Assembly: GCF_024298905.1 (NCBI RefSeq)
Contig: NZ_CP101154.1
Span: 3,312,932-3,376,931, forward strand
Source of the DNA: Natronomonas marina
GTDB lineage: Archaea > Halobacteriota > Halobacteria > Halobacteriales > Haloarculaceae
Direction of reading: 5' to 3'
DNA: 64,000 nt
In this document: piece after piece, positions 1 through 64,000 of the stretch
Layout of the letters: the number at the start of each line of letters is the position of its first letter
How positions within the stretch are numbered: position 1 is the stretch's first letter
Translations under genes and position numbers: made by a program
The notes under the pieces: model-generated
What the model saw: the letters and a program-made list of their open reading frames with translations, nothing else
Databases searched by the model: none
What the model was told of the DNA's origin: nothing

Positions 1-1
1 C

Positions 2-856
2 TACAAGACGGACAACGACTGTTTCACCGACTGCGGGAACAACAACGAGTCCCTCCAGACCGCATCGATATCGGATTCCCGGTTCGGAATCTCCTATCTC
101 GGGAGGGAAGGTGGCGACGACACCGTCTACAAGTTCGCCCTCTCGGGGTCCGCACTCTACTACGAGTACGCCGACTACGACACGTTCTGCAACAGCGACT
201 ACCGGAACGAAGGCGACATCGTGGGTCGGAACCGGATTCAGGATCTGACGATCGACGTGAGCATCCTCGGCAAGACCGAGCCGGCCACGCAGGTCGACGC
301 CTACAGGGACGCCATCCACGCCGGACTGCTGGAGGGTGGCGAGGTAACGCAGGCGATTCGGGACAACTGGGGGGATACCAGCCAGGACATCTGCGACCTC
401 CAAGACGAGTTCGACAAGGGCGACTACGATCCCGACACGTTTCCCCTGTGGGCTGCCGGTGTGTGCGCGGTTGCTGGTGGAGTCATCGGAAGTGGCCCCA
501 CGCTAGCGTACACGGTTGCAGGCCAGGCCGTGGGTGGGGTTCCACTCGTCTACGACCTCATCAATCAAGAGAGCGGACAGGAACTCGTCCAGCAAAAGGA
601 CAACGCGACCCGTGACAAGTACCAGTTCGAGTGGAACGGTAGGGCCTCCTACGTCAACTTCGCCGTGCCCATCGAGGTGACCGTCGACGACGACGAGAGT
701 GGGTCGCTGTCGCTCTCTGCGGAAGCCGACTACACGGCCCCCTGCGACGAGGTCGACACCCTCGGGACCGGGACCGTGGCGGTGCCGACGGACGGACGGG
801 AACCCACCTCCGACGACCTCGGTATCAACACCTCCACCGACTACAGTCGCTGCTGA
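2..856 (+). CDS. Hypothetical protein, 5' end cut by window edge
   Basis: The frame is open from base 2 to the TGA at 854-856, so the true start lies outside the window; an internal GTG at 221 is not needed as a start. I do not recognise the family. The visible 284 residues are acidic, carry scattered cysteines near the N-terminal side (two CxxC-like spacings within the first 12 residues) and contain a glycine/alanine/valine-rich hydrophobic stretch in the middle that could be one membrane-associated hairpin. The C-terminal third is rich in T, S and D, as in haloarchaeal secreted proteins. Secreted or surface location is an inference only. Confidence 0.6.
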   Translation, partial: YKTDNDCFTDCGNNNESLQTASISDSRFGISYLGREGGDDTVYKFALSGSALYYEYADYDTFCNSDYRNEGDIVGRNRIQDLTIDVSILGKTEPATQVDAYRDAIHAGLLEGGEVTQAIRDNWGDTSQDICDLQDEFDKGDYDPDTFPLWAAGVCAVAGGVIGSGPTLAYTVAGQAVGGVPLVYDLINQESGQELVQQKDNATRDKYQFEWNGRASYVNFAVPIEVTVDDDESGSLSLSAEADYTAPCDEVDTLGTGTVAVPTDGREPTSDDLGINTSTDYSRC

Positions 857-2297
857 CCGACGGCGGGGCCAATCTCGGCGCCGTTCGCACCACCCCTGTC
901 TTCGACGGTCGCTCCCCGTTCACGGGCGCCACCGCCGGCTCGATTTCGTCGTCGATAGCCTCGCCGGAGTCGAGTAACACGAACGGGACCGTCTCGTAGA
1001 CCTCGTGAGCGAGAGAACCCACGAAGGCGAAGACGAGGGCCGTCACCGCCCGTTCGCTCTCCCCGAGGTGGTCGATGGCGTCCTCCGCAGCCACGACTCT
1101 TTTGTCTCGCCGGGCCGCTGTTCGGCCCCGATCTCGGGCGGTCGGGCACGATGAGGAGTGACGACGGCCATCCTCGAACCGGCGGCACGAGTACGATTCG
1201 CCGTATAGTATCCCCTATCAATATTATAAGAGATTAACAGCCAATACTGCATGCGTACACAAGCGGTAACAGTTAGCTGTAGCCCCTTAGATATTTTCCG
1301 GTGGGTCGTGAAAGCGGCAGCTCGTCAATATCGACACCCGGCAGTCCGTCGTAGCGGTCCAACCGGGGTGATGTGTGACGAGACGGAACGCCGAGGATAC
1401 CGTTACGCGGAGCTATCGATTCAATGATGCCGAACAAACCTGTGATTCGAGAAGAATATGATAGGACGCGACACACGGATATAACAACATTATATTTGTT
1501 ATTTGGATACGGTGTCGGAGTTAATCTCGTACCGTTCGTTTCCGAGGAGTGAACGCCCCTACGCACTGAACGGCAGAACGTGTCGGGCAGTATCGACAAA
1601 TCAAACCAGCACTGCGTCTACTATTCGGGGGGAGCCACTCACAACCACCGGAGGGGAATCAAAGATCCACGACGGATGGGCGACCCCAGGTGTTTGGGGT
1701 TCGTTTCCACGATCTCTCGTATCCGAATTCCGGGATCGGTCGAGCGAACGTTCCGGGGGTCGGTCGCTCGATGTCGCCGGTCCGTTCTGCAGGAGGGGAT
1801 TTTATACCGTCCTGTCGATGGAGATGCTTCTTCAACCGGAATCAAGAGGTGGGGGTGAGGTCGGTCGCCCGGACGTGTTCGGTGTTTCCGAATCGGAGGG
1901 CCGTTTCCGAATAGCTGGGCACTCCCACCGAGGGCGACCGGCCCATCCACGGGGGCCGGCGTCTCGACGGCTTTCAGTTTCCATCACCCTTCGCCGTGAC
2001 CGATTGCAGTACTGGGCCGCCCGGCGGTTCTATTACACAGAGCCTTACTCGGCGGGTGTCGAAGGTGTAGGCGTCACTAGCCACCTGGGTCGTCGGGGAG
2101 TGCTACGCTCGGAACTGCTGTATCGTCCTGTACCAGCGGGCCGGGTCGTGGCGAACGCCGTACCCGGTGGCACTATATGGTAGTGGCAGGACTACCAGTA
2201 CGACCGAACGGTTCACAGACCCCGAATAACATGACAGGACGCCTACCGTACCGACGGACGCCGACCGACCCGTTTTGGATCCGATCACAGGTATCGT
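857..2297. other. Gene-poor stretch of about 1.4 kb
   Basis: No convincing gene. Open frames here (minus 825-1094, minus 1273-1599, plus 1503-2183) are arginine- and serine-rich or lack acidic haloarchaeal composition. The best of them, minus 825-1094 (89 residues, GTG start), begins with an acidic helix followed by a short hydrophobic stretch but overlaps the end of the upstream gene. Base composition drops at 1200-1260 and 1420-1510, where AT-rich runs look like promoter or decayed DNA. I read it as a site of gene decay. Confidence 0.4.
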
Positions 2298-3239
2298 ATG
2301 GTGAATTCTGATTTCGCAGCGGTCGTGGCGATACTGTCCGCGGCCGCGATAGCCGGGCAAGCGTTGACGGTCGAACGGGCAATAACGAAATCCGCCGACC
2401 GAGACGGCGTCAGTCCGGTCTTCGGCGCAACACTGGTGAGCTTTCTCGTCACGGTTCCCATCCTCTGGAGCATCGCTCTCCTCCGGGGAATCCCGGTCGA
2501 AGCGCTGACAGTGTGGAACGTCGCCCCGTTCGCCGTCGCCGGTGCCGCGTTTCCGGCCGGCTCCCGTCTGCTGTACTACGAGGGTATCGACCGCGTCGGA
2601 TCGAGCCTCGCAACCGCGATCCTGGCCACGGCCCCAGCCGTAGCCGCAGTGCTTGCAGTCCCGATACTGGGCGACGACGTTTCGGTGGTCGGTGGCGCAG
2701 GGCTCGTTGCCATCGTCGGCGGGTGTGCCCTCCTCCAGTCGGTGGGTGGAACGGCGCAACCCAGCCCATCGAAGACGGATCCGATCGTCGAGGCTGTGGC
2801 CGGCGCGACCTGGCGAGACGTACTGTTTCCGGCGCTGGCCGCAGCCATAGTCGGTGCCGCATACGTTCTCATCGACTTCGGCCTCCGGGACTTTCCCGAC
2901 GCCGTCACCGCGAGCGCGATCAGCCAGACGGTAGCGGTGACCCTGCTCGGCCTGGGGCTGGTGGTTTCGCCCCGTGCCCGCAAAAGCTCGATGATCGACG
3001 GCTGGCGTATCATGGCCCTGCTGATGGTCTCGGGGGGGTTCGCCGCGATGGCCTGGGTCGGCCAGTTCGTGGCGTTGCAGTTCGGGACGGTCGCCGTGGT
3101 CGCACCGCTGGTGAACGTCTACCCCGTTCTGGTCCTGGCAGTCACCTACGTCGCTGCCCGTCAGGTTCCTCGCTCGCCGCGACTGTTGGTCGCCGTCGGG
3201 ACCATCGTCGCCGGCGCAGCACTCCTGCAGGGGTTCTGA
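2298..3239 (+). CDS. EamA/DMT-family membrane transporter
   Basis: A 313-residue integral membrane protein of the drug/metabolite transporter superfamily. It shows two tandem EamA-type halves (about residues 6-150 and 165-310), each of about five hydrophobic helices, with the AAAIAGQAL and FAVAGAAFPAGSRLLYYEGI regions typical of the first half. Length fits the family (about 300). Substrate cannot be read from sequence; relatives move amino acids, nucleosides or metabolites. It ends about 60 bases before the convergent CoA-transferase gene and is probably transcribed alone. Confidence 0.85.
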   Translation: MVNSDFAAVVAILSAAAIAGQALTVERAITKSADRDGVSPVFGATLVSFLVTVPILWSIALLRGIPVEALTVWNVAPFAVAGAAFPAGSRLLYYEGIDRVGSSLATAILATAPAVAAVLAVPILGDDVSVVGGAGLVAIVGGCALLQSVGGTAQPSPSKTDPIVEAVAGATWRDVLFPALAAAIVGAAYVLIDFGLRDFPDAVTASAISQTVAVTLLGLGLVVSPRARKSSMIDGWRIMALLMVSGGFAAMAWVGQFVALQFGTVAVVAPLVNVYPVLVLAVTYVAARQVPRSPRLLVAVGTIVAGAALLQGF

Positions 3240-3298
3240 CCCGTCTCTCGATTCGGGATTCACTCGAAAATAGATCGGTGCCGGCCCGAACGGGTGCT

Positions 3299-4480
3299 TC
3301 ACTCGCCCATCAAATCGTCGACCGCGGCCTCGTCCATGACCTCGGACAGCACGGTCCGGGTGTGCTCACCGTGGACCGGCGGTTCGCTCACGTCACCGGA
3401 TCGTAGCTCCGAGAACCCGACCGGAAACTCGACGAACGGCATATCGACACCGCCGAGGGTGAGGTCGCTCGTCGCCTCGCTCGCCCGGATTTGGGGTGTT
3501 TCGAAAACCTCTGCCGTATCGTTGACGGGCGCGGCAGGGACCGACGCCTCGCGGAGGCGTTCGAACCACGACTCGGCATCGTCCTGCACGAACACGTCGG
3601 CCAGTTCCGACGCGAGGGCCGCCCGGTTGGCGACTCGATCCGAATTCGTTTCGAACCGTGGATCCGCAGCGAGATCCGGCCTGTCCAGTGCCTCACACAG
3701 CGACAGCCAGGTACCCTGGCTACCGATGGCGAGCGCCAGCCAGCCGTCCTCGGTGTCGAAAACACGGTACGGGGCGAGCGACGGGTGGACGTTCCCCCTG
3801 CGCTGGTACGGCTCCCCGGTGGCGAACGTCCACCCGGCGCGCTCGGACAACCACGAGACGAGTCCCTCGAACATCGGGACGTCGATCCGCTGGCCACCGT
3901 GTCGGTCTACCGAGTGCAGGGCCGTGACGATTCCGATGACGGCGTACATTCCCGCGCATATGTCACCTATCGGGAGCCCGGAGCGGAGCGGCTGACCGTC
4001 CGACTCGCCCGTGATACTCATGCTCCCGCCGAGGGCCTGGACGACCATGTCGAATGCCGGAACGTCCTCGTACGGTCCCGGTCCGAACCCGGAGATGGAA
4101 CAGTAGATCAGGTCGTCCGACAGTTCCGAGAGCGAATCGTAGCCGAGTCCCCACTCCTCCATCAGGCCCGCTCGATAGTTTTCGACGATCACGTCCGCAT
4201 CCGCCGCGAGTCGCGCGAGGGCGTCGGCACCCTGAGGGGACGAGAGGTCGAGGACGACGCTGCGTTTTCCACGGTTCAGGGACGCGAAGTAGCTGGTCAT
4301 CCCCGAATCGCCAACCGTCGGCTCGATCGCGCGCGTGATGTCCCCGGTTTCCGGGCGTTCGATCTTGATCACCGTCGCACCCATGTCGGCGAGCATCTGG
4401 GTGGCGAACGGACCCGAGAGCATCTGTGTACAGTCGATAACGCGAACGCCATCGAGGGGTCGTGAGCCGGGATCAGTCAT
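3299..4480 (-). CDS. CaiB/BaiF (class III) CoA-transferase
   Basis: 393 residues, starting at the ATG whose complement is 4478-4480; the frame extends upstream, but that part has no family similarity and the N-terminal GVRVIDCTQML block fits the family start. Class III enzymes move CoA between carboxylic acids through an aspartyl-CoA thioester; the likely catalytic Asp is residue 173 in PIGDICAGM. The AFDMVVQALGG block near 142-152 is also typical. Relatives act on formate/oxalate, succinate, itaconate, mesaconate or carnitine; the substrate here is unknown. Its place at the edge of the catabolic island suggests activation of a dicarboxylate or of an intermediate. About 140 bases separate it from the exporter gene upstream. 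Confidence 0.88.
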   Translation of the reverse strand: MTDPGSRPLDGVRVIDCTQMLSGPFATQMLADMGATVIKIERPETGDITRAIEPTVGDSGMTSYFASLNRGKRSVVLDLSSPQGADALARLAADADVIVENYRAGLMEEWGLGYDSLSELSDDLIYCSISGFGPGPYEDVPAFDMVVQALGGSMSITGESDGQPLRSGLPIGDICAGMYAVIGIVTALHSVDRHGGQRIDVPMFEGLVSWLSERAGWTFATGEPYQRRGNVHPSLAPYRVFDTEDGWLALAIGSQGTWLSLCEALDRPDLAADPRFETNSDRVANRAALASELADVFVQDDAESWFERLREASVPAAPVNDTAEVFETPQIRASEATSDLTLGGVDMPFVEFPVGFSELRSGDVSEPPVHGEHTRTVLSEVMDEAAVDDLMGE

Positions 4481-4620
4481 GGAGAAGAGCACAGACCTCT
4501 GGGAGATAACTGCTTTGGTGGATGCGGGTGGCTGTCGCGGTACCGACCCCGGAATTCTCGCGTCGTTCGGCGGTGAGGTGGGTTCGACGTCGGACTGGAT
4601 CGCCGGGCGACGGACCCTCG

Positions 4621-5619
4621 TCAGAAGAACAGACCGACCGCGAGATACGTGACCGAACTGACGAAGACGAGATAGAGCCCGACGACCGCGATCGGTGCAA
4701 CGCCGGACTGCCGTATCTTCCGGAGTCGGATTTCGAATCCGAGGCCCGCAAAGGCCAACAGAAACAGTGCGTCGGACGCCAGCCCGATCGTATCGATCAC
4801 GCGATCGGACAGCAATCCGCTGTTGGCCAGCACCGCGAGCAACACGAACCCGACCAGGAACTTCGGGAATTCGGCCCACAGTCGTCCGGTCGTCCCGACG
4901 GATCGGGACTGCGTTCGCTCGCGGTTCGCGTACAGTAGCGAGTAGAGAACTACCAGGATGCCGATCAGGGCGTTCCGCGAGAGTTTCGTCAGCATTGCCC
5001 ACTGACCCGCAACCGTCGAATGGGCAAACCCCGCGGCGGCGACGGGGCCAGTAGAGAACATCGCGAGGCCGATCCAGATGCCGTACAGTTTGGCCTCGAC
5101 CCCGAGGAGTCGGCCGATCGGGGGGAAGAGCACGAGCGTCAACACGTCGAACAGGAGGATCGTTGCAGCGGCGTGGGCGATCTGGGTGTCGTCAGCCTCG
5201 ACGACCGGTGCGACGGCGGCGATCGCGGAGACGCCGCAGATGCTCGACCCGGCGGCCAGGAGGGACTCCAGTCGGTCGTTCAGGTGGGCGAACCGGGAGA
5301 GGCCCGTGACGACGACGACCCCGAGCGCGACGGTCCCGACGACGAGACCGATGAGGAGCGGACCCGCCGCGACGAGCGCACTCAGCGGGAGACTCGCACC
5401 GAGCAGGACGATCGCCGTCTCCAGAAACAACGGGTGTACGGCGATTCCGCGTTCGATTCCCTCGGGAATCGAGACGGTGTTCGAGACGACCGCCCCACCA
5501 GCGATGGCGAGGACGAGCGGTGTCAAAACCGGGAGTTTCGATCCGACGACCAGGGCCGCGCCTGCGACGATCACGAGAACGAGGATCCCTCCGAAGCGAC
5601 CGATGATCGATCGCTTCAT
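4621..5619 (-). CDS. YeiH-family putative sulfate/anion exporter
   Basis: 332 residues starting at MKRSIIGRF (ATG complement 5617-5619); an alternative start 17 codons upstream is less likely. The protein is almost entirely hydrophobic, about 10 helices, and carries family blocks: the GAALVVGSKLP N-terminus, LLGASLPLSAL, and SSICGVSAIAAVAPVV near the middle. YeiH/UPF0324 proteins are annotated as putative sulfate exporters; in bacteria some sit in sulfonate-degradation operons. Here it lies between the CoA-transferase and a divergent IclR regulator. An anion exporter for a catabolic by-product is a reasonable guess, not shown. Confidence 0.82.
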   Translation of the reverse strand: MKRSIIGRFGGILVLVIVAGAALVVGSKLPVLTPLVLAIAGGAVVSNTVSIPEGIERGIAVHPLFLETAIVLLGASLPLSALVAAGPLLIGLVVGTVALGVVVVTGLSRFAHLNDRLESLLAAGSSICGVSAIAAVAPVVEADDTQIAHAAATILLFDVLTLVLFPPIGRLLGVEAKLYGIWIGLAMFSTGPVAAAGFAHSTVAGQWAMLTKLSRNALIGILVVLYSLLYANRERTQSRSVGTTGRLWAEFPKFLVGFVLLAVLANSGLLSDRVIDTIGLASDALFLLAFAGLGFEIRLRKIRQSGVAPIAVVGLYLVFVSSVTYLAVGLFF

Positions 5620-5854
5620 ACGGCTGAGAGAGTCAGAATACAGCTCGCAATAAATGCCGCCAGCAGACACGCTTTCCAGCCCCGGTCCAACTCCTCGATC
5701 ACCTCATATAGAGCAGCTACCTCCATCGGAGTAGCGTTCATCCAGTGCGGTAAATACGTCTTCGATATCGGTGCTTGTTGCTCGTTTCTGCCGTGTGGCT
5801 TCCCCACCGCTCCCCGCACCGACCGCCACCCGAGCCCGATTCACTCTGCGTGAA

Positions 5855-5864
5855 CTTTATATGT
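5855..5864 (+). promoter_or_regulatory. TATA-like box for the IclR gene
   Basis: CTTTATATGT lies 21-30 bases before the ATG at 5885, the spacing expected for a leaderless archaeal transcript. The 265-base gap to the divergent exporter gene is the natural site for IclR operators. Confidence 0.5.
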
Positions 5865-5884
5865 AATCGCCGTATTTTGTCGGT

Positions 5885-6652
5885 ATGGACTCGAAAACCT
5901 CATCGAAAACCGTCCAATCGACGGTGAAATCCTTCGAGATCGTCGAATGTCTCCACGAACTCGACGGCGGTCGCGTCTCGGAGATAGCCGAGCGGCTCGG
6001 AGTCGCCAGAAGCACCGTTCACAGCCACCTCGCGACGATGAAGTCGCTCGGGTATCTGGTGCAGGAGGGCGACATCTACTATCTCAGCTCCCGGTTCATC
6101 GACCTGGGCCGCTACGTGCAGGGCCGAAAACGGGTGTACGAACTCGCTGGCCCCCAGGTCGAATCACTGGCCGAGCAAACGGGCGAACTCGTGCAGTTCG
6201 CCATCGCAGAGCACGGACGAGCCGTGTACATCCACCGCAGCGCGGGCGACCAGGCCGTTGCGACGGACGCCGACGACAGTCATCGGGTCTTCCTGCACGC
6301 GACGGCGGCCGGCAAGTGCCTCCTCTCGTTCATGCCCCGCGAGGACGTCGAGTCGATCATCGAGGAGACCGGGCTCCCGCAGCTCACCGGGTCGACCACC
6401 ACGGACCGCGCGTCGCTATTCGAGGAACTGTCCCGGATACGAGAACGCGGATTCGCCTTCAACGAAAGCGAGCGTATCAATGGCCTGCGAGCCGTCGGCG
6501 TCCCGGTATTCGACCAGGACCGGACGCTCCTCGGATCGATCAGTGTGGCTGGCCCGGAACATCGTATCCAGGGCGACTACTACAGGGAGGAGCTACCCAG
6601 ACTGCTGAACGGTGTCGCAAAGGAACTCGGGATGAACGTCACCTACGCCTGA
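5885..6652 (+). CDS. IclR-family transcriptional regulator
   Basis: 255 residues, normal length for the family. An N-terminal winged helix-turn-helix covers about residues 11-70 (VSEIAERLGVARSTVHSHL is the recognition part), followed by the IclR effector-binding domain (about 80-250) with the typical HATAAGKCLLSFMP block and a C-terminal GVPVFD...SISVAGPEHRI stretch. IclR proteins sense small organic acids or aromatics and control adjacent catabolic operons. Its position between the exporter/CoA-transferase pair and the dehydrogenase, amidohydrolase and hydantoinase genes makes it the obvious candidate controller of the island. Confidence 0.93.
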   Translation: MDSKTSSKTVQSTVKSFEIVECLHELDGGRVSEIAERLGVARSTVHSHLATMKSLGYLVQEGDIYYLSSRFIDLGRYVQGRKRVYELAGPQVESLAEQTGELVQFAIAEHGRAVYIHRSAGDQAVATDADDSHRVFLHATAAGKCLLSFMPREDVESIIEETGLPQLTGSTTTDRASLFEELSRIRERGFAFNESERINGLRAVGVPVFDQDRTLLGSISVAGPEHRIQGDYYREELPRLLNGVAKELGMNVTYA

Positions 6653-6746
6653 GCGCACCACCGGCCATCGGGCCGTGACGGCGACTTGCCGACGGCCCCC
6701 TGCCGGAACCCCACCGCGCTGGTACTCGGCGTTCGGCGCGCCGGAT

Positions 6747-7616
6747 TCAGCGCTCTCCCCATCCCCGTCGCCGGAGACACCCCTCGAGATCGGTGAGTGA
6801 GACGGGGTGTTCCCGCTCGAGTGCCGCAATATCCACGTCGTAGCCGTGTTCGTTGAACCAGACGTGCATGTCGGCGTGGACGTCGTCGACCTCGGTTCGT
6901 GCCGCCTCGATCGGGAGGCTCACCGGTTCGACGCGGTGCCCGAGGACCGACCCGAAGACCCGGGCGGCGCTCTCGAGCGTCCGCTCGTCACCGGCGAGTT
7001 CGATTGCGGTGTCCACGTAGCGGTCCGGGTCGGCGAACGCGGTCGCCGCGAACGCACCGATGTCCGCCACGTCGATCAGCTGTAGTCGGACGTCCGGCTG
7101 GATAGGTAACGGGAGCCGTCCGTTCTCTATCTCCGGTCGCAGTCCCTCGAAGTTCTGCATGAAGTAGGTCGGCCGGAGGAACGTCGCCGGAAGGCCGAGG
7201 TCCCGGATGCGGTCCTCGACGGCCCGCTTGGACTCGAAGTTGGCCAGCCCGGTGTCGGTCTCCACGCTCGCGACCGAGCTATACACGAACTGCTCGACGC
7301 CCACCTCGGCTGCGACTTCGGCGACGTTTACACCCTGTTCGACCTCGACGTCGTGGCCCCCGGCCCGGAACACCGTGACACAGAAGACGGCATCGACGGG
7401 TTCGAGCGCCGCTCGAAGCGACGACCGACGCAGTAGGTCGCCCTCGACGACGTTGGCACCCGCCTCGGCGAGGGCGGTTGCGGCGTCCGACTCCGGCGAC
7501 CGGGTCAATGCGTCGACCTCGAACGTCCGGCCACCCGTCCCCGCGAGCAGGTGGCGGGCGGTCGCCCCGCCCTGCTTGCCGGTGGCGCCAACGACGAGTA
7601 CGCGTTCAACACTCAT
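6747..7616 (-). CDS. NmrA-like NAD(P)-binding protein
   Basis: 289 residues from the ATG at 7616 (MSVERVLVVGATGKQGG). The N-terminal GATGKQGG is the Rossmann dinucleotide loop. The middle has the atypical SDR pattern of NmrA/HSCARG proteins (residues about 100-130, EQFVYSSVASV; then LPATFLRPTYFMQNF). The Tyr-x3-Lys catalytic pair of classical SDRs is not evident, so it may sense NADP redox state or be a reductase of unknown substrate. It is convergent with the IclR gene and head-to-head with the aldehyde dehydrogenase. Confidence 0.85.
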   Translation of the reverse strand: MSVERVLVVGATGKQGGATARHLLAGTGGRTFEVDALTRSPESDAATALAEAGANVVEGDLLRRSSLRAALEPVDAVFCVTVFRAGGHDVEVEQGVNVAEVAAEVGVEQFVYSSVASVETDTGLANFESKRAVEDRIRDLGLPATFLRPTYFMQNFEGLRPEIENGRLPLPIQPDVRLQLIDVADIGAFAATAFADPDRYVDTAIELAGDERTLESAARVFGSVLGHRVEPVSLPIEAARTEVDDVHADMHVWFNEHGYDVDIAALEREHPVSLTDLEGCLRRRGWGER

Positions 7617-7777
7617 CGGCTTGCTGTGCGTGGTGGCGATGTATAACTGCACGGGTTTGACCGGGGGGCCCCGACCAGCCCGCGGGAAGGCGTACGAGTG
7701 TCGATTCGGTGATCGTGTACTGCGAACATCAAATAGTATAAGTCGTGAGGCTACCTCGTCGGAAACGGCCGATACGT

Positions 7778-9136
7778 ATGAAAAGCCGGAACCCAGCGAC
7801 AGGAGAACTCCTGGAGGAGTACGACACCCACGAGGACACTGTCGCGGAAATCCTGAAAGGTGCAGAGGACCGCTTTCTCGAGTGGCGCAACAGGGACATC
7901 AGCGACCGACGGCGGTTGGTCGGGTCGCTCGCCGACATCCTGCGGGACAACGAGACCCGCTACGCGGAGTTGATGACGGCCGAGATGGGCAAGCCGATCA
8001 CGCAGGCGCGAGCGGAGGTGCAGAAGTGCGCGTGGGGGTGTGAGTTCTACGCCGAACGGGCCGGCGAGTTCCTGCAGGACCGCCACGTCGGGACGGTCCC
8101 CGACGCGAAGACCTACGTCGCCCACGAACCGCTCGGCCCGGTCCTCGCGGTAATGCCGTGGAACTTCCCGTTCTGGCAGGTGTTTCGCTTCGCGGCGCCT
8201 GCCCTTGCGGCCGGCAACACCGCGTTGCTGAAACACTCGTCGAACGTGCCGGGGTGTGCGCTCGCTATCGAGGAGGTGTTCGAAGAGGCCGGGTTCCCGG
8301 AGGGATGCTTCTCGACGCTGCTCGTAGACTCGGCCAGCGTGTCGGAAATCGTCGAGAACGACCGTGTCCCGGCAGTCACGCTCACCGGCAGCGAGTACGC
8401 CGGGCGGTCCGTCGCCGAGACGGCCGGCCGGAACCTCAAAAAGTGTGTGCTCGAACTCGGGGGGAGCGATCCGTACGTCGTCCTCGACGACGCGGACGTA
8501 GCCGACGCGGCGGCGACCGGTGCGATGGCTCGCAACCAGAACTCCGGGCAGTCGTGTATCGCCGCGAAGCGGTTCATCGTCGTCGAAGAGGTGTACGACG
8601 AATTCCTGGACGCGCTCGCGGCGGAGGTGGAGTCACTCCAGGTCGGGGACCCGACCGACGAGGCGACCGACGTCGGGCCGCAGGCGAGCGAGGCGTTACT
8701 GCAGGAGCTCCACCAGCAGGTCGAGGCGAGCGTGGACGCGGGAGCGACCGTCGTGACCGGCGGCGAACCGCTCGAAGGCGAGGGCGCGTTCTACCCGCCG
8801 ACGATACTCGCGGACGTTCCGGAGGCGTGTCCTGCGCGGAACGAGGAGCTGTTCGGACCCGTCGCTGCCGTCTTCGAAGTCGCCGACGCGGAGGCGGCCG
8901 TCGAGCTGGCGAACGACACGAGGTTCGGTCTCGGGGCGAGCGTGTGGACGGCGGATCGTGAGCGGGGCGAGAGACTCGCGCGACGCATCGACGCCGGCTG
9001 CGTATTCGTCAACGAGATGGTCAAGTCCGATCCCCGGTTGCCGTTCGGCGGCGTCAAGGACTCCGGGTTCGGACGAGAGCTCTCCAGGGACGGTATTCTG
9101 GAGTTCGTCAATCGCAAAACCGTCTGGATCGAGTGA
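7778..9136 (+). CDS. NAD(P)-dependent aldehyde dehydrogenase, succinate-semialdehyde type
   Basis: 452 residues from the ATG at 7778; an in-frame GTG at 7745 adds 11 basic residues and is less likely. Oxidises an aldehyde to the acid through a thioester. The general base Glu226 is in LELGG and the nucleophile Cys260 in NQNSGQSCIAAKRF, which is the succinate-semialdehyde subgroup (GabD/Sad) pattern. The PWNFPFWQ block near 128-135 binds the cofactor, and the C-terminal PFGGVKDSGFGRE is intact. A TATA-like AATAGTATAA lies about 40 bases upstream. In this island it could handle a semialdehyde of a C4-C5 dicarboxylate. Confidence 0.92.
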   Translation: MKSRNPATGELLEEYDTHEDTVAEILKGAEDRFLEWRNRDISDRRRLVGSLADILRDNETRYAELMTAEMGKPITQARAEVQKCAWGCEFYAERAGEFLQDRHVGTVPDAKTYVAHEPLGPVLAVMPWNFPFWQVFRFAAPALAAGNTALLKHSSNVPGCALAIEEVFEEAGFPEGCFSTLLVDSASVSEIVENDRVPAVTLTGSEYAGRSVAETAGRNLKKCVLELGGSDPYVVLDDADVADAAATGAMARNQNSGQSCIAAKRFIVVEEVYDEFLDALAAEVESLQVGDPTDEATDVGPQASEALLQELHQQVEASVDAGATVVTGGEPLEGEGAFYPPTILADVPEACPARNEELFGPVAAVFEVADAEAAVELANDTRFGLGASVWTADRERGERLARRIDAGCVFVNEMVKSDPRLPFGGVKDSGFGRELSRDGILEFVNRKTVWIE

Positions 9137-9153
9137 TGACTGACCGCGACTGA

Positions 9154-9480
9154 TTACTGCATCAGGACGTAAACGTCCTCGTCCTCGACGACGGTTTCGA
9201 CCTGCGGCAGCCGCTTTGCGAGGTCGCCACCGAACGGGTTCGTCCCGCCCTCGAGGTCGAACTCCCACCCGTGCCACGGACAGATCACCTTCTTGTTCTC
9301 GACGTCGAGTTTCCCCTCGACAACCGGACCGAGCTGGTGTGGACAGACGTTGCGAAAGGCGTACACCGTCTCGTCGTCCTCCGATCGGTACAGGAGTAGT
9401 TTCTTGTCGTCGACCGTCACGCGCTGTGGGCCCTCCGCGAGGTCTCGGACGGAGGTGGCGAGGTGTTTTTCCCGGGCCAT
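9154..9480 (-). CDS. Rieske-type [2Fe-2S] ferredoxin
   Basis: 108 residues making one complete Rieske domain. Ligands are Cys46 and His48 (CPH) and Cys67 and His70 (CPWH). No membrane segment or signal is seen, so it is a soluble cytoplasmic electron carrier of the kind used by oxygenases or as a subunit. It starts one base after the stop of the amidohydrolase gene, so the two are co-transcribed. The partner reductase and any terminal oxygenase are not in the window. Confidence 0.92.
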   Translation of the reverse strand: MAREKHLATSVRDLAEGPQRVTVDDKKLLLYRSEDDETVYAFRNVCPHQLGPVVEGKLDVENKKVICPWHGWEFDLEGGTNPFGGDLAKRLPQVETVVEDEDVYVLMQ

Positions 9481-9481
9481 G

Positions 9482-10573
9482 TCACAGTCTGAATGCGCGA
9501 CGTGCGTTCTCGTGATAGACCTTCGACCAGTGCTCTTTCGGGAACAGCTCCTGAACGATGGTCGGTGAGTCGAAGTCCCAGTGTGGCCAGTCCGTGGCGA
9601 ACAGGAGCCGATCCCAGCCGCCGGCCAGTTCGGCGAGATACTCGACGTTCGCCGTCTCCTCGATGGGCTGGGAAACGGCGTAGAACTGGTCCTGGAAGTA
9701 CTCGGACGGGAGCTTCTCGAGCAGTGGTGCCTCGTTACGGCGTGCCAGGAACTCCTTGTCGAGCCGGTAGATGTACGGCAGCCAGCCCAGTCCGGCTTCC
9801 ATCGTGATGAAGTCGAGATCCGGGAACTTCGCCGGGACGCCCCGACAGATGATGCTCGTGATCTGGGTCATCTGCTGGAACGGGTGGCTCAGTGCGTGCA
9901 CCTCGAGGAACTTGTGGAAATAGTCCGTCTGGAGCGGGAACTTCGAGTGCGTCGTCGCCGCACCGTGCAACGCGACCGGGAGGTCGTGCCGTTCTGCGGC
10001 CTCGTATATCGGGTCGTAGCGTTCGTCGCCGAGCGCCTTCTCCGGCCCGACCGGATTGAGGAACACGCACGCCATGTCGTCCTCGTGTGCGTGATCGTCG
10101 ATCAGGTCCGCACCGACCTGTGGGTCCTGGACGGGGACGAAGATCCCGCTCTTGAACACGTCCGATTCGTCGAGCCAGACGTCGATGATGTACTCGTTGT
10201 AGGCACGGGCGAGGGCGTTGGCGACGTCACGGTTACCGAACAGGCCGTGATAGAGGTTCTTGGTCGGAGAGAGGATCGCCATGTCGAGGCTGAGATCCTC
10301 CATGACCTGTGCCTCGTCCTCGGGGCCGCGAACCGTCGCGTAGCCCGCGCGGCCGCCGGCCGACCGGTCCCAGCCGTCCCACGGATAGTCGAAGTACTCG
10401 CTTTCGATGTAGCTTTTCGCTTCCCCGTCTTCGACGTACGGAAGCATATCGTCGACCGTTTCACGGATGTGTGCGTCGCAGTCGATCACCTCCTCGTCGA
10501 TGTCGATCTTCGTTTCCGGGCCACCCTTCAGGATCGCCTGACTACTGGCGTCGTTGCTTGCTCTGTCGGCCAT
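9482..10573 (-). CDS. Amidohydrolase-2 (ACMSD-like) family protein
   Basis: 363 residues from the ATG at 10573; the longer frame upstream reads through the promoter. It belongs to the Amidohydro_2 TIM-barrel family, which contains decarboxylases (ACMSD, gamma-resorcylate decarboxylase) and hydrolases. The first metal motif is DCDAH near residue 31, histidines follow in VALHGAAT and at HALSHPF, and the last acidic ligand is in LLFATDWPHWDFDSP near 335-345. The coupled Rieske gene is unusual company and suggests a redox-linked pathway on a cyclic substrate. The reaction cannot be fixed from sequence. Confidence 0.85.
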   Translation of the reverse strand: MADRASNDASSQAILKGGPETKIDIDEEVIDCDAHIRETVDDMLPYVEDGEAKSYIESEYFDYPWDGWDRSAGGRAGYATVRGPEDEAQVMEDLSLDMAILSPTKNLYHGLFGNRDVANALARAYNEYIIDVWLDESDVFKSGIFVPVQDPQVGADLIDDHAHEDDMACVFLNPVGPEKALGDERYDPIYEAAERHDLPVALHGAATTHSKFPLQTDYFHKFLEVHALSHPFQQMTQITSIICRGVPAKFPDLDFITMEAGLGWLPYIYRLDKEFLARRNEAPLLEKLPSEYFQDQFYAVSQPIEETANVEYLAELAGGWDRLLFATDWPHWDFDSPTIVQELFPKEHWSKVYHENARRAFRL

Positions 10574-10597
10574 ACGGTGACTCCGTTTGTAGCGACC

Positions 10598-10610
10598 GTA
10601 TTTATTTCTG
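10598..10610 (-). promoter_or_regulatory. TATA-like box for the amidohydrolase-Rieske pair
   Basis: On the minus strand CAGAAATAAATAC sits 25-37 bases before the ATG at 10573, as expected for a leaderless haloarchaeal promoter. Confidence 0.45.
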
Positions 10611-10771
10611 TGTATCGGTGTAAGCTGGGACCCCGACGCGGTGTGGTCGACTCCCCCGGTCACCGCCGAGGTGCCGCCTCCTCGAGCATACACGAGAGCG
10701 AAGCTGCAGTTCCCGCGACGCCAGTTCGAACCCGACCGGGCGGTCGGCAGAACCCGACCGACCTGCCACGT

Positions 10772-12136
10772 TCAGACCGGACGGCGGATGTACTCTCCGT
10801 GCCCCGCCTCGCCCACGACCTCGCCGTCCTCGTAGGCGACCTCGCCGCGGACGATCGTCTGGGTCGGCCAGCCCGTGACCGACATCCCCTCGTAGGGCGT
10901 GTAGTCACAGCCGCTCTGCAACAGTTCGGTCGTGACGGTCTTGGTTTCGTCGAGGTCGACGACCGCGAGGTCGGCGTCGCTCCCGACGCGTATCGTTCCC
11001 TTCTTGGGGAACACGTTCCAGGCTTTTGCCGTGTTCGTGCTCGTCACTTCGACGGCGCGCTCCAGCGAGATGCGGCCCTCGTTGACGCCCTCCGACAGGA
11101 TCAACGGCAGCATCGTGGTCGTTCCGGGGAACCCCCACAGCGAGTCCCAGATGTCGTCCCCGATCTTCTCGTCGGTGTCGTTCGGACAGTGGTCGGTCCC
11201 GATGCAGCTTATCGTCCCGTCGGCCACCCGTTCCCAGAGCACCTCCTGGTGGCGCTCGTCCCGCACCGGCGGGTTGACCTTCGCGCGGTCGTCGGCTTCG
11301 CTCGTCGTCAGCGCCAGGTAGTGCGGACACGTCTCGCCGGTCGTGCGATAGCCGGCCTCCCGGAGCGCCGCGATCTCGTTTGCCGTCTCCTTCGAGCTAA
11401 TGTGGACCGCATAGAAGCTGTCGTCGTAGTCGTGTTGGCGCGTAAGTGCGCTGCCGGCGACCATGCTCTGGGCCTCCGCTCGCCCCGGGAACGCATCGAC
11501 CAGTGACGCGTACTCGTCGCGGCCCGACGCCTTCTCGTGTTCTTTCAGTGGGGTCGTGATCTCGGCGTTCTCGGAGTGGTACGCGAGGGTCGTCGATTCC
11601 TCTCTGGCCGCCAATCGGGCGACGAAATCGTCGATACGGCCGTCGAATATGGAGCCGTCCTCCGGGCCCTCGCCGTCCTTCCGGACCGGGAACCACTTGA
11701 AGGTCGTGACGCCCCACTCCTCGATGGCGCGGTCGACCATCGAGACATCGGGTATCGAGGTGGGGTCGAGCGTCAGGAAGTAGTCGTGGTAGTAGCGGCC
11801 CTCGGCCTCCTCGAGGTACGTGGGCACGAACTCGTCCCAGAGTCCGCGCTGGAACGAGAGCATGACCCCGACAGTCGTGACGCCACCGACGAGGTCGGAG
11901 CGAGACTCGGCGATAGCGTCCGTCGTGAACTCCCTGTAGATGCCGTGGTGGGTGTGCGGATCGATCGCCCCCGGGAGGACGTACTTTCCAGTCGCGTCGA
12001 CTTCGGTGTCACCGCCGAGGGTTCCGGGAGCGGCTACGTTCGAAACGACGCCGTCGTCGGCCGCGATGTCGGCCTCGAACCGTCCCTGTTCCGGGGTGAC
12101 GACGGTCCCGTTACTGACGACGAGGTCGTGACTCAT
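10772..12136 (-). CDS. Dihydropyrimidinase/hydantoinase-family cyclic amidohydrolase (copy 1)
   Basis: 454 residues from the ATG at 12136 (MSHDLVVSNG). These enzymes open cyclic amides such as hydantoins, dihydropyrimidines, allantoin or cyclic imides at a two-metal site. Visible ligands: His61 and His63 (DPHTHHG), Lys153 as candidate carboxylated lysine (FKWFPVRK), His187 (AYHSEN), His245 (YAVHIS) and Asp315 (CIGTDHC). Its ATG overlaps the stop of the isochorismatase gene by four bases (ATGA), so translation is coupled. The 3' part (10919-11111) is about 94% identical in DNA to the second copy at 24587-25987 while the 5' part is much more diverged. True substrate unknown. Confidence 0.9.
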   Translation of the reverse strand: MSHDLVVSNGTVVTPEQGRFEADIAADDGVVSNVAAPGTLGGDTEVDATGKYVLPGAIDPHTHHGIYREFTTDAIAESRSDLVGGVTTVGVMLSFQRGLWDEFVPTYLEEAEGRYYHDYFLTLDPTSIPDVSMVDRAIEEWGVTTFKWFPVRKDGEGPEDGSIFDGRIDDFVARLAAREESTTLAYHSENAEITTPLKEHEKASGRDEYASLVDAFPGRAEAQSMVAGSALTRQHDYDDSFYAVHISSKETANEIAALREAGYRTTGETCPHYLALTTSEADDRAKVNPPVRDERHQEVLWERVADGTISCIGTDHCPNDTDEKIGDDIWDSLWGFPGTTTMLPLILSEGVNEGRISLERAVEVTSTNTAKAWNVFPKKGTIRVGSDADLAVVDLDETKTVTTELLQSGCDYTPYEGMSVTGWPTQTIVRGEVAYEDGEVVGEAGHGEYIRRPV

Positions 12137-12798
12137 GCGACCTCCTCGAGGTACGTTTCGGCCTCGCTTCGATCGACGACCTCGGCGTACTTCATCCAGA
12201 GGTCCAGCAGCGCGATCTTGTGAGAGGCCTCGATGCGGTCGAAGACGCACTCGGTCGGAACGACGACGTCGAAGCCGTACTGTTTTCCGTCGATCGCCGT
12301 CGCCCGAACACAGCCGCTCGTCGAGTTACCCACGACGATGATCGTGTCGATCCCGTCCCGGACGAGCCGCGACACCAGATCGGTCCCGAAGAACGCACTC
12401 GCGTAGGACTTGTCGAGTACGAGGTCGTCCTCCTCGGGTGCGATGGGATCGACGATACGGAGGTCGTCGTGGTCCGGATCGTCGTAACTCTCCGGGATGA
12501 CTCGCGTGTAGGTGATCGGCACGTCGCTCTCGCGGGCACTGTCGAGGAACGGGGCGATGTCGTCGAGAGCGTCGTGGGCGACCGAACCCATCGAGGAGCT
12601 GTTGAACTCCTGGATCGACTCGAGTATCGGTACGTCGTCACCGACGATGAATCGCTGCATGTCGATGACGAACACCATCGGGTTGTCGCCGAGTCCCCGC
12701 GACTCCCAGACCTTCGCGCCTTCCTCGTCGTAGCCGCCCTTCGTGATGACCTGTTGGTCGCGCTCGGTGAGCAGATCCTCCCAGATTCGTGTAGTCAT
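12133..12798 (-). CDS. Isochorismatase-like cysteine amidohydrolase
   Basis: 221 residues, one cysteine-hydrolase domain with the full triad: Asp46 (VIDMQ), Lys130 (LDKSYASAF) and Cys163 (GNSTSGCVRATA). This is the pattern of N-carbamoylsarcosine amidase, ureidoacrylate amidohydrolase (RutB) and maleamate amidase (NicF), which cut linear amides or carbamoyl groups. Being coupled (ATGA overlap) to a ring-opening hydantoinase, it most likely hydrolyses the linear amide or ureide product. An N-terminal extension of about 40 residues before the core is common in carbamoylsarcosine-amidase relatives. Confidence 0.9.
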   Translation of the reverse strand: MTTRIWEDLLTERDQQVITKGGYDEEGAKVWESRGLGDNPMVFVIDMQRFIVGDDVPILESIQEFNSSSMGSVAHDALDDIAPFLDSARESDVPITYTRVIPESYDDPDHDDLRIVDPIAPEEDDLVLDKSYASAFFGTDLVSRLVRDGIDTIIVVGNSTSGCVRATAIDGKQYGFDVVVPTECVFDRIEASHKIALLDLWMKYAEVVDRSEAETYLEEVA

Positions 12799-12832
12799 TG
12801 TAGTTCGGGTCCAACGGTACGGACACGCAGTC

Positions 12833-12845
12833 GGATATTAAATCT
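12833..12845 (-). promoter_or_regulatory. TATA-like box for the isochorismatase-hydantoinase operon
   Basis: AGATTTAATATCC on the minus strand lies 35-47 bases before the ATG at 12798, within the 83-base gap after the LLM gene. It could give the operon a promoter separate from that of the SnoaL-LLM pair. Confidence 0.4.
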
Positions 12846-12881
12846 TGGCGTGCGGGACGTTTCCCCCGGTCCTGAACCGAC

Positions 12882-13886
12882 CTATTCGGGAGCGAGTGCC
12901 TCGTACGTTTCCTCGACGAGCGCCGGATCACCACCGGCGGGCCGAATAATCGGCATGTTCACCCCGGCATCGCGGAGCGTCTGGAGTTTGTCGGCCGCCT
13001 CCCGAGGCGTGCCGACGACCGCGACGATGTCGAGATACTCCTCGGAGATGGCGGTCGCAGCGGCGTCGAGACTCGAGGCGTTCCTGGCGGCCTCGACGTC
13101 GTCTTCGAACCCCGATTCCACCGCCACCCGATCGTAGTAGCCCGGAATGGACCGGAAGTAACGAGCGACGTGCTTTGCGGCAACCTGGCGGGCGTGCGCC
13201 GGATCCTCGGAGACCGCCCCGAGCACGTACATCGCCACGTCGATATCACCGATATCCCGACCGGCACGTTCGGCTCCCTCCGCGAGCCACGACTGCGCTT
13301 CGTCGAGTTTCTCGCGGGGATAGAGGTTCGGAAGCCAGCCGTCCGCGTACTCTCCCGTCAGACGGACGTTACCCGGACCGAGAGCCGCATTGTAGATCGG
13401 TATCTCGCCGCGCGTCGGCTCGAAGGACTCCCAGAAGCTGGCTCGACCGGGCGAGTAGAACTCCCCGTCGAACTCCTCGCCGGACCCCGCGAGGTACTTT
13501 CGTATCAGCGTGATGTATTCGACCATGCGTGGGAGCGGCCTGTCGAACTCCATTCCGTGGAACTCCTCGACGACGCCGGGATGGGCCACGCCGAGGCCGA
13601 GGATGGCGCGGCCGTCGGAATGCTCGTCCAGCGTCGCTATGCCCTGCGCGATCGCCGCGGGGCTGCGGGAGAACACGTTGACGATACCCGTCGCCAGTCG
13701 GATCCGGTCCGTGACGGTCGCCCACCGTTCCAGTTTGCCGAACGCGGTCTTTCCCTGTCCCTCTGCCGCCCAGACGCTGTGGTAGCCCAACTCCTCGACG
13801 CGCTGGACCAGGTTCATGTCGTCGTCGAGCGCGATGGAAACGCCCAAACGCTCCTCGCCGTCCCCGGTGTCGGATTCGTCGACCAT
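12882..13886 (-). CDS. LLM-class flavin/F420-dependent oxidoreductase
   Basis: 334 residues from the ATG at 13886, one base after the stop of the SnoaL-like gene; a GTG at 13895 overlapping that gene is an alternative start. The luciferase-like fold is shown by ELGYHSVWAAEG near residue 30, LATGIVNVFSRSP near 64-76 and RAILGLGVAHPG near 94-105. Many haloarchaeal members use F420, others FMN. Beside an isochorismatase it recalls the RutA/RutB pair (flavin pyrimidine oxygenase plus ureidoacrylate amidase), but the overall similarity looks closer to F420-dependent enzymes. Confidence 0.87.
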   Translation of the reverse strand: MVDESDTGDGEERLGVSIALDDDMNLVQRVEELGYHSVWAAEGQGKTAFGKLERWATVTDRIRLATGIVNVFSRSPAAIAQGIATLDEHSDGRAILGLGVAHPGVVEEFHGMEFDRPLPRMVEYITLIRKYLAGSGEEFDGEFYSPGRASFWESFEPTRGEIPIYNAALGPGNVRLTGEYADGWLPNLYPREKLDEAQSWLAEGAERAGRDIGDIDVAMYVLGAVSEDPAHARQVAAKHVARYFRSIPGYYDRVAVESGFEDDVEAARNASSLDAAATAISEEYLDIVAVVGTPREAADKLQTLRDAGVNMPIIRPAGGDPALVEETYEALAPE

Positions 13887-13887
13887 C

Positions 13888-14274
13888 TCAGGCACCCGGT
13901 TCGACGATTCCCTCGGAGGCGAGGTCGTTCCAGATGTCGAGACGCGTTATCTCGCCATCGCTGACCGAGTAGACGTCGATGTAGCGGACGTCGGAGAACG
14001 CATCACCGTCGTTATTTACCCCGTAAAGACGCCCGATACTTGCTACCTCCGACCCCGACTGGATCCATCGGTCGAACTCCTTGTCGACCCACTCGAGCCG
14101 CTGACCGACCGCCTCGACGAACTCTTCGGCCGCAGTGTCGCCGACGAACGTCCGCCCCGGCCGTGTTATTACCGCCCGGTCCGCGAACAGTTCGCCGACG
14201 GTCGCCTGCGTTTCGGGGTCGCTCATCCGCTCGAAGAACTCCTCGACGACGGCTCTCGGATCTGACTCCGTCAT
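13888..14274 (-). CDS. SnoaL/NTF2-like protein (copy 1)
   Basis: 128 residues forming a single NTF2-like cone fold (SnoaL-like family: polyketide cyclases, limonene-epoxide hydrolase relatives, ring-hydroxylase beta subunits). N-terminal helix VVEEFFERM, then AVITRPG and the strand-rich C-terminal half VRYIDVYSVSDGEITRLDIWNDL. It is a paralog of the protein at 23947-24321. It heads the SnoaL-LLM pair, suggesting a substrate-binding or isomerase/hydrolase role on the same compound. Reaction unknown. Confidence 0.85.
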   Translation of the reverse strand: MTESDPRAVVEEFFERMSDPETQATVGELFADRAVITRPGRTFVGDTAAEEFVEAVGQRLEWVDKEFDRWIQSGSEVASIGRLYGVNNDGDAFSDVRYIDVYSVSDGEITRLDIWNDLASEGIVEPGA

Positions 14275-14298
14275 GGGTATCGATTCGAGATGGAAACG

Positions 14299-14307
14299 GC
14301 ATAAGCG
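14299..14307 (-). promoter_or_regulatory. TATA-like element for the SnoaL-LLM pair
   Basis: CGCTTATGC on the minus strand is 25-33 bases before the ATG at 14274. It is a weak match but has the right spacing for a leaderless start. Confidence 0.35.
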
Positions 14308-14320
14308 TTTGTGTCAGCTA

Positions 14321-14340
14321 CCCACCGCTGAAGCGGTGGG
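14321..14340 (+). mobile_element. Terminal hairpin relic of an IS200/IS605 (TnpB-type) element
   Basis: A perfect inverted repeat CCCACCGC-TGAA-GCGGTGGG (8-bp stem, four-base loop, extendable by one pair), preceded by GTGTCAGCTA and followed by CTTGTCGGTGGACTCCC. I know this block as the right-end hairpin that follows tnpB genes in haloarchaeal IS1341-type elements, where it would also form the 3' part of the guide (omega) RNA. No tnpA or tnpB frame remains nearby, so only the end survives, in the 266-base gap between two divergent catabolic genes. Confidence 0.55.
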
Positions 14341-14505
14341 CTTGTCGGTGGACTCCCGTTCAAACTCCAAACTGGAGTGGACACTGGACGTGTCGCTCAC
14401 GTTCAACGTCCCCGACGTGATCGGGACGACCCGGTATCCGCGGCAGGAATCCTGGCAACTCCGTTGCACGCGGCGGCGGTCTCGGGGGTACACCGAGTGG
14501 CCGCA

Positions 14506-14517
14506 GTAATTTTATGC
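14506..14517 (+). promoter_or_regulatory. TATA-like box for the flavoprotein gene
   Basis: GTAATTTTATGC lies 24-35 bases before the ATG at 14541, matching a leaderless promoter and supporting 14541 rather than the TTATG at 14514 as the start. Confidence 0.5.
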
Positions 14518-14540
14518 GAGTCGGTTCCATAGCCGACCGC

Positions 14541-15986
14541 ATGAGTGCCGATACACGAGTAGACCAGCGGACACTGGAGGACGAGACGACGGAGGTCGTT
14601 CCTGCCTCGGAGGTATCCTGGGACGTAGAGACCGACGTACTGGTCGCCGGGGCCGGCGGTTGTGGGCTCGTCGCGACGCTGGCAGCGTCCGAGAACCCGG
14701 ACCTCCGGGTGACGCTGCTGGAAAAGACCGGCGAGCCCGGCGGCAACACCGAACTTTCGACCGGCATGATCCCAGCGGCCGGAACACGGTTCCAGCGAGC
14801 GGCCGGGATAGCGGAAGCGCCGAACGACATGGCGCAGGACATTCTCGAGAAGAACGACTACGAGGCCGACGAGGATATCGTCCAGCACCTCTGTGAGGAG
14901 AGCCGCGCGCTCGTCCACTGGCTGGTCGACGAGTGGGACGTCTCCCTCCACTTCGTGGACGACTTCCGCTACCCGAAACAGTCCGAGTTCCGCATGCACG
15001 CACCGCCGGGACGAAAAGGTGCCAACCTGGTCGGAGAACTCGTCGACCGCGTCGATGCACAACCGAACGCGGAACTGCTCACCAACACGCCGATCAGACA
15101 GCTCGTGGCCGAGGACGGAGCGGTGACTGGCGTCATCGCCGGCAAGCGTCACAGAGAGGCGATCAAGGCTCGAAAGGTCGTCCTGGCGACCAACGGCTTC
15201 GCCGGGAACAAGCGGATGATCGACGAGTGGTGTCCCGAAATCGAGGACGCGCTGTACTTCGGCGCGGACGGGAACACGGGTGACGGGATCAGGATGGGGG
15301 CCGAACTCGGCGGTGACCTCGCCTGCATGGACGCTTACCAGGGGTTCGCCAGCGTAATCCAGGGGGTCGGTATCCACTCGACGTACGCCGCGATCATGAA
15401 GGGCGGAATAATGATCAACGCCGACGGCGAGCGGTTCGGTGACGAATCACGCGGCTACTCGGCGTTCGCCGTCGACGTGCTCAGACAGCCGAACGGCGTG
15501 GCGTACAAACTGTTCGATCAGGAGATCTTCGACGAACTGGCGGGGCAGTTCGACGACTTCGACGAGGCAGTTGAACTGGACGGCTACGAGCGAGGTGAGA
15601 GCGTCGAGGCGCTCGCGGACCGCTTCGAGTTCGACGCGGAGACGGCGAGGGAGACCCTGGAGACATACAACGAGGCGGCAGCCAGCGGCGGCCCCGACAC
15701 GACGGGACGGACGGACGGCCTCAAGCCGCTGTCACCGCCACTCTACGGAGCGGAGGTCACCGGCGCGCTCTTTCACACGCAGGGCGGCCTGGTCGTGGAC
15801 GAACACGGACAGGTACTTCGAGAGGACGACAGTGTGGTCGAGAACCTCTACGCCGGGGGTGGAACGGCCGTGGGGATCAGCGGCCACGGCGCCGGTGGCT
15901 ATCTCAGCGGGAACGGTCTGACGACCGCCCTCGGGTTCGGGAAGTTAGCGGGCGACCACGCCCGCGAAGCGTTGTCGAACGAGTAA
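14541..15986 (+). CDS. FAD-dependent oxidoreductase, fumarate reductase/ketosteroid dehydrogenase type
   Basis: 481 residues from the ATG at 14541. N-terminal FAD-binding Rossmann motif GAGGCGLVATLAA follows strand DVLVAG, with LLEKTGEPGGNTELSTG as the adenine/ribose region. The C-terminal end has the family block NLYAGGGTAVGISGHGAGGYLSGNG. Soluble members include flavocytochrome fumarate reductase, urocanate reductase and 3-ketosteroid dehydrogenases; they reduce or desaturate a C-C bond next to a carbonyl or carboxylate. No heme or signal peptide is seen, so it is cytoplasmic. In this island it could reduce the double bond of an unsaturated acid or dehydrogenate a ring. It is convergent with the lyase gene. 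Confidence 0.9.
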   Translation: MSADTRVDQRTLEDETTEVVPASEVSWDVETDVLVAGAGGCGLVATLAASENPDLRVTLLEKTGEPGGNTELSTGMIPAAGTRFQRAAGIAEAPNDMAQDILEKNDYEADEDIVQHLCEESRALVHWLVDEWDVSLHFVDDFRYPKQSEFRMHAPPGRKGANLVGELVDRVDAQPNAELLTNTPIRQLVAEDGAVTGVIAGKRHREAIKARKVVLATNGFAGNKRMIDEWCPEIEDALYFGADGNTGDGIRMGAELGGDLACMDAYQGFASVIQGVGIHSTYAAIMKGGIMINADGERFGDESRGYSAFAVDVLRQPNGVAYKLFDQEIFDELAGQFDDFDEAVELDGYERGESVEALADRFEFDAETARETLETYNEAAASGGPDTTGRTDGLKPLSPPLYGAEVTGALFHTQGGLVVDEHGQVLREDDSVVENLYAGGGTAVGISGHGAGGYLSGNGLTTALGFGKLAGDHAREALSNE

Positions 15987-16002
15987 ACGAGCGGGAGGCT
16001 CG

Positions 16003-16938
16003 CTACTGGTCGCCCGGTGCTTCGCCGAGTGAATCGTCGTACTTTTCCTCCTCTTCGGCGGGCAGGTACCGCTCCTCCCACTCGACGACCTCCGGGAACC
16101 CGGCGAACTGGTGGAACGAACCGATCGGGAGCTCCTCGAACTCGGCGTACAGTTCCTCGACCGCGCTGGAGCCCTCCGTCAGAACCCGTTCGACCCACTG
16201 GTGGAGACCGAGGATCGTCGCCCGGGTCGAGACACCGGGATAGATGACGACGTCGAACCCGTAGTCCTCCAGCGTCTCGGCGTCGAGCATGGGCGAGATG
16301 CCGGTACAGTTGTACAGCAACGGGGCGTCGACCCGTTCGCCGATTTCCCGGACCTCCGCTTCGTCGACCGGTCCTTCGACGAACGCGACGTCGGCACCGG
16401 CCTCACAGTAGGCATTGACACGCTCGATAGCCTCGTCGAGGGACCCGTCGGTCGCGCCGCGCGCGTCGGTTCGACCGATGACGAGCACCGACTCGTCGCG
16501 TTCGTCGCGGACGTCCGCAGCGGCGGCGAACTTCCCGGCGGCCTCCTCGGTCGGAACTAGCTGGCGCCCCTTGACGTGGCCACACCGCTTGGGAAAGCTT
16601 TGGTCCTCTATCTGTACGGCACCGACACCCGCTTTGATGAACTCCCGCATCGTGCGGATGACGTTCGTCGCGTTGCCGAACCCGTTGTCGGCGTCCGCGA
16701 TGACGGGGACATCGACGCGTTCCTGTATCGCGGCCGCGTTGTCCACCATCTCCGGCATCGTGATGAACCCGGCGTCGGGATAGCCCGTCCGGGACAGGGA
16801 CGTCCCGTAGCCGGTCATGTAGATCGCCTCGAAGTCCAGGCGGTCCTCGACGGCGGCCGTGAGTGGGTCGTGGGCACCGGGACAGACCAGTATCTCCTCG
16901 CGCTCTACCAGTTCTCGCAGGTTCGTTGAATCAGCCAT
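16003..16938 (-). CDS. Isocitrate lyase/PEP mutase-family C-C lyase (methylisocitrate or dialkylmalate lyase-like)
   Basis: 311 residues from the ATG at 16938, the length of 2-methylisocitrate lyase (PrpB) and 2,3-dimethylmalate lyase. Mg-binding aspartates are in ADADNGFGN (82, 84), Glu111-Asp112 follow in QIEDQ, and the lyase signature KRCGH is at 117-121, with the catalytic cysteine at 119 that distinguishes lyases from PEP mutases. It would split a 2-alkylmalate or methylisocitrate into pyruvate or oxaloacetate plus another acid. It is followed upstream by the LeuDC-type hydratase genes on the same strand (81 bases), which would supply such a hydroxy acid. Confidence 0.9.
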   Translation of the reverse strand: MADSTNLRELVEREEILVCPGAHDPLTAAVEDRLDFEAIYMTGYGTSLSRTGYPDAGFITMPEMVDNAAAIQERVDVPVIADADNGFGNATNVIRTMREFIKAGVGAVQIEDQSFPKRCGHVKGRQLVPTEEAAGKFAAAADVRDERDESVLVIGRTDARGATDGSLDEAIERVNAYCEAGADVAFVEGPVDEAEVREIGERVDAPLLYNCTGISPMLDAETLEDYGFDVVIYPGVSTRATILGLHQWVERVLTEGSSAVEELYAEFEELPIGSFHQFAGFPEVVEWEERYLPAEEEEKYDDSLGEAPGDQ

Positions 16939-16960
16939 CGCCTCGTAGGTGGCAAACGGC

Positions 16961-16975
16961 GATGATAAATATGTC
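16961..16975 (-). promoter_or_regulatory. TATA-like box for the lyase gene
   Basis: GACATATTTATCATC on the minus strand lies 23-37 bases before the ATG at 16938, so the lyase can be transcribed separately from the hydratase genes. Confidence 0.45.
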
Positions 16976-17019
16976 GCCACTGGACGCCCCGCTCGGTACC
17001 ACCTCGGGTGGGGTGGAAC

Positions 17020-17517
17020 TCAGTCGGTTTTGAGCCCCTCCGGATGTCTCCGGTAGTGTTCGCGCAGCCCACCGACCTCGAACACTTCCTGGATCTCCTC
17101 GGGGATGGACTCACAGGAGCCCTCTTCGCCGGTGTCGCAGTTCCTGACCCGACCCTCGTCGAGGTCGACCTCTATCTCGTCGCCGTCAGCGACGAAGTCG
17201 GTGACGCCAGGGCAGGAGACGACGGGCAGTCCCCAGGCGATGCTGTTCCGGTAGAAGATGCGGGAGAACGACTCGGCGACGACGACACCGACACCTGCGG
17301 CCTGCAGTGCAGCGGCAGCGCTCTCCCGGCTGCTGCCGGAGCCGAAGTGGCTCCCGGCGACGACGATGTCACCGGGTTCGAACTCGTCGGTGAACTCCGG
17401 ACGGATCGGCTCGAAGACGTGTTCGGCCATCACGTCGAACGACTCCCCGAAGTAGTCGCTCGGCGTGATGAGGTCAGTGTTGATCTCGTCACCGAAGACG
17501 AAGGCACGGCCTCGCAT
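17020..17517 (-). CDS. LeuD-type small subunit of an aconitase-family hydratase
   Basis: 165 residues. The start is the ATG at 17517, chosen because a GGAGG ribosome-binding site (complement of 17525-17529) sits seven bases upstream; the GTG at 17523 overlaps the large-subunit stop. The swivel domain is complete: FGDEINTDLI at the N-terminus, GSHFGSGSSRE near 57-67 with the substrate-specificity loop, and FYRNSIAWGLP. Relatives are isopropylmalate isomerase, homoaconitase, maleate hydratase and dimethylmaleate hydratase. It pairs with the large-subunit gene directly upstream. Confidence 0.92.
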   Translation of the reverse strand: MRGRAFVFGDEINTDLITPSDYFGESFDVMAEHVFEPIRPEFTDEFEPGDIVVAGSHFGSGSSRESAAAALQAAGVGVVVAESFSRIFYRNSIAWGLPVVSCPGVTDFVADGDEIEVDLDEGRVRNCDTGEEGSCESIPEEIQEVFEVGGLREHYRRHPEGLKTD

Positions 17518-17519
17518 GC

Positions 17520-18776
17520 TCACACCTCCCTCGGGTCGGTGATACGACCCGTGATGGCCGAGGCCGCGGCGGTTCGGGGACTCGAGAGGTAGATGTCGGA
17601 GGAGTCACTCCCCATGCGGCCCTGGAAGTTCCGGTTCTGTGCAGCCAGACACACCTCGTCGTCACCGAGAACGCCCATCCCCATGCCGATACAGGCACCG
17701 CACGTCGAGTTCGTCACCACGGCCCCGGCCTCGTTGAATACGCGAACGAGTCCCGCCTCGTCGGCGCGCGAGTAGATCTCTCGAGACGCGGGCGTGATGA
17801 TGAACCGAGTCCCGTCGGCGACCTCGTTGCCTTCGAGTACCTCTGCAGCAGCGAGGAGGTCCTCGTACTTGCCGTTCGTACAGGAGCCGACGAACACCTG
17901 ATCGAGTTCCGTCCCCTCGACGTCGTCGACATCGACGACGTTGGCGACCTTATGGGGGGTTGCGACCTTCGGCTGGAGGTCACTCGCGTCGAGACGATAC
18001 GTCTCCAGGTACTCGGCATCAGGATCCGCGTGCCGGGGTGTGTACGGCTCGTCGGTGCGCGAGTCGACGTACTCGGTCACTTTCTCGTCGATCGGTGTGA
18101 ACCCGAACTTCGCGCCCAGTTCGATGGACATGTTCGAGAGGACGAACCGGTCGTCGAGCGACAGCCGCTCGATGGCCGGGCCGGTGTACTCGATGGCCTT
18201 GTAGCGTGCCACGTCGGTCCCGTACGTGCCGGCGATGTGGAGGATGAGGTCTTTCGCGTCGACGGCGTCGCCGAACTCCCCGTCCACATCGAACCTGATC
18301 GTCTCGGGAACCCGGAACCAGGTCTGTCCGGTCGCGTACACGTACGCCATATCAGTGTGGCCGATACCGGTCCCGGCGGCGCCGAACGCACCGTGACTCG
18401 TAGTGTGTGAGTCCGTCCCCACGAGGAGTTCACCCGGGCGTACATGGCCGTTCTCGACGAGCACCTCGTGACAGATCCCCGTCCCGACCTCGTAGAAGTT
18501 CTCGATGCCCTGCTCCTCGACGAACTCCCGGATGCGGGATTTCTGGTTTGCGTCCTCGATGGTGTGCGACGGGGCGACGTGGTCCATCGGACAGACGATC
18601 CGGGAGGGGTCCCACACCTCCTCGACGCCCATCTCCTCGAGGTGGCCGATGACCCCCTCGGTCCCGAGGTCGTGAGACATCGCCATATCCACATCGCAGA
18701 CGAGGTGATCGCCCGGTTCGGCAGTTTCCACCCCGGCCGCGTCGGCCAGAATTTTTTCCGCTATTGTCGATCCCAT
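17520..18776 (-). CDS. LeuC-type large subunit of an aconitase-family hydratase
   Basis: 418 residues from the ATG at 18776, the size of stand-alone LeuC. The three [4Fe-4S] ligands are visible: Cys299 (VGSCTNG), Cys359 and Cys362 (NSTCGACIGMGMG). VGTDSHTTSHGAFGAAGTGIG near 119-139 is the substrate-binding part. No other leucine gene is nearby; the partner is instead a C-C lyase, and a TRAP transporter is divergent. That context fits hydration of maleate, alkylmaleate or aconitate analogues better than leucine synthesis, though the reaction is inferred. Confidence 0.92.
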   Translation of the reverse strand: MGSTIAEKILADAAGVETAEPGDHLVCDVDMAMSHDLGTEGVIGHLEEMGVEEVWDPSRIVCPMDHVAPSHTIEDANQKSRIREFVEEQGIENFYEVGTGICHEVLVENGHVRPGELLVGTDSHTTSHGAFGAAGTGIGHTDMAYVYATGQTWFRVPETIRFDVDGEFGDAVDAKDLILHIAGTYGTDVARYKAIEYTGPAIERLSLDDRFVLSNMSIELGAKFGFTPIDEKVTEYVDSRTDEPYTPRHADPDAEYLETYRLDASDLQPKVATPHKVANVVDVDDVEGTELDQVFVGSCTNGKYEDLLAAAEVLEGNEVADGTRFIITPASREIYSRADEAGLVRVFNEAGAVVTNSTCGACIGMGMGVLGDDEVCLAAQNRNFQGRMGSDSSDIYLSSPRTAAASAITGRITDPREV

Positions 18777-18797
18777 AGCGGATAGGGCACGTCGACT

Positions 18798-18810
18798 CAC
18801 ATAAAGATAG
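18798..18810 (-). promoter_or_regulatory. TATA-like box for the LeuCD-type hydratase operon
   Basis: CTATCTTTATGTG on the minus strand is 22-34 bases before the ATG at 18776. It lies in the 176-base divergent region shared with the TRAP operon. Confidence 0.45.
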
Positions 18811-18909
18811 TTACTGTGAGGGACGTCGGATCGTCCGTTCGACAAGAATGACCCATTTTCGTCAACAAATTGATTTCCCGGAGATCATCGAGCCGTATCC
18901 CGTCAATAG

Positions 18910-18919
18910 TTTTATTATG
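18910..18919 (+). promoter_or_regulatory. TATA-like box for the TRAP transporter operon
   Basis: TTTTATTATG lies 34-43 bases before the ATG at 18953. The short divergent region 18777-18952 could hold common operators for uptake and hydratase genes. Confidence 0.45.
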
Positions 18920-18952
18920 TCCCCCTCAATTGTCTGCACATAGCATTTGACC

Positions 18953-20248
18953 ATGCCTAAGGATACTACAAACCGGCGTGTAATGTTGAAGCGACTCGGT
19001 ACCGGACTGACCACGGGCGCGTTGATCGGTATGGCGGGGTGTACCGGCAACGGCAATGGAAACGGGACCGGGAACGGCAACGGCAATGGAAACGGCAACG
19101 GCAACGGGAACGGCAACGGCAATGGCAACGGCAACGGGGGTCAATCCATCGAGTGGCGCCACGGAACCGGGTTCTCGGAGGCCGGGAACAACAAGGACGC
19201 CACCGACCCATCGCATCTCTGGGAGCTGAGCCGCCGGCTCGAGGAGTCGACCGACGGGCGAATCAGTATGCAGGTGATCGGTCAGGGCGAGATCTGTGGG
19301 TTCGCGGACTGTGGGGAGAAACTCCAGGCTGGCGTCGTAAACTCGGCGTCCTCGTCGCCGGCTAACTCCCACAAGCAGTGGCCGCCGCTGCACTTCTGGG
19401 TGATGCCGTACCTGTTCCCGGGGGACAACATCGCATCGATAAACGCGACCATGTTCTCCGAACAGCTCTGGGAGGAGTACTGGGTCCCGTTCGCACAGCA
19501 GTACGGCGTCCTGCCGTTTCTGCCCGAGGAGGGGCAGTTCCGCTGTGTATTTATCGGGACCGACGCAGCATCGGGCGTGGATGGGCGCATCCGTCTTCCG
19601 GAACAGATCGAGGACATGGACATCCGAAGAACGTTCAGTCGGATGTCCGCCCAGGCCATCAGTTCGTGGGGTGCCAACCCGGTCGAAATCGCCTTCGCCG
19701 ACACGCTGCAGGGAATGCAGACCGGTGTCGTCGACGGGATGGAAATATGGCCGACGGCGCACGCCGCGTTCGGATTCCCCGAGGCGACCGCCCAGGCGGT
19801 CATCAACAACTGGGCGATGGGTATCGAGCCGAACTGGATTCGAGTGGACTTCCTCCAGCAGTTTTCGGAGGAAGACCTCCAGATGCTGGGCGAGGAAACC
19901 AAGGCGCTCTCCGAGGAGTGGGTGCGGGGAACCGACGAGTTCAACGAGCAGCGCGCCGGCGTCTCGGACCCGCCGCCGTCCGGCTCGAAGTACGCCGAGA
20001 ACGACGTCACGGTCAACATACTCGACGACGACGAGCTACAGGCCTGGCAGGGCGAACTCGATCTCAAGGACAACCCCGACCAGTACTCGCAGGTGTACGA
20101 GGAGACGGAGCGACTCGACGCCATCGACGATGGACAGGCGTTCATCAACATGGTCTACGAGAAGGCCCGCTCCAGCAGCACCCCGACGACGACGGACGAC
20201 TTCACGTACGACGTCTGGTGGCACGACTACCTCGACGAAATCCTGTAA
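18953..20248 (+). CDS. dctP: TRAP transporter substrate-binding lipoprotein (DctP family)
   Basis: 431 residues from the ATG at 18953 (a TTG two codons upstream is less likely). The N-terminus has a twin-arginine motif (NRRVMLK) and a lipobox ending at Cys30 (GMAGC), so it is exported by Tat and lipid-anchored outside the cell. Residues 31-63 are an almost pure Gly-Asn repeat acting as a flexible tether. The DctP domain follows, with the central arginine region (FRCVFIGTD, then MDIRRTFSRM) and GMQTGVVDGMEIWP that bind the substrate carboxylate in this family. The ligand is likely an organic acid. The membrane subunits follow at 20317 and 20857. Confidence 0.93.
   Translation: MPKDTTNRRVMLKRLGTGLTTGALIGMAGCTGNGNGNGTGNGNGNGNGNGNGNGNGNGNGNGGQSIEWRHGTGFSEAGNNKDATDPSHLWELSRRLEESTDGRISMQVIGQGEICGFADCGEKLQAGVVNSASSSPANSHKQWPPLHFWVMPYLFPGDNIASINATMFSEQLWEEYWVPFAQQYGVLPFLPEEGQFRCVFIGTDAASGVDGRIRLPEQIEDMDIRRTFSRMSAQAISSWGANPVEIAFADTLQGMQTGVVDGMEIWPTAHAAFGFPEATAQAVINNWAMGIEPNWIRVDFLQQFSEEDLQMLGEETKALSEEWVRGTDEFNEQRAGVSDPPPSGSKYAENDVTVNILDDDELQAWQGELDLKDNPDQYSQVYEETERLDAIDDGQAFINMVYEKARSSSTPTTTDDFTYDVWWHDYLDEIL
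19041..19140 (+). repeat. Gly-Asn-encoding hexanucleotide repeat
   Basis: Imperfect tandem units of GGCAAC/GGAAAC/GGCAAT/GGGAAC, six bases each and about 16 copies, encode the Gly-Asn linker of the binding protein. Such runs expand and contract by slippage, so linker length is likely variable between strains. The unit stays in frame because its length is a multiple of three. Confidence 0.8.
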
Positions 20249-20316
20249 GCGTTTTCAACGTTCGTCGTACAGATTATAAGTTATAAGTGAGAGTACAACA
20301 TGAATCTGAGTGAATC

Positions 20317-20856
20317 ATGGAACTGAACGTGTCTCGCATCGCACGCGACGTCGAACGCAATCTCGAGGGGTACGTAAGCACGGTGCTGATGCTATCGTAC
20401 ACGGCGATCATCCTGTACACGGTAGTCCTTCGGACACTGGGCATCCAGATACAGCAGCTGTACATCCAGGAAGTCGTCATCGGGGGTTTCATCTGGCTCG
20501 GGTGGCTGTCGGTGTCGTACGTCATTCGGACCGACGGTCACCTGCGTTTCACCTACTTCAGCAAGGACTACTCGGCACGGAAAACGTACGTCGTCTACGT
20601 CGTCGAGTGGATCTGCTGGCTGGTGTTTGCAGGGATCATCTTCTGGTTCGCTCTCGACGTGCTTCAGACGCGTATCGATTCCGGCGGGAGGATTACAGGG
20701 ACGGACGTCCCGTCGTATCTGCTGTATCTCTCCGTGCCGGTCGGTTTCGGGATGATCCTACTCCGCGTTCTACAGCAGGCCGTGATCGTCACGAACCAGT
20801 TCCGAAGGGGCAAAGAAATAGGAATCGCGGAAAACCCCGAGGCTCAGGACGTATAG
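20317..20856 (+). CDS. dctQ: TRAP transporter small membrane subunit (DctQ)
   Basis: 179 residues with four hydrophobic helices (about 23-42, 48-66, 92-112 and 132-152), the DctQ topology. The GGFIWLGWLSVSYVIRTDGHLRFTYF region between helices 2 and 3 resembles the family signature. It lies 68 bases after the binding-protein gene and its stop TAG is directly followed by the ATG of the large subunit. Confidence 0.9.
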   Translation: MELNVSRIARDVERNLEGYVSTVLMLSYTAIILYTVVLRTLGIQIQQLYIQEVVIGGFIWLGWLSVSYVIRTDGHLRFTYFSKDYSARKTYVVYVVEWICWLVFAGIIFWFALDVLQTRIDSGGRITGTDVPSYLLYLSVPVGFGMILLRVLQQAVIVTNQFRRGKEIGIAENPEAQDV

Positions 20857-22146
20857 ATGCTCGAGTTAACCATCGGGCAGGTGATGATCCTGCTGACGAT
20901 ACTGAGTGTCATCCTTTTCGTGTCGGGCGTCTCCATCGCACTGGTGTTCGGCATCTGGGCCGTCGGTTTCACTTACTTCTCCCCGATCTTCCCGTTCGTC
21001 AATATGTCGCTGGTCGCGTTCAACGAACTGAACACGTTCCCGTTCGTGGCGATTCCGATCTTCATCGTCGTCGGCTCGTTGATCAACAAGGTCGGGATGG
21101 CCACTCGAATCATCGATTTCACTCGCTCTATAGGCGGGTGGCTCCCCGGAAGCACCGGGAACACCTGTATCTACACGGCGGGCGTATTCTCCGCCATTAC
21201 GGGATCGAACGCCGCGACGACCGCCTCCGTCGGTGAAGCGCTGTACGACGATCTCGTCGACGAGGGATACGACGAGGACTTCGCAGCGGCGACGATCGCC
21301 TCGGGCGGCACGCTCGGGATCATCATCCCACCGAGCGTCCTGTTCATCATCTACGGGATCACGTTCGGCGTGTCCGTCTCACAGCTGTTCATCGTCGGGA
21401 CGATCCCGGGGATCATGATGATGATCAGCCTGTCGGCGACCGCGAGTATCATCGCGTACCGGCGGGGCTACGGCACGTCCGAGTTTTCGTTCAGTGTCCG
21501 AAACATCCTGCAGAGTACGTGGGGCGCCAGGAACGCGTTCATCACGATCGGGTTGTTGATCGGCGGAATATTCCTCGGCGTGTTCACGCCGTCCGAGTCC
21601 GCGGCGGTGGCGTTCACGTACATCCTGGGGGTCGGGCTCTTCGGTAGCTCGATTCAGAACCTCCGTGAACTCGTCGAGCCGTTCCTCACGTCGATCCAGG
21701 TCATGGGGATGATCATCCCGATCTTCGTGTCCTCGGTGATGATCCAGCAGGGGCTCTCGTTCTTCAACCTCCAGACGGTCGTCGCCGATCTGATCATGTC
21801 GCTCGGCCACCCTGCCCTGATATTCGTCGGTATGATCGTCGTGATGCTGATCAGCGGCTCCATACTCGACTCCGTCCCGAACATGATCCTCACTGCACCG
21901 CTGCTCGCGCCGGCGGCGTTTTCGCTGGGTCTGGATCCGCTGACCTGGGCGGTCGTGTTCATGATCAGCGACGCGATCGGCTTCATCACCCCGCCCTACG
22001 GACTGAACCTCTACATTATCAGCGGGATGGTCGATCTGGACTACATCGACGTCGCCTACGCGGCGCTTCCGTACCTGGTCGCGCTGTGTATCGTCTGGAT
22101 CCTCTTCTTCGCCTTCCCGGAGTTGAACGTCCTCTCGCCCGTGTGA
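20857..22146 (+). CDS. dctM: TRAP transporter large membrane subunit (DctM)
   Basis: 429 residues with about 12 hydrophobic segments, the ion-coupled translocation subunit of the TRAP system. Typical blocks are FPFVAIPIFIVVGSL, FSAITGSNAATTASVG, GGTLGIIIPPSVLFIIYG and the C-terminal DAIGFITPPYGLNLY. Its start directly abuts the DctQ stop, so translation is coupled. Together with DctP and DctQ it makes a complete sodium-driven importer for a carboxylate, matched to a halophile's Na+ gradient. Confidence 0.93.
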   Translation: MLELTIGQVMILLTILSVILFVSGVSIALVFGIWAVGFTYFSPIFPFVNMSLVAFNELNTFPFVAIPIFIVVGSLINKVGMATRIIDFTRSIGGWLPGSTGNTCIYTAGVFSAITGSNAATTASVGEALYDDLVDEGYDEDFAAATIASGGTLGIIIPPSVLFIIYGITFGVSVSQLFIVGTIPGIMMMISLSATASIIAYRRGYGTSEFSFSVRNILQSTWGARNAFITIGLLIGGIFLGVFTPSESAAVAFTYILGVGLFGSSIQNLRELVEPFLTSIQVMGMIIPIFVSSVMIQQGLSFFNLQTVVADLIMSLGHPALIFVGMIVVMLISGSILDSVPNMILTAPLLAPAAFSLGLDPLTWAVVFMISDAIGFITPPYGLNLYIISGMVDLDYIDVAYAALPYLVALCIVWILFFAFPELNVLSPV

Positions 22147-22476
22147 GGACGTGACCGCCACCGTCCGTGGCGGTCCGGTCGCTTTGCTGTTCGTCCACCC
22201 GGTCTCGAAGCCGGTGGTCGCTCCGTCCGGGAAAATCGATTTCGTTTGCCCAGCACCGGTTTCCGGGGAAATCCCATCGACGAGCCGGCCGAAGGAACTG
22301 TGGTCGGGTAGCAGGGCGTCCCGAAGTCGATCGGAACCGTTTCACGGTACGACCGCACGTCGGCCTGCGGCCGACAGAACCTGACGTATATCGGTCACTC
22401 CCCGGCCGGTAATGGAGAGGCGTATAGACACTGCTGCCGACACAACCATTATGTCCGCCGGCACGGATGCTCGTGC
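22147..22476. other. Intergenic gap of 330 bases
   Basis: No gene seen; the short frames here are shadows without acidic composition. The 3' end carries the promoter of the MmgE/PrpD gene. The start is GC-rich and follows the TRAP operon. Confidence 0.5.
22444..22455 (+). promoter_or_regulatory. TATA-like box for the MmgE/PrpD gene
   Basis: AACCATTATGTC lies 22-33 bases before the ATG at 22477, consistent with a leaderless transcript separate from the TRAP operon. Confidence 0.4.
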
Positions 22477-23844
22477 ATGGCTAGTTCAGCGGAAAGAGAG
22501 TGGATGGCACAGGCGATCGAGTTTCTCTCCTCGCCAGTCCCGGAACCGGTCCTCGACGAGGGCGTTCTCGTGCTTGCGGACGTACTATCGGCAGCAGTCG
22601 CCGGCGCGGATACCGCAGCAAACGAGCGGGTTGCGACCGGGATGCAGGTTGCGGCCGGGAACGCGTCGATTGTCGGAACCGGACGGACGGCGTCACCTGG
22701 GAACGCTGCGCTGGTGAACGGGACGACGGCCATCTCGGCCGAGATCGAGGAGGGCCACAACAGAGGCGGACACGTCGGTGCGGGCATCGTCGCCGGTGGC
22801 TTCGCGCTCGGTGAGGCTGCGGACGCCGACGGGGAGTCACTGCTCGAAGGGATCGTGAAAGCCTACGAACTGTGTACCCGCATCGAACACGCCATCTGGT
22901 CGATGAAAGACCGTCTCGACGACGTGACGCCCTGGCATCTCCGCGACCCCCACGGCACATGGACGACGGTCGGGCCGGCGGTCGCGGGGGCGATCGCGAT
23001 GGGATGTGACGACGAGACAGTCGTCGAGGCGTTCCGACTGGGTGCGAACCTGGCGGTGCTCTCGATGCACGACCCCTATCGGGAAGGCTCGCCAGCCAGG
23101 AACGTCACGTCGGGGCTCTCGACGCAGGTCGGGGTGAACGCTGCGCTTCTCGCCGACGCCGGACTCGCCGGCTCACGGGCCGCGATTCGGGAGGTGTACG
23201 ACCCGCTCCGCGAGATGGACGAAACGTCGTTCGACCGGTCGTTCGGAGAGTTGGGCGAGGCCTGGTCGATCACCGAGAACTACTACAAATTCACGCCGTC
23301 CTGCTGGTACACGCACGCCCCGCTGGCGGCACTCGATACCGTCGTGGACGACGTTCGAGTCGACGAGGTCGAGTCGATCGACGTCTTCACCTACAACAGG
23401 GCCAGTGCCCTCGACCACACCGACTGTGCGACACCGACGAGCGGGAAGTTCTCGACGCCGTACGTTCTCGCCCGAAAGCTCATCGGTGACGGTGCGGACC
23501 TCTGGTTGGACGACTTCGACGAGTCGTCACTCTCCGACCCCGCAACGCGAGCGCTCGCCGACCGCGTCGGCCTTCATCGGGACCCCGAGTACGAAGACCG
23601 GTTCCCGGACCACCGGAGCGCACGGGTCGAGGTGACACACACCGACGGGACCACGCTCGAGGCGGAGTGCGTCGACGCGCCCGGGGATCACCGCAACTTC
23701 CCGGGGAACGACGCGCTCGAGGGGAAGTTCGAGCGCCTACTCGAGACCCGTCTCGACGCCGGAGCGACGGACGCCCTCGAAGTACTCCTCGACGTTCGTC
23801 ACCGGAGTGTACGGGACGTCGGGGCGGCGCTACGAACCGCGTAG
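22477..23844 (+). CDS. MmgE/PrpD-family protein
   Basis: 455 residues covering the whole family fold: an all-alpha domain (about 1-260 plus the C-terminal end) and a smaller alpha/beta domain. The family includes 2-methylcitrate dehydratase, cis-aconitate decarboxylase and iminodisuccinate epimerase. Recognisable blocks are NGTTAISAEIEEGHNRGGHVG near 88-108 and the FKFTPSCWYTHAPL-like YYKFTPSCW at about 269-277. With a methylisocitrate-lyase-like enzyme and an aconitase-type hydratase in the same island, a methylcitrate-like dehydration is possible, but no citrate synthase-type gene (PrpC) is present, so an epimerase or other lyase role is as likely. Confidence 0.88.
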   Translation: MASSAEREWMAQAIEFLSSPVPEPVLDEGVLVLADVLSAAVAGADTAANERVATGMQVAAGNASIVGTGRTASPGNAALVNGTTAISAEIEEGHNRGGHVGAGIVAGGFALGEAADADGESLLEGIVKAYELCTRIEHAIWSMKDRLDDVTPWHLRDPHGTWTTVGPAVAGAIAMGCDDETVVEAFRLGANLAVLSMHDPYREGSPARNVTSGLSTQVGVNAALLADAGLAGSRAAIREVYDPLREMDETSFDRSFGELGEAWSITENYYKFTPSCWYTHAPLAALDTVVDDVRVDEVESIDVFTYNRASALDHTDCATPTSGKFSTPYVLARKLIGDGADLWLDDFDESSLSDPATRALADRVGLHRDPEYEDRFPDHRSARVEVTHTDGTTLEAECVDAPGDHRNFPGNDALEGKFERLLETRLDAGATDALEVLLDVRHRSVRDVGAALRTA

Positions 23845-23946
23845 ACGCCGAACGCATCGTATCGGCGGCCGGGTTCGGGTCGAGCGGGGTGATGGACGCT
23901 ACCGCTCCGACAGGAACGACCGATTCGACGGCGGGGGCAGGGTCGA

Positions 23947-24321
23947 TCAGGTGACGCCATCGACGATGAGATCGTTCCAGATGTCGAGCCGCCGTATGAG
24001 CCCGTCATCGACCTCGTAGACGTCGACGTACCGGACGCCGGAGAAGCCTTCGCCGTCATTGTCCTCCCCGTAGAGGGTTCCGATGCTTATCGCCGCCTGG
24101 TCCGTCTCGATCCACCGGTCGAAGTCCTTCGCGGCCCAATCGTATCGTGGGTCGTAGTGTGCGAGAAACGCCTCGGTTGCGCCCGGCCCCTCGAACCGCG
24201 CACCGGGGACCGTTATCACCGCGTCGTCTCCGACCAGTTCGTCGACGGTGTCCCGTCGTTCGTCCTCCAGACGGTTCAGAAACTCCTCGGCAATCTCTCT
24301 TGGCGTCGGCTCGAATACCAT
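23947..24321 (-). CDS. SnoaL/NTF2-like protein (copy 2)
   Basis: 124 residues, a single NTF2-like domain paralogous to 13888-14274: both share DFDRWI or EFDRWI, SIG-LYG, VRY-DVY and RRLDIWNDL or TRLDIWNDL in the C-terminal half. It is convergent with the MmgE/PrpD gene and divergent from the second hydantoinase. Two copies, each near a hydantoinase, suggest duplication of a functional unit. Function unknown. Confidence 0.82.
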   Translation of the reverse strand: MVFEPTPREIAEEFLNRLEDERRDTVDELVGDDAVITVPGARFEGPGATEAFLAHYDPRYDWAAKDFDRWIETDQAAISIGTLYGEDNDGEGFSGVRYVDVYEVDDGLIRRLDIWNDLIVDGVT

Positions 24322-24346
24322 GTGGTGAACGTCTCCGGGGAGTTAG

Positions 24347-24358
24347 AACAAATACTTT
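24347..24358 (-). promoter_or_regulatory. TATA-like box for SnoaL copy 2
   Basis: AAAGTATTTGTT on the minus strand is 26-37 bases before the ATG at 24321. Confidence 0.4.
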
Positions 24359-24402
24359 GTGCGGAGGAGACACCGGCGATGCCGAAGCGGGGCCTGCGAA
24401 CG

Positions 24403-24415
24403 AAATTTTATGTTG
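24403..24415 (+). promoter_or_regulatory. TATA-like box upstream of the small ORF and hydantoinase 2
   Basis: AAATTTTATGTTG lies 32-44 bases before an ATG at 24447 but about 175 bases before the hydantoinase ATG at 24587, so the transcript probably includes the small frame 24447-24590. Confidence 0.4.
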
Positions 24416-24446
24416 CTACACCCGCCAGTACTGTTCGATCGAACCC

Positions 24447-24590
24447 ATGACTCGACAACTGCCGCCGAACCGCTGTGCCGACACGAGCGACGATGTCCGC
24501 CGAACGGTGCGGTGGCGTATCGATAGCGACCGATCCGTCGCGGGGTTGGGTGGGGTTTCTCCCGTTCGAACGTACGGGGGCGAGCGATGA
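24447..24590 (+). CDS. Possible 47-residue small ORF coupled to hydantoinase 2
   Basis: ATG at 24447, stop TGA at 24588-24590 overlapping the hydantoinase ATG by four bases (ATGA). The peptide MTRQLPPNRCADTSDD... is basic and Arg-rich with one cysteine, unlike typical acidic haloarchaeal proteins, so it may be a leader or coupling peptide rather than a folded protein. The support is positional: promoter spacing and the ATGA overlap. It may also be chance. Confidence 0.35.
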   Translation: MTRQLPPNRCADTSDDVRRTVRWRIDSDRSVAGLGGVSPVRTYGGER

Positions 24591-25987
24591 GGCACGATCT
24601 AGTTATCGCCGACGGTACTGTCGTCATCCCGGGTGACGGGACGATACGTGCTGACGTTGCGGCCGATGATGGCACCATCTCGGCCATCGCGCGACCGAAC
24701 ACGCTGTCGGGTGCCAGGATCGTCGACGCATCCGACAAGTACGTCCTGCCGGGTGCGATCGATCCCCACACGCACCACGGCATCTATCGGGGCCTCGAAG
24801 CGGATGCCGAAAGCGAGTCCCGTTCCGACCTCGTGGGCGGCGTCACCACCATCGGGAACTTTTTCCGGCGCGCTGGATCGTACGAGGACATTATGGAGAG
24901 CTACTTCGCCGAGGCCGAGTCGAATTACTATCACGACTACTTCTTCTCGCTCGGACTCCTCTCGTTCGAGCACATCGACGAGATCCCGCTGATAATCGAC
25001 GACCTCGGTATCACCTCGTTCAAGTGGTATATGAACTACAAGTATGCGGCGGCGGAGAAGTTCGGCGTCGACTGCGAGATGCGCGACGACTTCGGTGACG
25101 CACTCGTCAAGACACTGGCTGCACAGGACGCCCCGACGACGCTCGGCTACCACTCGGAGAACGTCGAAATAACGAACGCGCTTTCGGGTGGCAACGTCTA
25201 CATCACGTCGGAAACCGAAGACGACGAGAGCGACTCTGGCGAGGGGTACGAGGTGATGGTCGAGGAGTTCCCCGACTACGCCGAGATGCAGAGTATGGTC
25301 GCGGGTGCGGCGCTGGCGAAGGCCCACGACTACGACGACAGCTTCTATGCGGTCCACATCTCCGCCGGTCGAACTGCCGACGAACTCGCGGCACTCAAGA
25401 CGGCGGGATACGATCTCCGAGGCGAGACCTGTACACACTACCTCACACTGACGACCGAAGAGTGCGACGAGCGGATGAAAGTGAACCCTCCGGTTCGGGG
25501 GCAGTCGGACCGGGAAACGTTGTGGGACCGGGTGGCCGACGGCACCATCAGCTGTATAGGGACGGATCACTGTGCAAACGTCTCGGCGGACAAAATCGGG
25601 TCGGGAATCCGGGATAGTGCCCTCGGGTTCCCGTCGAGTTCGACGATGCTGCCGTTGATCCTGTCGGAGGGCGTCAACGAGGGTCGCATCTCGCTGGAGC
25701 GCGCCGTCGAAGTGACGAGCACGAACACGGCGAAGGCCTGGAACCTCTTCCCGAAGAAGGGGACGATACGCGTCGGGAGCGACGCCGACCTCGCGGTCGT
25801 CGACCTCGACGAGACCAAGACCGTCACACCGGAACTGCTGCAGGGTGCAGCCGACTACTCCATCTACGATGGGCGCGAAGTCACAGGGTGGCCGACGCAT
25901 ACGATCGTCCGCGGCGAGGTCGTCTACGAAGACGGCGAAATCGTCGGTGAAAAGGGGCACGGGACCCACATCGACCGGCCGATCTGA
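24587..25987 (+). CDS. Dihydropyrimidinase/hydantoinase-family cyclic amidohydrolase (copy 2)
   Basis: 466 residues, paralog of 10772-12136. The metal site is intact: His61/His63 (DPHTHHG), Lys152 (FKWYMNYK, the canonical position of the carboxylated lysine), His189 (GYHSEN), a histidine in YAVHIS and the Asp of CIGTDHC. The HHG after the first motif and ESRSDLVGGVTT are shared with copy 1. The stretch 25649-25843 is about 94% identical in DNA to copy 1. An insertion around residues 202-216, rich in Glu/Asp, distinguishes it. The partner amidase is not adjacent here; a DUF3891 gene follows. Confidence 0.9.
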   Translation: MRHDLVIADGTVVIPGDGTIRADVAADDGTISAIARPNTLSGARIVDASDKYVLPGAIDPHTHHGIYRGLEADAESESRSDLVGGVTTIGNFFRRAGSYEDIMESYFAEAESNYYHDYFFSLGLLSFEHIDEIPLIIDDLGITSFKWYMNYKYAAAEKFGVDCEMRDDFGDALVKTLAAQDAPTTLGYHSENVEITNALSGGNVYITSETEDDESDSGEGYEVMVEEFPDYAEMQSMVAGAALAKAHDYDDSFYAVHISAGRTADELAALKTAGYDLRGETCTHYLTLTTEECDERMKVNPPVRGQSDRETLWDRVADGTISCIGTDHCANVSADKIGSGIRDSALGFPSSSTMLPLILSEGVNEGRISLERAVEVTSTNTAKAWNLFPKKGTIRVGSDADLAVVDLDETKTVTPELLQGAADYSIYDGREVTGWPTHTIVRGEVVYEDGEIVGEKGHGTHIDRPI

Positions 25988-26117
25988 TCGGACCCCAACG
26001 GCCGCGACGCTCGGATACCAGGCCCGTTGTCGTTCGCGTCCTTTGGCGACGGAGGCACAAGAGCAAAGCACCTCCCCGAGCAACTGTGACCATGTTAGCG
26101 AACGAGAGGGCCCGACA

Positions 26118-26957
26118 GTGTTAGCACCGGAGCGTGCGGACGGATACCATATCGTCGCACAGAACGAACACGCAGTCATGGCCGGTCGGTTCGCCGATAA
26201 CTGGGGCACCGACCGCGTCGAAGCGCCGAAGCCGAACGCGGCAATGTGCGCGGCCGGGTACGCCCACGACAACGGCTGGTGGCCCTGGGATCTGTACCCG
26301 CACCTCCGGGAGGACGGTGCACCGGTCGACCTATTCGAGGTCCCGACCGAGAACTGGATACAGTTCTACGAACGGGGCATCGAGAACGCGGTCGAGATGG
26401 ATCCGTACGTCGGTCTGTTGGTTTCGATGCACGGCGCCGGCATCCGTCGCCAGCGCTACGGGACCGCTCCGGGAATGACCGACCGACAGCAGCAGTATGC
26501 GGAGTTCGTCACCCGCGAGGAGAACCGGCAGCTACGTCTCGGGAAGGAGCTCCGTCGTTCGGACCGGTACGGCCCGTACGTCACGGACGAAGCGCTCGAC
26601 ATGCTCGACACGCTTCACCGTACCGGGACCTACGACGGAGACAACCCGCTGTGGCGGAGCTACTGTCTGCTCCAGGCGTGGGATCAGCTCTCCCTTCGGT
26701 TCTGTCTGTATCCGGCACTGGAATCGACGACGCTTGGACCCGTTCCAGCTACTGACGGCGATCAGGTGGACATCAGCGTTACACCGGTCGACGACACGAC
26801 GGTCACGCTGGATCCGTATCCGTTCTCGGTCGACCCTCTCGTTGTCCCCGTCCGAAAGCGAGTGATCCCGGCCCGCGAGTACGCCACCGCGGCCGAACTC
26901 CGCACCGCCTACTACGAGGCCGACCTCCAGACGACCGACTTCACACTACAAGAGTAA
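26118..26957 (+). CDS. DUF3891 family protein
   Basis: 279 residues. I chose the GTG at 26118 because the family begins with a short strand followed by a helix ending in H-A, here VLAPERADGYHIVAQNEHA; the longer upstream frame overlaps the hydantoinase gene and has no similarity. Conserved parts are AHDNGWW near residue 50, YERGIENA, DPYVGLLVSMHGAGI near 96-110 and LLQAWDQLSL near 195. The His/Asp-rich pattern resembles HD-like or metal-binding helical proteins. Biochemical role unknown; family members often neighbour hydrolases. Located 130 bases after hydantoinase 2, probably in the same transcript. Confidence 0.82.
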   Translation: MLAPERADGYHIVAQNEHAVMAGRFADNWGTDRVEAPKPNAAMCAAGYAHDNGWWPWDLYPHLREDGAPVDLFEVPTENWIQFYERGIENAVEMDPYVGLLVSMHGAGIRRQRYGTAPGMTDRQQQYAEFVTREENRQLRLGKELRRSDRYGPYVTDEALDMLDTLHRTGTYDGDNPLWRSYCLLQAWDQLSLRFCLYPALESTTLGPVPATDGDQVDISVTPVDDTTVTLDPYPFSVDPLVVPVRKRVIPAREYATAAELRTAYYEADLQTTDFTLQE

Positions 26958-27523
26958 ACTCGCCGTTCGCGTTCAGTGTCCCTGACTTCGGCGTTTCCTG
27001 TGAACCGCCTCGGGGTCAAGTGGTTCGAGAGAGCTTCGCTCTCTCGTCATCCCGGAAGACTTCGTCTTCCGTACGACCCCGAGGCACTCGGCCTGCTCCG
27101 CCTGTAGATAACAGGACCGTCGTGAATACCATAGTTTCGTATTCGAATACACTTATGTTTCCAGGCGTTTTACGTTGTGTGTATCCTGCTAAAGACACTT
27201 TTCGAGAGACTGTCGAAGGGAGACGGATGCGGTGGGGGACGAATCGTTACAACCGAACCGGCCGACGTCGTCGGCTCGCCGACCGGGAGATTCCCGGCAG
27301 GGAGGCCGTCGGCCTCGAACCGTAGCCGTCGAACGACGAGTGGCCGGCGACCGAGGCGGTTGCCGTCGTTCCGGCGAGACCGAGGACCGTTCGTCGGTGC
27401 ATATCGAAGATCGGTCTCGCCCGGATGAATGCGTTATCCTGACTCCCGGAAATGGAGAACGAGACGTCCGTGCCGCCGGCGTCGCAGCGCCGTGTGACCG
27501 ACGGTCGAGTTCCCCTCGGGGAG
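26958..27523. other. Intergenic region of 566 bases at the end of the catabolic island
   Basis: No protein gene seen. It carries the three-stem structured element at 27007-27085 and a more AT-rich stretch at 27120-27210. The remainder up to the CPBP gene is GC-rich without coding signal. It marks the change from the catabolic island to the membrane-protein block. Confidence 0.5.
27007..27085 (+). ncRNA. Three-stem intergenic element, possible omega-RNA or IS relic
   Basis: An 11-bp outer stem (27007-27017, GCCTCGGGGTC, with 27075-27085, GACCCCGAGGC) encloses two perfect hairpins: 27026-27046 (9-bp stem CGAGAGAGC, loop TTC) and 27054-27070 (7-bp stem GGAAGAC, loop TTC). All stems are fully paired, so this is selected or recently mobile structure. 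From memory, similar blocks follow TnpB genes in haloarchaea, but no tnpB remains here. Either a decayed element end or a stand-alone structured RNA. Confidence 0.45.
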
Positions 27524-28333
27524 TCAGGTCCCGAGGACGATGCCGGTCGAGACGGCCAGGAGGGTGACGTGGAACCCGGCGTGTGCGACCATCGCCGCCT
27601 CCAGGGAGCGACGCCAGAACAGCCACCCGAACCCGACCCCGACGACGGCGTTGATCGTGACGGTCCGGACGACGAGACCGGGCGTCAACTCGAGCGTCGC
27701 CGCCAGCGCCGGCAGGTGGCCGACCCCGAAGGCGACCGCCGACACGACGATTGCGGTCCACATCGTCGCCCGCGACGGCTCGTCGCCGGCGCCGCCCAGC
27801 GCCGACCGCACCCGCCAGCCCAGCCAGGCCAGCGGCGCCATCAGCCCCCACCGGAGGAGCAACTCCTCGGTGATGCCGCCGTAGAGGAGCCGCGTCGGAG
27901 CCGAGGCGGCCAGCGCCTGCAGGGTCTCGGCGTCCGTCAGCGGCGGGCCGGCCGGCAGCGTCACGAAGGGCGCGAACGCGAGTTCGAGCAGCAGTGCGGC
28001 GACGAACAGCCCAGCGCCGACGGCGAGAGCGAGGGGGAGCGCCTCGCGTAGCTCGCCCCAGTCGGGGGTCCCGCCGCTCCCCCAGGCGTAGACGTGCGAG
28101 CGGAGGCCCACCCGCGGCGCGGTGAGCGTCCCCAGCAGGACGAACACCACGAGCAGGAGGGTCGAGTTCACGGCGGCGACGGCGACGAGAGCAGGGAAGG
28201 AAAGCGACTCCAGGCCCGGCGTCGACCGGAGCGTCGGCGCGACGTTCACGGCGACGGCGAGGACGCCGACCATCCCGAGACCGAACAGGAGTCCACCGCC
28301 ACGCCAGCGGGAACCCGAGGACGCTGTCGCCAT
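27524..28333 (-). CDS. CPBP (CAAX protease/bacteriocin-processing) family membrane protease
   Basis: 269 residues with seven or eight hydrophobic segments. The glutamate motif is GGITEELLLRWG near 151-162 (EExxxR type), followed by FGVGHLPAL near 200-208 and the final NAVVGVGFGWLFW with AAMVAHAGFH, which supply the remaining metal-binding positions of the Abi/CPBP family. It is an intramembrane metalloprotease-like protein of unknown target. It lies downstream of the ABC permease gene on the same strand, about 180 bases away. Confidence 0.88.
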   Translation of the reverse strand: MATASSGSRWRGGGLLFGLGMVGVLAVAVNVAPTLRSTPGLESLSFPALVAVAAVNSTLLLVVFVLLGTLTAPRVGLRSHVYAWGSGGTPDWGELREALPLALAVGAGLFVAALLLELAFAPFVTLPAGPPLTDAETLQALAASAPTRLLYGGITEELLLRWGLMAPLAWLGWRVRSALGGAGDEPSRATMWTAIVVSAVAFGVGHLPALAATLELTPGLVVRTVTINAVVGVGFGWLFWRRSLEAAMVAHAGFHVTLLAVSTGIVLGT

Positions 28334-28516
28334 CGCCGTCGAGTACGACGCCCCCGGTATTAGTACTCCCGCAGCGACGCCACGCGGCCTCCACGATGCC
28401 GCTTTCCTCGATGTTCGACGGTCGTCCGACCGCGTGACTCCAGACGGGGACCTAGCGGGCCGGATTCGTCCCGGTCGGGTCGGCCGACGCCTCCGGGCAG
28501 CGACGGGTCGGACCGG

Positions 28517-29344
28517 CTAGCTCAGGTCGGCCCGCCGGAAGCCGAGATAGCCGACGGCCAGCGGCAGGAGCGTCCAGGCCAGGAGGACGGCGAGAAAGAC
28601 GGCCGGATGGAGGTAGACGGGCGCCGGGCCGCCGATCCGCGCCTCGATTGCGGTCCCCCCGCCGAGCAACAGCGCCTGCGTGAGCGCGTTGTACGCGCCG
28701 GTCGGACTCAGTCCCTGGAGGAGCAGGAGCCACGCCGGGACGACCCCGCCGGGCATCTCGCCGGTCACCAGCAGGTGGGCGGCGTTCGGGACGAGGTCCC
28801 ACAGGAGCGTCAGCCCCAGATACGCGGTGATCGCAAGCGTCATCGCCCGGGCACGGGTCGCGGTGAGCGCCGAGATGCCGATGGCGATGCCGACGAAGGA
28901 GACCCCGAGCAGCGCGGTCAGGGCGGTCGTGCCGACGAACGCCACCAGCGGGAGGGTCCCGTAGATGGCCGCGGTGACGACCCCCGAGACGGCGAACCCG
29001 AGCACGAGTCCGATGGTGACGACACCGGCGCGTCCGAGGAACTTGCCCATCAGGACCTCCCCACGGGACGGCGGCAGTCCGAGCAGCACCTTCAGGCTAC
29101 CCGACTCGCGCTCGCCGGCGATGGCGAGATACGCCGCGATCAGCGCCATGATCGGCACGAGCAGGCCGGCGAACTGCGAGGCGCCGCCGATGGCCGCCAC
29201 CGCGCTGCCCTCCAACTCCGGGATCAGCAACGAGAATCCCGCCGACAGCGACGTCATCACGGCGATGACGGCGACGATTCCCCAGAGCATCCGCGACCCG
29301 AGTGCGTCGGCGAACTCCTTGCGTGCGATGGTCGGCCAGGTCAT
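28517..29344 (-). CDS. ABC-2 type transporter permease (NosY-like)
   Basis: 275 residues, six hydrophobic segments, with the family opening WPTIARKEFADALGSRMLW and the loop SGSLKVLLGLPPSRGEVLMGKFLGR. Such permeases pair with an ATPase encoded directly upstream. Here the ATG overlaps (ATGA) the stop of a truncated ATPase frame at 29341-29343, so the operon once had the normal order, but the ATPase is now broken. It could use another ATPase or be non-functional. Confidence 0.87.
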   Translation of the reverse strand: MTWPTIARKEFADALGSRMLWGIVAVIAVMTSLSAGFSLLIPELEGSAVAAIGGASQFAGLLVPIMALIAAYLAIAGERESGSLKVLLGLPPSRGEVLMGKFLGRAGVVTIGLVLGFAVSGVVTAAIYGTLPLVAFVGTTALTALLGVSFVGIAIGISALTATRARAMTLAITAYLGLTLLWDLVPNAAHLLVTGEMPGGVVPAWLLLLQGLSPTGAYNALTQALLLGGGTAIEARIGGPAPVYLHPAVFLAVLLAWTLLPLAVGYLGFRRADLS

Positions 29345-29568
29345 CGCGCTACCTCTCCTGAGTCGTCGGTCGCGGGTTTCCCGGACCCGGCGTCGGTCCG
29401 GTCCCCGGCAGCCTCCGGGGCGAGGGCCGGCGGCGCCGCTCCCGTGTAGGCGGCGAAGAGGTCCTCAAGCGAGGACTCCTCGATGGAGAGATCGAGGACG
29501 GCGGCGCCGTCCTCCCGGATACGGTCGACGACGGCTCCGTCCGGCTGTATCCGCTCCCCTGACCGTCC
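29341..29568 (-). pseudogene. C-terminal stub of an ABC transporter ATP-binding protein
   Basis: In the minus frame ending at 29341-29343 the translation reads DGAVVDRIREDG...VLDLSIEESSLEDLFAAYTG followed by a Pro/Ala/Asp-rich tail. SLEDLF-AYTG is the usual end of ATPase subunits that pair with ABC-2 permeases. Going upstream, similarity stops near 29568 and no Walker A, signature or Walker B motif is found, so the ATPase lost roughly its first three quarters. Confidence 0.6.
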
Positions 29569-29718
29569 GGGTTCTCGTCCACGACGGGGGACCGCTTTCG
29601 GACGCTCTACACCGAAAAGCCGGAGACGAACCTCGTCGCGTCGCTCGACGAGGCACGGACGCGCTTCGACGCAGGAGGTGGGTGGTACCCGGATCAGGGG
29701 CAGGTCACTCAGCGGTGG
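29563..29718 (+). pseudogene. Fragment of an unidentified plus-strand gene
   Basis: Open in the plus frame after the TGA at 29560-29562. The part around 29590-29709 reads FRTLYTEKPETNLVASLDEA then RTRFDAGGGWYPDQGQVTQ, which has normal coding composition, but no start is present and it then runs into the antisense of the halocyanin gene. It looks like a gene fragment joined to the broken ATPase at a rearrangement point. Family not recognised. Confidence 0.35.
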
Positions 29719-30231
29719 CTACTCGACCGCGATACCGCCCTTCATACCGAGCGAGAGGTGCGGTTCGCAGTGATACAGAGCGATGCCCGCGGTGTCCATG
29801 GTGTAGGTAAACTGGACGCCGGAGCCGCCGACCGCCTCGCCCGAACTGAACTCGTAATCGGACTCCCCGAGCTGGTCGTCGGGTTCGGCCTCGACGTTGT
29901 GCGGGTTGCCTTCCCCGGTCCAGGACCACTCGATTTCGGTGCCCGTCGAGACGAGTACGGCAGAGGGGGCGTACGCGAAGTTGCCGCCGTTGCCCGCCGC
30001 TCCCGTCTCGATGGTCAGGGTGTCGCTGTCGCGGCGGTCCAGAAGCGTCCCCTCGTAGGTGTCGTCGGCGTCGCCGACCTCGGTTTCGGTGAGCCACTCG
30101 TCGATCGCCGGGTAGTCCTCGCCGGGGACGGTGTCGTCGCCGCCGTTTCCCCCGTTGCCGGTACAGCCGGCCACCCCGACGGCGGTCGAAACGCCCGCGA
30201 TTCGAACGAAGTTCCGGCGACTGATGTCCAT
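29719..30231 (-). CDS. Halocyanin-like blue copper lipoprotein
   Basis: 170 residues. N-terminal SRRNFVRIAG is a Tat motif and AGC at residue 23 a lipobox, so the protein is exported folded and anchored outside. A Gly/Asn/Asp linker leads to a plastocyanin-like domain with a complete type 1 copper site: His111 (NPHNV), Cys155 and His158 (YHCEPH) and Met163. It carries electrons at the membrane surface; partners could be a terminal oxidase or surface dehydrogenases such as the GMC enzyme at 31119-32690. Confidence 0.93.
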   Translation of the reverse strand: MDISRRNFVRIAGVSTAVGVAGCTGNGGNGGDDTVPGEDYPAIDEWLTETEVGDADDTYEGTLLDRRDSDTLTIETGAAGNGGNFAYAPSAVLVSTGTEIEWSWTGEGNPHNVEAEPDDQLGESDYEFSSGEAVGGSGVQFTYTMDTAGIALYHCEPHLSLGMKGGIAVE

Positions 30232-30327
30232 CGGTTCGGGAAACTACGCGACATCCGGGCTTAACCGCCCCGCCGATTCTCAGATGCTGGACATACGCTC
30301 GCTTCCGTGCGATTCGCCCGCCCGCGG

Positions 30328-31074
30328 TCAGCCGTCGAGTCGCTCCTCGACGCCGACCTTGAGGATGGACTTGGCTATCTCGGCGCCGCCGGTCAGCGGG
30401 TCGAGTTTCGTCTCGCCGGCGCGCTCGGCGTAGGTGATGGGTCGCTCGCGGATATCGTAGCCGCGGGCCAGCGGCCGCATGAGGAGTTCCGCGGAGAGCC
30501 CGGTGTTCTCGGTCCACTCGATGTCCTCGATCACATCACTTCTGTAGGCGCGCATCCCCGTGGTGGTGTCGTGGACGCGCTCGCCGAGCAGGGCGCTGGC
30601 GACGACGGCGAAGGCGTGGTTGCCGAACCGGTTGAACGCCGGCATCGCCTCGGCGCCGTGGTAGAGGCGGTCGCCGCTGACGACGTCGTAGCCGTCGTTG
30701 ATGTCGTCGAGGAACTCGGGCAGTGCCTCCATCGGGTAGGTGTCGTCGCAATCGGTCGTGACGATCACGTCGCGGGTGGCGGCATCGAGTGCGGCCTCGA
30801 CGGCGACGCCGTAGCCCTGCGGCTCCTGGCGGATGACGCGGGCGCCGTGCTCCTCGGCGATCTCGGGCGTCCGGTCGTCGGAGCCGTCGACGCAGACCAC
30901 CTCGGCCCGGCCGTCCGTCACCCCGTCGATGTCCTCGAGCACCGTCCCGATGGCCGCCTCCTCGTTGTAGGTGCCCATCACGACGCTGAGGTCGTCGAAG
31001 GTGTACTCGTCGTCGCGCTCGTCTCCGGCGGCCGCCCCGTTTTCGTCCGTCGCGTCCGTCTCGAGGGAACTCAT
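30328..31074 (-). CDS. Family 2 glycosyltransferase
   Basis: 248 residues. After an acidic N-terminal tail of about 30 residues comes a GT-A domain: LSVVMGTYNEEAAIGTVL at the nucleotide-binding start, VCVDGSDDRT, and the DCDD acidic motif near 123-126 for metal and sugar nucleotide. No C-terminal membrane helices are seen. It resembles dolichyl-phosphate-sugar synthases used in archaeal N-glycosylation, but donor and acceptor are unknown. A DtxR-type palindrome lies 34-49 bases before its start. Confidence 0.87.
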   Translation of the reverse strand: MSSLETDATDENGAAAGDERDDEYTFDDLSVVMGTYNEEAAIGTVLEDIDGVTDGRAEVVCVDGSDDRTPEIAEEHGARVIRQEPQGYGVAVEAALDAATRDVIVTTDCDDTYPMEALPEFLDDINDGYDVVSGDRLYHGAEAMPAFNRFGNHAFAVVASALLGERVHDTTTGMRAYRSDVIEDIEWTENTGLSAELLMRPLARGYDIRERPITYAERAGETKLDPLTGGAEIAKSILKVGVEERLDG

Positions 31075-31107
31075 TGGGGAGAGCTATCCGACGGCGGCAC
31101 TTGAACT

Positions 31108-31123
31108 TTTAGGTTTGCCTAAA
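31108..31123 (-). promoter_or_regulatory. DtxR-like iron box before the glycosyltransferase
   Basis: TTTAGG-TTTG-CCTAAA, a perfect 6-bp inverted repeat with four-base spacer. It matches the TTAGG-n4-CCTAA core recognised by DtxR/IdeR-type metalloregulators. It overlaps the stop codon of the GMC gene and sits where the promoter of the glycosyltransferase should be. Confidence 0.55.
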
Positions 31124-32690
31124 TCGACTGCGAGAGCGCCTCGTCGAGGTGGTCGGCGGCCAAAAGCGCCAGGGCGGCGATGGTCAGCGTCGGGTTCATC
31201 GCGCCCCCGGTGACGAAGACGCTCGAGGAGGCGATCCAGCAGTTCGAGAGGTCGTGGGTTCGGAGCCGGGGGTCGACGACGCTGGCCGTCGGGTCCGTGC
31301 CCATCCGGGTGGTGCCCATGTGGTGGGCGGCGGGACCGGTGTTGTCGGGACCGACGACGTACTCGGGGTCGACGCCCAGTTCCTCGAGGATGGACCGCTG
31401 GACCTCGTTTGCGCGTTCGAGCGTCCGGCGGGTGTGGTCGTCGACGTGCCACTCGATGCGGGGGACGGGCCGGCCGTGGTCGTCGGTCCGTTCGGGGTCC
31501 AGCGTGACCCGGTTCTCCGGGCGGGGGAGCTGTTCGGCCAGCGCGCCCAGCCCGAGATAGGTACCGTAGGCGTCCCGGAGTTGCGCCAGCAGGTCGTCGC
31601 CCCACTCCTCTGCGGTCAGCGCCTGCTCGACCGGCGACGGACCGGCGTAGTTGAGGAACTCCAGTTTGAACCGGCCGCCCGCCTCGCTCACGTCGTAGAA
31701 CTGGTGGGACTCGGTGGTGTTGAAGCCGACGTGCTTCTGGCGGGTCGGGCCGTCGTACCGGCCACCCATCCCGGCGAAGCAGTGGTCCATGAAGTACCGG
31801 CCGACGGCGCCGCTGGAGTTGGCGAGACCGTCCGGGTGCTCCTCGCTCCGGGACAGCAGGAGGAGTCGCGGCGTCTCGACGCCACCACAGGCGACGACGA
31901 ACGCCCGCGCCTCCTGTCGGCGCTCCTCGCCGTCCTTCCGGTAGACGGCGGCCGTGACGCGCTCGCCGGCGGCGTCGTGTTCGAGCCGCTGGACCGGGGC
32001 CTCGGCGACGACGCGGGCGCCCGCCCGCTCCGCGCGGTCGACGTGGCGTTCGGCGGTGTACTTCGCGCCCGACGGACAGACGGGCTGGCAGCTACCGTAG
32101 CCGACGCAGGCGCCGTCGCCGTCGTACGGTTCGGAGTTGCGCGCGTTCGGCACCGAGTGGGTCGTGATTTCGAGTTCCTCGCAGGCCTCCGCGAACAGCG
32201 AGTCGCTGTACGACGGCGGGAACGCGGGCATCGGGTGCGGCTGCTCGCGGGGCGGCGCGAAGGGGTTGTCCGAGGCGCCCGCCACGCCCAGTTCCGACTC
32301 CGCGCGGGCGTAGTAGGGCCGCAGGTCCTCGTAGTCGATGGGCCAGTCCCGCCCGACGCCGTGGCGGGACTCGGAATTGAAATCGTCCTCGTGGAGGCGC
32401 ATCACCATCCCCTGCCAGTGCAGCGACGACCCGCCGACGCCCTTCACACGGGTGGCGTTGAGCGGGTAGAAGCGGCCCCCGGTGGTGTAGGCGTCGCGGG
32501 GACCGCCCATGTTCCAGACATCCTGTGGTCCGTAGGCCGGTCGAATCGACCGCTCCATCCGGCGCACGCGGTCGTCCTCCGGGAACCGGAGGCCGGCCTC
32601 GAGCACCACGACGTCGTGGTCGGCGGCGAGTTCGGCGGCGACGATGCCGCCGGCCGGCCCGGCGCCGATCACGCAGACGTCGGCGCTCAC
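31119..32690 (-). CDS. GMC oxidoreductase, gluconate dehydrogenase-like large subunit
   Basis: 523 residues from the GTG at 32690, which overlaps the small-subunit stop by four bases (GTGA). FAD-binding GAGPAGGIVAAELA near residues 9-22, VLEAG, and the GMC block GVGGSSLHWQGMV near 95 are present. The C-terminal catalytic part has AAHHMGTTRMG and GGAMNPTLTIAALA with the usual His/Asn pair. A CVGYGSCQPVCP cluster near 200 is typical of the gluconate/sorbitol dehydrogenase branch. It has no signal of its own and probably leaves the cell with the Tat-targeted small subunit. No cytochrome c subunit follows. Confidence 0.9.
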   Translation of the reverse strand: MSADVCVIGAGPAGGIVAAELAADHDVVVLEAGLRFPEDDRVRRMERSIRPAYGPQDVWNMGGPRDAYTTGGRFYPLNATRVKGVGGSSLHWQGMVMRLHEDDFNSESRHGVGRDWPIDYEDLRPYYARAESELGVAGASDNPFAPPREQPHPMPAFPPSYSDSLFAEACEELEITTHSVPNARNSEPYDGDGACVGYGSCQPVCPSGAKYTAERHVDRAERAGARVVAEAPVQRLEHDAAGERVTAAVYRKDGEERRQEARAFVVACGGVETPRLLLLSRSEEHPDGLANSSGAVGRYFMDHCFAGMGGRYDGPTRQKHVGFNTTESHQFYDVSEAGGRFKLEFLNYAGPSPVEQALTAEEWGDDLLAQLRDAYGTYLGLGALAEQLPRPENRVTLDPERTDDHGRPVPRIEWHVDDHTRRTLERANEVQRSILEELGVDPEYVVGPDNTGPAAHHMGTTRMGTDPTASVVDPRLRTHDLSNCWIASSSVFVTGGAMNPTLTIAALALLAADHLDEALSQSI

Positions 32691-33214
32691 GGTCCCCTCC
32701 GGTAGCTCTCGGTGCCCCCGGGGTGGCCCTGGGGGTTCTCGATGCCGACCAACTCGCCCCCGGTCGGGGAGGCGTACAGCGCGAGCAGCAGGTCGTTGAC
32801 GAGATAGTAGCGAACCCGCTCGGCGGTCGACCCCTCCGGGTCCTCCTCGGCGGTCTCCAGTCCCATCTCCCGCAGCAGCGAGTCGCGGTCGGCCGGCGGA
32901 AGGTCGGCGAACGGCGCGTCGTACCACTCGCTGGCGTGGGCGTCGACCTCCTCGGTGGCCGCGCGAACCCCGCGGGCGTGATCGTCGTCGGCCGCCGCGC
33001 GGCGCTCGGCGTAGGCCCCGACGAACGCCTCGATGCCCGACACCTCGCTGGGGTACACCACCTCCGCGACCGCGACCAGCGTCTCGACGTCCGGCGCGGG
33101 GCCACCGGAGGCGTCCGGCGACTCGCGCGACTCGTGGACGGCATAGGCGGCCGTTCCCGTCCCCACACCGATGGCCGCGAGCGCGCCGAGCGCGTCCCGA
33201 CGGGACAGCTCCAT
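32687..33214 (-). CDS. Gluconate 2-dehydrogenase subunit 3 family protein
   Basis: 175 residues. The N-terminus MELSRRDALGALAAIGVG is a Tat signal. The mature part is the all-helical subunit 3 domain (about 40-170: VAVAEVVYPSE, YLVNDLLLALYASPTGGELVGIENPQG). These subunits accompany GMC dehydrogenases and carry them through Tat. Directly coupled to the large subunit by a GTGA overlap. A DtxR-like palindrome lies 8-23 bases before its start. Confidence 0.9.
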   Translation of the reverse strand: MELSRRDALGALAAIGVGTGTAAYAVHESRESPDASGGPAPDVETLVAVAEVVYPSEVSGIEAFVGAYAERRAAADDDHARGVRAATEEVDAHASEWYDAPFADLPPADRDSLLREMGLETAEEDPEGSTAERVRYYLVNDLLLALYASPTGGELVGIENPQGHPGGTESYRRGP

Positions 33215-33221
33215 GCCCGGG

Positions 33222-33237
33222 TCTAGGTTAGCCTAAA
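33222..33237 (-). promoter_or_regulatory. DtxR-like iron box before the dehydrogenase operon
   Basis: TCTAGG-TTAG-CCTAAA, one mismatch from a perfect 6-bp inverted repeat and close to the DtxR consensus TTAGGTTAGCCTAA. It ends eight bases from the ATG at 33214, so a bound repressor would cover the start region of a leaderless transcript. Confidence 0.6.
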
Positions 33238-33386
33238 CAAATGGGTTGTGGATCGGCGTCGTCCGAAGCGGGCAGACACCGGGCCCGAGTAGTCACCGCT
33301 TACGTCGGGGGCGGCGGCGGTGACGGCCGGCGCCGGGGCGTTATTACGATTATAATTAATGATATACACTGCTACCCCTCGGTCGC

Positions 33387-33521
33387 ATGTACGAGATAAG
33401 CTGCACCGAGTGCGGACGGATCGGCTTTCACCCTTCGCGCGTCGCGGCCCAATCGCGGGCGGAGCGCCACGAGGCGGACACCGACCACGGGGTCTCCGTC
33501 GGCGTGATGGACGGGATTTGA
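33387..33521 (+). CDS. Small zinc-finger-like protein, 44 residues
   Basis: MYEISCTECGRIGFH... with one CxxC pair (Cys6, Cys9) and histidines at 28 and 34 in RHEADTDH, a layout seen in small haloarchaeal zinc-finger proteins. An AT-rich promoter (TTATAATTAATGATATACA) lies just upstream at about 33350-33368. It stands alone between the dehydrogenase operon and a convergent hydrolase gene. Probable Zn binding; role unknown. Confidence 0.65.
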   Translation: MYEISCTECGRIGFHPSRVAAQSRAERHEADTDHGVSVGVMDGI

Positions 33522-33539
33522 ACGGGCGGAAGGCCCCGG

Positions 33540-34199
33540 TCAGATTCGGCCCTCGAGCCACTCGACGACGTCGGTGACCTCCTCGGGTGTCGTGCCGTGG
33601 CCGACGCCGTAGCGCTCGAACCGGACCTCGGCGCCCCCCTCGGCGAGCAGGTCGGCGGCGCGTTCGGCCCGCTCGGGCGGGATGACCTGATCCATCGTCC
33701 CGCACCCGACGAACACCGGCTTGCCGGCGGCGTGGTCGACCGCGTCCTCGTGTTCGGCGGCGAGGTAGCCGTTCAGCGCCACCACCCACCGGTAGGCGTC
33801 GGGCCGCTCGACGAGCGCCGAGAGGCTCGTGATGGCCCCCTGGCTGAAGCCGAGCAAACCCACCCGGTCGGGGTCGAGGTCGTAGGCGTCGACGGCGCCG
33901 TCGACGAACTCGTGGACCAACTCGAGGCTCCGGCGGAACCCCTCGGGGTCCGGCTGGCTCTCGTGGAGACCGCCCGCCGAGAGGTCCAGGTCGTACCAGG
34001 TGTAACTGTTCGGCCCGCCCATCGCCTGGGGAGCGCGGACGCTGAGGACGTGCAGTTCCTCGGGCAACTGTGCGCCGAGCGGCAGGAGGTCCCGCTCGTT
34101 GGTGCCGCGGCCGTGGATCAACACGACCGCGGGCGCGTCCGTCGAGACGGTGCCCGGGCGGCTCTCGTGTACCAGCGACAACTCCTCGGGGTCGGTCAT
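33540..34199 (-). CDS. Alpha/beta hydrolase, phospholipase/carboxylesterase family
   Basis: 219 residues from the ATG at 34199. The fold is shown by VVLIHGRGTNERDLLPL near 29-45 and the nucleophile elbow GFSQG near 118-122. The acid is in GTMDQVIPPE near 170 and the histidine in GVGHG near 200. Relatives are carboxylesterases and lysophospholipases of the YpfH type. Cytoplasmic, no signal. Physiological ester unknown. Confidence 0.88.
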   Translation of the reverse strand: MTDPEELSLVHESRPGTVSTDAPAVVLIHGRGTNERDLLPLGAQLPEELHVLSVRAPQAMGGPNSYTWYDLDLSAGGLHESQPDPEGFRRSLELVHEFVDGAVDAYDLDPDRVGLLGFSQGAITSLSALVERPDAYRWVVALNGYLAAEHEDAVDHAAGKPVFVGCGTMDQVIPPERAERAADLLAEGGAEVRFERYGVGHGTTPEEVTDVVEWLEGRI

Positions 34200-34508
34200 A
34201 CCTCGCCGTACGGCGCCGGCGACCAAAAGCCGCCGGTAACCCGCGTCCGGTAGTGTTCAGATGAGTGGAATATTATATCAGACCGACCCGGTAGCTACCT
34301 AAGATCTGTCAGGGTCCGGCTGCTGAATATAGGCGGGGAATCCAACGCGAGACATATCGATATATCCGTCAGGTGGTAAGATACCCGTGCAAGATACAGA
34401 GGCTGAGTTCAGCAGACTGACTCTGTTTGTTTCGACTGTTCTGTGGTGAATTGACTGTCAGACCGGGGGGATAGTTATTTTTTAATCACGGCGACCGAAG
34501 TGCCGAAT
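34200..34508. mobile_element. AT-richer gap with a transposase N-terminal relic
   Basis: No intact gene. At 34388-34456 one frame reads CKIQRLSSAD, a stop, then LCLFRLFCGEL, which I associate from memory with the N-termini of haloarchaeal transposases; the stop and the early loss of similarity mark it as a relic. The DNA CGTGCAAGATACAG (34386-34399) recurs inverted at 36076-36090. Base composition here is clearly less GC-rich than the surrounding core genes. The promoter of the next gene (TTATTTTTTAAT, 34475-34486) lies at the end. Confidence 0.45.
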
Positions 34509-35909
34509 ATGCCCGTCTCTGGCCCTCCGCGCTCGTTCGCAGAGCTCGACGATGCGATCCCTCGGTACGACTCATTCTTTACAGTCAGAGAGCACCGTGA
34601 GCGCAACCGGGCGCTTGCAGACAAGCACGACCACGTCACCTACCAAGATCTTGGAGATTCCTCTGGTGGAAACCCGCTATGGGCGGTAACCGTCGGCGAT
34701 GGGTCACGGACCGCGCTGCTGTTCGGCGCGCCACACCCCAACGAACCGATCGGCTCGATGACGATCGACTTCTTGCTGCACGAACTCGCTGACAACGATG
34801 AACTGCGGGCGTCTTTGGACTACGAGTTCGTTTGTCTGCCGGTCGCTGATCCCGACGGTGTACAAAAGAACGAGGGGTGGTTCGATGGACCGTTCACGCT
34901 CGCCAACTACGCGACGAACTTCTACCGACCACCACCCCACAGGCAGGTCGAAGCGACCTTCCCCGTCGAGCACGAACAATACGTCTTCGACGACCCAATC
35001 CCGGCGACGCAGGGGTTAGCCGACTTGATCGAAACCCATCATCCCGACCTGATCTACAGCTTTCACAACACCGGCTTCGGAGGCTGTTACTACTTGTTCA
35101 CCGAACCGCTTGAGCCACTGTGGGAACCGTTACGGGACCTCCCCGATGAGTACGGTATCCCACTAGATCTCGGCGAACCTGAGGTGTATGATTCGAAGGC
35201 GTTCGAGGAGCCGTTTTACTGCTTGCAAACGTTCGAGGACCAGTACAAGGACGCAGTCGGCGACGAACACACCGATCCGGAGGAGGTGCTGCTCGGAGGG
35301 AATGCATACGACCACGCCCACCAGTTCAACGAGGACGTCGTCGAGATAATCGTCGAACTGCCGTACTTCTACGAGCCACGGATTAGCGACGAAACCGAAC
35401 TGGATCTGAGCCGCGAGGCGGTCATCCGCGAGGGGACCGAACGGCGACGTCAACTGCTCCGGGAATGGCAGGCCGCGGCGATGGCGGTCGAGAAGTTTCT
35501 ACCCGACACGCCGATGGCCCAGGAAGCGACGGGAACGGCCTTCTTTTTCGAGGACCAGTACGACGACAAAGTCGAGTGGGCGGCGGCGTCTCCGGAGACC
35601 GACAAACCGGCGACGGCCGCTCAGGCGGTGGACGCTCGGTACGTCAGGGACTACCAGTTGCTTCCGTACGTCGGTATGTTGCTCCGTGCCATCGATCATG
35701 CGGTAATGGGTGCCGAGGATGAGGCACGCAACCGGCTGCTCGACGCAAAAGAGGCACTTGAAAACGTATTTCACAAGTGGATTGGAGAACTTCGGGGCGA
35801 ACTCGATTACGAGACGCTCCCGATCTGGAAACTCGTCGCCATTCAGGCCAGAGCAGGCCTGTTCTGTCTGGACTATCGGCAACGCGAACTGGACGGGGAC
35901 TCAGGCTAA
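34509..35909 (+). CDS. M14-like zinc carboxypeptidase family protein
   Basis: 466 residues from the ATG at 34509 (a GTG three codons upstream is possible). The M14 zinc ligands are recognisable: His76 and Glu79 in APHPNEP and His186 in YSFHNTG, with Glu283 in VELPYF as the candidate catalytic glutamate. ATNFYR near 135-140 is a plausible substrate-binding arginine region. No signal peptide. Codon use is less GC-rich than the neighbours. It lies alone between transposase debris on both sides, which points to acquisition by transfer. The natural substrate is unknown. Confidence 0.82.
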   Translation: MPVSGPPRSFAELDDAIPRYDSFFTVREHRERNRALADKHDHVTYQDLGDSSGGNPLWAVTVGDGSRTALLFGAPHPNEPIGSMTIDFLLHELADNDELRASLDYEFVCLPVADPDGVQKNEGWFDGPFTLANYATNFYRPPPHRQVEATFPVEHEQYVFDDPIPATQGLADLIETHHPDLIYSFHNTGFGGCYYLFTEPLEPLWEPLRDLPDEYGIPLDLGEPEVYDSKAFEEPFYCLQTFEDQYKDAVGDEHTDPEEVLLGGNAYDHAHQFNEDVVEIIVELPYFYEPRISDETELDLSREAVIREGTERRRQLLREWQAAAMAVEKFLPDTPMAQEATGTAFFFEDQYDDKVEWAAASPETDKPATAAQAVDARYVRDYQLLPYVGMLLRAIDHAVMGAEDEARNRLLDAKEALENVFHKWIGELRGELDYETLPIWKLVAIQARAGLFCLDYRQRELDGDSG

Positions 35910-36060
35910 CACTGTTTCGATCATCCCTGAGGGAAAAGAACGACTCGGGAAGCAGGGAATTGCAACAATCCCTATGATTGACTGGCCACTGGGCTGTATG
36001 GTTCACTCATACATCAACTGTACCGACCGATCACTGGCCTTCAACATCGAGCTTCAACCC

Positions 36061-36105
36061 GTGCAAGACTCGCGCCCTGTATCTTGCACGCCACTCAGAA
36101 CATCA
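36061..36105 (+). repeat. Imperfect 45-base direct repeat, copy A
   Basis: Starts GTGCAAGACTCGCGCCCTG and ends CACTCAGAACATCA; copy B is 36176-36222. It contains the internal inverted repeat GTGCAAGA/TCTTGCAC. Confidence 0.6.
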
Positions 36106-36175
36106 CTTGGAACTGATAGGATTCCCGTCGGTCAATAAGCATATCTACTTCCCAGGTGGTTCAGGGCGCATCACT

Positions 36176-36222
36176 CTGCAAGATACGCGCCCTGTATGCA
36201 GCAGCACTCAGTGGACATCAAC
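36176..36222 (+). repeat. Imperfect 45-base direct repeat, copy B
   Basis: Starts CTGCAAGATACGCGCCCTG and ends CACTCAGTGGACATCA; about 80% like copy A at 36061-36105. Confidence 0.6.
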
Positions 36223-36353
36223 GAAATCTGGCAGAATCTACGGCGGTACGTTCGCACGCTTATTTGAACACCGCCCCCGCACCCCACGACACCACCTACC
36301 GTGCGAACAGCTACCACAGAGTTTATGCCCGTGGTACGCCAACGGGGGCCTGT

Positions 36354-36524
36354 ATGGCGACCGCAAACGACGACATCTTCGACGAGTTCCTCGACGAGCG
36401 AGGGCACGAAACCGAGTCTCTCTCCTGGGAGCGCGACTACAACAAGAAACGGTGCCCGGACTGCGGCGGGCTCCACGGGCTCGAGGCGTCGTCGTGTACG
36501 GTCTGCGGCTGGCAGCCCAACTGA
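36354..36524 (+). CDS. HVO_0416-family zinc finger protein
   Basis: 56 residues from the ATG at 36354. An N-terminal acidic helix (DDIFDEFLDERGHETE) precedes a zinc ribbon with two pairs: CPDC (Cys34, Cys37) and CTVC (Cys48, Cys51) in the CPDCGGLH...CTVCGW layout. It matches a small zinc-finger family widespread in haloarchaea whose role is not known to me. It sits 108 bases before the helicase gene on the same strand. Confidence 0.8.
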   Translation: MATANDDIFDEFLDERGHETESLSWERDYNKKRCPDCGGLHGLEASSCTVCGWQPN

Positions 36525-36632
36525 CCCGACCCGCGTTTTCGGCGTGCGACACCCGAAAGCGGCCGCTGTGGGTCGCTGGCGCCGTCGGTCGCAAGCACTC
36601 GTTTTATACGGCCGCGTGGCGTTAGACGAGTA

Positions 36633-38480
36633 ATGACCCATTCCACCCATGTGACACGACTGTTCGGCGGCCCGGGCAGCGGGAAGACGACCGCGCTGCT
36701 CGACCGGGTCGACGAGATGCTCGACGAGGGGGTCGACGTCGACGACATCCTGGTCGTCTCCTACACCCGGGCGGCCGCCACCGAGGTCCGCGAACGCCTC
36801 TCGGAACGACTCGACCGCAGTCCGAAGTCGCTCCGTGGCAACGTCTGTACGATGCACGCGAAGGCCTACGAACTGCTGAACCTCTCGCGGGGCGACGTCG
36901 TCGGCGAGGACGACAAGGAGGCATTCTGCGAGGAGTACGGCATCGAGTTCGAGGACGAGTACAAGTCCGCCCGGCGGCGCTCGGCGCGGTCGACGACGCT
37001 CGGTAACAAGATCATCGCCACCTCGCAGTGGCTCCAGCGGACCGAACGCGACGTCGCCGACTGGTACGACGTTCCCTTCCAGTGGGACGACGAGGAGGTA
37101 CGCCTCCCCCCAGAAATCGACGACGAGGCCCAGACGGGCAACAAGTACACGCCGACGTGGCCCTCCTCGGACGACCGGGTCGACATCCCCGAGGCCATCC
37201 GCGCGTGGCGCTCCTACAAGGGCGAGAACGGCGTCGTCGGCTTCGCCGACATGCTCGAGCGGGTCAAGCAGCGCTCGCTGGTCCCCAACGTCGACCACCT
37301 CGTCATCGACGAGTTCCAGGACATCACGACGCTGCAGTACGGCGTCTACGACGAGTGGAAACCCCACGTCGACACCGTCCTCATCGCGGGCGACGACGAC
37401 CAGGTCGTCTACGCCTGGCAGGGCGCCGACCCGAACCTCCTTCTCGACGAGGAGGTCGACGACGATGTCGTGCTGCCGAACTCCTACCGGCTACCGTCGA
37501 AGATCCTCAACGTCGTCAACACCCAGATCGACCACATCGAGAAGCGCCAGGACAAGGACCTCAAGCCCCGCAAGCAGGGCGGTTCCGTCGAAGCCGTCCG
37601 CAACCCCTCGATGCTGGACCTCGTGCGGAACGTCCGCGGTACCCTCGAGGAGGACGGGGAGGGCAGCGTGATGTGTCTGTTCCGCGCCCGCTACCAGATG
37701 TTCCAGTTCATGGACGAGTTCATCGACGAGGGCATCCCGTTCAAGTCGCTGACCGACCAGCGGATGTGGACCGACCGCTTGCAGGGCTACGTCGACGCCA
37801 TCGAGGCCGTCGACGAGGGCGACCCCATCGACGGCCTGCAGGCCCAGCGCCTCGGCGAGATGCTCGCCGACAGCGCCTTCGGCACCGGCGAACGGGACGA
37901 CTACTTCGAGGCGCTGGACGAGCGCCAGGAGGCCGCCGGCGTCGAGGACCTCACCGAGATGGAACTGCCCGCGGCGTTCGTCGACGAGCACGCCCCCTTC
38001 GCGCCCGGCCCGGCCTCGGCCGGCGACATGCTCACGAAGGTGTCGAACTTCCAGGAGCGTTCCGTCGAGGCGTACTTCGCGGGCGACTACCGGGGGATGG
38101 ACCCCTCCCGGCTCCGCCTCGGCACCATCCACTCCGCGAAGGGCCGGGAGGCCGACCACGTCTTCGTCGCCACCGACCTCACCGAGAAGGTCGTCGAGCA
38201 GATGGCCGCCTCCGTCGAGGACCCCGAGGCCGTCGAGGGCGTCACCGAGTTCACGAAGCACTCCGACCCCGTCCCGACGCTGACGGACAACGAGCGCCGG
38301 GTCTTCTACGTCGGGATGTCGCGGGCCCGCGAACGGCTCGTCATGCTGGAGAACCTCGTCGGCGGCGCGCCGACGCTTCCCATCGACGTGCTCCTGCACA
38401 ACGAACCGGTCGACGTCCCGCTGGAGCAGGTGCTCGAACAGGCCCAGACGACCGGCGCCGAACTGACCACCGCGGACTGA
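36633..38480 (+). CDS. UvrD/Rep-family superfamily 1 DNA helicase
   Basis: 615 residues. All SF1A motifs are seen in order: Walker A GGPGSGKTTAL near 11-21, motif Ia SYTRAAATEV, Walker B VIDEFQD near 226-232, motif III IAGDDDQVVYAWQGADP near 251-267, motif V LGTIHSAKGREADHVF near 492-507 and motif VI RRVFYVGMSRARERL near 552-566. It should unwind DNA 3' to 5' in repair or replication restart. Slightly shorter than bacterial UvrD, normal for haloarchaeal copies. Cytoplasmic, apparently monocistronic. Confidence 0.93.
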   Translation: MTHSTHVTRLFGGPGSGKTTALLDRVDEMLDEGVDVDDILVVSYTRAAATEVRERLSERLDRSPKSLRGNVCTMHAKAYELLNLSRGDVVGEDDKEAFCEEYGIEFEDEYKSARRRSARSTTLGNKIIATSQWLQRTERDVADWYDVPFQWDDEEVRLPPEIDDEAQTGNKYTPTWPSSDDRVDIPEAIRAWRSYKGENGVVGFADMLERVKQRSLVPNVDHLVIDEFQDITTLQYGVYDEWKPHVDTVLIAGDDDQVVYAWQGADPNLLLDEEVDDDVVLPNSYRLPSKILNVVNTQIDHIEKRQDKDLKPRKQGGSVEAVRNPSMLDLVRNVRGTLEEDGEGSVMCLFRARYQMFQFMDEFIDEGIPFKSLTDQRMWTDRLQGYVDAIEAVDEGDPIDGLQAQRLGEMLADSAFGTGERDDYFEALDERQEAAGVEDLTEMELPAAFVDEHAPFAPGPASAGDMLTKVSNFQERSVEAYFAGDYRGMDPSRLRLGTIHSAKGREADHVFVATDLTEKVVEQMAASVEDPEAVEGVTEFTKHSDPVPTLTDNERRVFYVGMSRARERLVMLENLVGGAPTLPIDVLLHNEPVDVPLEQVLEQAQTTGAELTTAD

Positions 38481-38551
38481 GGCGGGCCGCCGCGACGCGT
38501 CCCGGCAGCGTCACGCGCCCGCGCTCCTACGGAATGTTCCACGCGACCCGG

Positions 38552-38773
38552 CTACCGCAGGGTCCGCAGCCGCCGTAGCCGCCCTATCGTCCGGTCGGTC
38601 AGCCGCGTGTAGACGTACTCGCTGACGCCGACGAGTCCGAGCGCCGTCGCGAGGAAGAAGGCTCCCAGCAGAAAGCGCCCCTCCAGGGCGTTGAACAGGC
38701 CGACGAGTCCGACCGGCGCGGCGACGACGAGCGTCCCGAGCAGTTGCAGCGACCGGACGATGCCGAGCGCCAC
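38552..38773 (-). CDS. Small two-helix membrane protein
   Basis: 73 residues from a GTG at 38773, three bases after the stop of the next gene upstream, so co-transcribed. Two hydrophobic segments (about 9-27 and 33-52) are followed by a basic tail RRLRRLRTLR. It shares the APVGLVGL-type first helix with its upstream neighbour and is probably a divergent paralog. Function unknown. Confidence 0.65.
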   Translation of the reverse strand: MALGIVRSLQLLGTLVVAAPVGLVGLFNALEGRFLLGAFFLATALGLVGVSEYVYTRLTDRTIGRLRRLRTLR

Positions 38774-38776
38774 CGC

Positions 38777-39013
38777 TCACTCGCCCTCCGGGTCGTCGTC
38801 GGCGCCCGACTGGAGCCAGCCCAGCGCCTTTCCGCCGACGATGTCCACCGGGTCCGGCCGGTAGACCATGCCGACGAGCAGGCCGGCGGCGACGGCCAGA
38901 AAGCCCACGCCAGCCAGCGTCCGCCCGCCGACGAGGAACTCGACGCCCAGCAGACCGATGGGCGCGGCCAGCGCCGCCGCGCCGAACAGCGCCAGCGTGT
39001 CGAGGACGTTCAT
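38777..39013 (-). CDS. Small two-helix membrane protein
   Basis: 78 residues from the ATG at 39013. Two hydrophobic helices (about 7-27 and 31-50) with AAPIGLLGVEFLVGG between, then a soluble acidic tail ending SGADDDPEGE. It forms a two-gene unit with 38552-38773. I do not know a function. Confidence 0.68.
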   Translation of the reverse strand: MNVLDTLALFGAAALAAPIGLLGVEFLVGGRTLAGVGFLAVAAGLLVGMVYRPDPVDIVGGKALGWLQSGADDDPEGE

Positions 39014-39086
39014 ACCCGGACATCGTCGTCGGAGCCCAAAAGCCCGCCGTTCGCTCGTCCCCGTCTTCGCGCGGGTACTGTCCGCC

Positions 39087-39218
39087 CGGCGACTCGCGGC
39101 TCCACTCGTCGCCGCTCGTCCATCCGAGTCCCCTCACTCCCCTCGGCGACTCGCGGCTCGATACCTCTCCGCTCGTCCATCGAGTCGCCTCGCTCCCCTC
39201 GGCGACTCGCGACTCGCG
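39087..39218. repeat. Tandem repeat of 56-57 bases, about 2.3 copies
   Basis: CGGCGACTCGCGGCTC starts at 39087 and 39144, and CGGCGACTCGCG recurs at 39200; the intervening parts align (CGCTCGTCCATC-GAGTC...CTC-CTCCCCT). It fills the divergent region between the small membrane proteins and riboflavin synthase. It contains the short inverted motif CGAGTCGC/GCGACTCG. Confidence 0.7.
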
Positions 39219-39257
39219 TCACGACACCCTTTCGACCCCCCCGGCCGTAGACGCGGT

Positions 39258-39860
39258 ATGTTCACCGGCATCGTCGAGGAGACCGGCGAGGTCACGTTCG
39301 TCGAGGACGGACCCGAGGGGCGCCGCATCGGGGTCGCCGCGTCGTTCGCTCCCGACCTCGAACACGGACAGAGCATCTCGGTCAGCGGCGCCTGCCTGAC
39401 CGTCGAGGCGGTCGAGACCGGCGACGGGGGCGGCACCTTCGAGCTGTTCTGCTCGGAGGAGACGCTGGAACGTACCTACCTCGACGGCGTGACGGCCGGC
39501 GACGCGGTCAACCTCGAGCGTGCGCTGCCCGCCGACGGCCGCTTCGACGGCCACTTCGTACAGGGCCACGTCGACGGCGTCGCCGAGGTGACCGGAATCG
39601 AGCGCCTCGGCGACGACTGGGTGTTCGGCTTCTCGCTGCCCGACGACCTCGCCCGCTACGTCGTCGAGAAGGGTTCGGTCGGCGTCGACGGCATCTCGCT
39701 GACCGTCGCAGACCTCGACGAGGGCGAGTTCACCGTCGCCATCATCCCCGCGACCTACGAGTTGACGACGCTGTCGGAGAAGTCGGTCGGCGACCCGGTC
39801 CACCTGGAGGTCGACGTGGTCGCAAAGTACGTCGAGAGCCTCACCGAGGGCTACCGCTGA
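39258..39860 (+). CDS. ribE: Riboflavin synthase alpha-type
   Basis: 200 residues from the ATG at 39258; the long frame upstream reads through repeats. Two tandem lumazine-binding barrels make the bacterial/alpha-type enzyme: MFTGIVEETG and SVSGACLTV in the first, GHFVQGHVDG at the join, and VGVDGISLTV in the second. It dismutates two 6,7-dimethyl-8-ribityllumazine molecules to riboflavin in the cytoplasm. Full length for the family. Confidence 0.95.
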   Translation: MFTGIVEETGEVTFVEDGPEGRRIGVAASFAPDLEHGQSISVSGACLTVEAVETGDGGGTFELFCSEETLERTYLDGVTAGDAVNLERALPADGRFDGHFVQGHVDGVAEVTGIERLGDDWVFGFSLPDDLARYVVEKGSVGVDGISLTVADLDEGEFTVAIIPATYELTTLSEKSVGDPVHLEVDVVAKYVESLTEGYR

Positions 39861-39865
39861 GGGAC

Positions 39866-39970
39866 ATACTGCCGGCTGTAACTATCTAAACCAGTGGTGG
39901 CGAGACCCCAACAGAACGGCTACTGTCGAACGTCACGAAACGGCCGTCACGTAATTACAGCCGGCAGTAT
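39866..39970. repeat. 105-base element bounded by perfect 16-base inverted repeats
   Basis: ATACTGCCGGCTGTAA (39866-39881) and its exact complement TTACAGCCGGCAGTAT (39955-39970) bracket 73 bases without coding potential between two convergent genes. It could be a very small MITE-like element or a long-stemmed bidirectional terminator. The right arm reaches the stop codon of the PrsW gene. Confidence 0.6.
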
Positions 39971-41013
39971 CAGTCGGCGTCGAACTCGGTCCGGTCGGGG
40001 GCCATCTCCTCGGGATTCTCGACGTCGTCGTGGACCCGCTTGTAGGTCCGGCGGTAGCGCTGCAGCTTCCGGTAGAGGATGTAGAGGAACAGGCCGGCGT
40101 AGACGACGACGAACCCGAAGAACAGCACGAGCGTCGGGACGCCGGGGACGACGAGACTGACCAGCCCCGGGACGATGCCGACCAGGGTGTTGTAGGTGGC
40201 GTGGATGAAGGCGGCGATGATGAGCCCCTTGATGATGATTGGAACCGCGTTGTCGCGGTTGAACTTCGCCAGCCCGAGGTAGTAGCCCGCGAAGGCGGAG
40301 TAGATGACGTGGCCCGGTCCCGCGAGGCTGCGGACGGCGGTGATCTGACCGCCGGCCTCGACGGCCTCGGAGAACTGCGCGAGGAAGTCCACGGCCATCG
40401 TGGTGATGACCGCGCCGGATCCCTGGAGGTTCTGGGTGATGTAGAGGACGTTCTCGATTGTCGCAAAGCCGAGTCCGGCGACGGCGCCGTAGACCGCGCC
40501 GTCGATGACCGAGTCGAAGCGGTCGTCGCGGTAGGCGTACAGCCGGACGGCGAGCATCTTCACGAACTCCTCGCCGGGGCCGACGACGAGGTAGTAGTAG
40601 AGGACGACGCCGAGGAGGCCTGCACCCTGGAGGCCGCTGAGCCTCGTGTTGACGACGGCGGCGAAGCCGGCGAACAGTATCGAGAGCACGAACGTCGCCG
40701 CCATCAGCGTCGCCGGTTCGTCGGTCGTGATGTCGGTCCGGTAGACGTACAGCGCCAGCAGGCCCGCCGGGACCACCGACAGCACGACCAACCCGAGGAC
40801 GAACGGGTTGTCGATGATGATGGCGCCGGCGCCGCCCACGAGGAACGCGAGGAAGATGACGGCCCCGAGGACGTAGACGGTCCACCGCAGGAGCCGAACT
40901 CCGCCGCGATGGATGTTCACCGCCAGCCTGTCCAGCGCCGTCCGGGGCTCCCACGAGGCGACGTCGTAGAGGTCCTCGGACTCGTTCGCGCGGGCCTCGA
41001 CCGGGTCTTCCAT
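39970..41013 (-). CDS. prsW: PrsW-family intramembrane metalloprotease
   Basis: 347 residues, about nine hydrophobic segments. PrsW motifs are present: GPGEEFVKMLAVRLY (EExxK) near 143-157, AVAGLGFATIENVLY near 175-189, the histidine of AGPGHVIYSAFAG, and FIHATYNTLVG near 270. In bacteria PrsW cuts anti-sigma factors within the membrane; archaeal targets are unknown. Acidic N-terminal and C-terminal tails are cytoplasmic. Monocistronic. Confidence 0.92.
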   Translation of the reverse strand: MEDPVEARANESEDLYDVASWEPRTALDRLAVNIHRGGVRLLRWTVYVLGAVIFLAFLVGGAGAIIIDNPFVLGLVVLSVVPAGLLALYVYRTDITTDEPATLMAATFVLSILFAGFAAVVNTRLSGLQGAGLLGVVLYYYLVVGPGEEFVKMLAVRLYAYRDDRFDSVIDGAVYGAVAGLGFATIENVLYITQNLQGSGAVITTMAVDFLAQFSEAVEAGGQITAVRSLAGPGHVIYSAFAGYYLGLAKFNRDNAVPIIIKGLIIAAFIHATYNTLVGIVPGLVSLVVPGVPTLVLFFGFVVVYAGLFLYILYRKLQRYRRTYKRVHDDVENPEEMAPDRTEFDAD

Positions 41014-41124
41014 ACCGTCACCAGACGCGGCAACGCCCTAACAGTTGTGACAGGGGCGCCGGCCGGAACCGACGCGACGCCCGGAAGTCGGGACGCTTTC
41101 GGTCCCTCGCCTCCAACGGCGGGT

Positions 41125-41499
41125 ATGCACTTCGACCAGCGAACACAGCGGGCCCTCCGTGAGTTCGGCCTCTCGACGCCCGAAATACGCGAGATTTCGG
41201 CGGCCGTCGTCGAGGCGACCGCCGAGGCCGCCGCCGAACTGGAGGCGTTCTTCGAGGGCCGCGAGACCGTCTACTCCGACATGGAGAAGGCCCACTCGGC
41301 CGCCGAGTTCCCCGAACACGACCTGGAGTACGTCGACCTCTACACCCACGGCGCCGACCTCCGCGGGTACGTCAAGTTCGACGGCTGGGGCGCCTACGTC
41401 GAGGACGGCCGCGTCCTCGACGGGGACATCGTCGAGTTGACGCTGGGACCGACCGTCGGGGACCGCGTCCGCTTCGCCGCCGACCGCCAGCACCTATGA
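41125..41499 (+). CDS. Conserved haloarchaeal protein (DUF7532-like)
   Basis: 124 residues from the ATG at 41125. An N-terminal helical hairpin (TQRALREFGLSTPEIREIS... to FFEG) precedes a beta-rich end: EYVDLYTHGADLRGYVKFD, GAYVEDGRVLDGDIVELTLGP. It lies 46 bases before the FAU-1 gene in the same direction, an arrangement I recall from other haloarchaea; this suggests an RNA-related role, but none is known to me. Family name is given from memory. Confidence 0.7.
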   Translation: MHFDQRTQRALREFGLSTPEIREISAAVVEATAEAAAELEAFFEGRETVYSDMEKAHSAAEFPEHDLEYVDLYTHGADLRGYVKFDGWGAYVEDGRVLDGDIVELTLGPTVGDRVRFAADRQHL

Positions 41500-41545
41500 C
41501 CCGTCCGCGACCGCGCGCGACCGGCCGCTGGCCGGGGGAGCGCCG

Positions 41546-42958
41546 ATGAACGTCCGCGTCCGGGGCATCTACACCACGGCCCTGACGGAGTTGCTCGGCG
41601 CCGACCACGAGGTGGTCCAGGCGTCGCCGCCCATCCGCGAGCGGTTCGACCGCGCCTTCGAGGTCGCGCCGGCGGACGCGACCGTTCGGACGACCGACGA
41701 CCGGCAGGGCGTCGGCGTCGCGGGCGACCCCGAGGCCGTCGGAACCCTCCGGGAGCGCCTCCGGGCGGTCGGCCGGGACGCCTTCGCCTGGCCGAACCCC
41801 GCACCGCGCGGGGCGGTGTTCTACGGCACCGTCACCGAGACGCTCGGTTCCGGCGCGCTGGTCGACCTGGGGCGCGTCGACGACCGCTCCGTCGAGGGAT
41901 TTCTCCCCTACGACCGCGTCGAGGGCTACGTCGAGGAGGGCGACGACTACCGCGTCCAGGTCGCCTCGCCGGAACCGCCGTGGAGCGACGCCCGGCCGTC
42001 GCTGGCGACGGACCTCCGGGTGCCGGGCGGCCTGGTCGAACTCCGCCGCGGCGACGGCCGCGCGGGCGGGGAGACGGCCCGGATGGCCGATCTCCTGCCC
42101 GTCGACCCGCCGGAGGGGTGGGCGCCGCGGTGGGCGCGGGCAGCCGACGACGCCTCCCTCGACGCGATGGCGGCGGCGCTGGAACGGGCCGGCGACCGCG
42201 CCGAGGAACTGATGGCCGCGGTCGCCAACGCCGACGGCGAGGAGCCGGGGCGGGTCGTCGCACCGCAGGCCGGCGCCTGGGTCTGGTTCGGCCGCGAGTC
42301 CCGCTTCGAACTCGACGCCGTCCGCGAGCGGGTCACGACCACGATGCCCGGTCACCACCGGGTCAAGGCGGGCGCCGACGGCGCCAGCACCGCCGTCGAC
42401 TTCGCCGAGGCGGTCCGCGGACCCACCGACGGCGACGCCGAGTGGACCGACGACGGGTTCCCCTTCGGGGCCGTCGCCGGGCAGTTCGGACCCCGAGAGG
42501 GCGGGTCCGTCGCCATCGCTCACGGCAAGCCGAGCGGCCGGACCATCACGCTCGGGCGCGGCGAGGTGGTGGAGCGGGACGACGAGGACGGCTCCGTCAC
42601 CGTCGAGCGGGAGATGTCGGCGGGCGGCACCTACGACGCCCTCGACATCGAGCGGCGCGAGGGCGACGTCGCACGGACGACGTTCGTCGAGGGCCGGTGG
42701 TGGTACGCGACGGTCTACGAGGGCGAGGAGGGCCAGCGGCGCGGCACCTACGTCAACGTCTGTACGCCCGTGGAGGTGTTCCCCGACCGCGTGAAGTACG
42801 TCGACCTGCACGTCGACGTGGTGAAACTGCCCGACGGCGAGATTCGGCGGGTCGACGACGACGAACTCGACGCCGCCGTCGACGAGGGACTGGTGACCGA
42901 ACCGCTCGCCGAGCGCGCCCGCGAGGTGGCCGTCTCCATCGAGAACGCGCTCCAGTGA
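41546..42958 (+). CDS. FAU-1-type RNA-binding/ribonuclease protein
   Basis: 470 residues. The N-terminal half resembles the S1-like RNase E/G region (VRGIYTTALTELL near 4-16, GAVFYGTVTETLGSGALVDLG near 87-107). The C-terminal third is a DUF402 domain (VTVEREMSAGGTYDALDIERR, RGTYVNVCTPVEVFPDRVKYVDLHVDVV). FAU-1 of Pyrococcus binds AU-rich RNA and has been linked to rRNA processing; the same cytoplasmic role is likely here. The full domain set is intact. Confidence 0.88.
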   Translation: MNVRVRGIYTTALTELLGADHEVVQASPPIRERFDRAFEVAPADATVRTTDDRQGVGVAGDPEAVGTLRERLRAVGRDAFAWPNPAPRGAVFYGTVTETLGSGALVDLGRVDDRSVEGFLPYDRVEGYVEEGDDYRVQVASPEPPWSDARPSLATDLRVPGGLVELRRGDGRAGGETARMADLLPVDPPEGWAPRWARAADDASLDAMAAALERAGDRAEELMAAVANADGEEPGRVVAPQAGAWVWFGRESRFELDAVRERVTTTMPGHHRVKAGADGASTAVDFAEAVRGPTDGDAEWTDDGFPFGAVAGQFGPREGGSVAIAHGKPSGRTITLGRGEVVERDDEDGSVTVEREMSAGGTYDALDIERREGDVARTTFVEGRWWYATVYEGEEGQRRGTYVNVCTPVEVFPDRVKYVDLHVDVVKLPDGEIRRVDDDELDAAVDEGLVTEPLAERAREVAVSIENALQ

Positions 42959-43035
42959 CGGCTCTTTCGTTCCGTCGACACGAGTAGTGTTGCCGCACAC
43001 TACGGTTTATGTGGCGCCAGTTCCTACGCCCGTCC

Positions 43036-43281
43036 ATGAGCAGCGAGGGCGTCGACGCCGAGAGCAAGGTGTCGGGGAACCAGGCGAACATCCCGGCACA
43101 CATCCGTCGGGAACTCGACATCGACGACGGCGACCGACTCCGCTGGCACGTCGAGGACGACGGGACGATCCGCGTGCGGGTCCTCCAGCAGCGCAGCGGC
43201 ACGTTCGACGAGTTCGGCGGCTACGACGGGGACCGGACGACGGCGGTCGAGGACGAACACGATGGGTGGGGCGTCGAGTAG
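43036..43281 (+). CDS. AbrB/MazE-type antitoxin (module 1)
   Basis: 81 residues from the ATG at 43036. A swapped-hairpin DNA-binding domain is seen at residues 10-50: KVSGNQANIPAHIRRELDIDDGDRLRWHV. The acidic C-terminal tail should contact the toxin. The PIN-domain gene begins at the base after its stop (TAG then ATG), the classic antitoxin-toxin order with coupled translation and autoregulation expected. Confidence 0.87.
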   Translation: MSSEGVDAESKVSGNQANIPAHIRRELDIDDGDRLRWHVEDDGTIRVRVLQQRSGTFDEFGGYDGDRTTAVEDEHDGWGVE

Positions 43282-43716
43282 ATGCCGCGAGCGGTCGTCG
43301 ATACGACGGTGCTCTTCGCGGCGGCGTACCGCCGCGACGGCGCCCACGACCGGGCCCTCCCCATCCTCCGGGGCATCGACACCGCGGCGCTCCCGGAAGC
43401 GGTCGTTCTCGATTACGTACTCGCGGAGACGCTGAACGGCCTGACGACACACGCGGGCCACGAGGCCACGGCCGACTTCCTCGACCGGGTGGAGGAGAAC
43501 GCCCGGTTCCACGTCGACGGCCTGACGAGCGACGCGTTCGCCACGGCCAAGGCGCTGTTCCGGCGGTACGAACGGTTCTCGTTCGTCGACGCCTGTATCG
43601 TCGCGTACATGCAGGCGGAGGGGCTCGGGTACCTCTACTCGCTGGACGACGATTTCGACGCCGCCGAGGACGTCTACCGTCTCGACACACCCACCAACCC
43701 CTACCAGCCGGAGTGA
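43282..43716 (+). CDS. PIN-domain toxin, VapC-like (module 1)
   Basis: 144 residues. The four PIN acidic positions are in place: Asp7 (VVDTTVL), Glu49 (LAETLNG), Asp103 (FVDACIVAYM) and Asp122-124 (YSLDDDFD). VapC proteins are Mg-dependent RNases cutting tRNA or rRNA. It shares spacing and LFRRYERFS-type blocks with the second module at 56877-57305, so the two are paralogs. Confidence 0.88.
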   Translation: MPRAVVDTTVLFAAAYRRDGAHDRALPILRGIDTAALPEAVVLDYVLAETLNGLTTHAGHEATADFLDRVEENARFHVDGLTSDAFATAKALFRRYERFSFVDACIVAYMQAEGLGYLYSLDDDFDAAEDVYRLDTPTNPYQPE

Positions 43717-43768
43717 GGAACGGACACCGGCGTTCGGTCCCCGCCGGGCACGCTCGACGCTCCGGGAA

Positions 43769-45142
43769 TCAGTCCTGCAAGCGTCGCCACAGCGCCGCCG
43801 CTCCGAGGCCCGCGCCGGCCGCCAGCGCGCCGAACCCGGCGCCCGACCCGTCGGTGGTGTCGGTCCCCCCGTCGGTCGCGGGTGGATCGGTCGCGGACGG
43901 CGTCGGCGTCGACGATGCCACCGTCGGGAACGTGTAGATGGCCGCGCCCTCCTCGGGGTCCCCCGTCGAGAAGTCCCGCCAGCTACTGGCGACGACGTGG
44001 TCGCCCGCGCCCTGGGCCGTCCAGAAGTCCGTCGTCGGCGTGTCCCGCCAGTGGGCCAACTCGCGCGGCTTGCGGGGGTCGGAGACGTCGTGTACCTTCA
44101 CGCCGCCGCGGTACCAGGCCGTGTAGAGGCGGTCGCCGACGTAGTCGAAGTTGTGGGAGGTGGTCCAGACGCCGCCGAACGTCGGGTCGGGGGTGGGCGG
44201 CGCCTCGATGCGCGAGAGCCGTTCTTCGGCCTCCCGGTCCCACAGTTCGACGCCGCCGAGGGCCGCTGAGGTGGCGTCGGCCTCGGTCGCCCACGCCTCC
44301 TCGTTGAGTGCGAGAAGCGGGCCGTCGGCGCCCCCCCGCGGGACGGCGAAGTGGTCGTTGCCGGGCAAGGAGTATAGCGCCGCCCGCCGTTCCGACTGCG
44401 AGTCGATGTCGGCCAGCGTCTCGATGTCGCGTCCCCGGAGCTGGACCAGCGGCGTCGGGTTCGACGGGTCGGAGACGTCGACGAGCCACGTCCCCGCCTC
44501 CCAGTAGGAGCAGTAGGCGACGCCGTCGGCGACGGTGACGTCGTGAATCTGCCGGAGGCTCGGGTGTACCTCCGCCCACCGCTCGTCGGCGTCGAGGACG
44601 GACCACCGGCTCAGTTCCTCGCCGCTCTCGACGTCAACGCAGACCAGCGGGTTCCGGTCGCCGTCGTTGCCGCAGAGGTACAGCGTCTCGCCGTCGGTGT
44701 CGAGGTTGTGGTGGAAGAAGTCGGTCTCGTGGGCGAGGACCCGCTGGGGGTCGGCCGGGTCGCTGACGTCGAAGACGACGGCGGCGTAGGGGACGCCATC
44801 CAGCGGTTCACCGGGGGCGCCGAGCGCGTAGTAGTCGCCGCCGAGTTTGCCGTCGAAGACGTCGACCAGCGGCCCGTCGGGATGCTCCGCCAGGAGGTCA
44901 CGGCGCTCGGCCAGGAGCGTCGGGTCGGCCGGGTCGGCGGTGTCGACCACCGCGAAGCCGTCGGTCGTCGCCACGTAGGAGATGTCGCCGTCGGCGACGA
45001 GTTCCTTCGCGCCGGGCAGGGTGAGTCGACCGAGCGGTTCGAACGAGTCGTCGGCGTCGGTCGCCGTCTGTGCGCCCGCTCGCCCGGCCGAGAGCGCCAG
45101 CACCGTCGCACCACCGGCACGGAGGAGGTCCCGTCGTCGCAT
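43769..45142 (-). CDS. Exported LVIVD/beta-propeller repeat protein
   Basis: 457 residues from the ATG at 45142. MRRRDLLRAGGATVLALSAGRAGAQ is a Tat signal; the C-terminus has a Pro/Thr/Asp linker (PSATDPPATDGGTDTTDG) and a short hydrophobic anchor (GFGALAAGAGLGAAALW) followed by Arg-Arg. Between them are at least five LVIVD-type units (GFAVVDTADPADP, AAVVFDVSDPADPQ, TWLVDVSDPSNP, GVKVHDVSDPRKP), which form propellers at the cell surface. Ligand unknown. It is divergent from the gene at 45222. Confidence 0.87.
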   Translation of the reverse strand: MRRRDLLRAGGATVLALSAGRAGAQTATDADDSFEPLGRLTLPGAKELVADGDISYVATTDGFAVVDTADPADPTLLAERRDLLAEHPDGPLVDVFDGKLGGDYYALGAPGEPLDGVPYAAVVFDVSDPADPQRVLAHETDFFHHNLDTDGETLYLCGNDGDRNPLVCVDVESGEELSRWSVLDADERWAEVHPSLRQIHDVTVADGVAYCSYWEAGTWLVDVSDPSNPTPLVQLRGRDIETLADIDSQSERRAALYSLPGNDHFAVPRGGADGPLLALNEEAWATEADATSAALGGVELWDREAEERLSRIEAPPTPDPTFGGVWTTSHNFDYVGDRLYTAWYRGGVKVHDVSDPRKPRELAHWRDTPTTDFWTAQGAGDHVVASSWRDFSTGDPEEGAAIYTFPTVASSTPTPSATDPPATDGGTDTTDGSGAGFGALAAGAGLGAAALWRRLQD

Positions 45143-45221
45143 TGCCCCGCCTACGGCACCGCGACGCCTATCCGTTTCGGCTGCCGGAGAGGCTAAGTAT
45201 CGGTAAATGTTACCATAACAC

Positions 45222-45635
45222 ATGGATGAATCGAGCCTCACGGAGACGGAACTGTCAGCCATCCACCGGGTCGAACTCGGCATCGAGTGGCTCCACCGGG
45301 CCCACGGGCAACTCGTTGCCTTCCACCACGAGACGGGTCACGCGATGGACCACCTGGCTGCGGCGGAGGAACTGTTCCGGGAGAGCGGCCACGACGGCCT
45401 CGCCGACCGGCTCCGGGACGACCTGTTGCCGCGGGGCGTCGTCCCCCGCGAGGAGGGGCCCGGCCGGTGGACCTACGAACTGCTGGAGGCCTTCGAGGCG
45501 GACCTCTACGCCGACGCGCGGACGTTCGAGGCGGCGGCCCGCGACGCCGTGACCGACGGGCGACGGCACGCCGCCGAGCGCCGCCAGCAGGCCGAGTGGC
45601 GGGCCCGCGCCGCCGATGGCGAGGCCAACTGGTAA
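45222..45635 (+). CDS. Conserved helical protein of unknown function
   Basis: 137 residues from the ATG at 45222, almost entirely predicted helix and rich in His, Arg and Glu: IEWLHRAHGQLVAFHHETGHAMDHLAAAEEL, then RADGEANW-type C-terminus. The paired histidines recall hemerythrin-like helices, but the ligand set is not convincing. No membrane segment. It precedes the SDR gene by 24 bases on the same strand, so they may be co-transcribed. Confidence 0.7.
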   Translation: MDESSLTETELSAIHRVELGIEWLHRAHGQLVAFHHETGHAMDHLAAAEELFRESGHDGLADRLRDDLLPRGVVPREEGPGRWTYELLEAFEADLYADARTFEAAARDAVTDGRRHAAERRQQAEWRARAADGEANW

Positions 45636-45659
45636 GGCCCGCCCGTCCGGAGTCGGCGT

Positions 45660-46397
45660 ATGATCGAGCCGGACTGTGAGGGCCGGGTCGCGCTCGTGAC
45701 CGGGAGCGCGGGCGGCATCGGGCGGGCGTTCCTGCTGGGGCTGGCCGACGCCGGCGCCGACGTGGCCGTCCACTACAATACCAGCGACGCGGCCGCCGAG
45801 GCGACCGCCGAGACGGCCCGCGAGCGGGGCGTCGACGCCGTCACCGTCGGCGCGGACCTGACCGACCCCGGGGCCGTCGAGGCGTGCTTCGAGGAAATCG
45901 AGGCCGAACTGGGGTCCGTCGACGTCCTCGTCAACAACGTCGGCGACTTCGCGCCGGAGTACTGGAGCGATATCGACCTCGAAACCTGGCACCGCGTCAT
46001 CGAGACGAACCTGACGACGACGATGCTGTGCTCGAAGCGCGCGCTGGGACCGATGCGCGAGGCCGGGTGGGGCCGCATCGTCAACGTCGGCTACGCCTCG
46101 GCTGGACGGGCCTACGTCTCCGCGAAGAACTTCCCGTACTTCGTCGCCAAGACGGGCGTCGTCATGTTCACCCGGATGCTCGCCGCCGAGACGCAGGACG
46201 ACGGCGTGACGGTCAACGCCGTCTCGCCGTACGTCGTCGAGACGAGCGACGAGTTCCCCGAGGAGGCGCCGCGTGGCCGGTGGGCCGAGCCGTCCGACCT
46301 CCTGCAGGCACTGCTGTTCTTCGTCGACGAGGACTCCGCATACGTCAGCGGCGAGAACGTCGAAATCGACGGCGGGTGGCTCCCCGAGTCAGTCTGA
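45660..46397 (+). CDS. Short-chain dehydrogenase/reductase
   Basis: 245 residues with a classical SDR fold. NAD(P) loop GSAGGIGRA near 15-23, VNNVGDF near 90-96, and the catalytic Tyr-x3-Lys in YFVAKTG near 160-166. The C-terminal SGENVEIDGGWLP is the usual family end (normally I-x-VDGG). FabG-like length, so an acyl or sugar substrate is possible. Cytoplasmic; substrate unknown. Confidence 0.9.
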   Translation: MIEPDCEGRVALVTGSAGGIGRAFLLGLADAGADVAVHYNTSDAAAEATAETARERGVDAVTVGADLTDPGAVEACFEEIEAELGSVDVLVNNVGDFAPEYWSDIDLETWHRVIETNLTTTMLCSKRALGPMREAGWGRIVNVGYASAGRAYVSAKNFPYFVAKTGVVMFTRMLAAETQDDGVTVNAVSPYVVETSDEFPEEAPRGRWAEPSDLLQALLFFVDEDSAYVSGENVEIDGGWLPESV

Positions 46398-46496
46398 GGC
46401 GGCCACGGATCGCCGGCCGGCACCGAGAACCGACAGTCCGGGGTGGTAACCGCACGTAGTTTCATGTGTCCGGGGGCGAACTACCCCCACACCCGA

Positions 46497-47465
46497 ATGT
46501 TGCCGACGAACGACGGCGCCGACCGCGGACAGCTGCTCGTCATCATCGGACTGCTGCTGGGACTGGCGTTCGTCGCACTCGCGCTCGTTCTCAACGCGGC
46601 CATCTTCACCGAGAACTTCGCCACCAGAGAAGTGACCGACTCCGAACGATCCACCGCCTACACCTCGGGGATGGAAGCCGCCATCGAGGGCGCCTACGAC
46701 CGGACGAACGACAACGCGACCCGGAAGGCGGTCCACGCGACGGCGACCTTCGACGAGAGCCTCCGGACGTGGGTCGACTCGCAGGCCGACGCGGCGGCAG
46801 AACGGGGGGCCGTCTTCGAGGCCGACTGGACCACCCACGACGGCTGGCGGCTCCGGCAGGACGCCGACGGCTCGTTCGCGCCGGACGACGACGCCGACGC
46901 GACTGACTGGACCGTCGCCGACGACGCGCACAACGTCTCGGCGTTCGAGTTGAGCGTGACGCGGGACGACCTCTACGAGGGCGCCGACACTGCAGCCTTC
47001 CACGTATACGTCTCCGACGGAACGACGGACTGGGAGCTGTACATCCACCAGTCGGGGTCCGACATCGTCGTCTCGCAGGGCGATCCCGCGACCGCCTCCG
47101 AGCAGTGCGCACGGACGACCGCCCGTGCGGTCGTCGACCTCCGTAACCACACCTTCGACGGGACGAACTGCGACGCGCTCGAGATTCCGGGAACTATCGA
47201 GGGTCCCGTCGAGATCGGATACGGGAACGTCCAGAGTTCGGCCGGCGACGAGCGCGTCGTCGGCACCTACACGCTCGTCGTCAACGGCACCGGCGCCATC
47301 GAGACGAACGGCTCGAACTACCCGGAGCGGTTCAACGTCGCCGGCAAGGTACCCCCGACGGCGACCGCGATCGTCTACGCCGTCGAGTACGACACCCACT
47401 ACGAGCGTGACGACATCGTCTACGACCGCGAGGGCCGGTACGCGCCCCGGGAGGAGGCGCGCTAG
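46497..47465 (+). CDS. Pilin-like exported protein, DUF7261-type
   Basis: 322 residues from the ATG at 46497. The N-terminus has DRGQLLVIIGLLLGLAFVALALVLN, a type IV pilin-like hydrophobic helix with a short charged leader, followed by a long acidic, Thr/Asp-rich extracellular region. Other haloarchaea carry similar proteins within pilus-related clusters, but no assembly ATPase is nearby. Family number is from memory. Probably membrane-anchored with an extracellular domain. Confidence 0.7.
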   Translation: MLPTNDGADRGQLLVIIGLLLGLAFVALALVLNAAIFTENFATREVTDSERSTAYTSGMEAAIEGAYDRTNDNATRKAVHATATFDESLRTWVDSQADAAAERGAVFEADWTTHDGWRLRQDADGSFAPDDDADATDWTVADDAHNVSAFELSVTRDDLYEGADTAAFHVYVSDGTTDWELYIHQSGSDIVVSQGDPATASEQCARTTARAVVDLRNHTFDGTNCDALEIPGTIEGPVEIGYGNVQSSAGDERVVGTYTLVVNGTGAIETNGSNYPERFNVAGKVPPTATAIVYAVEYDTHYERDDIVYDREGRYAPREEAR

Positions 47466-47569
47466 AACCGCCGAGAGCCGGCAGTCGGTCGCCCCGTCCG
47501 CCCCTCGAAAGCAGTTTATACCCGCGCCCGGAAGGACCGCCAACGTCGACGCCGGATCGACACCCACCG

Positions 47570-48412
47570 ATGTACAGGACAGCAGCCACCCTCGCGGCGG
47601 TCGCGCTCCTCGCAGCGACGGCAGCAGCGGCTCCAGCGGGCGGCTACGCCGTCGCCGTCGACGGCGCGACGACCGAAATCCCGACGCAGTCGGTATCCAT
47701 CGGCGGAGAGACCTACGCCGTCGACCGGGTGGCCCTGCGCGAGCGCAACGGCACGGTCTCCGTCGAGGCCACCGGCCCGCCGGGTGAAGGATACGACGTC
47801 AACCTCTACGATTCGGCGGGCGACGTGCGCCGATCCTCGCGGAAGAGCGGCGGCGACACGACGACGACGTTCGACCTCGGCGTCGCCCCGGGGACCTACG
47901 CGGTCGTGGTCTACGACGGCGACATAGAGGCCCTCGCCGCGGTGGTCGTCGCCGGCTACGAGGTCGACCTCCAGACCCCCGACGCCGCCGAGACCGGCGA
48001 CGCAATCGGGGCGACCGTCGAGTTGAACCGGACGGCCGGCGGGACCGTCGAGCGCGTCGAGGTCGTCCTCGCCGGCGAGCAGACCGTTCGGGTCCCCGCC
48101 GAACCGACCGGCGAGACGACCTACGAGGCGACTCTCCCCCTGGACGGGCTGCCGGCCGGGAGCTACGACGCCCGCGGGGTCGTCTTCGGGGCCGACACCT
48201 TCGGGAACGGCGAAAACGAGATACTCGGCCTCGGGCCGGGACGGACGCTGACCGTCGAGGGCCACGACGCCGCCCACTACGCCGAATCCGACGGGACCGT
48301 CGGCTCGTCGGGCCTCCGGGCGGCGGTCGACGACTGGCGGACCGGCGAGACGACCACGGCCGTCCTGCGGGACGTCGTCGACTACTGGCGGACCGGCGAC
48401 CCCGTCGGCTGA
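47570..48412 (+). CDS. Secreted hypothetical protein
   Basis: 280 residues. Signal peptide MYRTAATLAAVALLAATAAAAPAGG with a likely cleavage after AAA-AP. The rest is beta-rich with Thr/Val/Gly alternation (TFDLGVAPGTYAVVVYDGD; AATLPLDGLPAGSYDARG-like), suggesting two immunoglobulin-like or carboxypeptidase-regulatory-like domains. No anchor seen. It ends 66 bases before uvrA on the same strand. Function unknown. Confidence 0.68.
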   Translation: MYRTAATLAAVALLAATAAAAPAGGYAVAVDGATTEIPTQSVSIGGETYAVDRVALRERNGTVSVEATGPPGEGYDVNLYDSAGDVRRSSRKSGGDTTTTFDLGVAPGTYAVVVYDGDIEALAAVVVAGYEVDLQTPDAAETGDAIGATVELNRTAGGTVERVEVVLAGEQTVRVPAEPTGETTYEATLPLDGLPAGSYDARGVVFGADTFGNGENEILGLGPGRTLTVEGHDAAHYAESDGTVGSSGLRAAVDDWRTGETTTAVLRDVVDYWRTGDPVG

Positions 48413-48478
48413 CCCCGTCGCCGGGGACGACGGCCGCAACCGACAGGGTTTCACTCCGCCGGTCCGTTCCCGGATTCA

Positions 48479-51418
48479 ATGACCGACGACATCGTCGTCC
48501 GTGGTGCCTCCGAGCACAACCTCGAGGACATCGACGTGTCCATCCCCCGCGAGGAGTTCACCGTCGTCACCGGCCTCTCGGGGTCGGGCAAGTCCTCGCT
48601 GGCCTTCGAGACCGTCTACGCCGAGGGTCAGCGCCGCTACATCGAGTCGCTCAGCGCCTACGCGCGGAACTTCCTCGGCCAGATGGACAAACCGCAGGTC
48701 GAGAACGTCGAGGGACTGTCACCCGCCATCTCCATCGACCAGAAGAACGCCGCCAACAACCCCCGCTCGACGGTCGGTACCGTCACCGAACTCCACGACT
48801 ACCTCCGCCTGCTGTACGCGCGAGTCGGCACCCCCCACTGCCCGGAGTGCGGCCGCGAGGTCGGCGAGCAGAGCGCCCAGCAGATGGTTCGACGGCTGCT
48901 GGAGCTACCGGAAGGAACGCGGGCGAAGCTGTGTGCGCCCGTCGTCCGCGACCAGAAGGGCGCCTTCGAGGACCTCTTCGAGGAACTCCTCGGCGAGGGC
49001 TACGCCCGCGTCGAGGTCGACGGCGAGGAGTTCGACCTGGCGACCGAGACGCCGGACCTCGACGAGAACTACGACCACACTATCGACGTGGTCGTCGACC
49101 GGGTGAAACTGCGGGAGTCGGACCGCTCGCGCATCACCGACTCCGTCGAGACCGCCCTCGGGGAGGCCGACGGCGTGCTGAAGGTCGTCCTCCCCGACCC
49201 GCCGGCGGACGCCGAGGTCGGCACCGAGGCACGCTCGACGGGCGACCTGGCTGGCGACGAGGACGACCGCGGGGTCGTCGAGTTCTCCGAGGAACTGGCC
49301 TGCACCCACTGCGGCATCGACCTGCCGGAGATCGAGACCCGGTCGTTCTCGTTCAACTCCCCGCACGGCGCCTGCCCGGAGTGTGAGGGTATCGGCGAGA
49401 CCAAGGAGGTCGACGAGGACCTCGTCGTCAGAGACCGCTCGAAGCCCATCAAGGACGTCTTCGAGGCCTGGAGCTACAACCGGTCGTACTATCGGACGCG
49501 GCTCGACTCGGTGGCCGAACACTTCGGCGTGAGCGTCGAGACGCCCTTCGAGGAACTGGACGCCGACGTACAGGAGGCGTTCCTCTACGGTACCGACGGA
49601 CAGGTCGTCTTCGAGCGGCAGACCAAGAACGGTACCCGGCGCAAGGAGAAGCGGTTCGAGGGAGTCATCCCGAACCTCGAGCGGCGGTACGTCGAGACGG
49701 ACTCCGAAGGGACGCGGGACCACATCGAGAACTACATGGCGACGACGACCTGTCCGGCCTGCGACGGGACGCGCCTCAAGCCCGAGTCGCGGGCGGTGCT
49801 GGTCGCCGACACCGCCATCACCGAGGTCAACCGGATGTCCATCGGCGACGCGCTCGAGCACTTCGAGGGGCTGGACGCCGACCTCGACGACCGCGAGCGG
49901 ACCATCGCCGAGGAGATACTGAAGGAGATACGCGCCCGCCTCGGCTTCATGGAGGAGGTCGGCCTGGAGTACCTGACGCTGGACCGGGAGGCCTCGACGC
50001 TGTCGGGCGGCGAGAGCCAGCGCATCCGCCTCGCCACGCAGGTCGGCTCCGGGCTGGTCGGCGTGCTGTACGTGCTGGACGAGCCCTCCATCGGCCTCCA
50101 CCAGCGGGACAACGACAAGCTGCTGGACACCCTGGAGGGACTGCGCGACCTGGGCAACACCCTCCTCGTGGTCGAACACGACGAGGAGACGATGTGGCGG
50201 GCCGACAACGTCATCGACATGGGTCCCGGTCCCGGCAAGCGCGGCGGCGAGGTCGTCGTCAACGGCGACGTCGAGGACGTGATGGCCGCCGACGGCTCCG
50301 TGACGGGCGACTACCTCGCGGGCAGGCGGGCGATTCCGGTGCCCGAAAGGCGTCGGGAGGGCGACGGCCACCTCACCGTCCGGGGCGCCCGCCAGCACAA
50401 CCTGAAGGACGTCGACGTCGAGTTCCCGCTGGGCTGCTTTACGGCGATTACGGGTGTCTCGGGATCGGGGAAGTCGACGCTGTTGCACGAGATCCTCTAC
50501 AAGGGGCTGGTGCGGCGGATGAACGACACCGACGTCTACCCCGGGGAGCACGACGACATCGAGGGTGTCGACGACGTCGAGACGGTCCGGCTCATCGACC
50601 AGTCGCCCATCGGCCGGACGCCCCGCTCGAACCCGGCGACCTACACCGGCGTCTTCGACCACATCCGGGAGCTGTTCGCCGAGACGAAACTGGCCAAGCG
50701 GCGCGGCTACGAGAAGGGCCGCTTCTCGTTCAATGTCAAGGGCGGCCGGTGTGAGTCCTGCGGCGGCCAGGGGACCGTCAAGATCGACATGAACTTCCTC
50801 AGCGACGTCTACGTCCCCTGCGAGGAGTGCGACGGCGCCCGCTACAACGACGAGACGCTCGAAGTGACCTACAAGGACGCCACCATCTCGGACGTCCTCG
50901 ATATGGAGGTCGACGAGGCCCACGAGTTCTTCGAGGGCCACTCGGGCATCCGGCGGCGCCTGAAACTGCTGAAGGACGTCGGCCTGGGCTACATGCGGCT
51001 GGGCCAGCCGTCGACGACGCTGTCCGGCGGGGAGGCCCAGCGCGTGAAACTGGCCGAGGAACTCGGCAAGCAGGACTCCGGGGACGCGCTGTATCTGCTG
51101 GACGAGCCGACGACCGGCCTGCACAGCGAGGACGAGCGGAAGCTCATCGACGTACTGCACCGGCTGGTCGACGACGGTAACACGGTCGTCGTCGTCGAGC
51201 ACGAACTCGACCTGGTGAAGAACGCCGACCACATCGTCGACCTCGGGCCGGAGGGCGGCGAGGGGGGCGGCGAGGTGGTCGCCGCGGGCACGCCCGAGGC
51301 GATTGCGGCGGTCGACGACTCCCACACCGGCCGCTACCTGCGCGACCTGTTGCCGGGCGTCGACCTCGAGGGACCGCGGAGCGGACGGGCGCGACGGCCG
51401 GCCGCGGGCGACGACTGA
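48479..51418 (+). CDS. uvrA: UvrA, excinuclease ABC subunit A
   Basis: 979 residues, full length. Two ABC ATPase modules: Walker A GLSGSGKSSL near 32-41 and GVSGSGKSTLL near 660-670, signatures LSGGESQRIRL near 508 and LSGGEAQRVKL near 850. Zinc-binding pairs are seen at CPECG, CTHCG...CPECEG, CPACDG and CESCGG...CPC-type CEECDG. UvrA scans DNA for damage and loads UvrB in nucleotide excision repair. As in other haloarchaea this bacterial-type enzyme works beside archaeal repair proteins. uvrB and uvrC are not in the window. Confidence 0.97.
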   Translation: MTDDIVVRGASEHNLEDIDVSIPREEFTVVTGLSGSGKSSLAFETVYAEGQRRYIESLSAYARNFLGQMDKPQVENVEGLSPAISIDQKNAANNPRSTVGTVTELHDYLRLLYARVGTPHCPECGREVGEQSAQQMVRRLLELPEGTRAKLCAPVVRDQKGAFEDLFEELLGEGYARVEVDGEEFDLATETPDLDENYDHTIDVVVDRVKLRESDRSRITDSVETALGEADGVLKVVLPDPPADAEVGTEARSTGDLAGDEDDRGVVEFSEELACTHCGIDLPEIETRSFSFNSPHGACPECEGIGETKEVDEDLVVRDRSKPIKDVFEAWSYNRSYYRTRLDSVAEHFGVSVETPFEELDADVQEAFLYGTDGQVVFERQTKNGTRRKEKRFEGVIPNLERRYVETDSEGTRDHIENYMATTTCPACDGTRLKPESRAVLVADTAITEVNRMSIGDALEHFEGLDADLDDRERTIAEEILKEIRARLGFMEEVGLEYLTLDREASTLSGGESQRIRLATQVGSGLVGVLYVLDEPSIGLHQRDNDKLLDTLEGLRDLGNTLLVVEHDEETMWRADNVIDMGPGPGKRGGEVVVNGDVEDVMAADGSVTGDYLAGRRAIPVPERRREGDGHLTVRGARQHNLKDVDVEFPLGCFTAITGVSGSGKSTLLHEILYKGLVRRMNDTDVYPGEHDDIEGVDDVETVRLIDQSPIGRTPRSNPATYTGVFDHIRELFAETKLAKRRGYEKGRFSFNVKGGRCESCGGQGTVKIDMNFLSDVYVPCEECDGARYNDETLEVTYKDATISDVLDMEVDEAHEFFEGHSGIRRRLKLLKDVGLGYMRLGQPSTTLSGGEAQRVKLAEELGKQDSGDALYLLDEPTTGLHSEDERKLIDVLHRLVDDGNTVVVVEHELDLVKNADHIVDLGPEGGEGGGEVVAAGTPEAIAAVDDSHTGRYLRDLLPGVDLEGPRSGRARRPAAGDD

Positions 51419-51457
51419 TTGGGGCTCGAACGCTCCGCGGCGGTGGAGGACCTGCGA

Positions 51458-52501
51458 CTACTCATCGAGGGCCTCGACCACGGGCTCGCCCGCCGGGCCC
51501 CGCGGCACGGTCGCGGTCATCGTCGCCGCGACGCCGCCGAACAGCACCAGCAGCCAGTAGCCGGCCAGCCGGTACAGGAGGACGGCCGCGGCCGCCGCGG
51601 CGGGGTCGACGCCCGCCAGCAGGACCATGCCGCCTGTCATCCCGACCTCGTAGCCGCCGAGGCCGCCCGGCAGCGGGACGACGGTCGCCAGACCGCCGGC
51701 CGGGACGAGCACGAACGCGACGCCGACACCGATGTCGACGCCGACGGCCAGCGCACACAGGTACAGCGGCGCGGCGTAGAGGACCCAGGCCGTCGACGTC
51801 AGCGCGACGGCCGTGGCGACGGCCGTACGGTCGGCACCGACGTGGTCCACCGTGCGGTAGTACCGCGCCACGCCCGCGTCGACGGTCTCGGGCGTCGTCG
51901 CACGGCGGACGCGGTCCGAGAGCCGCCCGACGCTCGCCGCGACGACGCGCGCCGTCCCGCGGGCGAGTCGCCCGACGAACGCCCGGCGGTAGAGGACGAT
52001 CGCGGCGACGGCGACCGTGCCGGCGACCAGGATGGCGGCGAGCGTCACCAGCAGGCCGCCGTCGGCGCCGCCGGCCCGGGAGGCGACGAGCGCGACGCCG
52101 AGGACGGTCAGGCCGACCGACGTGAAAAGCGAGACGGCCTCCCCGACGGTGCTGACCGCGATGGCGCGGTCGTAGCCCAGCGCGGTCGCGCGGTCGTAGG
52201 CGTAGGCGACGACGGCCGGCCCGCCGACGTGGCCCAGCGGCACGACCTGCTTGACGAAGGTGCTCGTGCCGTAGGTACCGAGGCCCTCGCCGACCGACAG
52301 GTCCGCGCCCGCCGCGCCGAACAGTCGGCGATACGCCTCGCTCCGGCAGACGAGCGCCACCAGCACCGAGGGGAAGCCGACGGCGAACAGAAGCGGGTCC
52401 GCACCGACGACGAGGCGGGCGACCTCCTGTGGGTCGACCGCAAGCAGGAACGCCCCGAGGACGACCGCCGCCGCGAGGAGTCCGAGGATGGTGCGGGCCA
52501 T
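51458..52501 (-). CDS. Lysylphosphatidylglycerol synthase TM-region/UPF0104 membrane protein
   Basis: 347 residues from the ATG at 52501; the longer frame starts inside the divergent gene. About eight hydrophobic helices with family blocks FVKQVVPLGHVGGPAVVAY near 83-101 and PAGGLATVVPLPGGLGGYEVG near 278-298. The family groups flippase-like domains of lipid aminoacyl transferases and the AglD-type glycosylation proteins. The soluble transferase domain is absent, so a lipid or dolichol-linked glycan translocation role is possible but not shown. Confidence 0.85.
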   Translation of the reverse strand: MARTILGLLAAAVVLGAFLLAVDPQEVARLVVGADPLLFAVGFPSVLVALVCRSEAYRRLFGAAGADLSVGEGLGTYGTSTFVKQVVPLGHVGGPAVVAYAYDRATALGYDRAIAVSTVGEAVSLFTSVGLTVLGVALVASRAGGADGGLLVTLAAILVAGTVAVAAIVLYRRAFVGRLARGTARVVAASVGRLSDRVRRATTPETVDAGVARYYRTVDHVGADRTAVATAVALTSTAWVLYAAPLYLCALAVGVDIGVGVAFVLVPAGGLATVVPLPGGLGGYEVGMTGGMVLLAGVDPAAAAAAVLLYRLAGYWLLVLFGGVAATMTATVPRGPAGEPVVEALDE

Positions 52502-52571
52502 GGCGCTACCGAGGGGCAGGGGAAAGATAAACCTCACCGGATTTATGTCGTCCGTCGACGACGCTCGGTCC

Positions 52572-53240
52572 ATGGTACTGGCAGACGCCGGACTCGTGCT
52601 CGCCGGGATCGTGTTGGTGTTCTTCGGCGCCGCACTCTCCGTGTACGCGGTCGCGCTCGTCGGCTTTCTCATCGGCGCTGGCGGCGCCTACGTCGTCGCG
52701 CCGACGGTACTCGGGGCGGTCGGGTCGAGCGGATTCGTCAGTCTCGCCGTCGCAGTCGCCGTCGGCGGCCTCCTCGGCGCGGCGCTCGCATACGTCGCAC
52801 TCTCCGTTGCGACGTCCGTGCCCGCCTTCGTCGTCGGCGCCTACCTCGGTCTCTACGTCGTGACGCCGCTTTTCACCGGCGGCGGCCCGATCCGGTATCT
52901 GGTGGCGGTTCTCGGCGGCATCGCGGGCGCAGTGGTCGGGTTCACGCTGACGAAGTTCGCCCTGATGTTCGTCACCTCCTTCGTCGGTGCGGCGCTGGCC
53001 TCGGGGTCGCTCTCGGCTGCGGCGTTGCGGACGGCCCGCGAGGGACCCACCCTCGAACCGCTGCTCTTCGACCCGCTTTCGACGACGCCGGTTCTCGGCG
53101 CCGAACTCCCGCTGTTCGGCGCGCTGTTCGGACTCGGTCTCCTCGCACAACTGGGACTGTTCCGCCTCGGCTGGGTGGCCCGGCTGGCGACGGTGCTGCC
53201 CGGCATCGGCGACGTCTTCGGCGAGGGCGAGCGCAGTTAG
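52572..53240 (+). CDS. DUF4203-like multi-pass membrane protein
   Basis: 222 residues from the ATG at 52572; another in-frame ATG at 52545 is possible. Seven or so hydrophobic segments, many Gly/Ala small-residue motifs (GFLIGAGGAYVV, GGLLGAALAYVAL, GGIAGAVVGFTLTKF), the TM198/DUF4203 pattern. Divergent from the UPF0104 gene with only 70 bases between. Function unknown. Confidence 0.75.
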   Translation: MVLADAGLVLAGIVLVFFGAALSVYAVALVGFLIGAGGAYVVAPTVLGAVGSSGFVSLAVAVAVGGLLGAALAYVALSVATSVPAFVVGAYLGLYVVTPLFTGGGPIRYLVAVLGGIAGAVVGFTLTKFALMFVTSFVGAALASGSLSAAALRTAREGPTLEPLLFDPLSTTPVLGAELPLFGALFGLGLLAQLGLFRLGWVARLATVLPGIGDVFGEGERS

Positions 53241-53299
53241 CGACGAGGGCGCCGCCGCTGGCCGGTCGGCACGCGAAAAGAAACGGGGACCGCTCGACC

Positions 53300-53467
53300 T
53301 TACAGGTCGCGCGGCTGGACGGTCTTTCGGTCGTTGGCCTCGGCACGCCGTGCGGCGTCCTCGAGGAGCTCCTCGACCTCGTCGTCGAGGGCGTCGTAGA
53401 AGTCGGAGGCGACGTTCATGTCATCGAGCGCTTCCTTCACAGCGGCTTTGACGATCAGGTCTGCCAT
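53300..53467 (-). CDS. Small histone-fold protein, DUF1931-type
   Basis: 55 residues: MADLIVKAAVKEALDDMNVA, then an acidic helix (DEVEELLEDAARRAE) and NDRKTVQPRDL. The helix-strand-helix order and the C-terminal KTVQPRDL, like the R-KT(V/I)-P-D end of histones, place it with short archaeal histone-fold proteins. It may bind DNA or act in a complex. Convergent with the membrane gene and transcribed alone from an AT-rich promoter at about 53485-53500. Confidence 0.8.
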   Translation of the reverse strand: MADLIVKAAVKEALDDMNVASDFYDALDDEVEELLEDAARRAEANDRKTVQPRDL

Positions 53468-53726
53468 ACAGGCTGCGGTTGATTCGGGGCCCTTATATAA
53501 TTTCTCGTTCTATCCCGGTATCGTCGCTTCTACCGGCCGTTTAGCCGTGACATACCGGGAGGAAAACGCACAGTATTCGCCGCGGTACAGTCTGGATACT
53601 TACATTTTTCGGCCGTTCGGTCGCGCACCCTCGCCTCGCGCCGCGCGGCTGTCGCTCGCGCGCGCTCGGGGCGAAGACGGGCACCTGATTCGACAGGTTG
53701 GTGGTCGCGGGCGCGAACTCGGAGGT

Positions 53727-54494
53727 ATGCGCGAGATACTCGATTCGGTCGCGGAAGGGAAGCTGTCGCCCGCCGAGGCGGAGGCCGAACTCCGCGGTTA
53801 CGCCCGGACGGAGGCGGGGCGGTTCGACGCCGCACGCGAGGCGCGTACCGGGATTCCCGAGGCGGTACTCGCCGCCGGCAAGACGCCCCGGGAGGTGGCC
53901 GCGATGACGGCCGGCGCCGTCGAGACGACGGGTCACGCCCTGGTCACCCGCGTCGACGACGACGACGTCGACGCCTGTCGGACCCGCCTCGCCGACGAGT
54001 TCCCCGACGCGGAACTGACCCGGAACGGCCGGGCGCGAACCCTCGTCGTCCACGGTCCCGACTACGAGCCGCCGGAGCTTTCGGCGACGGTGACCGTCGT
54101 GACGGCCGGCACCTCCGACGCCGCGGCCGCCGGGGAGGCAGCCGTCGTCGCGGGGGAGATGGGCGCGACCGTCGAGTTCGTCGACGACGTCGGCGTCGCC
54201 GGCATCGCCCGCGTGCTGGACCGTCTCGAGGAACTGCGGGCCGCCGACGTGCTGATCGTCGCCGCCGGCCGGGAGGGTGCCCTGCCGACGGTCGTCGCCG
54301 GCCTCGTCGACGTGCCGCTGGTCGGCCTGCCGGTGTCGACCGGCTACGGCCACGGCGGCGCGGGCGAGGCCGCCCTCGCCGGGATGTTGCAGTCCTGCAC
54401 CCCTATCACCGTCGTCAACGTCGACGCCGGCTTCACCGCGGGCGCCCAGGCGGGCCTGGTTGCGCGGGCGGTCTCCGCGGCCCGCTCCGGGTGA
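53727..54494 (+). CDS. larB: LarB, nickel-pincer cofactor biosynthesis carboxylase
   Basis: 255 residues from the ATG at 53727; the frame extends upstream without similarity. The N-terminal part (1-110) is the LarB-specific helical region (AEGKLSPAEAEAELRGY). The C-terminal AIR-carboxylase-like domain has VTAGTSDAAAAGEAA near 116-130 and STGYGHGGAGEAALAGMLQSC near 205-225. LarB carboxylates and hydrolyses nicotinic acid adenine dinucleotide in making the NPN cofactor. LarC and LarE are not in the window; haloarchaea often scatter them. Cytoplasmic. Confidence 0.9.
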   Translation: MREILDSVAEGKLSPAEAEAELRGYARTEAGRFDAAREARTGIPEAVLAAGKTPREVAAMTAGAVETTGHALVTRVDDDDVDACRTRLADEFPDAELTRNGRARTLVVHGPDYEPPELSATVTVVTAGTSDAAAAGEAAVVAGEMGATVEFVDDVGVAGIARVLDRLEELRAADVLIVAAGREGALPTVVAGLVDVPLVGLPVSTGYGHGGAGEAALAGMLQSCTPITVVNVDAGFTAGAQAGLVARAVSAARSG

Positions 54495-54569
54495 CGGGAG
54501 TGCCCCGGCCGAGGGGTATATGTGCGTAGAGGCCCTGTTAACGAGTGCCGACAGTAGTCGGCGGCCAGA

Positions 54570-54716
54570 ATGCCCAGGTGTGACCACTGTGACGCGCACG
54601 TCTCGGACCGGTTTGCCCGGGTGTTCGCGGACGAGGGCGGGCAGGTTCACGCGTGTCCGAACTGCTCTGCGAACGCCGGCATCGCCGAGGTCTCGAGAAA
54701 CCGCGCACACGAGTAA
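54570..54716 (+). CDS. Small double-CxxC zinc finger protein (DUF7563-like)
   Basis: 48 residues: MPRCDHCDAHVSDRFARVFAD, then CPNC. Two zinc-binding pairs, Cys4/Cys7 and Cys29/Cys32, separated by about 20 residues make a compact zinc ribbon. The wording is typical of a haloarchaeal microprotein family. It lies 60 bases before the GIY-YIG nuclease gene. Role unknown. Confidence 0.78.
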   Translation: MPRCDHCDAHVSDRFARVFADEGGQVHACPNCSANAGIAEVSRNRAHE

Positions 54717-54775
54717 CGGCCGTGCGGCCGTGGAACTGTGTTCCAATCACAGGGTGCCCTTCGGTCCGCTGTCCA

Positions 54776-55030
54776 ATGTCTGGTAGTGACCACTACGTCT
54801 ACGTCGTAGAGTGTGCCGACGGCACGCTGTACACCGGCTACACGTCCGACGTCGAGCGCCGCGTCGCCGAGCACGACGCCGGAGAGGGCGCGAAGTACAC
54901 CCGCGGGCGGACGCCCGTCGAACTCGTCCACACCGAGTCCTTCGAGTCACAATCGGCCGCCATGCAGCGCGAGTACGAGATAAAACAGCTCTCGCGGGGC
55001 GAGAAGGAACGACTCGTCGACGGCTCCTGA
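54776..55030 (+). CDS. Small GIY-YIG nuclease family protein
   Basis: 84 residues from the ATG at 54776. A single GIY-YIG domain: YVYVVECADGTLYTGYT (the variant YVY...YTG), Arg in DVERRVAEH, and the helix QREYEIKQLSRGEKERLV with the family glutamate. It resembles the YhbQ/UPF0213 group rather than UvrC, which is much longer. Structure-specific DNA cleavage is possible but untested for most members. Confidence 0.9.
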   Translation: MSGSDHYVYVVECADGTLYTGYTSDVERRVAEHDAGEGAKYTRGRTPVELVHTESFESQSAAMQREYEIKQLSRGEKERLVDGS

Positions 55031-55089
55031 GGGGGGCGGTTCGTGCCGCCTCCCGGCCGTTTTATCCCCGCTCCCGCCGACCTCCCGGT

Positions 55090-55545
55090 ATGGCTCCGCT
55101 CGATCCCGGCGACCCCGCACCCGACGTCGAGGCGCCGAACCAGCACGGCGAATCCGTCAGTCCCGACTTCGAGGTCCCGACGGTGCTTTACTTCTACCCC
55201 GAGGACGACACGCCCGGCTGTTCGATGGAGGCCGACCAGTTCGCCCGCGAGGCCGACGCCTACGAGGACGCCGGCGTGGCCGTCTACGGCGTCTCCACCG
55301 ACGGCGTCGACTCACACCGCGCGTTCGCCGACGCACGGGGTGTCGAGTTCGACCTGTTGGCCGACCCCGACGGCGAGGTCATCGACGCGTTCGGCGTCGA
55401 GCGCGACCCCCAGGGTCGTGCGAAACGCACGACGTTCGTCCTCGCGGACGGCGCGGTCCACCGCGTCTACACCGCCGTCGCCCCGGACGGCCACGCCCGC
55501 GACGTTCTCATGGACCTGCTGGACGACGGCCTCGTGTCGCTGTGA
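55090..55545 (+). CDS. Peroxiredoxin, BCP/PrxQ type (copy 1)
   Basis: 151 residues from the ATG at 55090. Thioredoxin fold with the peroxidatic Cys44 in YPEDDTPGCSMEA. The resolving cysteine usually five residues later is absent and no other Cys is present, so it works as a 1-Cys enzyme needing an external thiol. Detoxifies hydrogen peroxide and organic peroxides. A second copy follows 51 bases downstream. Confidence 0.92.
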   Translation: MAPLDPGDPAPDVEAPNQHGESVSPDFEVPTVLYFYPEDDTPGCSMEADQFAREADAYEDAGVAVYGVSTDGVDSHRAFADARGVEFDLLADPDGEVIDAFGVERDPQGRAKRTTFVLADGAVHRVYTAVAPDGHARDVLMDLLDDGLVSL

Positions 55546-55596
55546 GCAGGTCGCCTCGAACACCGGATTGATGTGGCCGCCGCCCGCACGGCGCCC

Positions 55597-56043
55597 ATGA
55601 CACTCGATTCCGACACCCCGGCCCCGGACGTGACGGCGCGAAATCAGGACGGCGACGACGTGACCCCGGCGTTCGACGACCCGACGGTCGTCTACTTCTA
55701 CCCCCGCGACGGGACGCCGGGGTGTACGCTGGAGGCCCGCGAGTTCGAGGCCGACATCGACTCCTTCCGCGAGGCGGGCGCGACCGTCTACGGCGTCTCG
55801 ACCGACGAGGTCGACTCCCACCGCGAGTTCGTCGACGAGGAGGACCTCTCCTTCGACCTGCTGGCGGATCCCGACGGCGAGGTGGCGGCGGCCTTCGACG
55901 TCGACGTCCGGGACGACTTCACAGACCGCATCACCTTCGTGTTGGCCGACGGCGAGGTGAAGGCGGTCGTCGACGCCGACACCATGCAGCCGGATGGCCA
56001 CGCCGCCGACGTGCTGGCGGCCGTGCAGCGACTCGACACGTAG
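55597..56043 (+). CDS. Peroxiredoxin, BCP/PrxQ type (copy 2)
   Basis: 148 residues from the ATG at 55597. Peroxidatic Cys43 in YPRDGTPGCTLEA, again without a resolving cysteine. About half identical to copy 1 (YGVSTD-VDSHR-F, DLLADPDGEV are shared), so the pair arose by tandem duplication. Cytoplasmic. Confidence 0.92.
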   Translation: MTLDSDTPAPDVTARNQDGDDVTPAFDDPTVVYFYPRDGTPGCTLEAREFEADIDSFREAGATVYGVSTDEVDSHREFVDEEDLSFDLLADPDGEVAAAFDVDVRDDFTDRITFVLADGEVKAVVDADTMQPDGHAADVLAAVQRLDT

Positions 56044-56114
56044 TCGTGGGCGACGCGAACGGCCGGCGGCCGCCGGCAGGTACTTGCTCGTCGCCCCGCT
56101 AGGCCAGGGCTCAC

Positions 56115-56267
56115 ATGATCCCGCCGCTCGTCCGCCGGTGTCCCGACTGCGGGTACAGGGGATGGAGCCGCCGCTTTGCGGTCGTGACCGTCGACGGAAC
56201 GAGACGCGTCGAGTGTCCCTCGTGTGGCCACCGCTTCGAACCGCTCGACCACCCCTGGCTGAACTGA
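56115..56267 (+). CDS. Small zinc-ribbon protein, 50 residues
   Basis: MIPPLVRRCPDCGYRGWSRR begins the protein; the pairs CPDC (Cys9, Cys12) and CPSC (Cys34, Cys37) flank a short beta hairpin. Typical isolated zinc ribbon of haloarchaea. Convergent with the following gene, 12 bases between stops. Function unknown. Confidence 0.68.
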   Translation: MIPPLVRRCPDCGYRGWSRRFAVVTVDGTRRVECPSCGHRFEPLDHPWLN

Positions 56268-56279
56268 GGCGGCGCGGTG

Positions 56280-56757
56280 TTACGGCCGGACGCGAGCCTC
56301 GATGCGGTCTGCCGCCCACTCGATTGCCGCCCGCCAGCCGTCCCGACGCTCGCCGCCGCGCTTCGGCGGGTCGACCTCCAGCGTCAGCGGCGCGTAGGCG
56401 ACGCCGTCGACGGTCGCCGCGATCCGCTCGCCGACGAACTCGGCGTTCGCGCGCTTCGATGAGACGCCGCCCGACTGCAACTCGTAGTACCGGGTAAAAA
56501 GCTGGACGAGACGGACCTCCTCAGCCAGGTCGTCCTCGACGAGGTGCCGGAACAGCTTCACCGTGTTGTTCGACGGGTCCGCGCGTCGCCACTCGAGTTC
56601 GACCAGTACCAGCGGATCGCCATCGCCGGCCACGTCGACGGGCGTCCGGCCGACGTAGCGTTCGGTCGTCCACGCGTGGCTGTCGAGCCGGTCGGCCAGC
56701 GCGTCCCGGAGGTGCTCGGCGGCGTCGTCGGCGAAGGCGCCCGCGAGCTCGAGCTCA
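56280..56757 (-). CDS. Conserved hypothetical, possibly nuclease-like; start unclear
   Basis: A GTG at 56633 gives 117 residues, but coding signal clearly continues upstream to about 56757 (ELELAGAFADDAAEHLRDAL, then DRLDSHAWTTERYVGRTPVD) with no ATG, GTG or TTG before an in-frame TAG. The GTG at 56759-56761 is in the neighbouring frame, just before the repeat GAGCTCGAGCTC, so a one-base slip there would restore a full gene of about 160 residues. The D...LVELEW pattern resembles PD-(D/E)xK nucleases. Either a frameshift, a sequencing slip or a non-standard start. Confidence 0.55.
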
Positions 56758-56876
56758 CGGGCCGGCGACTAAAAAAGTAGGACGCGGCACCTGCGATAGC
56801 GAGACGGTCACGGGGTGATTCGTCGAGTTTCGACGAGAACGACACCGACGACCGGGTGGCGGTTCGTCCGAAGGCG

Positions 56877-57305
56877 TCAGGCGAACGGGTCGGCAGCGGT
56901 ATCGAGACGGGTCACCTCGTCGACCGCGTCGAACCCGTCGTCGAACGAGTAGAGGTATTCGAGGTTCCGCCGGTCCATCGCGGCGGCGATTATGCCGTCG
57001 GTGAGCGAGAGGGACTGGTACCGACGGAACAGGGACCGACCGGCGTCGAAATCGCTCTTCCGGGTACGAGCTATCTCGAAGCCGTTGCTCTCGATGGTCG
57101 CGTCGAGCGTCCGAACCGCGGCGTCGTGCGTGCTCCTCGCCTGCAGGTAATTGAGCACCTCCTCGAGGACGGTGTCGAACACGTAGCCGGTCGGGAACGA
57201 TCCCTCGTCGAACTCGCGGGTGATATCCCGTGCAGTCTCGTGGTTCTGATCCCGCGACAGCCGGGCGGCGATGAGCACGTTCGCGTCGACCACTGACCGG
57301 TTCAT
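56877..57305 (-). CDS. PIN-domain toxin, VapC-like (module 2)
   Basis: 142 residues. Acidic residues Asp7 (VVDANVL), Glu48/49 (LEEVLNY), Asp103 (LTDGIIAAAM) and Asp122-123 (YSFDDGFD) complete the PIN site at the same positions as in module 1. LFRRYQSLS and YLYS blocks are shared. Overlaps the antitoxin by four bases (57302-57305), so translation is coupled. Confidence 0.88.
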   Translation of the reverse strand: MNRSVVDANVLIAARLSRDQNHETARDITREFDEGSFPTGYVFDTVLEEVLNYLQARSTHDAAVRTLDATIESNGFEIARTRKSDFDAGRSLFRRYQSLSLTDGIIAAAMDRRNLEYLYSFDDGFDAVDEVTRLDTAADPFA

Positions 57306-57553
57306 CGGGAGCCACCGGGGATCAGGTCGTGGTCCTCCGCCGCGTCGGTCTCCTCGCCGATGTCGACCGGTTCGAGTTCGGAGAACGCGCCGTACCGCCG
57401 GTCGACGACCTCGATGGAGAGGTTCCCATCCTCGTCGACGCGCCAGCGAAGCGTGTCACCCGCGTCGATGCCGGCCGCACGCCGGACGGCAGCCGGGACG
57501 GTGACCGAGTAGCTGTCGTTGACCGTCGTTTCGTCCTCGACTCGCTCCGACAT
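57302..57553 (-). CDS. AbrB/MazE-type antitoxin (module 2)
   Basis: 83 residues. DNA-binding swapped-hairpin at about 9-50 (SYSVTVPAAVRRAAGIDAGDTLRWRVDEDG), acidic tail as toxin-binding part. It precedes the PIN gene with an ATGA-type overlap. TATA-like TTAATTACGGG-type sequence sits just upstream (about 57585-57600). Paralogous in layout to module 1 on the other strand. Confidence 0.86.
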   Translation of the reverse strand: MSERVEDETTVNDSYSVTVPAAVRRAAGIDAGDTLRWRVDEDGNLSIEVVDRRYGAFSELEPVDIGEETDAAEDHDLIPGGSR

Positions 57554-57628
57554 GGGTCGTTCTACGGACCGTCTGCGGAAGTAATTTCCCCCGTAATTAG
57601 CCCCGTGTCCACGGGACGAGCCTCCTGT

Positions 57629-60271
57629 TCACTCCCGAATGTCGATGGCCGGCCGGCCGGGTTCGGCCCGCCCGGCCACGTCGTCGTCCGCCTCGGCGGC
57701 GGCCAGCACCCGGACCTCGGCGTCGAACTCGCGTTCGACCAGCCAGGCGGCCGACTGCAGCGCCGTGTACTCGGCGTCGGGTGCGAGCGCCTCCTGCAGC
57801 GCCTCGCGTTCGGCCTGCAGGTCCTTGCCGTAGTCGGCGGCGGCCTCGCCGTGGCGCTTGATGTCGTCATGCTGCATCAACTCGCCGACGAGGTTGTCGG
57901 CGTCGCTCTCGAGGGCGACGGTCAGCGCCTCGTACTTCCAGTCGGGCGTGACGACGATGTCGATGCGCTCGGGGTCGTCGATGCCGGCGACGTCGCTGAT
58001 CTCGCGGACGTCCTCGCGGGTGTTCTCGACGAGGCGGCGGCGGCGCTCTGCGGTCTCGCGGTCGGCGTCCGTGCCCGGCCAGTCGGCCTCCGCGAGGAAG
58101 CCCCCGTGGCCGAGTTCGTCCCACAGTTCCTCACAGAGGTGCGGCGCGACGGGCGAGAGCAGCTTCAGCGCCGTCTCCAGGCCGCGCTCGAAGACCTCGG
58201 CGTCGACGGCGGTGTACTCGCCGTAGCCCCGCAGCGTGCCGACGAGGTCCTGTGCCTCCCGGATGGCCGTGTTGAACGTCAACTCGTCGTACTCCTCGGT
58301 GGCGACGGCGACGGCGGCCTCGGTTTCGCTTTCGACGTAGTCGGCGACGGAACCGGGGGAGTCGGCGGTTTCCAGTTCGCCGGCCGTGAACGCCTCGGTC
58401 GTCTCCTTCAGCCGCGTCAGGAAGGCGTACGCCGAGCGGACGCCCTCCTCGGTCCAGTCGAAGTCCCGCTCGGGTTGGGCGGCCTGCATCATGAACAGGC
58501 GGGCGGTGTCGGCGCCGTAGGACTCGACGATGGCCTGCGGCGAGACGACGTTGCCCTTCGACTTGGACATCTTCTCGCCCTCCAGTTGGACCATCCCCTG
58601 GGCCAGCAGGTTCGTGAACGGCTCGCGGTGGTCGAGCCCCTCGTGGTCGGCCAGCGTCTTCGTGACGAAGCGCGAATAGAGCAGGTGCATCACGGCGTGC
58701 TCGATGCCGCCGACGTACTGGTCGACGGGCATCCAGTCGTTGGCCCGCTCCAGATCGAACGGTGCCTCCTCGAGGTCCGGCGAGACGTACCGCAGGAAGT
58801 ACCACGAGGAGTCGACGAAGGTGTCCATCGTGTCCGTCTCCCGCGTGGCGTCGGCGCCACAATCGGGACAGGTCGTCGCCTTCCACTCGTCGGCCTCGTC
58901 CAGCGGGTTGCCGGTCGTGTTGATGAACTCCGGCAGTTCGACCGGCAACTCGTCCTCGGGCACGAGGACGGGCCCACAGTCGTCGCAGTGGACGACCGGG
59001 ATCGGGGTACCCCAGTAGCGCTGCCGGGAGATGCCCCAGTCGCGCAGGCGGTAGACCGTCTCGAAGGCGGCGCTGTCGATGTCCTCGGTCAGCCGCGTTC
59101 GGGCCTCGGCACTGGTCAGCCCGGAGTAGTCGCCGCTGTTCACGACGACGCCGTCCTCGGTGTATGCCGACGCCTCGACGTCCGGCACGGCCGAGTCCTC
59201 GTCGGGCGCGACGACCGGACGGATGGGCAGGCCCATCTTCTCGGCGAAGGCGTGGTCGCGGTCGTCGTGCGCGGGGACGCCGTACAGCGCGCCCGTCCCC
59301 ACGTCCGACAGCACGAAGTCGGCCACGAAGACGGGGATCTCCTCGCCGGTGACGGGATTGGTCGCCGTCAAGCCCGTCTCGACGCCGTTCGGCTCGTCGC
59401 CCTCCGGGTCGGCCTCGTGGTGGAGGAACTCGTGGACGGCCTCGTCCTCGCGGGCCAACTGCTCGCTGACGGGGTGGTCAGGCGCCAGCGCGAAGAACGT
59501 CGCGCCGTGGATGGTGTCGAGACGGGTCGTGAACGCCTCGATGGGGCCGTGGCCCTCGACCGAAAACTCCACGCGACTCCCCTCCTGGCGGCCGATCCAG
59601 TTGCGCTGCATCTGCCGGACGGAGTCGGGCCACCCCTCCAGGTCGTCGATGTAGTCGACCAGTTCGTCGGCGTAGTCGGTTATCTTCAGGAACCACTGCT
59701 CCAGTTCCCGCTGCTCGACGGGCGTGTCACAGCGCCAGCAGAGTTCGGTCTCGCCCTCCACCTGCTCGTCGGCCAGCACCGTCTCGCAGGACGGACACCA
59801 GTTCACCTCGGCGTCGCGGCGCTCGGCGAGGTCCTCCTCGACGAACCGGCGGAACAGCCACTGGTTCCACCTGTAGTAGCGGGGGCGGCAGGTCGTCACC
59901 TCCCGGTCCCAGTCGTAGCCGAACCCCATCGACTGCATCTGTCCCTTCATCGTCTCGATGCAGTCGAAGGTCCAGTCGCGGGGGTTGGTGTCCCGTTCCT
60001 TGGCGGCGTTCTCGGCGGGCAGGCCGAAGGCGTCCCACCCCATCGGGTGCAGCACGTCGTCGCCGCGCATGCGGCGGAACCGCGCGTAGGCGTCCGTGAT
60101 GGTGTAGTTACGGACGTGGCCCATGTGCAGTTCCCCCGACGGGTAGGGGTACATACCGAGGACGTAGGTCGGGCCCGAGACGTCGTCGGGCGTCCGATAC
60201 ACGGAGGCGTCGTCCCACGCCTCCTGCCAGCGTCGTTCGACCGACGTGTGGTCGTAGCCGTCGTCGTGCAT
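57629..60271 (-). CDS. leuS: Leucyl-tRNA synthetase, bacterial-type
   Basis: 880 residues. Class I signature HMGHVRN (HIGH) near 47-53 and KMSKSKGNVVSP near 578-589. The bacterial layout is clear: YPYPSGELHMGHVRNYTITDAY and GWDAFGLPAENAA, a zinc knuckle CPSC...CWRC near 152-178, and the CP1 editing domain with TTRLDTIHGATFF near 230. Archaeal/eukaryal LeuRS differ in these parts, but haloarchaea are known to carry this type. Essential cytoplasmic enzyme charging tRNA-Leu. Large antisense frames on the plus strand are shadows. Confidence 0.97.
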   Translation of the reverse strand: MHDDGYDHTSVERRWQEAWDDASVYRTPDDVSGPTYVLGMYPYPSGELHMGHVRNYTITDAYARFRRMRGDDVLHPMGWDAFGLPAENAAKERDTNPRDWTFDCIETMKGQMQSMGFGYDWDREVTTCRPRYYRWNQWLFRRFVEEDLAERRDAEVNWCPSCETVLADEQVEGETELCWRCDTPVEQRELEQWFLKITDYADELVDYIDDLEGWPDSVRQMQRNWIGRQEGSRVEFSVEGHGPIEAFTTRLDTIHGATFFALAPDHPVSEQLAREDEAVHEFLHHEADPEGDEPNGVETGLTATNPVTGEEIPVFVADFVLSDVGTGALYGVPAHDDRDHAFAEKMGLPIRPVVAPDEDSAVPDVEASAYTEDGVVVNSGDYSGLTSAEARTRLTEDIDSAAFETVYRLRDWGISRQRYWGTPIPVVHCDDCGPVLVPEDELPVELPEFINTTGNPLDEADEWKATTCPDCGADATRETDTMDTFVDSSWYFLRYVSPDLEEAPFDLERANDWMPVDQYVGGIEHAVMHLLYSRFVTKTLADHEGLDHREPFTNLLAQGMVQLEGEKMSKSKGNVVSPQAIVESYGADTARLFMMQAAQPERDFDWTEEGVRSAYAFLTRLKETTEAFTAGELETADSPGSVADYVESETEAAVAVATEEYDELTFNTAIREAQDLVGTLRGYGEYTAVDAEVFERGLETALKLLSPVAPHLCEELWDELGHGGFLAEADWPGTDADRETAERRRRLVENTREDVREISDVAGIDDPERIDIVVTPDWKYEALTVALESDADNLVGELMQHDDIKRHGEAAADYGKDLQAEREALQEALAPDAEYTALQSAAWLVEREFDAEVRVLAAAEADDDVAGRAEPGRPAIDIRE

Positions 60272-60403
60272 GGAGTCAGTTGTCCGGACCCAGTGTCGGT
60301 TCGGCCCTTAAGCTTTCCATCCGACAGCCCCGGCTGTCGGACTCCCGACGGCGGTCGGCAGTCGCGGGCGTGGTGGGCGACGTCCGGTAGCCGGTCCCCG
60401 TCG

Positions 60404-60946
60404 CTACGGGCGCAACACGCCGGTGATGACGTGGACGACGCCGTTGGACGCCTTGATGTCGGTGGCCGCGATGGTGGCCTGACCGTCGTTCAGGGTCGTC
60501 CCGTCGGTGGAGACGCTGTCCCCGTTCAGCATCCCGACGTCGGCCGGATTGACCACCGACGGGGCGTACCGGCGCCCCCTGGTCACATGATACAGGAGGA
60601 TGTTCTCGAGGCCGTCGAGTTCGAGGAGGTCGCCCACCTCGACGCCGCGTTCGTCGGCCAGCGCCTCGAAGGCCGCGTTCGTCGGCGCGAACACCGTGTA
60701 CTGGCCGCCGCCGCCGTCCAGCACGTCGTCGAGACCCGTCGTCTCGAGTGCGGCCACCAGCGTGCTGAACCGGCCGTCGGACTCGGCGATTTCGAAGATG
60801 GTGTTCGGGGCGCTGGCACCCCGTCGCGGTCCGTTCGCTCCCCGACCGCGCCCGTTCGCGGCGGCGGTTCCGGCCCCCCCGACCGCCAGGAGCGCGCCCG
60901 CCGTTCCGATACGCCGCAGTAACTGCCGTCGTTGCTGGTCTGTCAT
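60404..60946 (-). CDS. Secreted fasciclin-domain protein
   Basis: 180 residues. RRQLLRRIGTAGALLAVGGAGTAAA is a Tat signal peptide without a lipobox. A single complete FAS1 domain follows: NTIFEIAESDGRFSTLVAAL, YTVFAPTNAAFEAL and the C-terminal GVVHVITGVLRP (usual NG-IH-ID-VL-P). Fasciclin domains mediate surface adhesion; in archaea the partner is unknown. Single gene. Confidence 0.93.
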   Translation of the reverse strand: MTDQQRRQLLRRIGTAGALLAVGGAGTAAANGRGRGANGPRRGASAPNTIFEIAESDGRFSTLVAALETTGLDDVLDGGGGQYTVFAPTNAAFEALADERGVEVGDLLELDGLENILLYHVTRGRRYAPSVVNPADVGMLNGDSVSTDGTTLNDGQATIAATDIKASNGVVHVITGVLRP

Positions 60947-61114
60947 CGTCCTCGAAGAACGGAACGGCGGTCGTACTCGTAGTAACTGGGCCGTTAACGA
61001 CGGAGGGACCGCGGAAACGCGCCCGTAACCGGCGAAAACGGCCGAAAACAGGGTGGAGCCGGCGTCGCTCCGGTCGACGCGGTGGACGCCGACCCGGGTA
61101 CCGTATCCCGACAG

Positions 61115-62104
61115 TTACCGAACCTCGGTATCCACGAGCGCGTATGGCGTCCCCTCGCCGTCCTCGTTCGCCCGCTCGTAGACGACGTGGGCGGTGGCGA
61201 CGTCCTGGATGGCCAGCCCGGTCGAATCGAAGACGGTGACGCCGTCCTCGGGCGTTCGACCGGCTTTCGCGCCGGTCACGATTTCGCCCAACTCGCCGTA
61301 GAGGTCGCCGTCGTCCAGCAGGCCACGGCTCCAAGGGACGTTGATCTCGCCGGAGTGGGTACACTGCTCGTAGTCGTCGATGACGACTTTGGCGTCGAGC
61401 AGGATTTCGGGGTCGAGTTCCTGCTTGCCCTCGGCGTCGGCGCCCATCGCGTTGACGTGGGTGTGCTCGCCGACCGCGTCGACGATGGGCGAGCGGACGG
61501 GCGTGACCGTCGAGAGGACGTCACATCCGGCGGCCTCGGCGATGGAGCCGCCGCGGACGTCGAACTCCTCGGCGAAGCGGTCGACGAACGCCTCGACGGC
61601 CGACTGGCGCTTGTCGGCGACGACGACCTCCTCGATGTCCCGGACGACGCTTATGGCCTCCAGTTGCGTGTACGACTGGACGCCGGCGCCGACGATGCCC
61701 AGCGACGTGGCGTCCTCGACGGCGAGGTGGTCGGTGGCGACGGCGGCGGCCGCGCCGGTCCGCTGGCGGGTCAGCGTCGTCCCGTCCATGATGGCCAGCG
61801 GGAAGGCGTTCCGCGGGTTCGAGTAGATCATCGTCCCCATCACGGTCGGCAGGTCGTACCCCTCGGGGTTGTCGGTGTGGACGTTGACCCACTTGACGCC
61901 GGCGGCGTCCCACTCGTCGGCAGCCATGTAGGCGGGCATCGAGCGGAAGTCCCCGCTGTACTCGGGTAACTCGATGTAGGACTTGGCGGGCATCTGGACG
62001 TTCCCGTGCTGGTAGGCGGCGAATGCCTCCTCGACGGCGACGATTACCTCCTCCGTACGGGCGTTGTCGGCGACGTCCTCGGGGTCCAGCAGCAGCGTCT
62101 CCAT
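61115..62104 (-). CDS. Ornithine cyclodeaminase/alanine dehydrogenase family protein
   Basis: 329 residues, mu-crystallin superfamily. Substrate lysine region near 41 (MPAKSYIEL), Rossmann loop GIVGAGVQSYTQLEA near 137-151, and FDSTGLAIQDVATAHVVYE near 290-308, the family end. Archaeal homologs are NAD-dependent alanine dehydrogenases (AF1665 type); others are ornithine cyclodeaminases. I favour alanine dehydrogenase because of archaeal context, but the substrate is not certain. Confidence 0.88.
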   Translation of the reverse strand: METLLLDPEDVADNARTEEVIVAVEEAFAAYQHGNVQMPAKSYIELPEYSGDFRSMPAYMAADEWDAAGVKWVNVHTDNPEGYDLPTVMGTMIYSNPRNAFPLAIMDGTTLTRQRTGAAAAVATDHLAVEDATSLGIVGAGVQSYTQLEAISVVRDIEEVVVADKRQSAVEAFVDRFAEEFDVRGGSIAEAAGCDVLSTVTPVRSPIVDAVGEHTHVNAMGADAEGKQELDPEILLDAKVVIDDYEQCTHSGEINVPWSRGLLDDGDLYGELGEIVTGAKAGRTPEDGVTVFDSTGLAIQDVATAHVVYERANEDGEGTPYALVDTEVR

Positions 62105-62182
62105 GAGGCAAAATTTGCACGGGTCCCTACTTAGCTTCCCGCCTTTTCGGGGAGCGGGGGACCCTCGTCCGGTAGCACCGGC

Positions 62183-62572
62183 TCAGTAGCGCCGGAACGT
62201 CGCCGACCCGACCTCGATGCGGACGAGCGTGTTCCCGGACCAGGCGTCCTCGCTGGCTCCGTACCGGCGGTTGATCCGGCGGTTCGCCGCCCGGGCCTCG
62301 GCCTCGTCGTCGACGACGTGTGCGGTCCCGCGCAGCGTCGCAGTCCAGTCGGGGTCGGTCGCCGGCCCCGCCTGCACCGCCAGCGACGCCTTCGGGTTCC
62401 GGCGGAGGTTCGCCAGTTTCCGACCCGTCGTCATCACCTCGACAGTGCCCGTCTCGTAGCGGAACCACAGCGGCGCGACGTGGGGCCGGTCCTCGTGGCT
62501 GGTCGCCAGGTACGCGACCAGCGGGTCGCCCGTGAGCAGTTCCTCGAGTTCCGGCGGGACGGGGTCGCTCAT
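62183..62572 (-). CDS. Pyridoxamine 5'-phosphate oxidase-like (PPOX) protein
   Basis: 129 residues from the ATG at 62572; the longer frame upstream overlaps the antisense of the next gene. Split-barrel flavin-binding fold: VAYLATSHEDRPHVAPLWFRYE near 19-40, MTTGRKLANLRRNPKASLAV near 47-66. Such short members bind FMN, F420 or heme and have varied roles. Substrate unknown. Follows the DUF5784 gene on the same strand with 40 bases between. Confidence 0.86.
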   Translation of the reverse strand: MSDPVPPELEELLTGDPLVAYLATSHEDRPHVAPLWFRYETGTVEVMTTGRKLANLRRNPKASLAVQAGPATDPDWTATLRGTAHVVDDEAEARAANRRINRRYGASEDAWSGNTLVRIEVGSATFRRY

Positions 62573-62612
62573 GGGTGGTGTTGGGGCGCCACGAACATAC
62601 GTCGACCGGCAG

Positions 62613-63608
62613 TCAGACCCACTCGATGGCGCCGCCGAGGTCGAAGGGCAGGGCGCCGTGGAGGTAGCCCTCGACGTGGCCGTCCGGGCGGGCGCGGAAG
62701 ACGACGGTCGGTTCGTGGCCGACGCCGGGTTGCTCGCCGCGGACGGCGGCCCACTCGTCGTCCCGGAAGGAGGTACAGTCGATGAAGAGCGCGGAGTCGG
62801 GGTGTTTCGCCAGCTGGTCGGAGCGTTTCGCGCCGCCGGTCTCCCTGACGGCGGCGACGGGGTGGTCGGCACCGGAGCGGCGCGCCGGCGGCTCCGGGCG
62901 GGTCACCTCGACGAGGTCCCCGTCGACCGCGAAGTCCAGCGCGTGCCCGCTTTCCTGCTCGACCTCGGGGACGAAATCGAGACCGGCGTCCGCGAGCAGC
63001 CCCGCGACGTTGAACTCGGCCATCGTCGCCCGCATCCGGCCGACGTCGTAGCCGGCGGAGGTGCCCAGTTTCGAGGCCATCGTGTAGCGGTGGGCGTCCA
63101 GCACCCCCGTCGAGAGCAGCGACTCGTAGAAGGCGAGACCCTCCTCGCGGGTCGCGTCGGGGAAGCCGGCGGCGTCCTCGGCGAAGAACCGCCGGGTCGT
63201 GTCCCGGCCGTCCTTCGAGCAGAAGACCGGCAGGAAGAACCAGGTGACGTACTCGAAGTCGGCGAGCCACGGGTCGGTGAGTTCGACCCGTGCGGTGAGC
63301 TCCCGCTGTGCCCACCGGGAGACGGCGTGGGGCGCCTCCTCGAAGGTCTCCTTGTCGGTCCGCCACAGCGGCTCGGGGGTCTCGGTGTTGCCCATCCAGT
63401 AGGCTCGGCCGGGACGGAAGCAGAACAGCGCGAAGTCGCCGTTGTCCATCTCGAGGCGGGCGGCGTCGTAACGGTCGTCGCCCACCTCGAACCAGGGGTC
63501 CTCGAGGCGCGCGCCGAAGGACGAGGCGAGCGGCGAGAGGAGTTGCTCCCGGACCCGCTCGCGGGTCCAGGTTTCGTTCGACCGGCGGAATCGGAGGGGA
63601 CCAGCCAC
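62613..63608 (-). CDS. DUF5784 family protein
   Basis: 331 residues from a GTG at 63608. Acidic, soluble, no known motif; conserved-looking stretches are GDFALFCFRPGRAYWMGNTETPE, then SRWAQRELTARVELTDPWLADFEY and FYESLLSTGVLDAHRYTMASKLG. The C-terminal PTVVFRARPDGHVEGYLHGALPFDL forms a small beta unit. I recognise it as a haloarchaeal family of unknown function. No membrane segment. Confidence 0.85.
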   Translation of the reverse strand: MAGPLRFRRSNETWTRERVREQLLSPLASSFGARLEDPWFEVGDDRYDAARLEMDNGDFALFCFRPGRAYWMGNTETPEPLWRTDKETFEEAPHAVSRWAQRELTARVELTDPWLADFEYVTWFFLPVFCSKDGRDTTRRFFAEDAAGFPDATREEGLAFYESLLSTGVLDAHRYTMASKLGTSAGYDVGRMRATMAEFNVAGLLADAGLDFVPEVEQESGHALDFAVDGDLVEVTRPEPPARRSGADHPVAAVRETGGAKRSDQLAKHPDSALFIDCTSFRDDEWAAVRGEQPGVGHEPTVVFRARPDGHVEGYLHGALPFDLGGAIEWV

Positions 63609-63682
63609 ACCGGAGTTAGGGGTCGGCTGCGTTTACCGATTGCGTTCCTCGCGGGCAGCGACGGCCTGCAATCCCGAGATAG

Positions 63683-63692
63683 TATATAAATC
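63683..63692 (+). promoter_or_regulatory. TATA box upstream of the DUF5786 gene
   Basis: TATATAAATC follows GAGATAG about 60-70 bases before the ATG at 63753. The distance implies a short leader, and GGTGTGG at 63741-63747 could serve as a ribosome-binding site. Confidence 0.45.
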
Positions 63693-63752
63693 CCCGGGCA
63701 TCATCCCCGACACATTGATTATGTACAATTCGTAAGATAGGGTGTGGTTACC

Positions 63753-63923
63753 ATGTCAATGGGTGCCTATGACGAAGACGAACACGAACGCCGCGAGCAG
63801 AAAGCCTCCAACGTCGACGCGTCCTTCGACGACGAGCGCACCAACTACGAGGGGGAACTGGAGTACGACTCCGGCGATTCGGCGGAAGCACTCATCGACC
63901 AGTTCAAGCAGATGAAGTCGTAA
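63753..63923 (+). CDS. DUF5786 family small protein
   Basis: 56 residues from the ATG at 63753: MSMGAYDEDEHERREQKAS, then a highly acidic region ending with SAEALIDQFKQMKS. A short, strongly acidic, probably partly disordered haloarchaeal protein with one C-terminal helix. Strong-looking promoter suggests good expression. Function unknown. Confidence 0.85.
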   Translation: MSMGAYDEDEHERREQKASNVDASFDDERTNYEGELEYDSGDSAEALIDQFKQMKS

Positions 63924-63926
63924 CGG

Positions 63927-64000
63927 TCAGTCGGTTTCTCGGACGCGCAACAGTACCAGCGACGTTCCGGTGACGACGGTCACCGCCGTGACGTGGCCGA
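63927..64000 (-). CDS. C-terminal end of a membrane protein, cut by window edge
   Basis: The minus frame ending at the TGA (complement 63927-63929) reads GHVTAVTVVTGTSLVLLRVR then ETD, a hydrophobic helix with a charged end. The rest lies beyond the window. Stop is four bases from the convergent DUF5786 stop. Confidence 0.5.
   Translation of the reverse strand, partial: GHVTAVTVVTGTSLVLLRVRETD

Follow-up and report, generated by a model that had tools for sequence, protein, structure and literature searches.

A hydantoinase-like enzyme and an isochorismatase-like amidase encoded by overlapping genes in Natronomonas marina: a candidate route for cyclic imide degradation

In a stretch of 64,000 nucleotides from the genome of Natronomonas marina (the window), a gene for an isochorismatase-like cysteine amidase (AMID) overlaps that of a hydantoinase-superfamily cyclic amidohydrolase (HYD1), and a paralogue of the latter (HYD2) is found further along. 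In the explanation that we favour, and that we regard as probable though far from certain, AMID and either or both of the hydantoinases HYD1 and HYD2 would catalyse successive catabolic steps on a cyclic imide with an alkyl or carboxyalkyl substituent, or on an imide formed by oxidation of a lactam. Many relatives among haloarchaea, Thermoplasmata and Pseudomonadota have, next to the pair, a hydratase of the aconitase family (LeuCD or AcnA) and a C–C lyase, which is either PrpB-like or a CoA transferase together with a lyase of the HMG-CoA-lyase or CitE type. These recurrent neighbours point to a diacid as the product.

The gene pair and its catalytic residues

The features considered are collected in Table 1. 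In the list of open reading frames HYD1 begins earlier, at a GTG at 12250 in the same frame. The minus strand across the AMID/HYD1 junction reads ...cgcATGAgtcac..., where the stop codon of AMID and the start codon of HYD1 share ATGA, and this bears out the overlap described in the first-pass annotation. At the loci of relatives, an in-frame ATGA or GTGA overlap is found at 32 of the 37 places with AMID just upstream of HYD, a sample that includes several near-identical Haloferax genomes.

Table 1. Features of the window discussed in the text (positions within the window).
Feature	Position	Strand	Description
IclR-family regulator	5885..6652	+	Family found in 10/31 haloarchaeal loci
HYD1	10772..12136	-	454 aa from the ATG at 12136; hydantoinase-superfamily cyclic amidohydrolase; ATGA overlap with AMID
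AMID	12133..12798	-	221 aa; isochorismatase-like cysteine amidase (PF00857, catalytic triad, tree, fold matches)
LLM	12882..13895	-	Luciferase-like oxidoreductase resembling F420-dependent families
SnoaL-like small protein	13888..14274	-	PF12680; gene overlaps LLM
FAD2	14514..15986	+	Flavoprotein of the fumarate reductase / urocanate reductase / tricarballylate dehydrogenase type
PrpB-like lyase	16003..16980	-	ICL/PEP-mutase superfamily; KRCGH motif
LeuD-like small subunit	17020..17523	-	Passes the LeuD/DmdB model TIGR02087 (173.9 bits, cut-off 108.95)
LeuC-like large subunit	17520..18845	-	Aconitase-family hydratase; motifs GSCTN and CGAC
TRAP transporter	18947..22146	+	DctP 18947-20248; putative DctQ 20317-20856 (small membrane protein, named from position alone); DctM 20857-22146
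MmgE/PrpD-family protein	22477..23844	+	Recurrent neighbour; family found in 18/31 haloarchaeal loci
HYD2	24587..25987	+	HYD1 paralogue, 62% identical; loop Tyr kept

The catalytic residues were also correctly described as complete. Asp46, Lys130 and Cys163 of AMID are invariant in 22/22 aligned rows (window included) and in 27/27 rows of a wider set, and the six ligands of the two-metal site (H, H, K, H, H, D) are present in both HYD1 and HYD2. A realignment of all 78 hydantoinase rows retains these ligands in 77, the remaining row being cut by a contig end. One amendment concerns the loop tyrosine, which we take to be Tyr155 of the hydantoinase numbering: in HYD1 it is replaced by Arg, five residues after the metal-bridging Lys. 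This Tyr is found at +5 or +6 after the Lys in 65/78 hydantoinase rows, and among 37 sister sequences HYD1 is the sole one without it. Given this replacement, HYD1 may not be the working imidase. Of 20 stretches from other genomes, 18 contain a hydantoinase nearer to HYD2 than to HYD1. Both proteins fall below the cut-off of the D-hydantoinase model TIGR02033 (273.8 bits for HYD1 and 250.2 for HYD2, against 393.25), and are thus best described as relatives within the superfamily rather than classed as D-hydantoinases.

Family placement of the amidase

The phylogeny that the first-pass annotation had proposed as a check groups AMID with Ami, NicF and N-carbamoylsarcosine amidase (CSHase), and separates it by a split with support 97/95 from RutB, EntB, PncA and two other family members of the same genome, and neither true isochorismatases nor nicotinamidases cluster firmly with it; in this tree the NicF, Ami, CSHase and 26st rows are fragments and the outgroup branches are long. 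AMID does not group with the nicotinamidase PncA, again on long branches. The fold comparison gives a similar ranking, with 4l07, 4l08, 3uao and 1nba as best matches: Ami has a Z of 25.3, Ami with maleate 25.2, NicF 24.7 and CSHase 24.6, followed by the isochorismatases VibB (23.1) and PhzD (22.9), and by RutB and EntB (21.9 each). Values less than 1 apart are ties, so that no ranking is possible among Ami, NicF, CSHase and 3irv, and the margin above the true isochorismatases is just ~1.5 to 2 Z. AMID shares with Ami of Pseudomonas putida S16 and NicF of Bordetella bronchiseptica the Asp/Lys/Cys triad (D29/K117/C150 in NicF, according to the available part of PMC5806882), the active-site motif TSGCVRA[TS] and the nearest fold, but the identity is only ~30%. 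AMID is placed on the maleamate amidase/N-carbamoylsarcosine amidase side of the isochorismatase-like family. Because CSHase, an N-carbamoyl hydrolase, shares this clade with the maleamate amidases, the placement by itself cannot decide between an imide and a ureide as the substrate.

Neighbouring genes

The best NCBIfam match of LLM is TIGR04024, at 208.8 bits and below its cut-off of 345.4, and its best PDB match is a methylene-H4MPT reductase; judged by these best matches only, LLM resembles F420-type proteins, with putative F420 binding. The SnoaL-like protein has a weak match to PDB 9mua ('Tautomerase') and is perhaps a tautomerase or isomerase. On the methylisocitrate lyase model TIGR02317 the PrpB-like lyase scores 227.1 bits, below the cut-off of 354.4. 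Its KRCGH motif, which is the catalytic loop of ICL/PEP-mutase superfamily lyases, is also present in the PrpB-like copies of Shinella and Hydrogenophaga. The specificity of PrpB and LeuCD is not readable from sequence. Genes of these families are scarce in the N. marina genome, in which just 3 aconitase-family and 2 PEP-mutase-family genes score over the cut-off in 3.99 Mb.

The TRAP transporter probably takes up an anionic substrate, and LIV-type ABC transporters are found close to AMID in other haloarchaea. Regulation of the cluster by the IclR-family protein is possible but uncertain. The window also contains a Rieske ferredoxin and an Amidohydro_2 gene, neither of which was found as a regular neighbour elsewhere in the reference search. 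Over positions 1-30 kb the GC content varies from 0.58 to 0.71 per 2 kb, with no clear island edge.

Distribution and co-diversification

An AMID orthologue (E-value 2.1e-74 or better, the next genome being at 2.4e-30) is present in 40 of the 391 genomes of the class, and all 40 have a close HYD. FAD2 (E-value 1e-130) is found in 38/391 genomes, every one of them an AMID genome. Over the 391 genomes, FAD2, LLM and HYD track AMID with Fisher p values of 8e-51, 4e-47 and 2e-51, respectively, which overstate independence, since the genomes are related and the linkage is shared. Three genomes with a close HYD and no AMID orthologue (G239, G368 and G372) lack, around that HYD, any reference-set amidase, hydratase or lyase. 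The cluster is patchy and also plasmid-borne, with 10 plasmid records at 60-80% identity.

HYD is adjacent to the amidase in 30 of the 31 haloarchaeal loci, the sole HYD match of the remaining one (L091) lying on the other strand. LLM is found in 28 of these loci, the SnoaL-like protein in 26, and hydratase and lyase together in 26, with neither of the two in 4, where some contigs are short. The 49 more distant loci include 31 in which the amidase has no adjacent HYD; hydratase and lyase are both present in 12 of the 18 with an adjacent HYD, against 0 of the 31 without one. The lyase seems exchangeable, as the N. marina genome has PrpB but no close HMGL relative (best 29% identity).

The HYD and AMID sequences co-diversify. 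Their pairwise identities are correlated over 34 pairs (r 0.82, 0/5000 permutations), as they are over the 21 haloarchaeal pairs only (r 0.64, 3/5000 permutations). Some haloarchaea have three parallel HYD/AMID subfamily pairs, and the HYD that accompanies the nearest relative of each AMID in other loci is of the matching type in 22/22 rows, two of which are one gene counted twice.

Proposed pathway

Ring opening followed by amide cleavage, the sequence suggested in the first-pass annotation, is supported by the ATGA coupling, by the co-diversification of HYD and AMID, and by the position of AMID near the maleamate and carbamoylsarcosine amidases; pyrimidine or hydantoin chemistry is less likely for these steps, as the neighbours indicate a diacid. 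Genes, residues, family placement, linkage, co-occurrence and co-diversification are observed here; the substrates, the order in which the enzymes act and the idea that the ring is an imide are all inferred, as follows. The binuclear-metal hydantoinase would open the CO-NH-CO ring to a half-amide (CONH2 and COO-), from which AMID would free ammonia through a Cys/Lys/Asp acyl-enzyme mechanism, giving a maleate-type (cis-unsaturated, vicinal) dicarboxylate. LeuCD, as the aconitase-family hydratase, would convert this compound to a malate-type hydroxyacid, to be split by the PrpB-like lyase into a 2-oxoacid and a carboxylic acid; in relatives, the cleavage step would be carried out by the CoA transferase and the HMG-CoA-lyase- or CitE-like lyase. 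The F420-type LLM, the SnoaL-like protein and FAD2 may act upstream, or adjust the oxidation level of the ring or of its side chain.

A more ambitious version of this scheme, which we consider decidedly unlikely, would be a cross-domain mineralisation of substituted maleimides, in which the substrates are imides from the oxidation of chlorophyll, haem and bilins (methyl-ethyl-maleimide, methyl-vinyl-maleimide and hematinic acid) and the three HYD/AMID pairs serve different side chains. The uptake systems would be compatible with a carboxylated compound, for example hematinic acid.

Comparable reactions occur in other organisms. In the available parts of the source, HxnM and HxnN of the Aspergillus nidulans nicotinate pathway likewise convert a cyclic imide to a half-amide and then release ammonia, but they are from families different to those of HYD and AMID (PuuE/deacetylase-related and fatty acid amide hydrolase-like, respectively), and the product is 2-hydroxyglutarate, unlike that of the proposed route. 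In Blastobacter, a hydantoinase-like imidase reportedly opens the imide and an amidase hydrolyses the half-amide, as proposed for our pair. The later steps resemble those of anaerobic nicotinate fermentation, in which dimethylmaleate hydratase (LeuCD-type) is followed by dimethylmalate lyase (PrpB-family), the same two types as in the window, where LeuD passes the LeuD/DmdB model; in that fermentation, however, the ring is opened by an enamidase, and no isochorismatase-like amidase is known to take part.

Alternative explanations

A rather unlikely alternative is that the ring opened by HYD is a hydantoin or dihydropyrimidine and the product an N-carbamoyl amino acid, which AMID decarbamoylates in the manner of CSHase, with LeuCD and the lyase acting on the later carbon skeleton. 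Such a ureide route would agree with the nearest solved relatives of HYD1, which are D-hydantoinases and dihydropyrimidinases, and with those of AMID, which include CSHase (1nba) and 26st ('N-carbamoylsarcosine amidohydrolase'). Some bacterial loci also contain genes that would suit it: Variovorax PBL-E5 has an L-serine ammonia-lyase and both Shinella and Falsochrobactrum have a HemL-like aminotransferase, which are amine-handling genes, and Hydrogenophaga has a nucleoside hydrolase located 4 to 6 kb from the pair. The amine-handling genes are nevertheless not recurrent among the 107 sequences searched: the ammonia-lyase is absent from the other 106, and the aminotransferase has strong matches in those two loci only, with weak ones (27-33% identity) in L122, L123, L124 and L127. 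Moreover, none of the 25 features around the Haloferax gibbonsii pair (the hut operon aside) or of the 27 around the Halomarina pair is an amine-removing enzyme, a statement that relies on annotation, which for the Thermoplasmata loci is partial, the reference set of the neighbour search having contained no aminotransferase or deaminase. As the nitrogen of an imide leaves as the amide, an imide fits these loci better than a ureide. A pyridine route resembling the enamidase or 2,5-dihydroxypyridine pathways is improbable; it would combine an F420-dependent pyridone reduction, ring opening by HYD and the action of AMID on a maleamate- or glutaramate-like amide. The resemblance of LLM to F420-dependent proteins speaks for it, as do the role of NicF in nicotinate degradation (in the available part of PMC5806882), the ring reduction that precedes the cyclic imidase and amidase in Aspergillus nidulans (in the parts of the source available), and the FAD aromatic-hydroxylase-like gene present in the Shinella and Falsochrobactrum modules. 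Nonetheless, LLM is missing in 46/49 and SnoaL in 49/49 non-haloarchaeal loci, and the annotation around the pairs of Haloferax gibbonsii and Halomarina includes neither a molybdenum hydroxylase nor a ring-cleaving dioxygenase. In Variovorax PBL-E5, the opposite strand does carry a catechol meta-cleavage operon, at a distance of 5 to 12 kb. The pyridine route would merge with the imide route if the ring first becomes an imide.

It is very improbable that the genes are a loose assembly of unrelated catabolic functions in an accessory island: the patchy occurrence, the plasmid records and the irregular presence elsewhere of the Rieske ferredoxin and Amidohydro_2 gene would suit such an assembly, but FAD2, LLM and HYD track AMID, and archaea and bacteria share the same recurrent core. 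The first-pass annotation had compared LLM beside the amidase to RutA beside RutB, and a Rut-like oxidative degradation of pyrimidines does share with the window an LLM-type flavin protein next to an isochorismatase-fold amidase. Both proteins fail the comparison, which renders this reading barely tenable: AMID reaches 35.3 bits on the RutB model TIGR03614 (cut-off 377.95) and its clade with Escherichia coli RutB is rejected (AU p 3.9e-6, to be read with care given the long branches), and over 234 residues LLM has only 23% identity with E. coli RutA. No match to E. coli RutC, RutD, RutE or part of RutF was found at an E-value of 1e-6 in positions 1-30000 of the window, and the only match to these proteins among the loci is a weak one to RutC (L118). 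The oxidative pyrimidine chemistry is thus abandoned, LLM being nearest to F420-dependent reductases and not to RutA.

Significance

The enzyme families involved are known singly, and their combination was not found among the literature matches listed (open-licence PMC only). These matches likewise included no comparable gene cluster for the citrazinate/isonicotinate (aconitamide) or enamidase-type routes; in the available parts of the sources, a paper on 4-hydroxypyridine describes an amidohydrolase of another type, maleamate appears in one on riboflavin catabolism just in two reference titles, and hydantoinase in one on Haloferax function assignment in a reference only. The recurrence of the pair, in archaea and bacteria, next to enzymes able in principle to degrade the diacid product suggests an undescribed pathway. 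If the imide route is correct, clusters of haloarchaea, Thermoplasmata and Pseudomonadota would encode a nitrogen-releasing ring-opening pathway, functions could be given to genes annotated merely as 'isochorismatase family' or 'amidohydrolase family' proteins, and a short list of substrates would suffice to test what becomes of cyclic imides in saline and other environments.

Gene organization and placement of the amidase

On the minus strand of the window, in the 3.99 Mb genome of N. marina, the genes follow the order LLM (luciferase-like oxidoreductase), AMID (isochorismatase-like amidase) and HYD1 (hydantoinase), and the ATGA overlap of AMID and HYD1 reported in the first-pass annotation is present. 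They are surrounded by genes for FAD2 (a fumarate-reductase-like flavoprotein), a PrpB-like lyase, the hydratase subunits LeuD and LeuC, a TRAP transporter, an MmgE/PrpD-family protein and a second hydantoinase, HYD2. The best AMID matches among named genomes with the cluster come from haloarchaea such as Haloferax, Halorubrum, Natrinema and Halorarius.

Coordinates of the genes discussed
Gene	Position	Strand	Remark
Rieske ferredoxin	9154-9480
Amidohydro_2 protein	9482-10693
HYD1, hydantoinase	10772-12136	-
AMID, isochorismatase-like amidase	12133-12798	-
LLM oxidoreductase	12882-13895	-	overlaps SnoaL-like gene
SnoaL-like protein	13888-14274
HYD2, hydantoinase	24587-25987
DUF3891 protein	26187-26957		adjoins HYD2

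The catalytic residues of AMID are complete, as first annotated: Asp46, Lys130 and Cys163 are kept in 22/22 aligned rows and in 27/27 of a wider set (window counted), and correspond to D29, K117 and C150 of NicF according to PMC5806882. The closest solved relatives by sequence are the N-carbamoylsarcosine amidohydrolase 26st, Ami (4l07/4l08) and NicF (3ot4/3uao), followed by CSHase (1nba). In the phylogeny proposed as a check, RutB, EntB, PncA and the two other family members of the N. marina genome are split off from a group of AMID, its relatives, Ami, NicF and CSHase (45 rows, split 97/95); because the outgroup branches are long, it shows to which side AMID belongs but not its exact sister group. 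The suggested likeness to RutB does not hold, as AMID scores 35 bits with the RutB model (cut-off 378) and its grouping with RutB is rejected by the AU test (p 3.9e-6, with the same caution on long outgroup branches); the BiuH model gives 38 bits (cut-off 370). The predicted structure (mean pLDDT 91.8) matches Ami (Z 25.3; with maleate, 25.2), NicF (24.7), CSHase (24.6), the uncharacterised 3irv (24.4), the isochorismatases VibB (23.1) and PhzD (22.9), and RutB and EntB (21.9 each).

The comparison of LLM with RutA fares similarly, with 23% identity to the E. coli protein across 234 residues. Among NCBIfam models it matches F420-dependent families best (the 25 listed, of 30, all stay below their cut-offs) and its closest solved relatives are methylene-H4MPT reductases, which makes hydride transfer with F420 more likely than oxygenation. 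For the SnoaL-like protein one solved relative was found, the ‘Tautomerase’ 9mua (E 5e-8).

The two hydantoinases

HYD1 has the complete two-metal site originally described (H60, H62, K146, H186, H244 and D314, numbered from Ser2), and the six ligands are kept in 77/78 hydantoinase rows, the remaining one being broken by a contig end. At the metal-bridging Lys, the sequence reads KWFPVRK in HYD1 versus KWYMNYK in HYD2 and KVFMAYK in the D-hydantoinase 1yny. A Tyr is found at +5 or +6 in 65/78 rows, and HYD1 alone lacks it among the 37 rows of the HHxIY-motif subfamily. We take the role of this Tyr to be that in D-hydantoinases and, because of the odd residue in HYD1, the working enzyme may be HYD2, or both. 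The two genes share a tract of ~180 bases (codons ~341-401) with 90-98% DNA identity, against 52-87% in other 60-base windows, which looks like the product of gene conversion.

Hydantoinase and amidase have diversified together. For 36 adjacent pairs the identity matrices correlate with r 0.81 (0/5000 permutations), for the 34 left after dropping two duplicate rows with r 0.82 (0/5000), and for the 21 haloarchaeal pairs with r 0.64 (3/5000). Three paralogous types (motifs HHxIY, HYGL and HLGRR) occur in Halomarina, Halorarius and genomes G350 and G306, and in 22/22 rows of these types (two being one gene seen twice) the closest relative of each AMID outside its own locus has a hydantoinase partner of matching type. 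A further subfamily (PHxHxGLFRP, loop Tyr kept) was seen in loci L143, L145 and L146 (genomes G372, G239 and G368), where the amidase module is absent from the surroundings.

Co-occurrence and conserved neighbours

Across 391 genomes of the class, AMID orthologues are present in 40 (at E 2.1e-74 or better, against 2.4e-30 for the next genome). All 40 are among the 43 with a HYD1-like protein (E 1e-110) and include all 38 with FAD2 (E 1e-130) and 37 of the 38 with LLM (E 1e-90), the four occurring together in 37. The last three limits were fixed beforehand, and the counts cover matches inside them with the best first-pass candidates scored; the weakest best-per-genome matches listed lie well within (7.9e-160, 2.3e-179 and 8.1e-122, respectively). 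Fisher p-values for tracking AMID are 2e-51 (HYD), 8e-51 (FAD2) and 4e-47 (LLM), which overstate independence because the genes are linked and the genomes related.

In named genomes we considered the best 80 of 271 confirmed stretches, 31 haloarchaeal and 49 others, labelling neighbours by BLAST against a reference set of our choice, so that only gene types in this set are visible. The haloarchaeal loci (some on short contigs; L064/L094 overlap, and L076/L077 and L080/L091 are each from one genome) all contain HYD, adjacent to AMID in 30. CoA transferase and LLM occur in 28 each, LeuC plus LeuD, FAD2 and SnoaL in 26 each, and of the lyases an HMG-CoA-lyase-like protein in 25, PrpB in 3 and a CitE-like protein in 3. 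Hydratase and lyase are both found in 26/31 and neither in four, some of the contigs being short. Among the 49 others, HYD adjoins AMID in 18, which have LeuC or AcnA in 13, a lyase in 14 and both in 12; in the 31 without adjacent HYD, the same search found a hydratase in none and a lyase in six. Most Thermoplasmata loci comprise CoA transferase, PrpB, LeuC, LeuD, AMID and HYD. PrpB, AcnA, HYD and AMID are found in Shinella, Falsochrobactrum, Alcaligenes, Yanghanlia, an Alcaligenaceae strain and a Rhodospirillaceae MAG, and a Variovorax MAG (L117) has MmgE, FAD2, MmgE, CobW, HYD, AMID and PrpB. The whole N. marina genome has three aconitase-family genes (four matches, two within one open frame) and two PEP-mutase-family genes over the cut-off.

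The Amidohydro_2 protein (best PDB matches 8sm7, 8sm8, 8sm9 and 8sm6, then 6m1w) has matches in three of the 80 loci (L067, L115, L120), and the Rieske protein in none of them. In Halomarina (L057) and Halorarius (L064), relatives of the DUF3891 protein adjoin IclR and HYD/AMID; AtuA-family genes lie beside LLM, SnoaL and extra HYD/AMID pairs in L057, L064 and L094, accompanied by DUF4387 in L057 and L094. Another genome from the genus of N. marina (G288, L148) has a PrpB 59% identical to that of the window, next to a different isochorismatase-family amidase; the 12 kb covered there showed no hydantoinase.

Proposed pathway

The simplest pathway using all the recurrent enzymes would lead from an imide through a half-amide to a maleate-type diacid, then to a malate-type hydroxyacid and its cleavage, all substrates being inferred. 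Vicinal acids of this kind are known for aconitase-family hydratases and for PrpB-, HMG-CoA-lyase- and CitE-type lyases. The lyase step seems exchangeable between loci: PrpB in the window, CoA transferase with an HMG-CoA-lyase-like protein in Haloferax, and CoA transferase with a CitE/RipC-like protein in Halomarina, with more than one type in a few loci (L086, L087); a close HMG-CoA-lyase relative was sought in the N. marina genome and is absent. Among the open-licence PMC papers listed as matches on imides, on hydantoinase with isochorismatase, on maleamate amidase or on the breakdown of tetrapyrrole imides, no description of this enzyme combination was found. HxnM and HxnN of Aspergillus nidulans (PMC9304392) follow the same two-step logic, with other enzyme families.

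A ureide route would instead leave an amine behind. Candidates to remove it are an L-serine ammonia-lyase near the pair in Variovorax PBL-E5 and a HemL-like aminotransferase in the Shinella and Falsochrobactrum loci, but neither recurs beyond weak matches in the 107 sequences searched, and the annotation surrounding the pair in Haloferax gibbonsii (apart from a hut operon) and in Halomarina shows no gene that would remove an amine. In L055 (19060-21340) the HemL-like gene and a hemC gene come after the Shinella plasmid module; the only other hemC in 22 loci searched is that of Shinella yambaruensis (L102). Since the recurrent enzymes suit the diacid route and amine-removing genes are not recurrent, the cyclic imides among the substrates first listed are better guesses than the pyrimidines.

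Follow-up and report, generated by a model that had tools for sequence, protein, structure and literature searches.

How did two old and widely diverged hydantoinase paralogs come to share a nearly identical stretch of about 200 bases, and why have other parts of the two genes stayed apart? The genes, A and B, are separated by about 12.5 kb and lie in opposite orientation in the window, the 64-kb stretch of Natronomonas marina DNA that we analysed (Table 1). Both match D-hydantoinase/dihydropyrimidinase models well under the curated cut-offs; the TIGR02033 D-hydantoinase equivalog, which has a cut-off of 393, is missed by both A (274 bits) and B (250 bits). The scores mark both as related to that equivalog, and A and B are D-hydantoinase/dihydropyrimidinase-like cyclic amidohydrolases. 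The metal ligands of B (H61, H63, K146, H189, H257 and D327) are invariant in the alignments, including A, and the predicted model of B (pLDDT 89.5) has the D-hydantoinase fold of a barrel and a beta-sandwich, with TM values of 0.86–0.88 against the solved hydantoinases 1k1d, 1yny and 3sfw. Orthologues of B reach 82% identity, and searches of the genus, family, order, class and GTDB contigs returned no closer orthologue of A above about 64% identity.

Table 1. Coordinates in the window of the two hydantoinase genes, their probable conversion tracts and the gene adjoining A
Feature	Position	Strand	Remarks
Hydantoinase paralog A	10772..12133	-	453 aa; ATG at 12133
Hydantoinase paralog B	24587..25987	+	466 aa
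Isochorismatase-like hydrolase	12133..12798	-	Stop overlaps the ATG of A
Probable converted tract in A	10916..11116	-	Codes for the final barrel helices and first strand of the C-terminal beta-sandwich
Probable converted tract in B	25643..25843	+	B residues 353-419; 94% identical to the A tract

In a codon alignment, the two tracts (A read from 11116 to 10916) differ at 12 of 201 bases and contain exact-match runs of 41, 47 and 50 nt, and just 30/60 and 38/60 positions match in their 60-bp flanks. Ten of these changes are synonymous; the encoded amino acid differs at two positions. The first-pass annotation had reported about 12 mostly silent differences in about 190 bases, between blocks some 14.5 kb apart in opposite orientation. 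All of this held, with 181 of 193 positions matching between the minus strand of 10919–11111 and 25648–25840; its coordinates on the B side (25649–25843) were off by 1–3 bases. It had also described the remainder of the genes as far more diverged, a description that the full comparison bore out. Instead of uniform high identity along A and B, we found 94% identity at nucleotides, 87% at third positions and 97% at amino acids inside the block, compared with 64%, 50% and 57%, respectively, outside it. Likewise, dS between A and B was 0.23 in the block and 0.8–1.7 elsewhere. None of 5,000 shuffles of codon columns reached the best A/B segment (p 0.0002), and shuffling amino-acid-identical degenerate codons alone gave p values between 0.00015 and 0.006 for the various mismatch penalties. 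A self-BLAST of the window also singled out the A/B pair. An assembly artefact is unlikely given the 12 scattered differences and the near-complete two-contig assembly.

One possible explanation for such a block, which requires no recombination, is that protein conservation peaks there and codon use is biased, so that any two paralogs would look alike in this stretch. Consistent with this explanation, no segment of the family is better conserved than the block (0.89, compared with 0.70–0.82 for the others), and in many comparisons third positions are somewhat more similar within it. However, third-position identity between A and B in the block is higher than that of either gene to every other homolog; B ranks first among 52 homologs to A in consecutive windows inside the block only; and orthologues with 82% protein identity reach just 72% at third positions in the block. 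We also measured an excess, defined as block identity beyond that expected from a regression on identity outside the block, fitted to 1,271 unlinked homolog pairs. The A–B block lies 0.22 above this expectation, and its identity is higher than that of all 1,271 pairs. Conservation would also not predict the pairing of paralogs by genome in the trees described below, and family conservation does not predict which segments of the genes are homogenised (Spearman -0.32, p 0.09). On the evidence of the silent sites, the tree and this missing correlation, we rejected conservation or codon bias alone, an account that we regard as highly improbable.

Linked pairs in other haloarchaea provided independent cases. 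In three genomes of the same family (G074, G143 and G086) and one of another family (G477), a second paralog stands in tandem with a B orthologue, the two start points being 3.6–5 kb apart; together with the present genome (G000), these four make up the linked-pair set. The block limits were set from A and B alone and then tested in the four other genomes. Paralogs of one genome were 99% identical in the block in G143, 93% in G074, 93% in G477 and 85% in G086, and block identity for pairs drawn from different genomes of the five ranged from 76% to 89%. Mean block identity was 0.925 within genomes and 0.837 between them (exact partner permutation, p 1/120). The block excess, in standard deviations, was 6.0 in G000, 4.9 in G143, 3.2 in G477, 2.6 in G074 and 1.7 in G086. 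Because the excess in G086 is weak, the count of five out of five leans partly on tree topology. A tree of the 201-nt block paired the paralogs by genome in all five cases (G000, 97/96; G074, 100/99; G143, 97/90; G477, 97/91; G086, 95/92), and the block rejected a clade of second paralogs (AU p 4.6e-5). By contrast, in the rest-of-gene tree the four second paralogs formed a single clade (100/100). The pairing test on the rest of the gene, which covered G000, G074, G143 and G477, rejected A with B (AU p 0.00064) and the pairs of G143, G477 and G074 (p-AU 0.0001–0.0002). The tract is thus sharp, silent sites show it too, and its tree disagrees with that of the remaining gene sequence; the block has been homogenised independently between linked paralogs in at least three haloarchaeal genomes beyond this one. 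A separate recent duplication in each genome was rejected, since outside the patches the second paralogs group as a single clade. The homogenisation of the block in the linked paralogs of other genomes also means that it is a recurrent phenomenon rather than a one-off.

Two comparisons served as controls. Paralogs of G443, which lie on different contigs and are the single unlinked control of this kind, showed neither a block excess nor pairing in the tree. The isochorismatase paralogs that adjoin the hydantoinases showed no within-genome excess, and therefore proximity alone is not the cause. These results strongly favour ectopic gene conversion between the two old paralogs as the origin of the block, a process that has recurred and would be filtered by selection keeping their specificities apart; we consider this very probable. 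The suggestion of gene conversion or a recombinational patch made in the first-pass annotation is accordingly supported by the block tree and the rest-of-gene test, whereas its description of the event as recent is only partly right: the A/B block has since accrued about 0.23 synonymous changes per site, compared with 0.02 in G143.

It is also possible that a third source, either incoming homologous DNA or a paralog since lost, fed both genes, or that A arrived as a chimera by horizontal transfer. The locus looks mobile, as a search of 19 other genomes in the genus found no close homolog of either hydantoinase, and the A block fits B-type homologs better than the remainder of A does. GC3 in B is 0.93 in the block and 0.79 in the remainder, the largest shift among the genes compared. 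The G143 and G086 orthologues (L011/L012 and L032/L033), contrary to most other comparisons, are less alike in the block than in the remainder (0.86 versus 0.91 and 0.84 versus 0.88), possibly through import of the block from elsewhere. However, the simplest donor of a patch common to two linked genes is each other, the pattern repeats in the tandem pairs, and this genome has no third hydantoinase copy; we therefore think an outside source unlikely. As for the direction of conversion between A and B, the block tree places the pair among B-type sequences, which suggests a B-type source, whereas the GC3 shift looks as if B were the recipient, at odds with that position. GC-biased conversion was rejected as a general cause, since the paired genes show no overall rise in GC3 within the block (mean difference 0.006).

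To ask why only parts of the genes are alike, we looked beyond the block. In the tandem pairs, homogenisation also extends to the N-terminal segment (B residues 1–53), a middle segment (229–281) and the C-terminus, but not to B residues 54–228 and 282–352. With segment limits that, apart from those of the block, were drawn from the data after inspection, the third-position excess within genomes was 0.22 (N-terminal), 0.13 (middle), 0.17 (block) and 0.12 (C-terminal), compared with 0.03 and 0.04 in the two barrel segments. The pairs are thus not homogenised over their full length, and the barrel segments keep the second-paralog clade (100/100 and 100/99 for alignment columns 60–235 and 290–359). 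In the model of B, homogenisation maps to beta-sandwich strands, one section of the barrel and its last helices, whereas five of the six metal ligands lie in the protected parts, which also include the regions aligned with SGL1 and SGL3, the stereochemistry gate loops of known hydantoinases (PMC7175128). Between tandem paralogs, dN comes close to dS or exceeds it in places within the protected segments, compared with a dN/dS of about 0.2 between orthologues in the same segments. We infer that selection removes conversion tracts that enter the substrate pocket, keeping the specificities apart.

Another possibility is that the patch is kept alike because A and B share an oligomer interface, with selection for compatible subunits in putative hetero-oligomers. 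In the Pseudomonas aeruginosa enzyme, dimer–dimer contacts involve residues 13-15, 253, 306-307, 354-386 and 467-468 (PMC5832032). In an approximate alignment from match end points, these contacts fall mostly in homogenised segments, and prokaryotic genes that evolve in concert include an excess of complex members (PMC6053082). However, contacts 306-307 sit in a protected segment, the interface varies between species (PMC5832032) and the A/B hetero-oligomer is itself putative. Selection on a common interface therefore seems to us rather unlikely as the reason for the patch. We attach a similarly small chance to a combined scheme, in which lasting, segment-restricted conversion would hold scaffold and interface in common, allowing one oligomer to combine two specificities, and selection would purge tracts in the pocket.

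Returning to ectopic conversion filtered by selection, the process may begin with RadA-type homologous recombination without crossover between the A and B loci, on the same or sister copies of the polyploid haloarchaeal chromosome. Conversion could hit the whole gene, and selection would then purge tracts that overwrite the barrel segments setting substrate specificity. The outcome would be N-terminal, middle and C-terminal scaffold segments that are homogenised and catalytic-pocket segments that remain diverged. Because a crossover would delete the genes between the members of a tandem pair and flip the interval between A and B, the surviving events are probably of the non-crossover kind; inversion of the segment between the A and B blocks, raised in the first-pass annotation, is mechanistically possible.

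Such events have counterparts in Haloferax volcanii, in which gene conversion has been demonstrated and is efficient (PMC11276520) and near-identical paralogs have been shown to recombine (PMC6063281). The intermolecular conversion described there is haloarchaeal machinery and the likely engine here, although it acts between alleles and equalises genome copies, whereas the hydantoinases are diverged paralogs (PMC11276520). Similarly, sod1 and sod2 are separated haloarchaeal paralogs that recombine, but these genes are near-identical, and a crossover between 600-bp identical direct repeats split the chromosome (PMC6063281); the hydantoinase tracts are short, probably non-crossover and lie between diverged genes. 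The closest precedent is mtrA-1/mtrA-2 of methanogens, also archaeal linked paralogs in which long-lasting gene conversion, recurrent in several lineages, has homogenised one domain while another part diverged (PMC4632066). The diverged part of mtrA stems from domain shuffling and fusion (PMC4632066), whereas the hydantoinase genes are collinear, their diverged parts are internal barrel segments, and one pair is inverted and widely spaced. Full-length concerted evolution has been reported for 26 prokaryotic genes, in which, as here, within-species paralogs are more alike than orthologues and the pattern recurs across species and is ascribed to gene conversion (PMC6053082). Those cases, unlike the hydantoinases, cover nearly the whole gene. 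That genome-wide survey took nearly full-length cases only, named part-of-sequence cases as future work and does not mention hydantoinases in its main text (PMC6053082); part-gene concerted evolution is little documented in prokaryotes. The phenomenon is of a kind already known, domain-restricted concerted evolution, and the hydantoinase pairs are a new member with unusually good internal controls. They provide naturally replicated cases, complete with controls, in which selection probably opposes conversion in enzymes of known fold, and they caution that gene trees and annotation drawing on the C-terminal part of hydantoinases can be misleading.

The genes around A and B look like a catabolic cluster: they encode an isochorismatase-like hydrolase, an F420-type luciferase-like oxidoreductase, SnoaL-like proteins, an FAD enzyme, PEP mutase and aconitase family proteins, a TRAP transporter and MmgE/PrpD. 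Related clusters occur patchily in haloarchaea. At 10772–14274, isochorismatase, LLM and SnoaL genes adjoin A and not B; elsewhere (for example, L039) such genes flank B-type hydantoinases, and the closest relatives of the isochorismatase-like gene are those adjoining B-type hydantoinases in other genomes. Because B-type neighbours are found beside A and not B, A may have taken the ancestral place of B. SnoaL-like paralogs at 13888–14274 (minus strand, near A) and 23947–24321 (minus strand, near B) share about 73% DNA identity along 178 bases. The G+C content of the window is 58–66% over positions 1–28000 and mostly 69–72% over 28000–64000, with the catabolic cluster in the lower-GC part; this location, together with the absence of the hydantoinases from the other genomes of the genus that were searched, suggests an acquired island. 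The longest form of a DUF3891 open reading frame (25845–26957, plus strand) begins within B, but the DUF3891 domain is not reached until residue 96, and the true start therefore probably lies downstream from B. In another genome (G446, contig C7; L165), two B-type hydantoinases with identical match scores lie about 22 kb apart in opposite orientation (20002–21396, minus strand, and 42141–43535, plus strand), reflecting either a large inverted duplication or a feature of the assembly. The window also contains local direct repeats of 75–86% identity at 55099–55379/55603–55883, 39081–39160/39138–39216 and 19045–19086/19093–19134.
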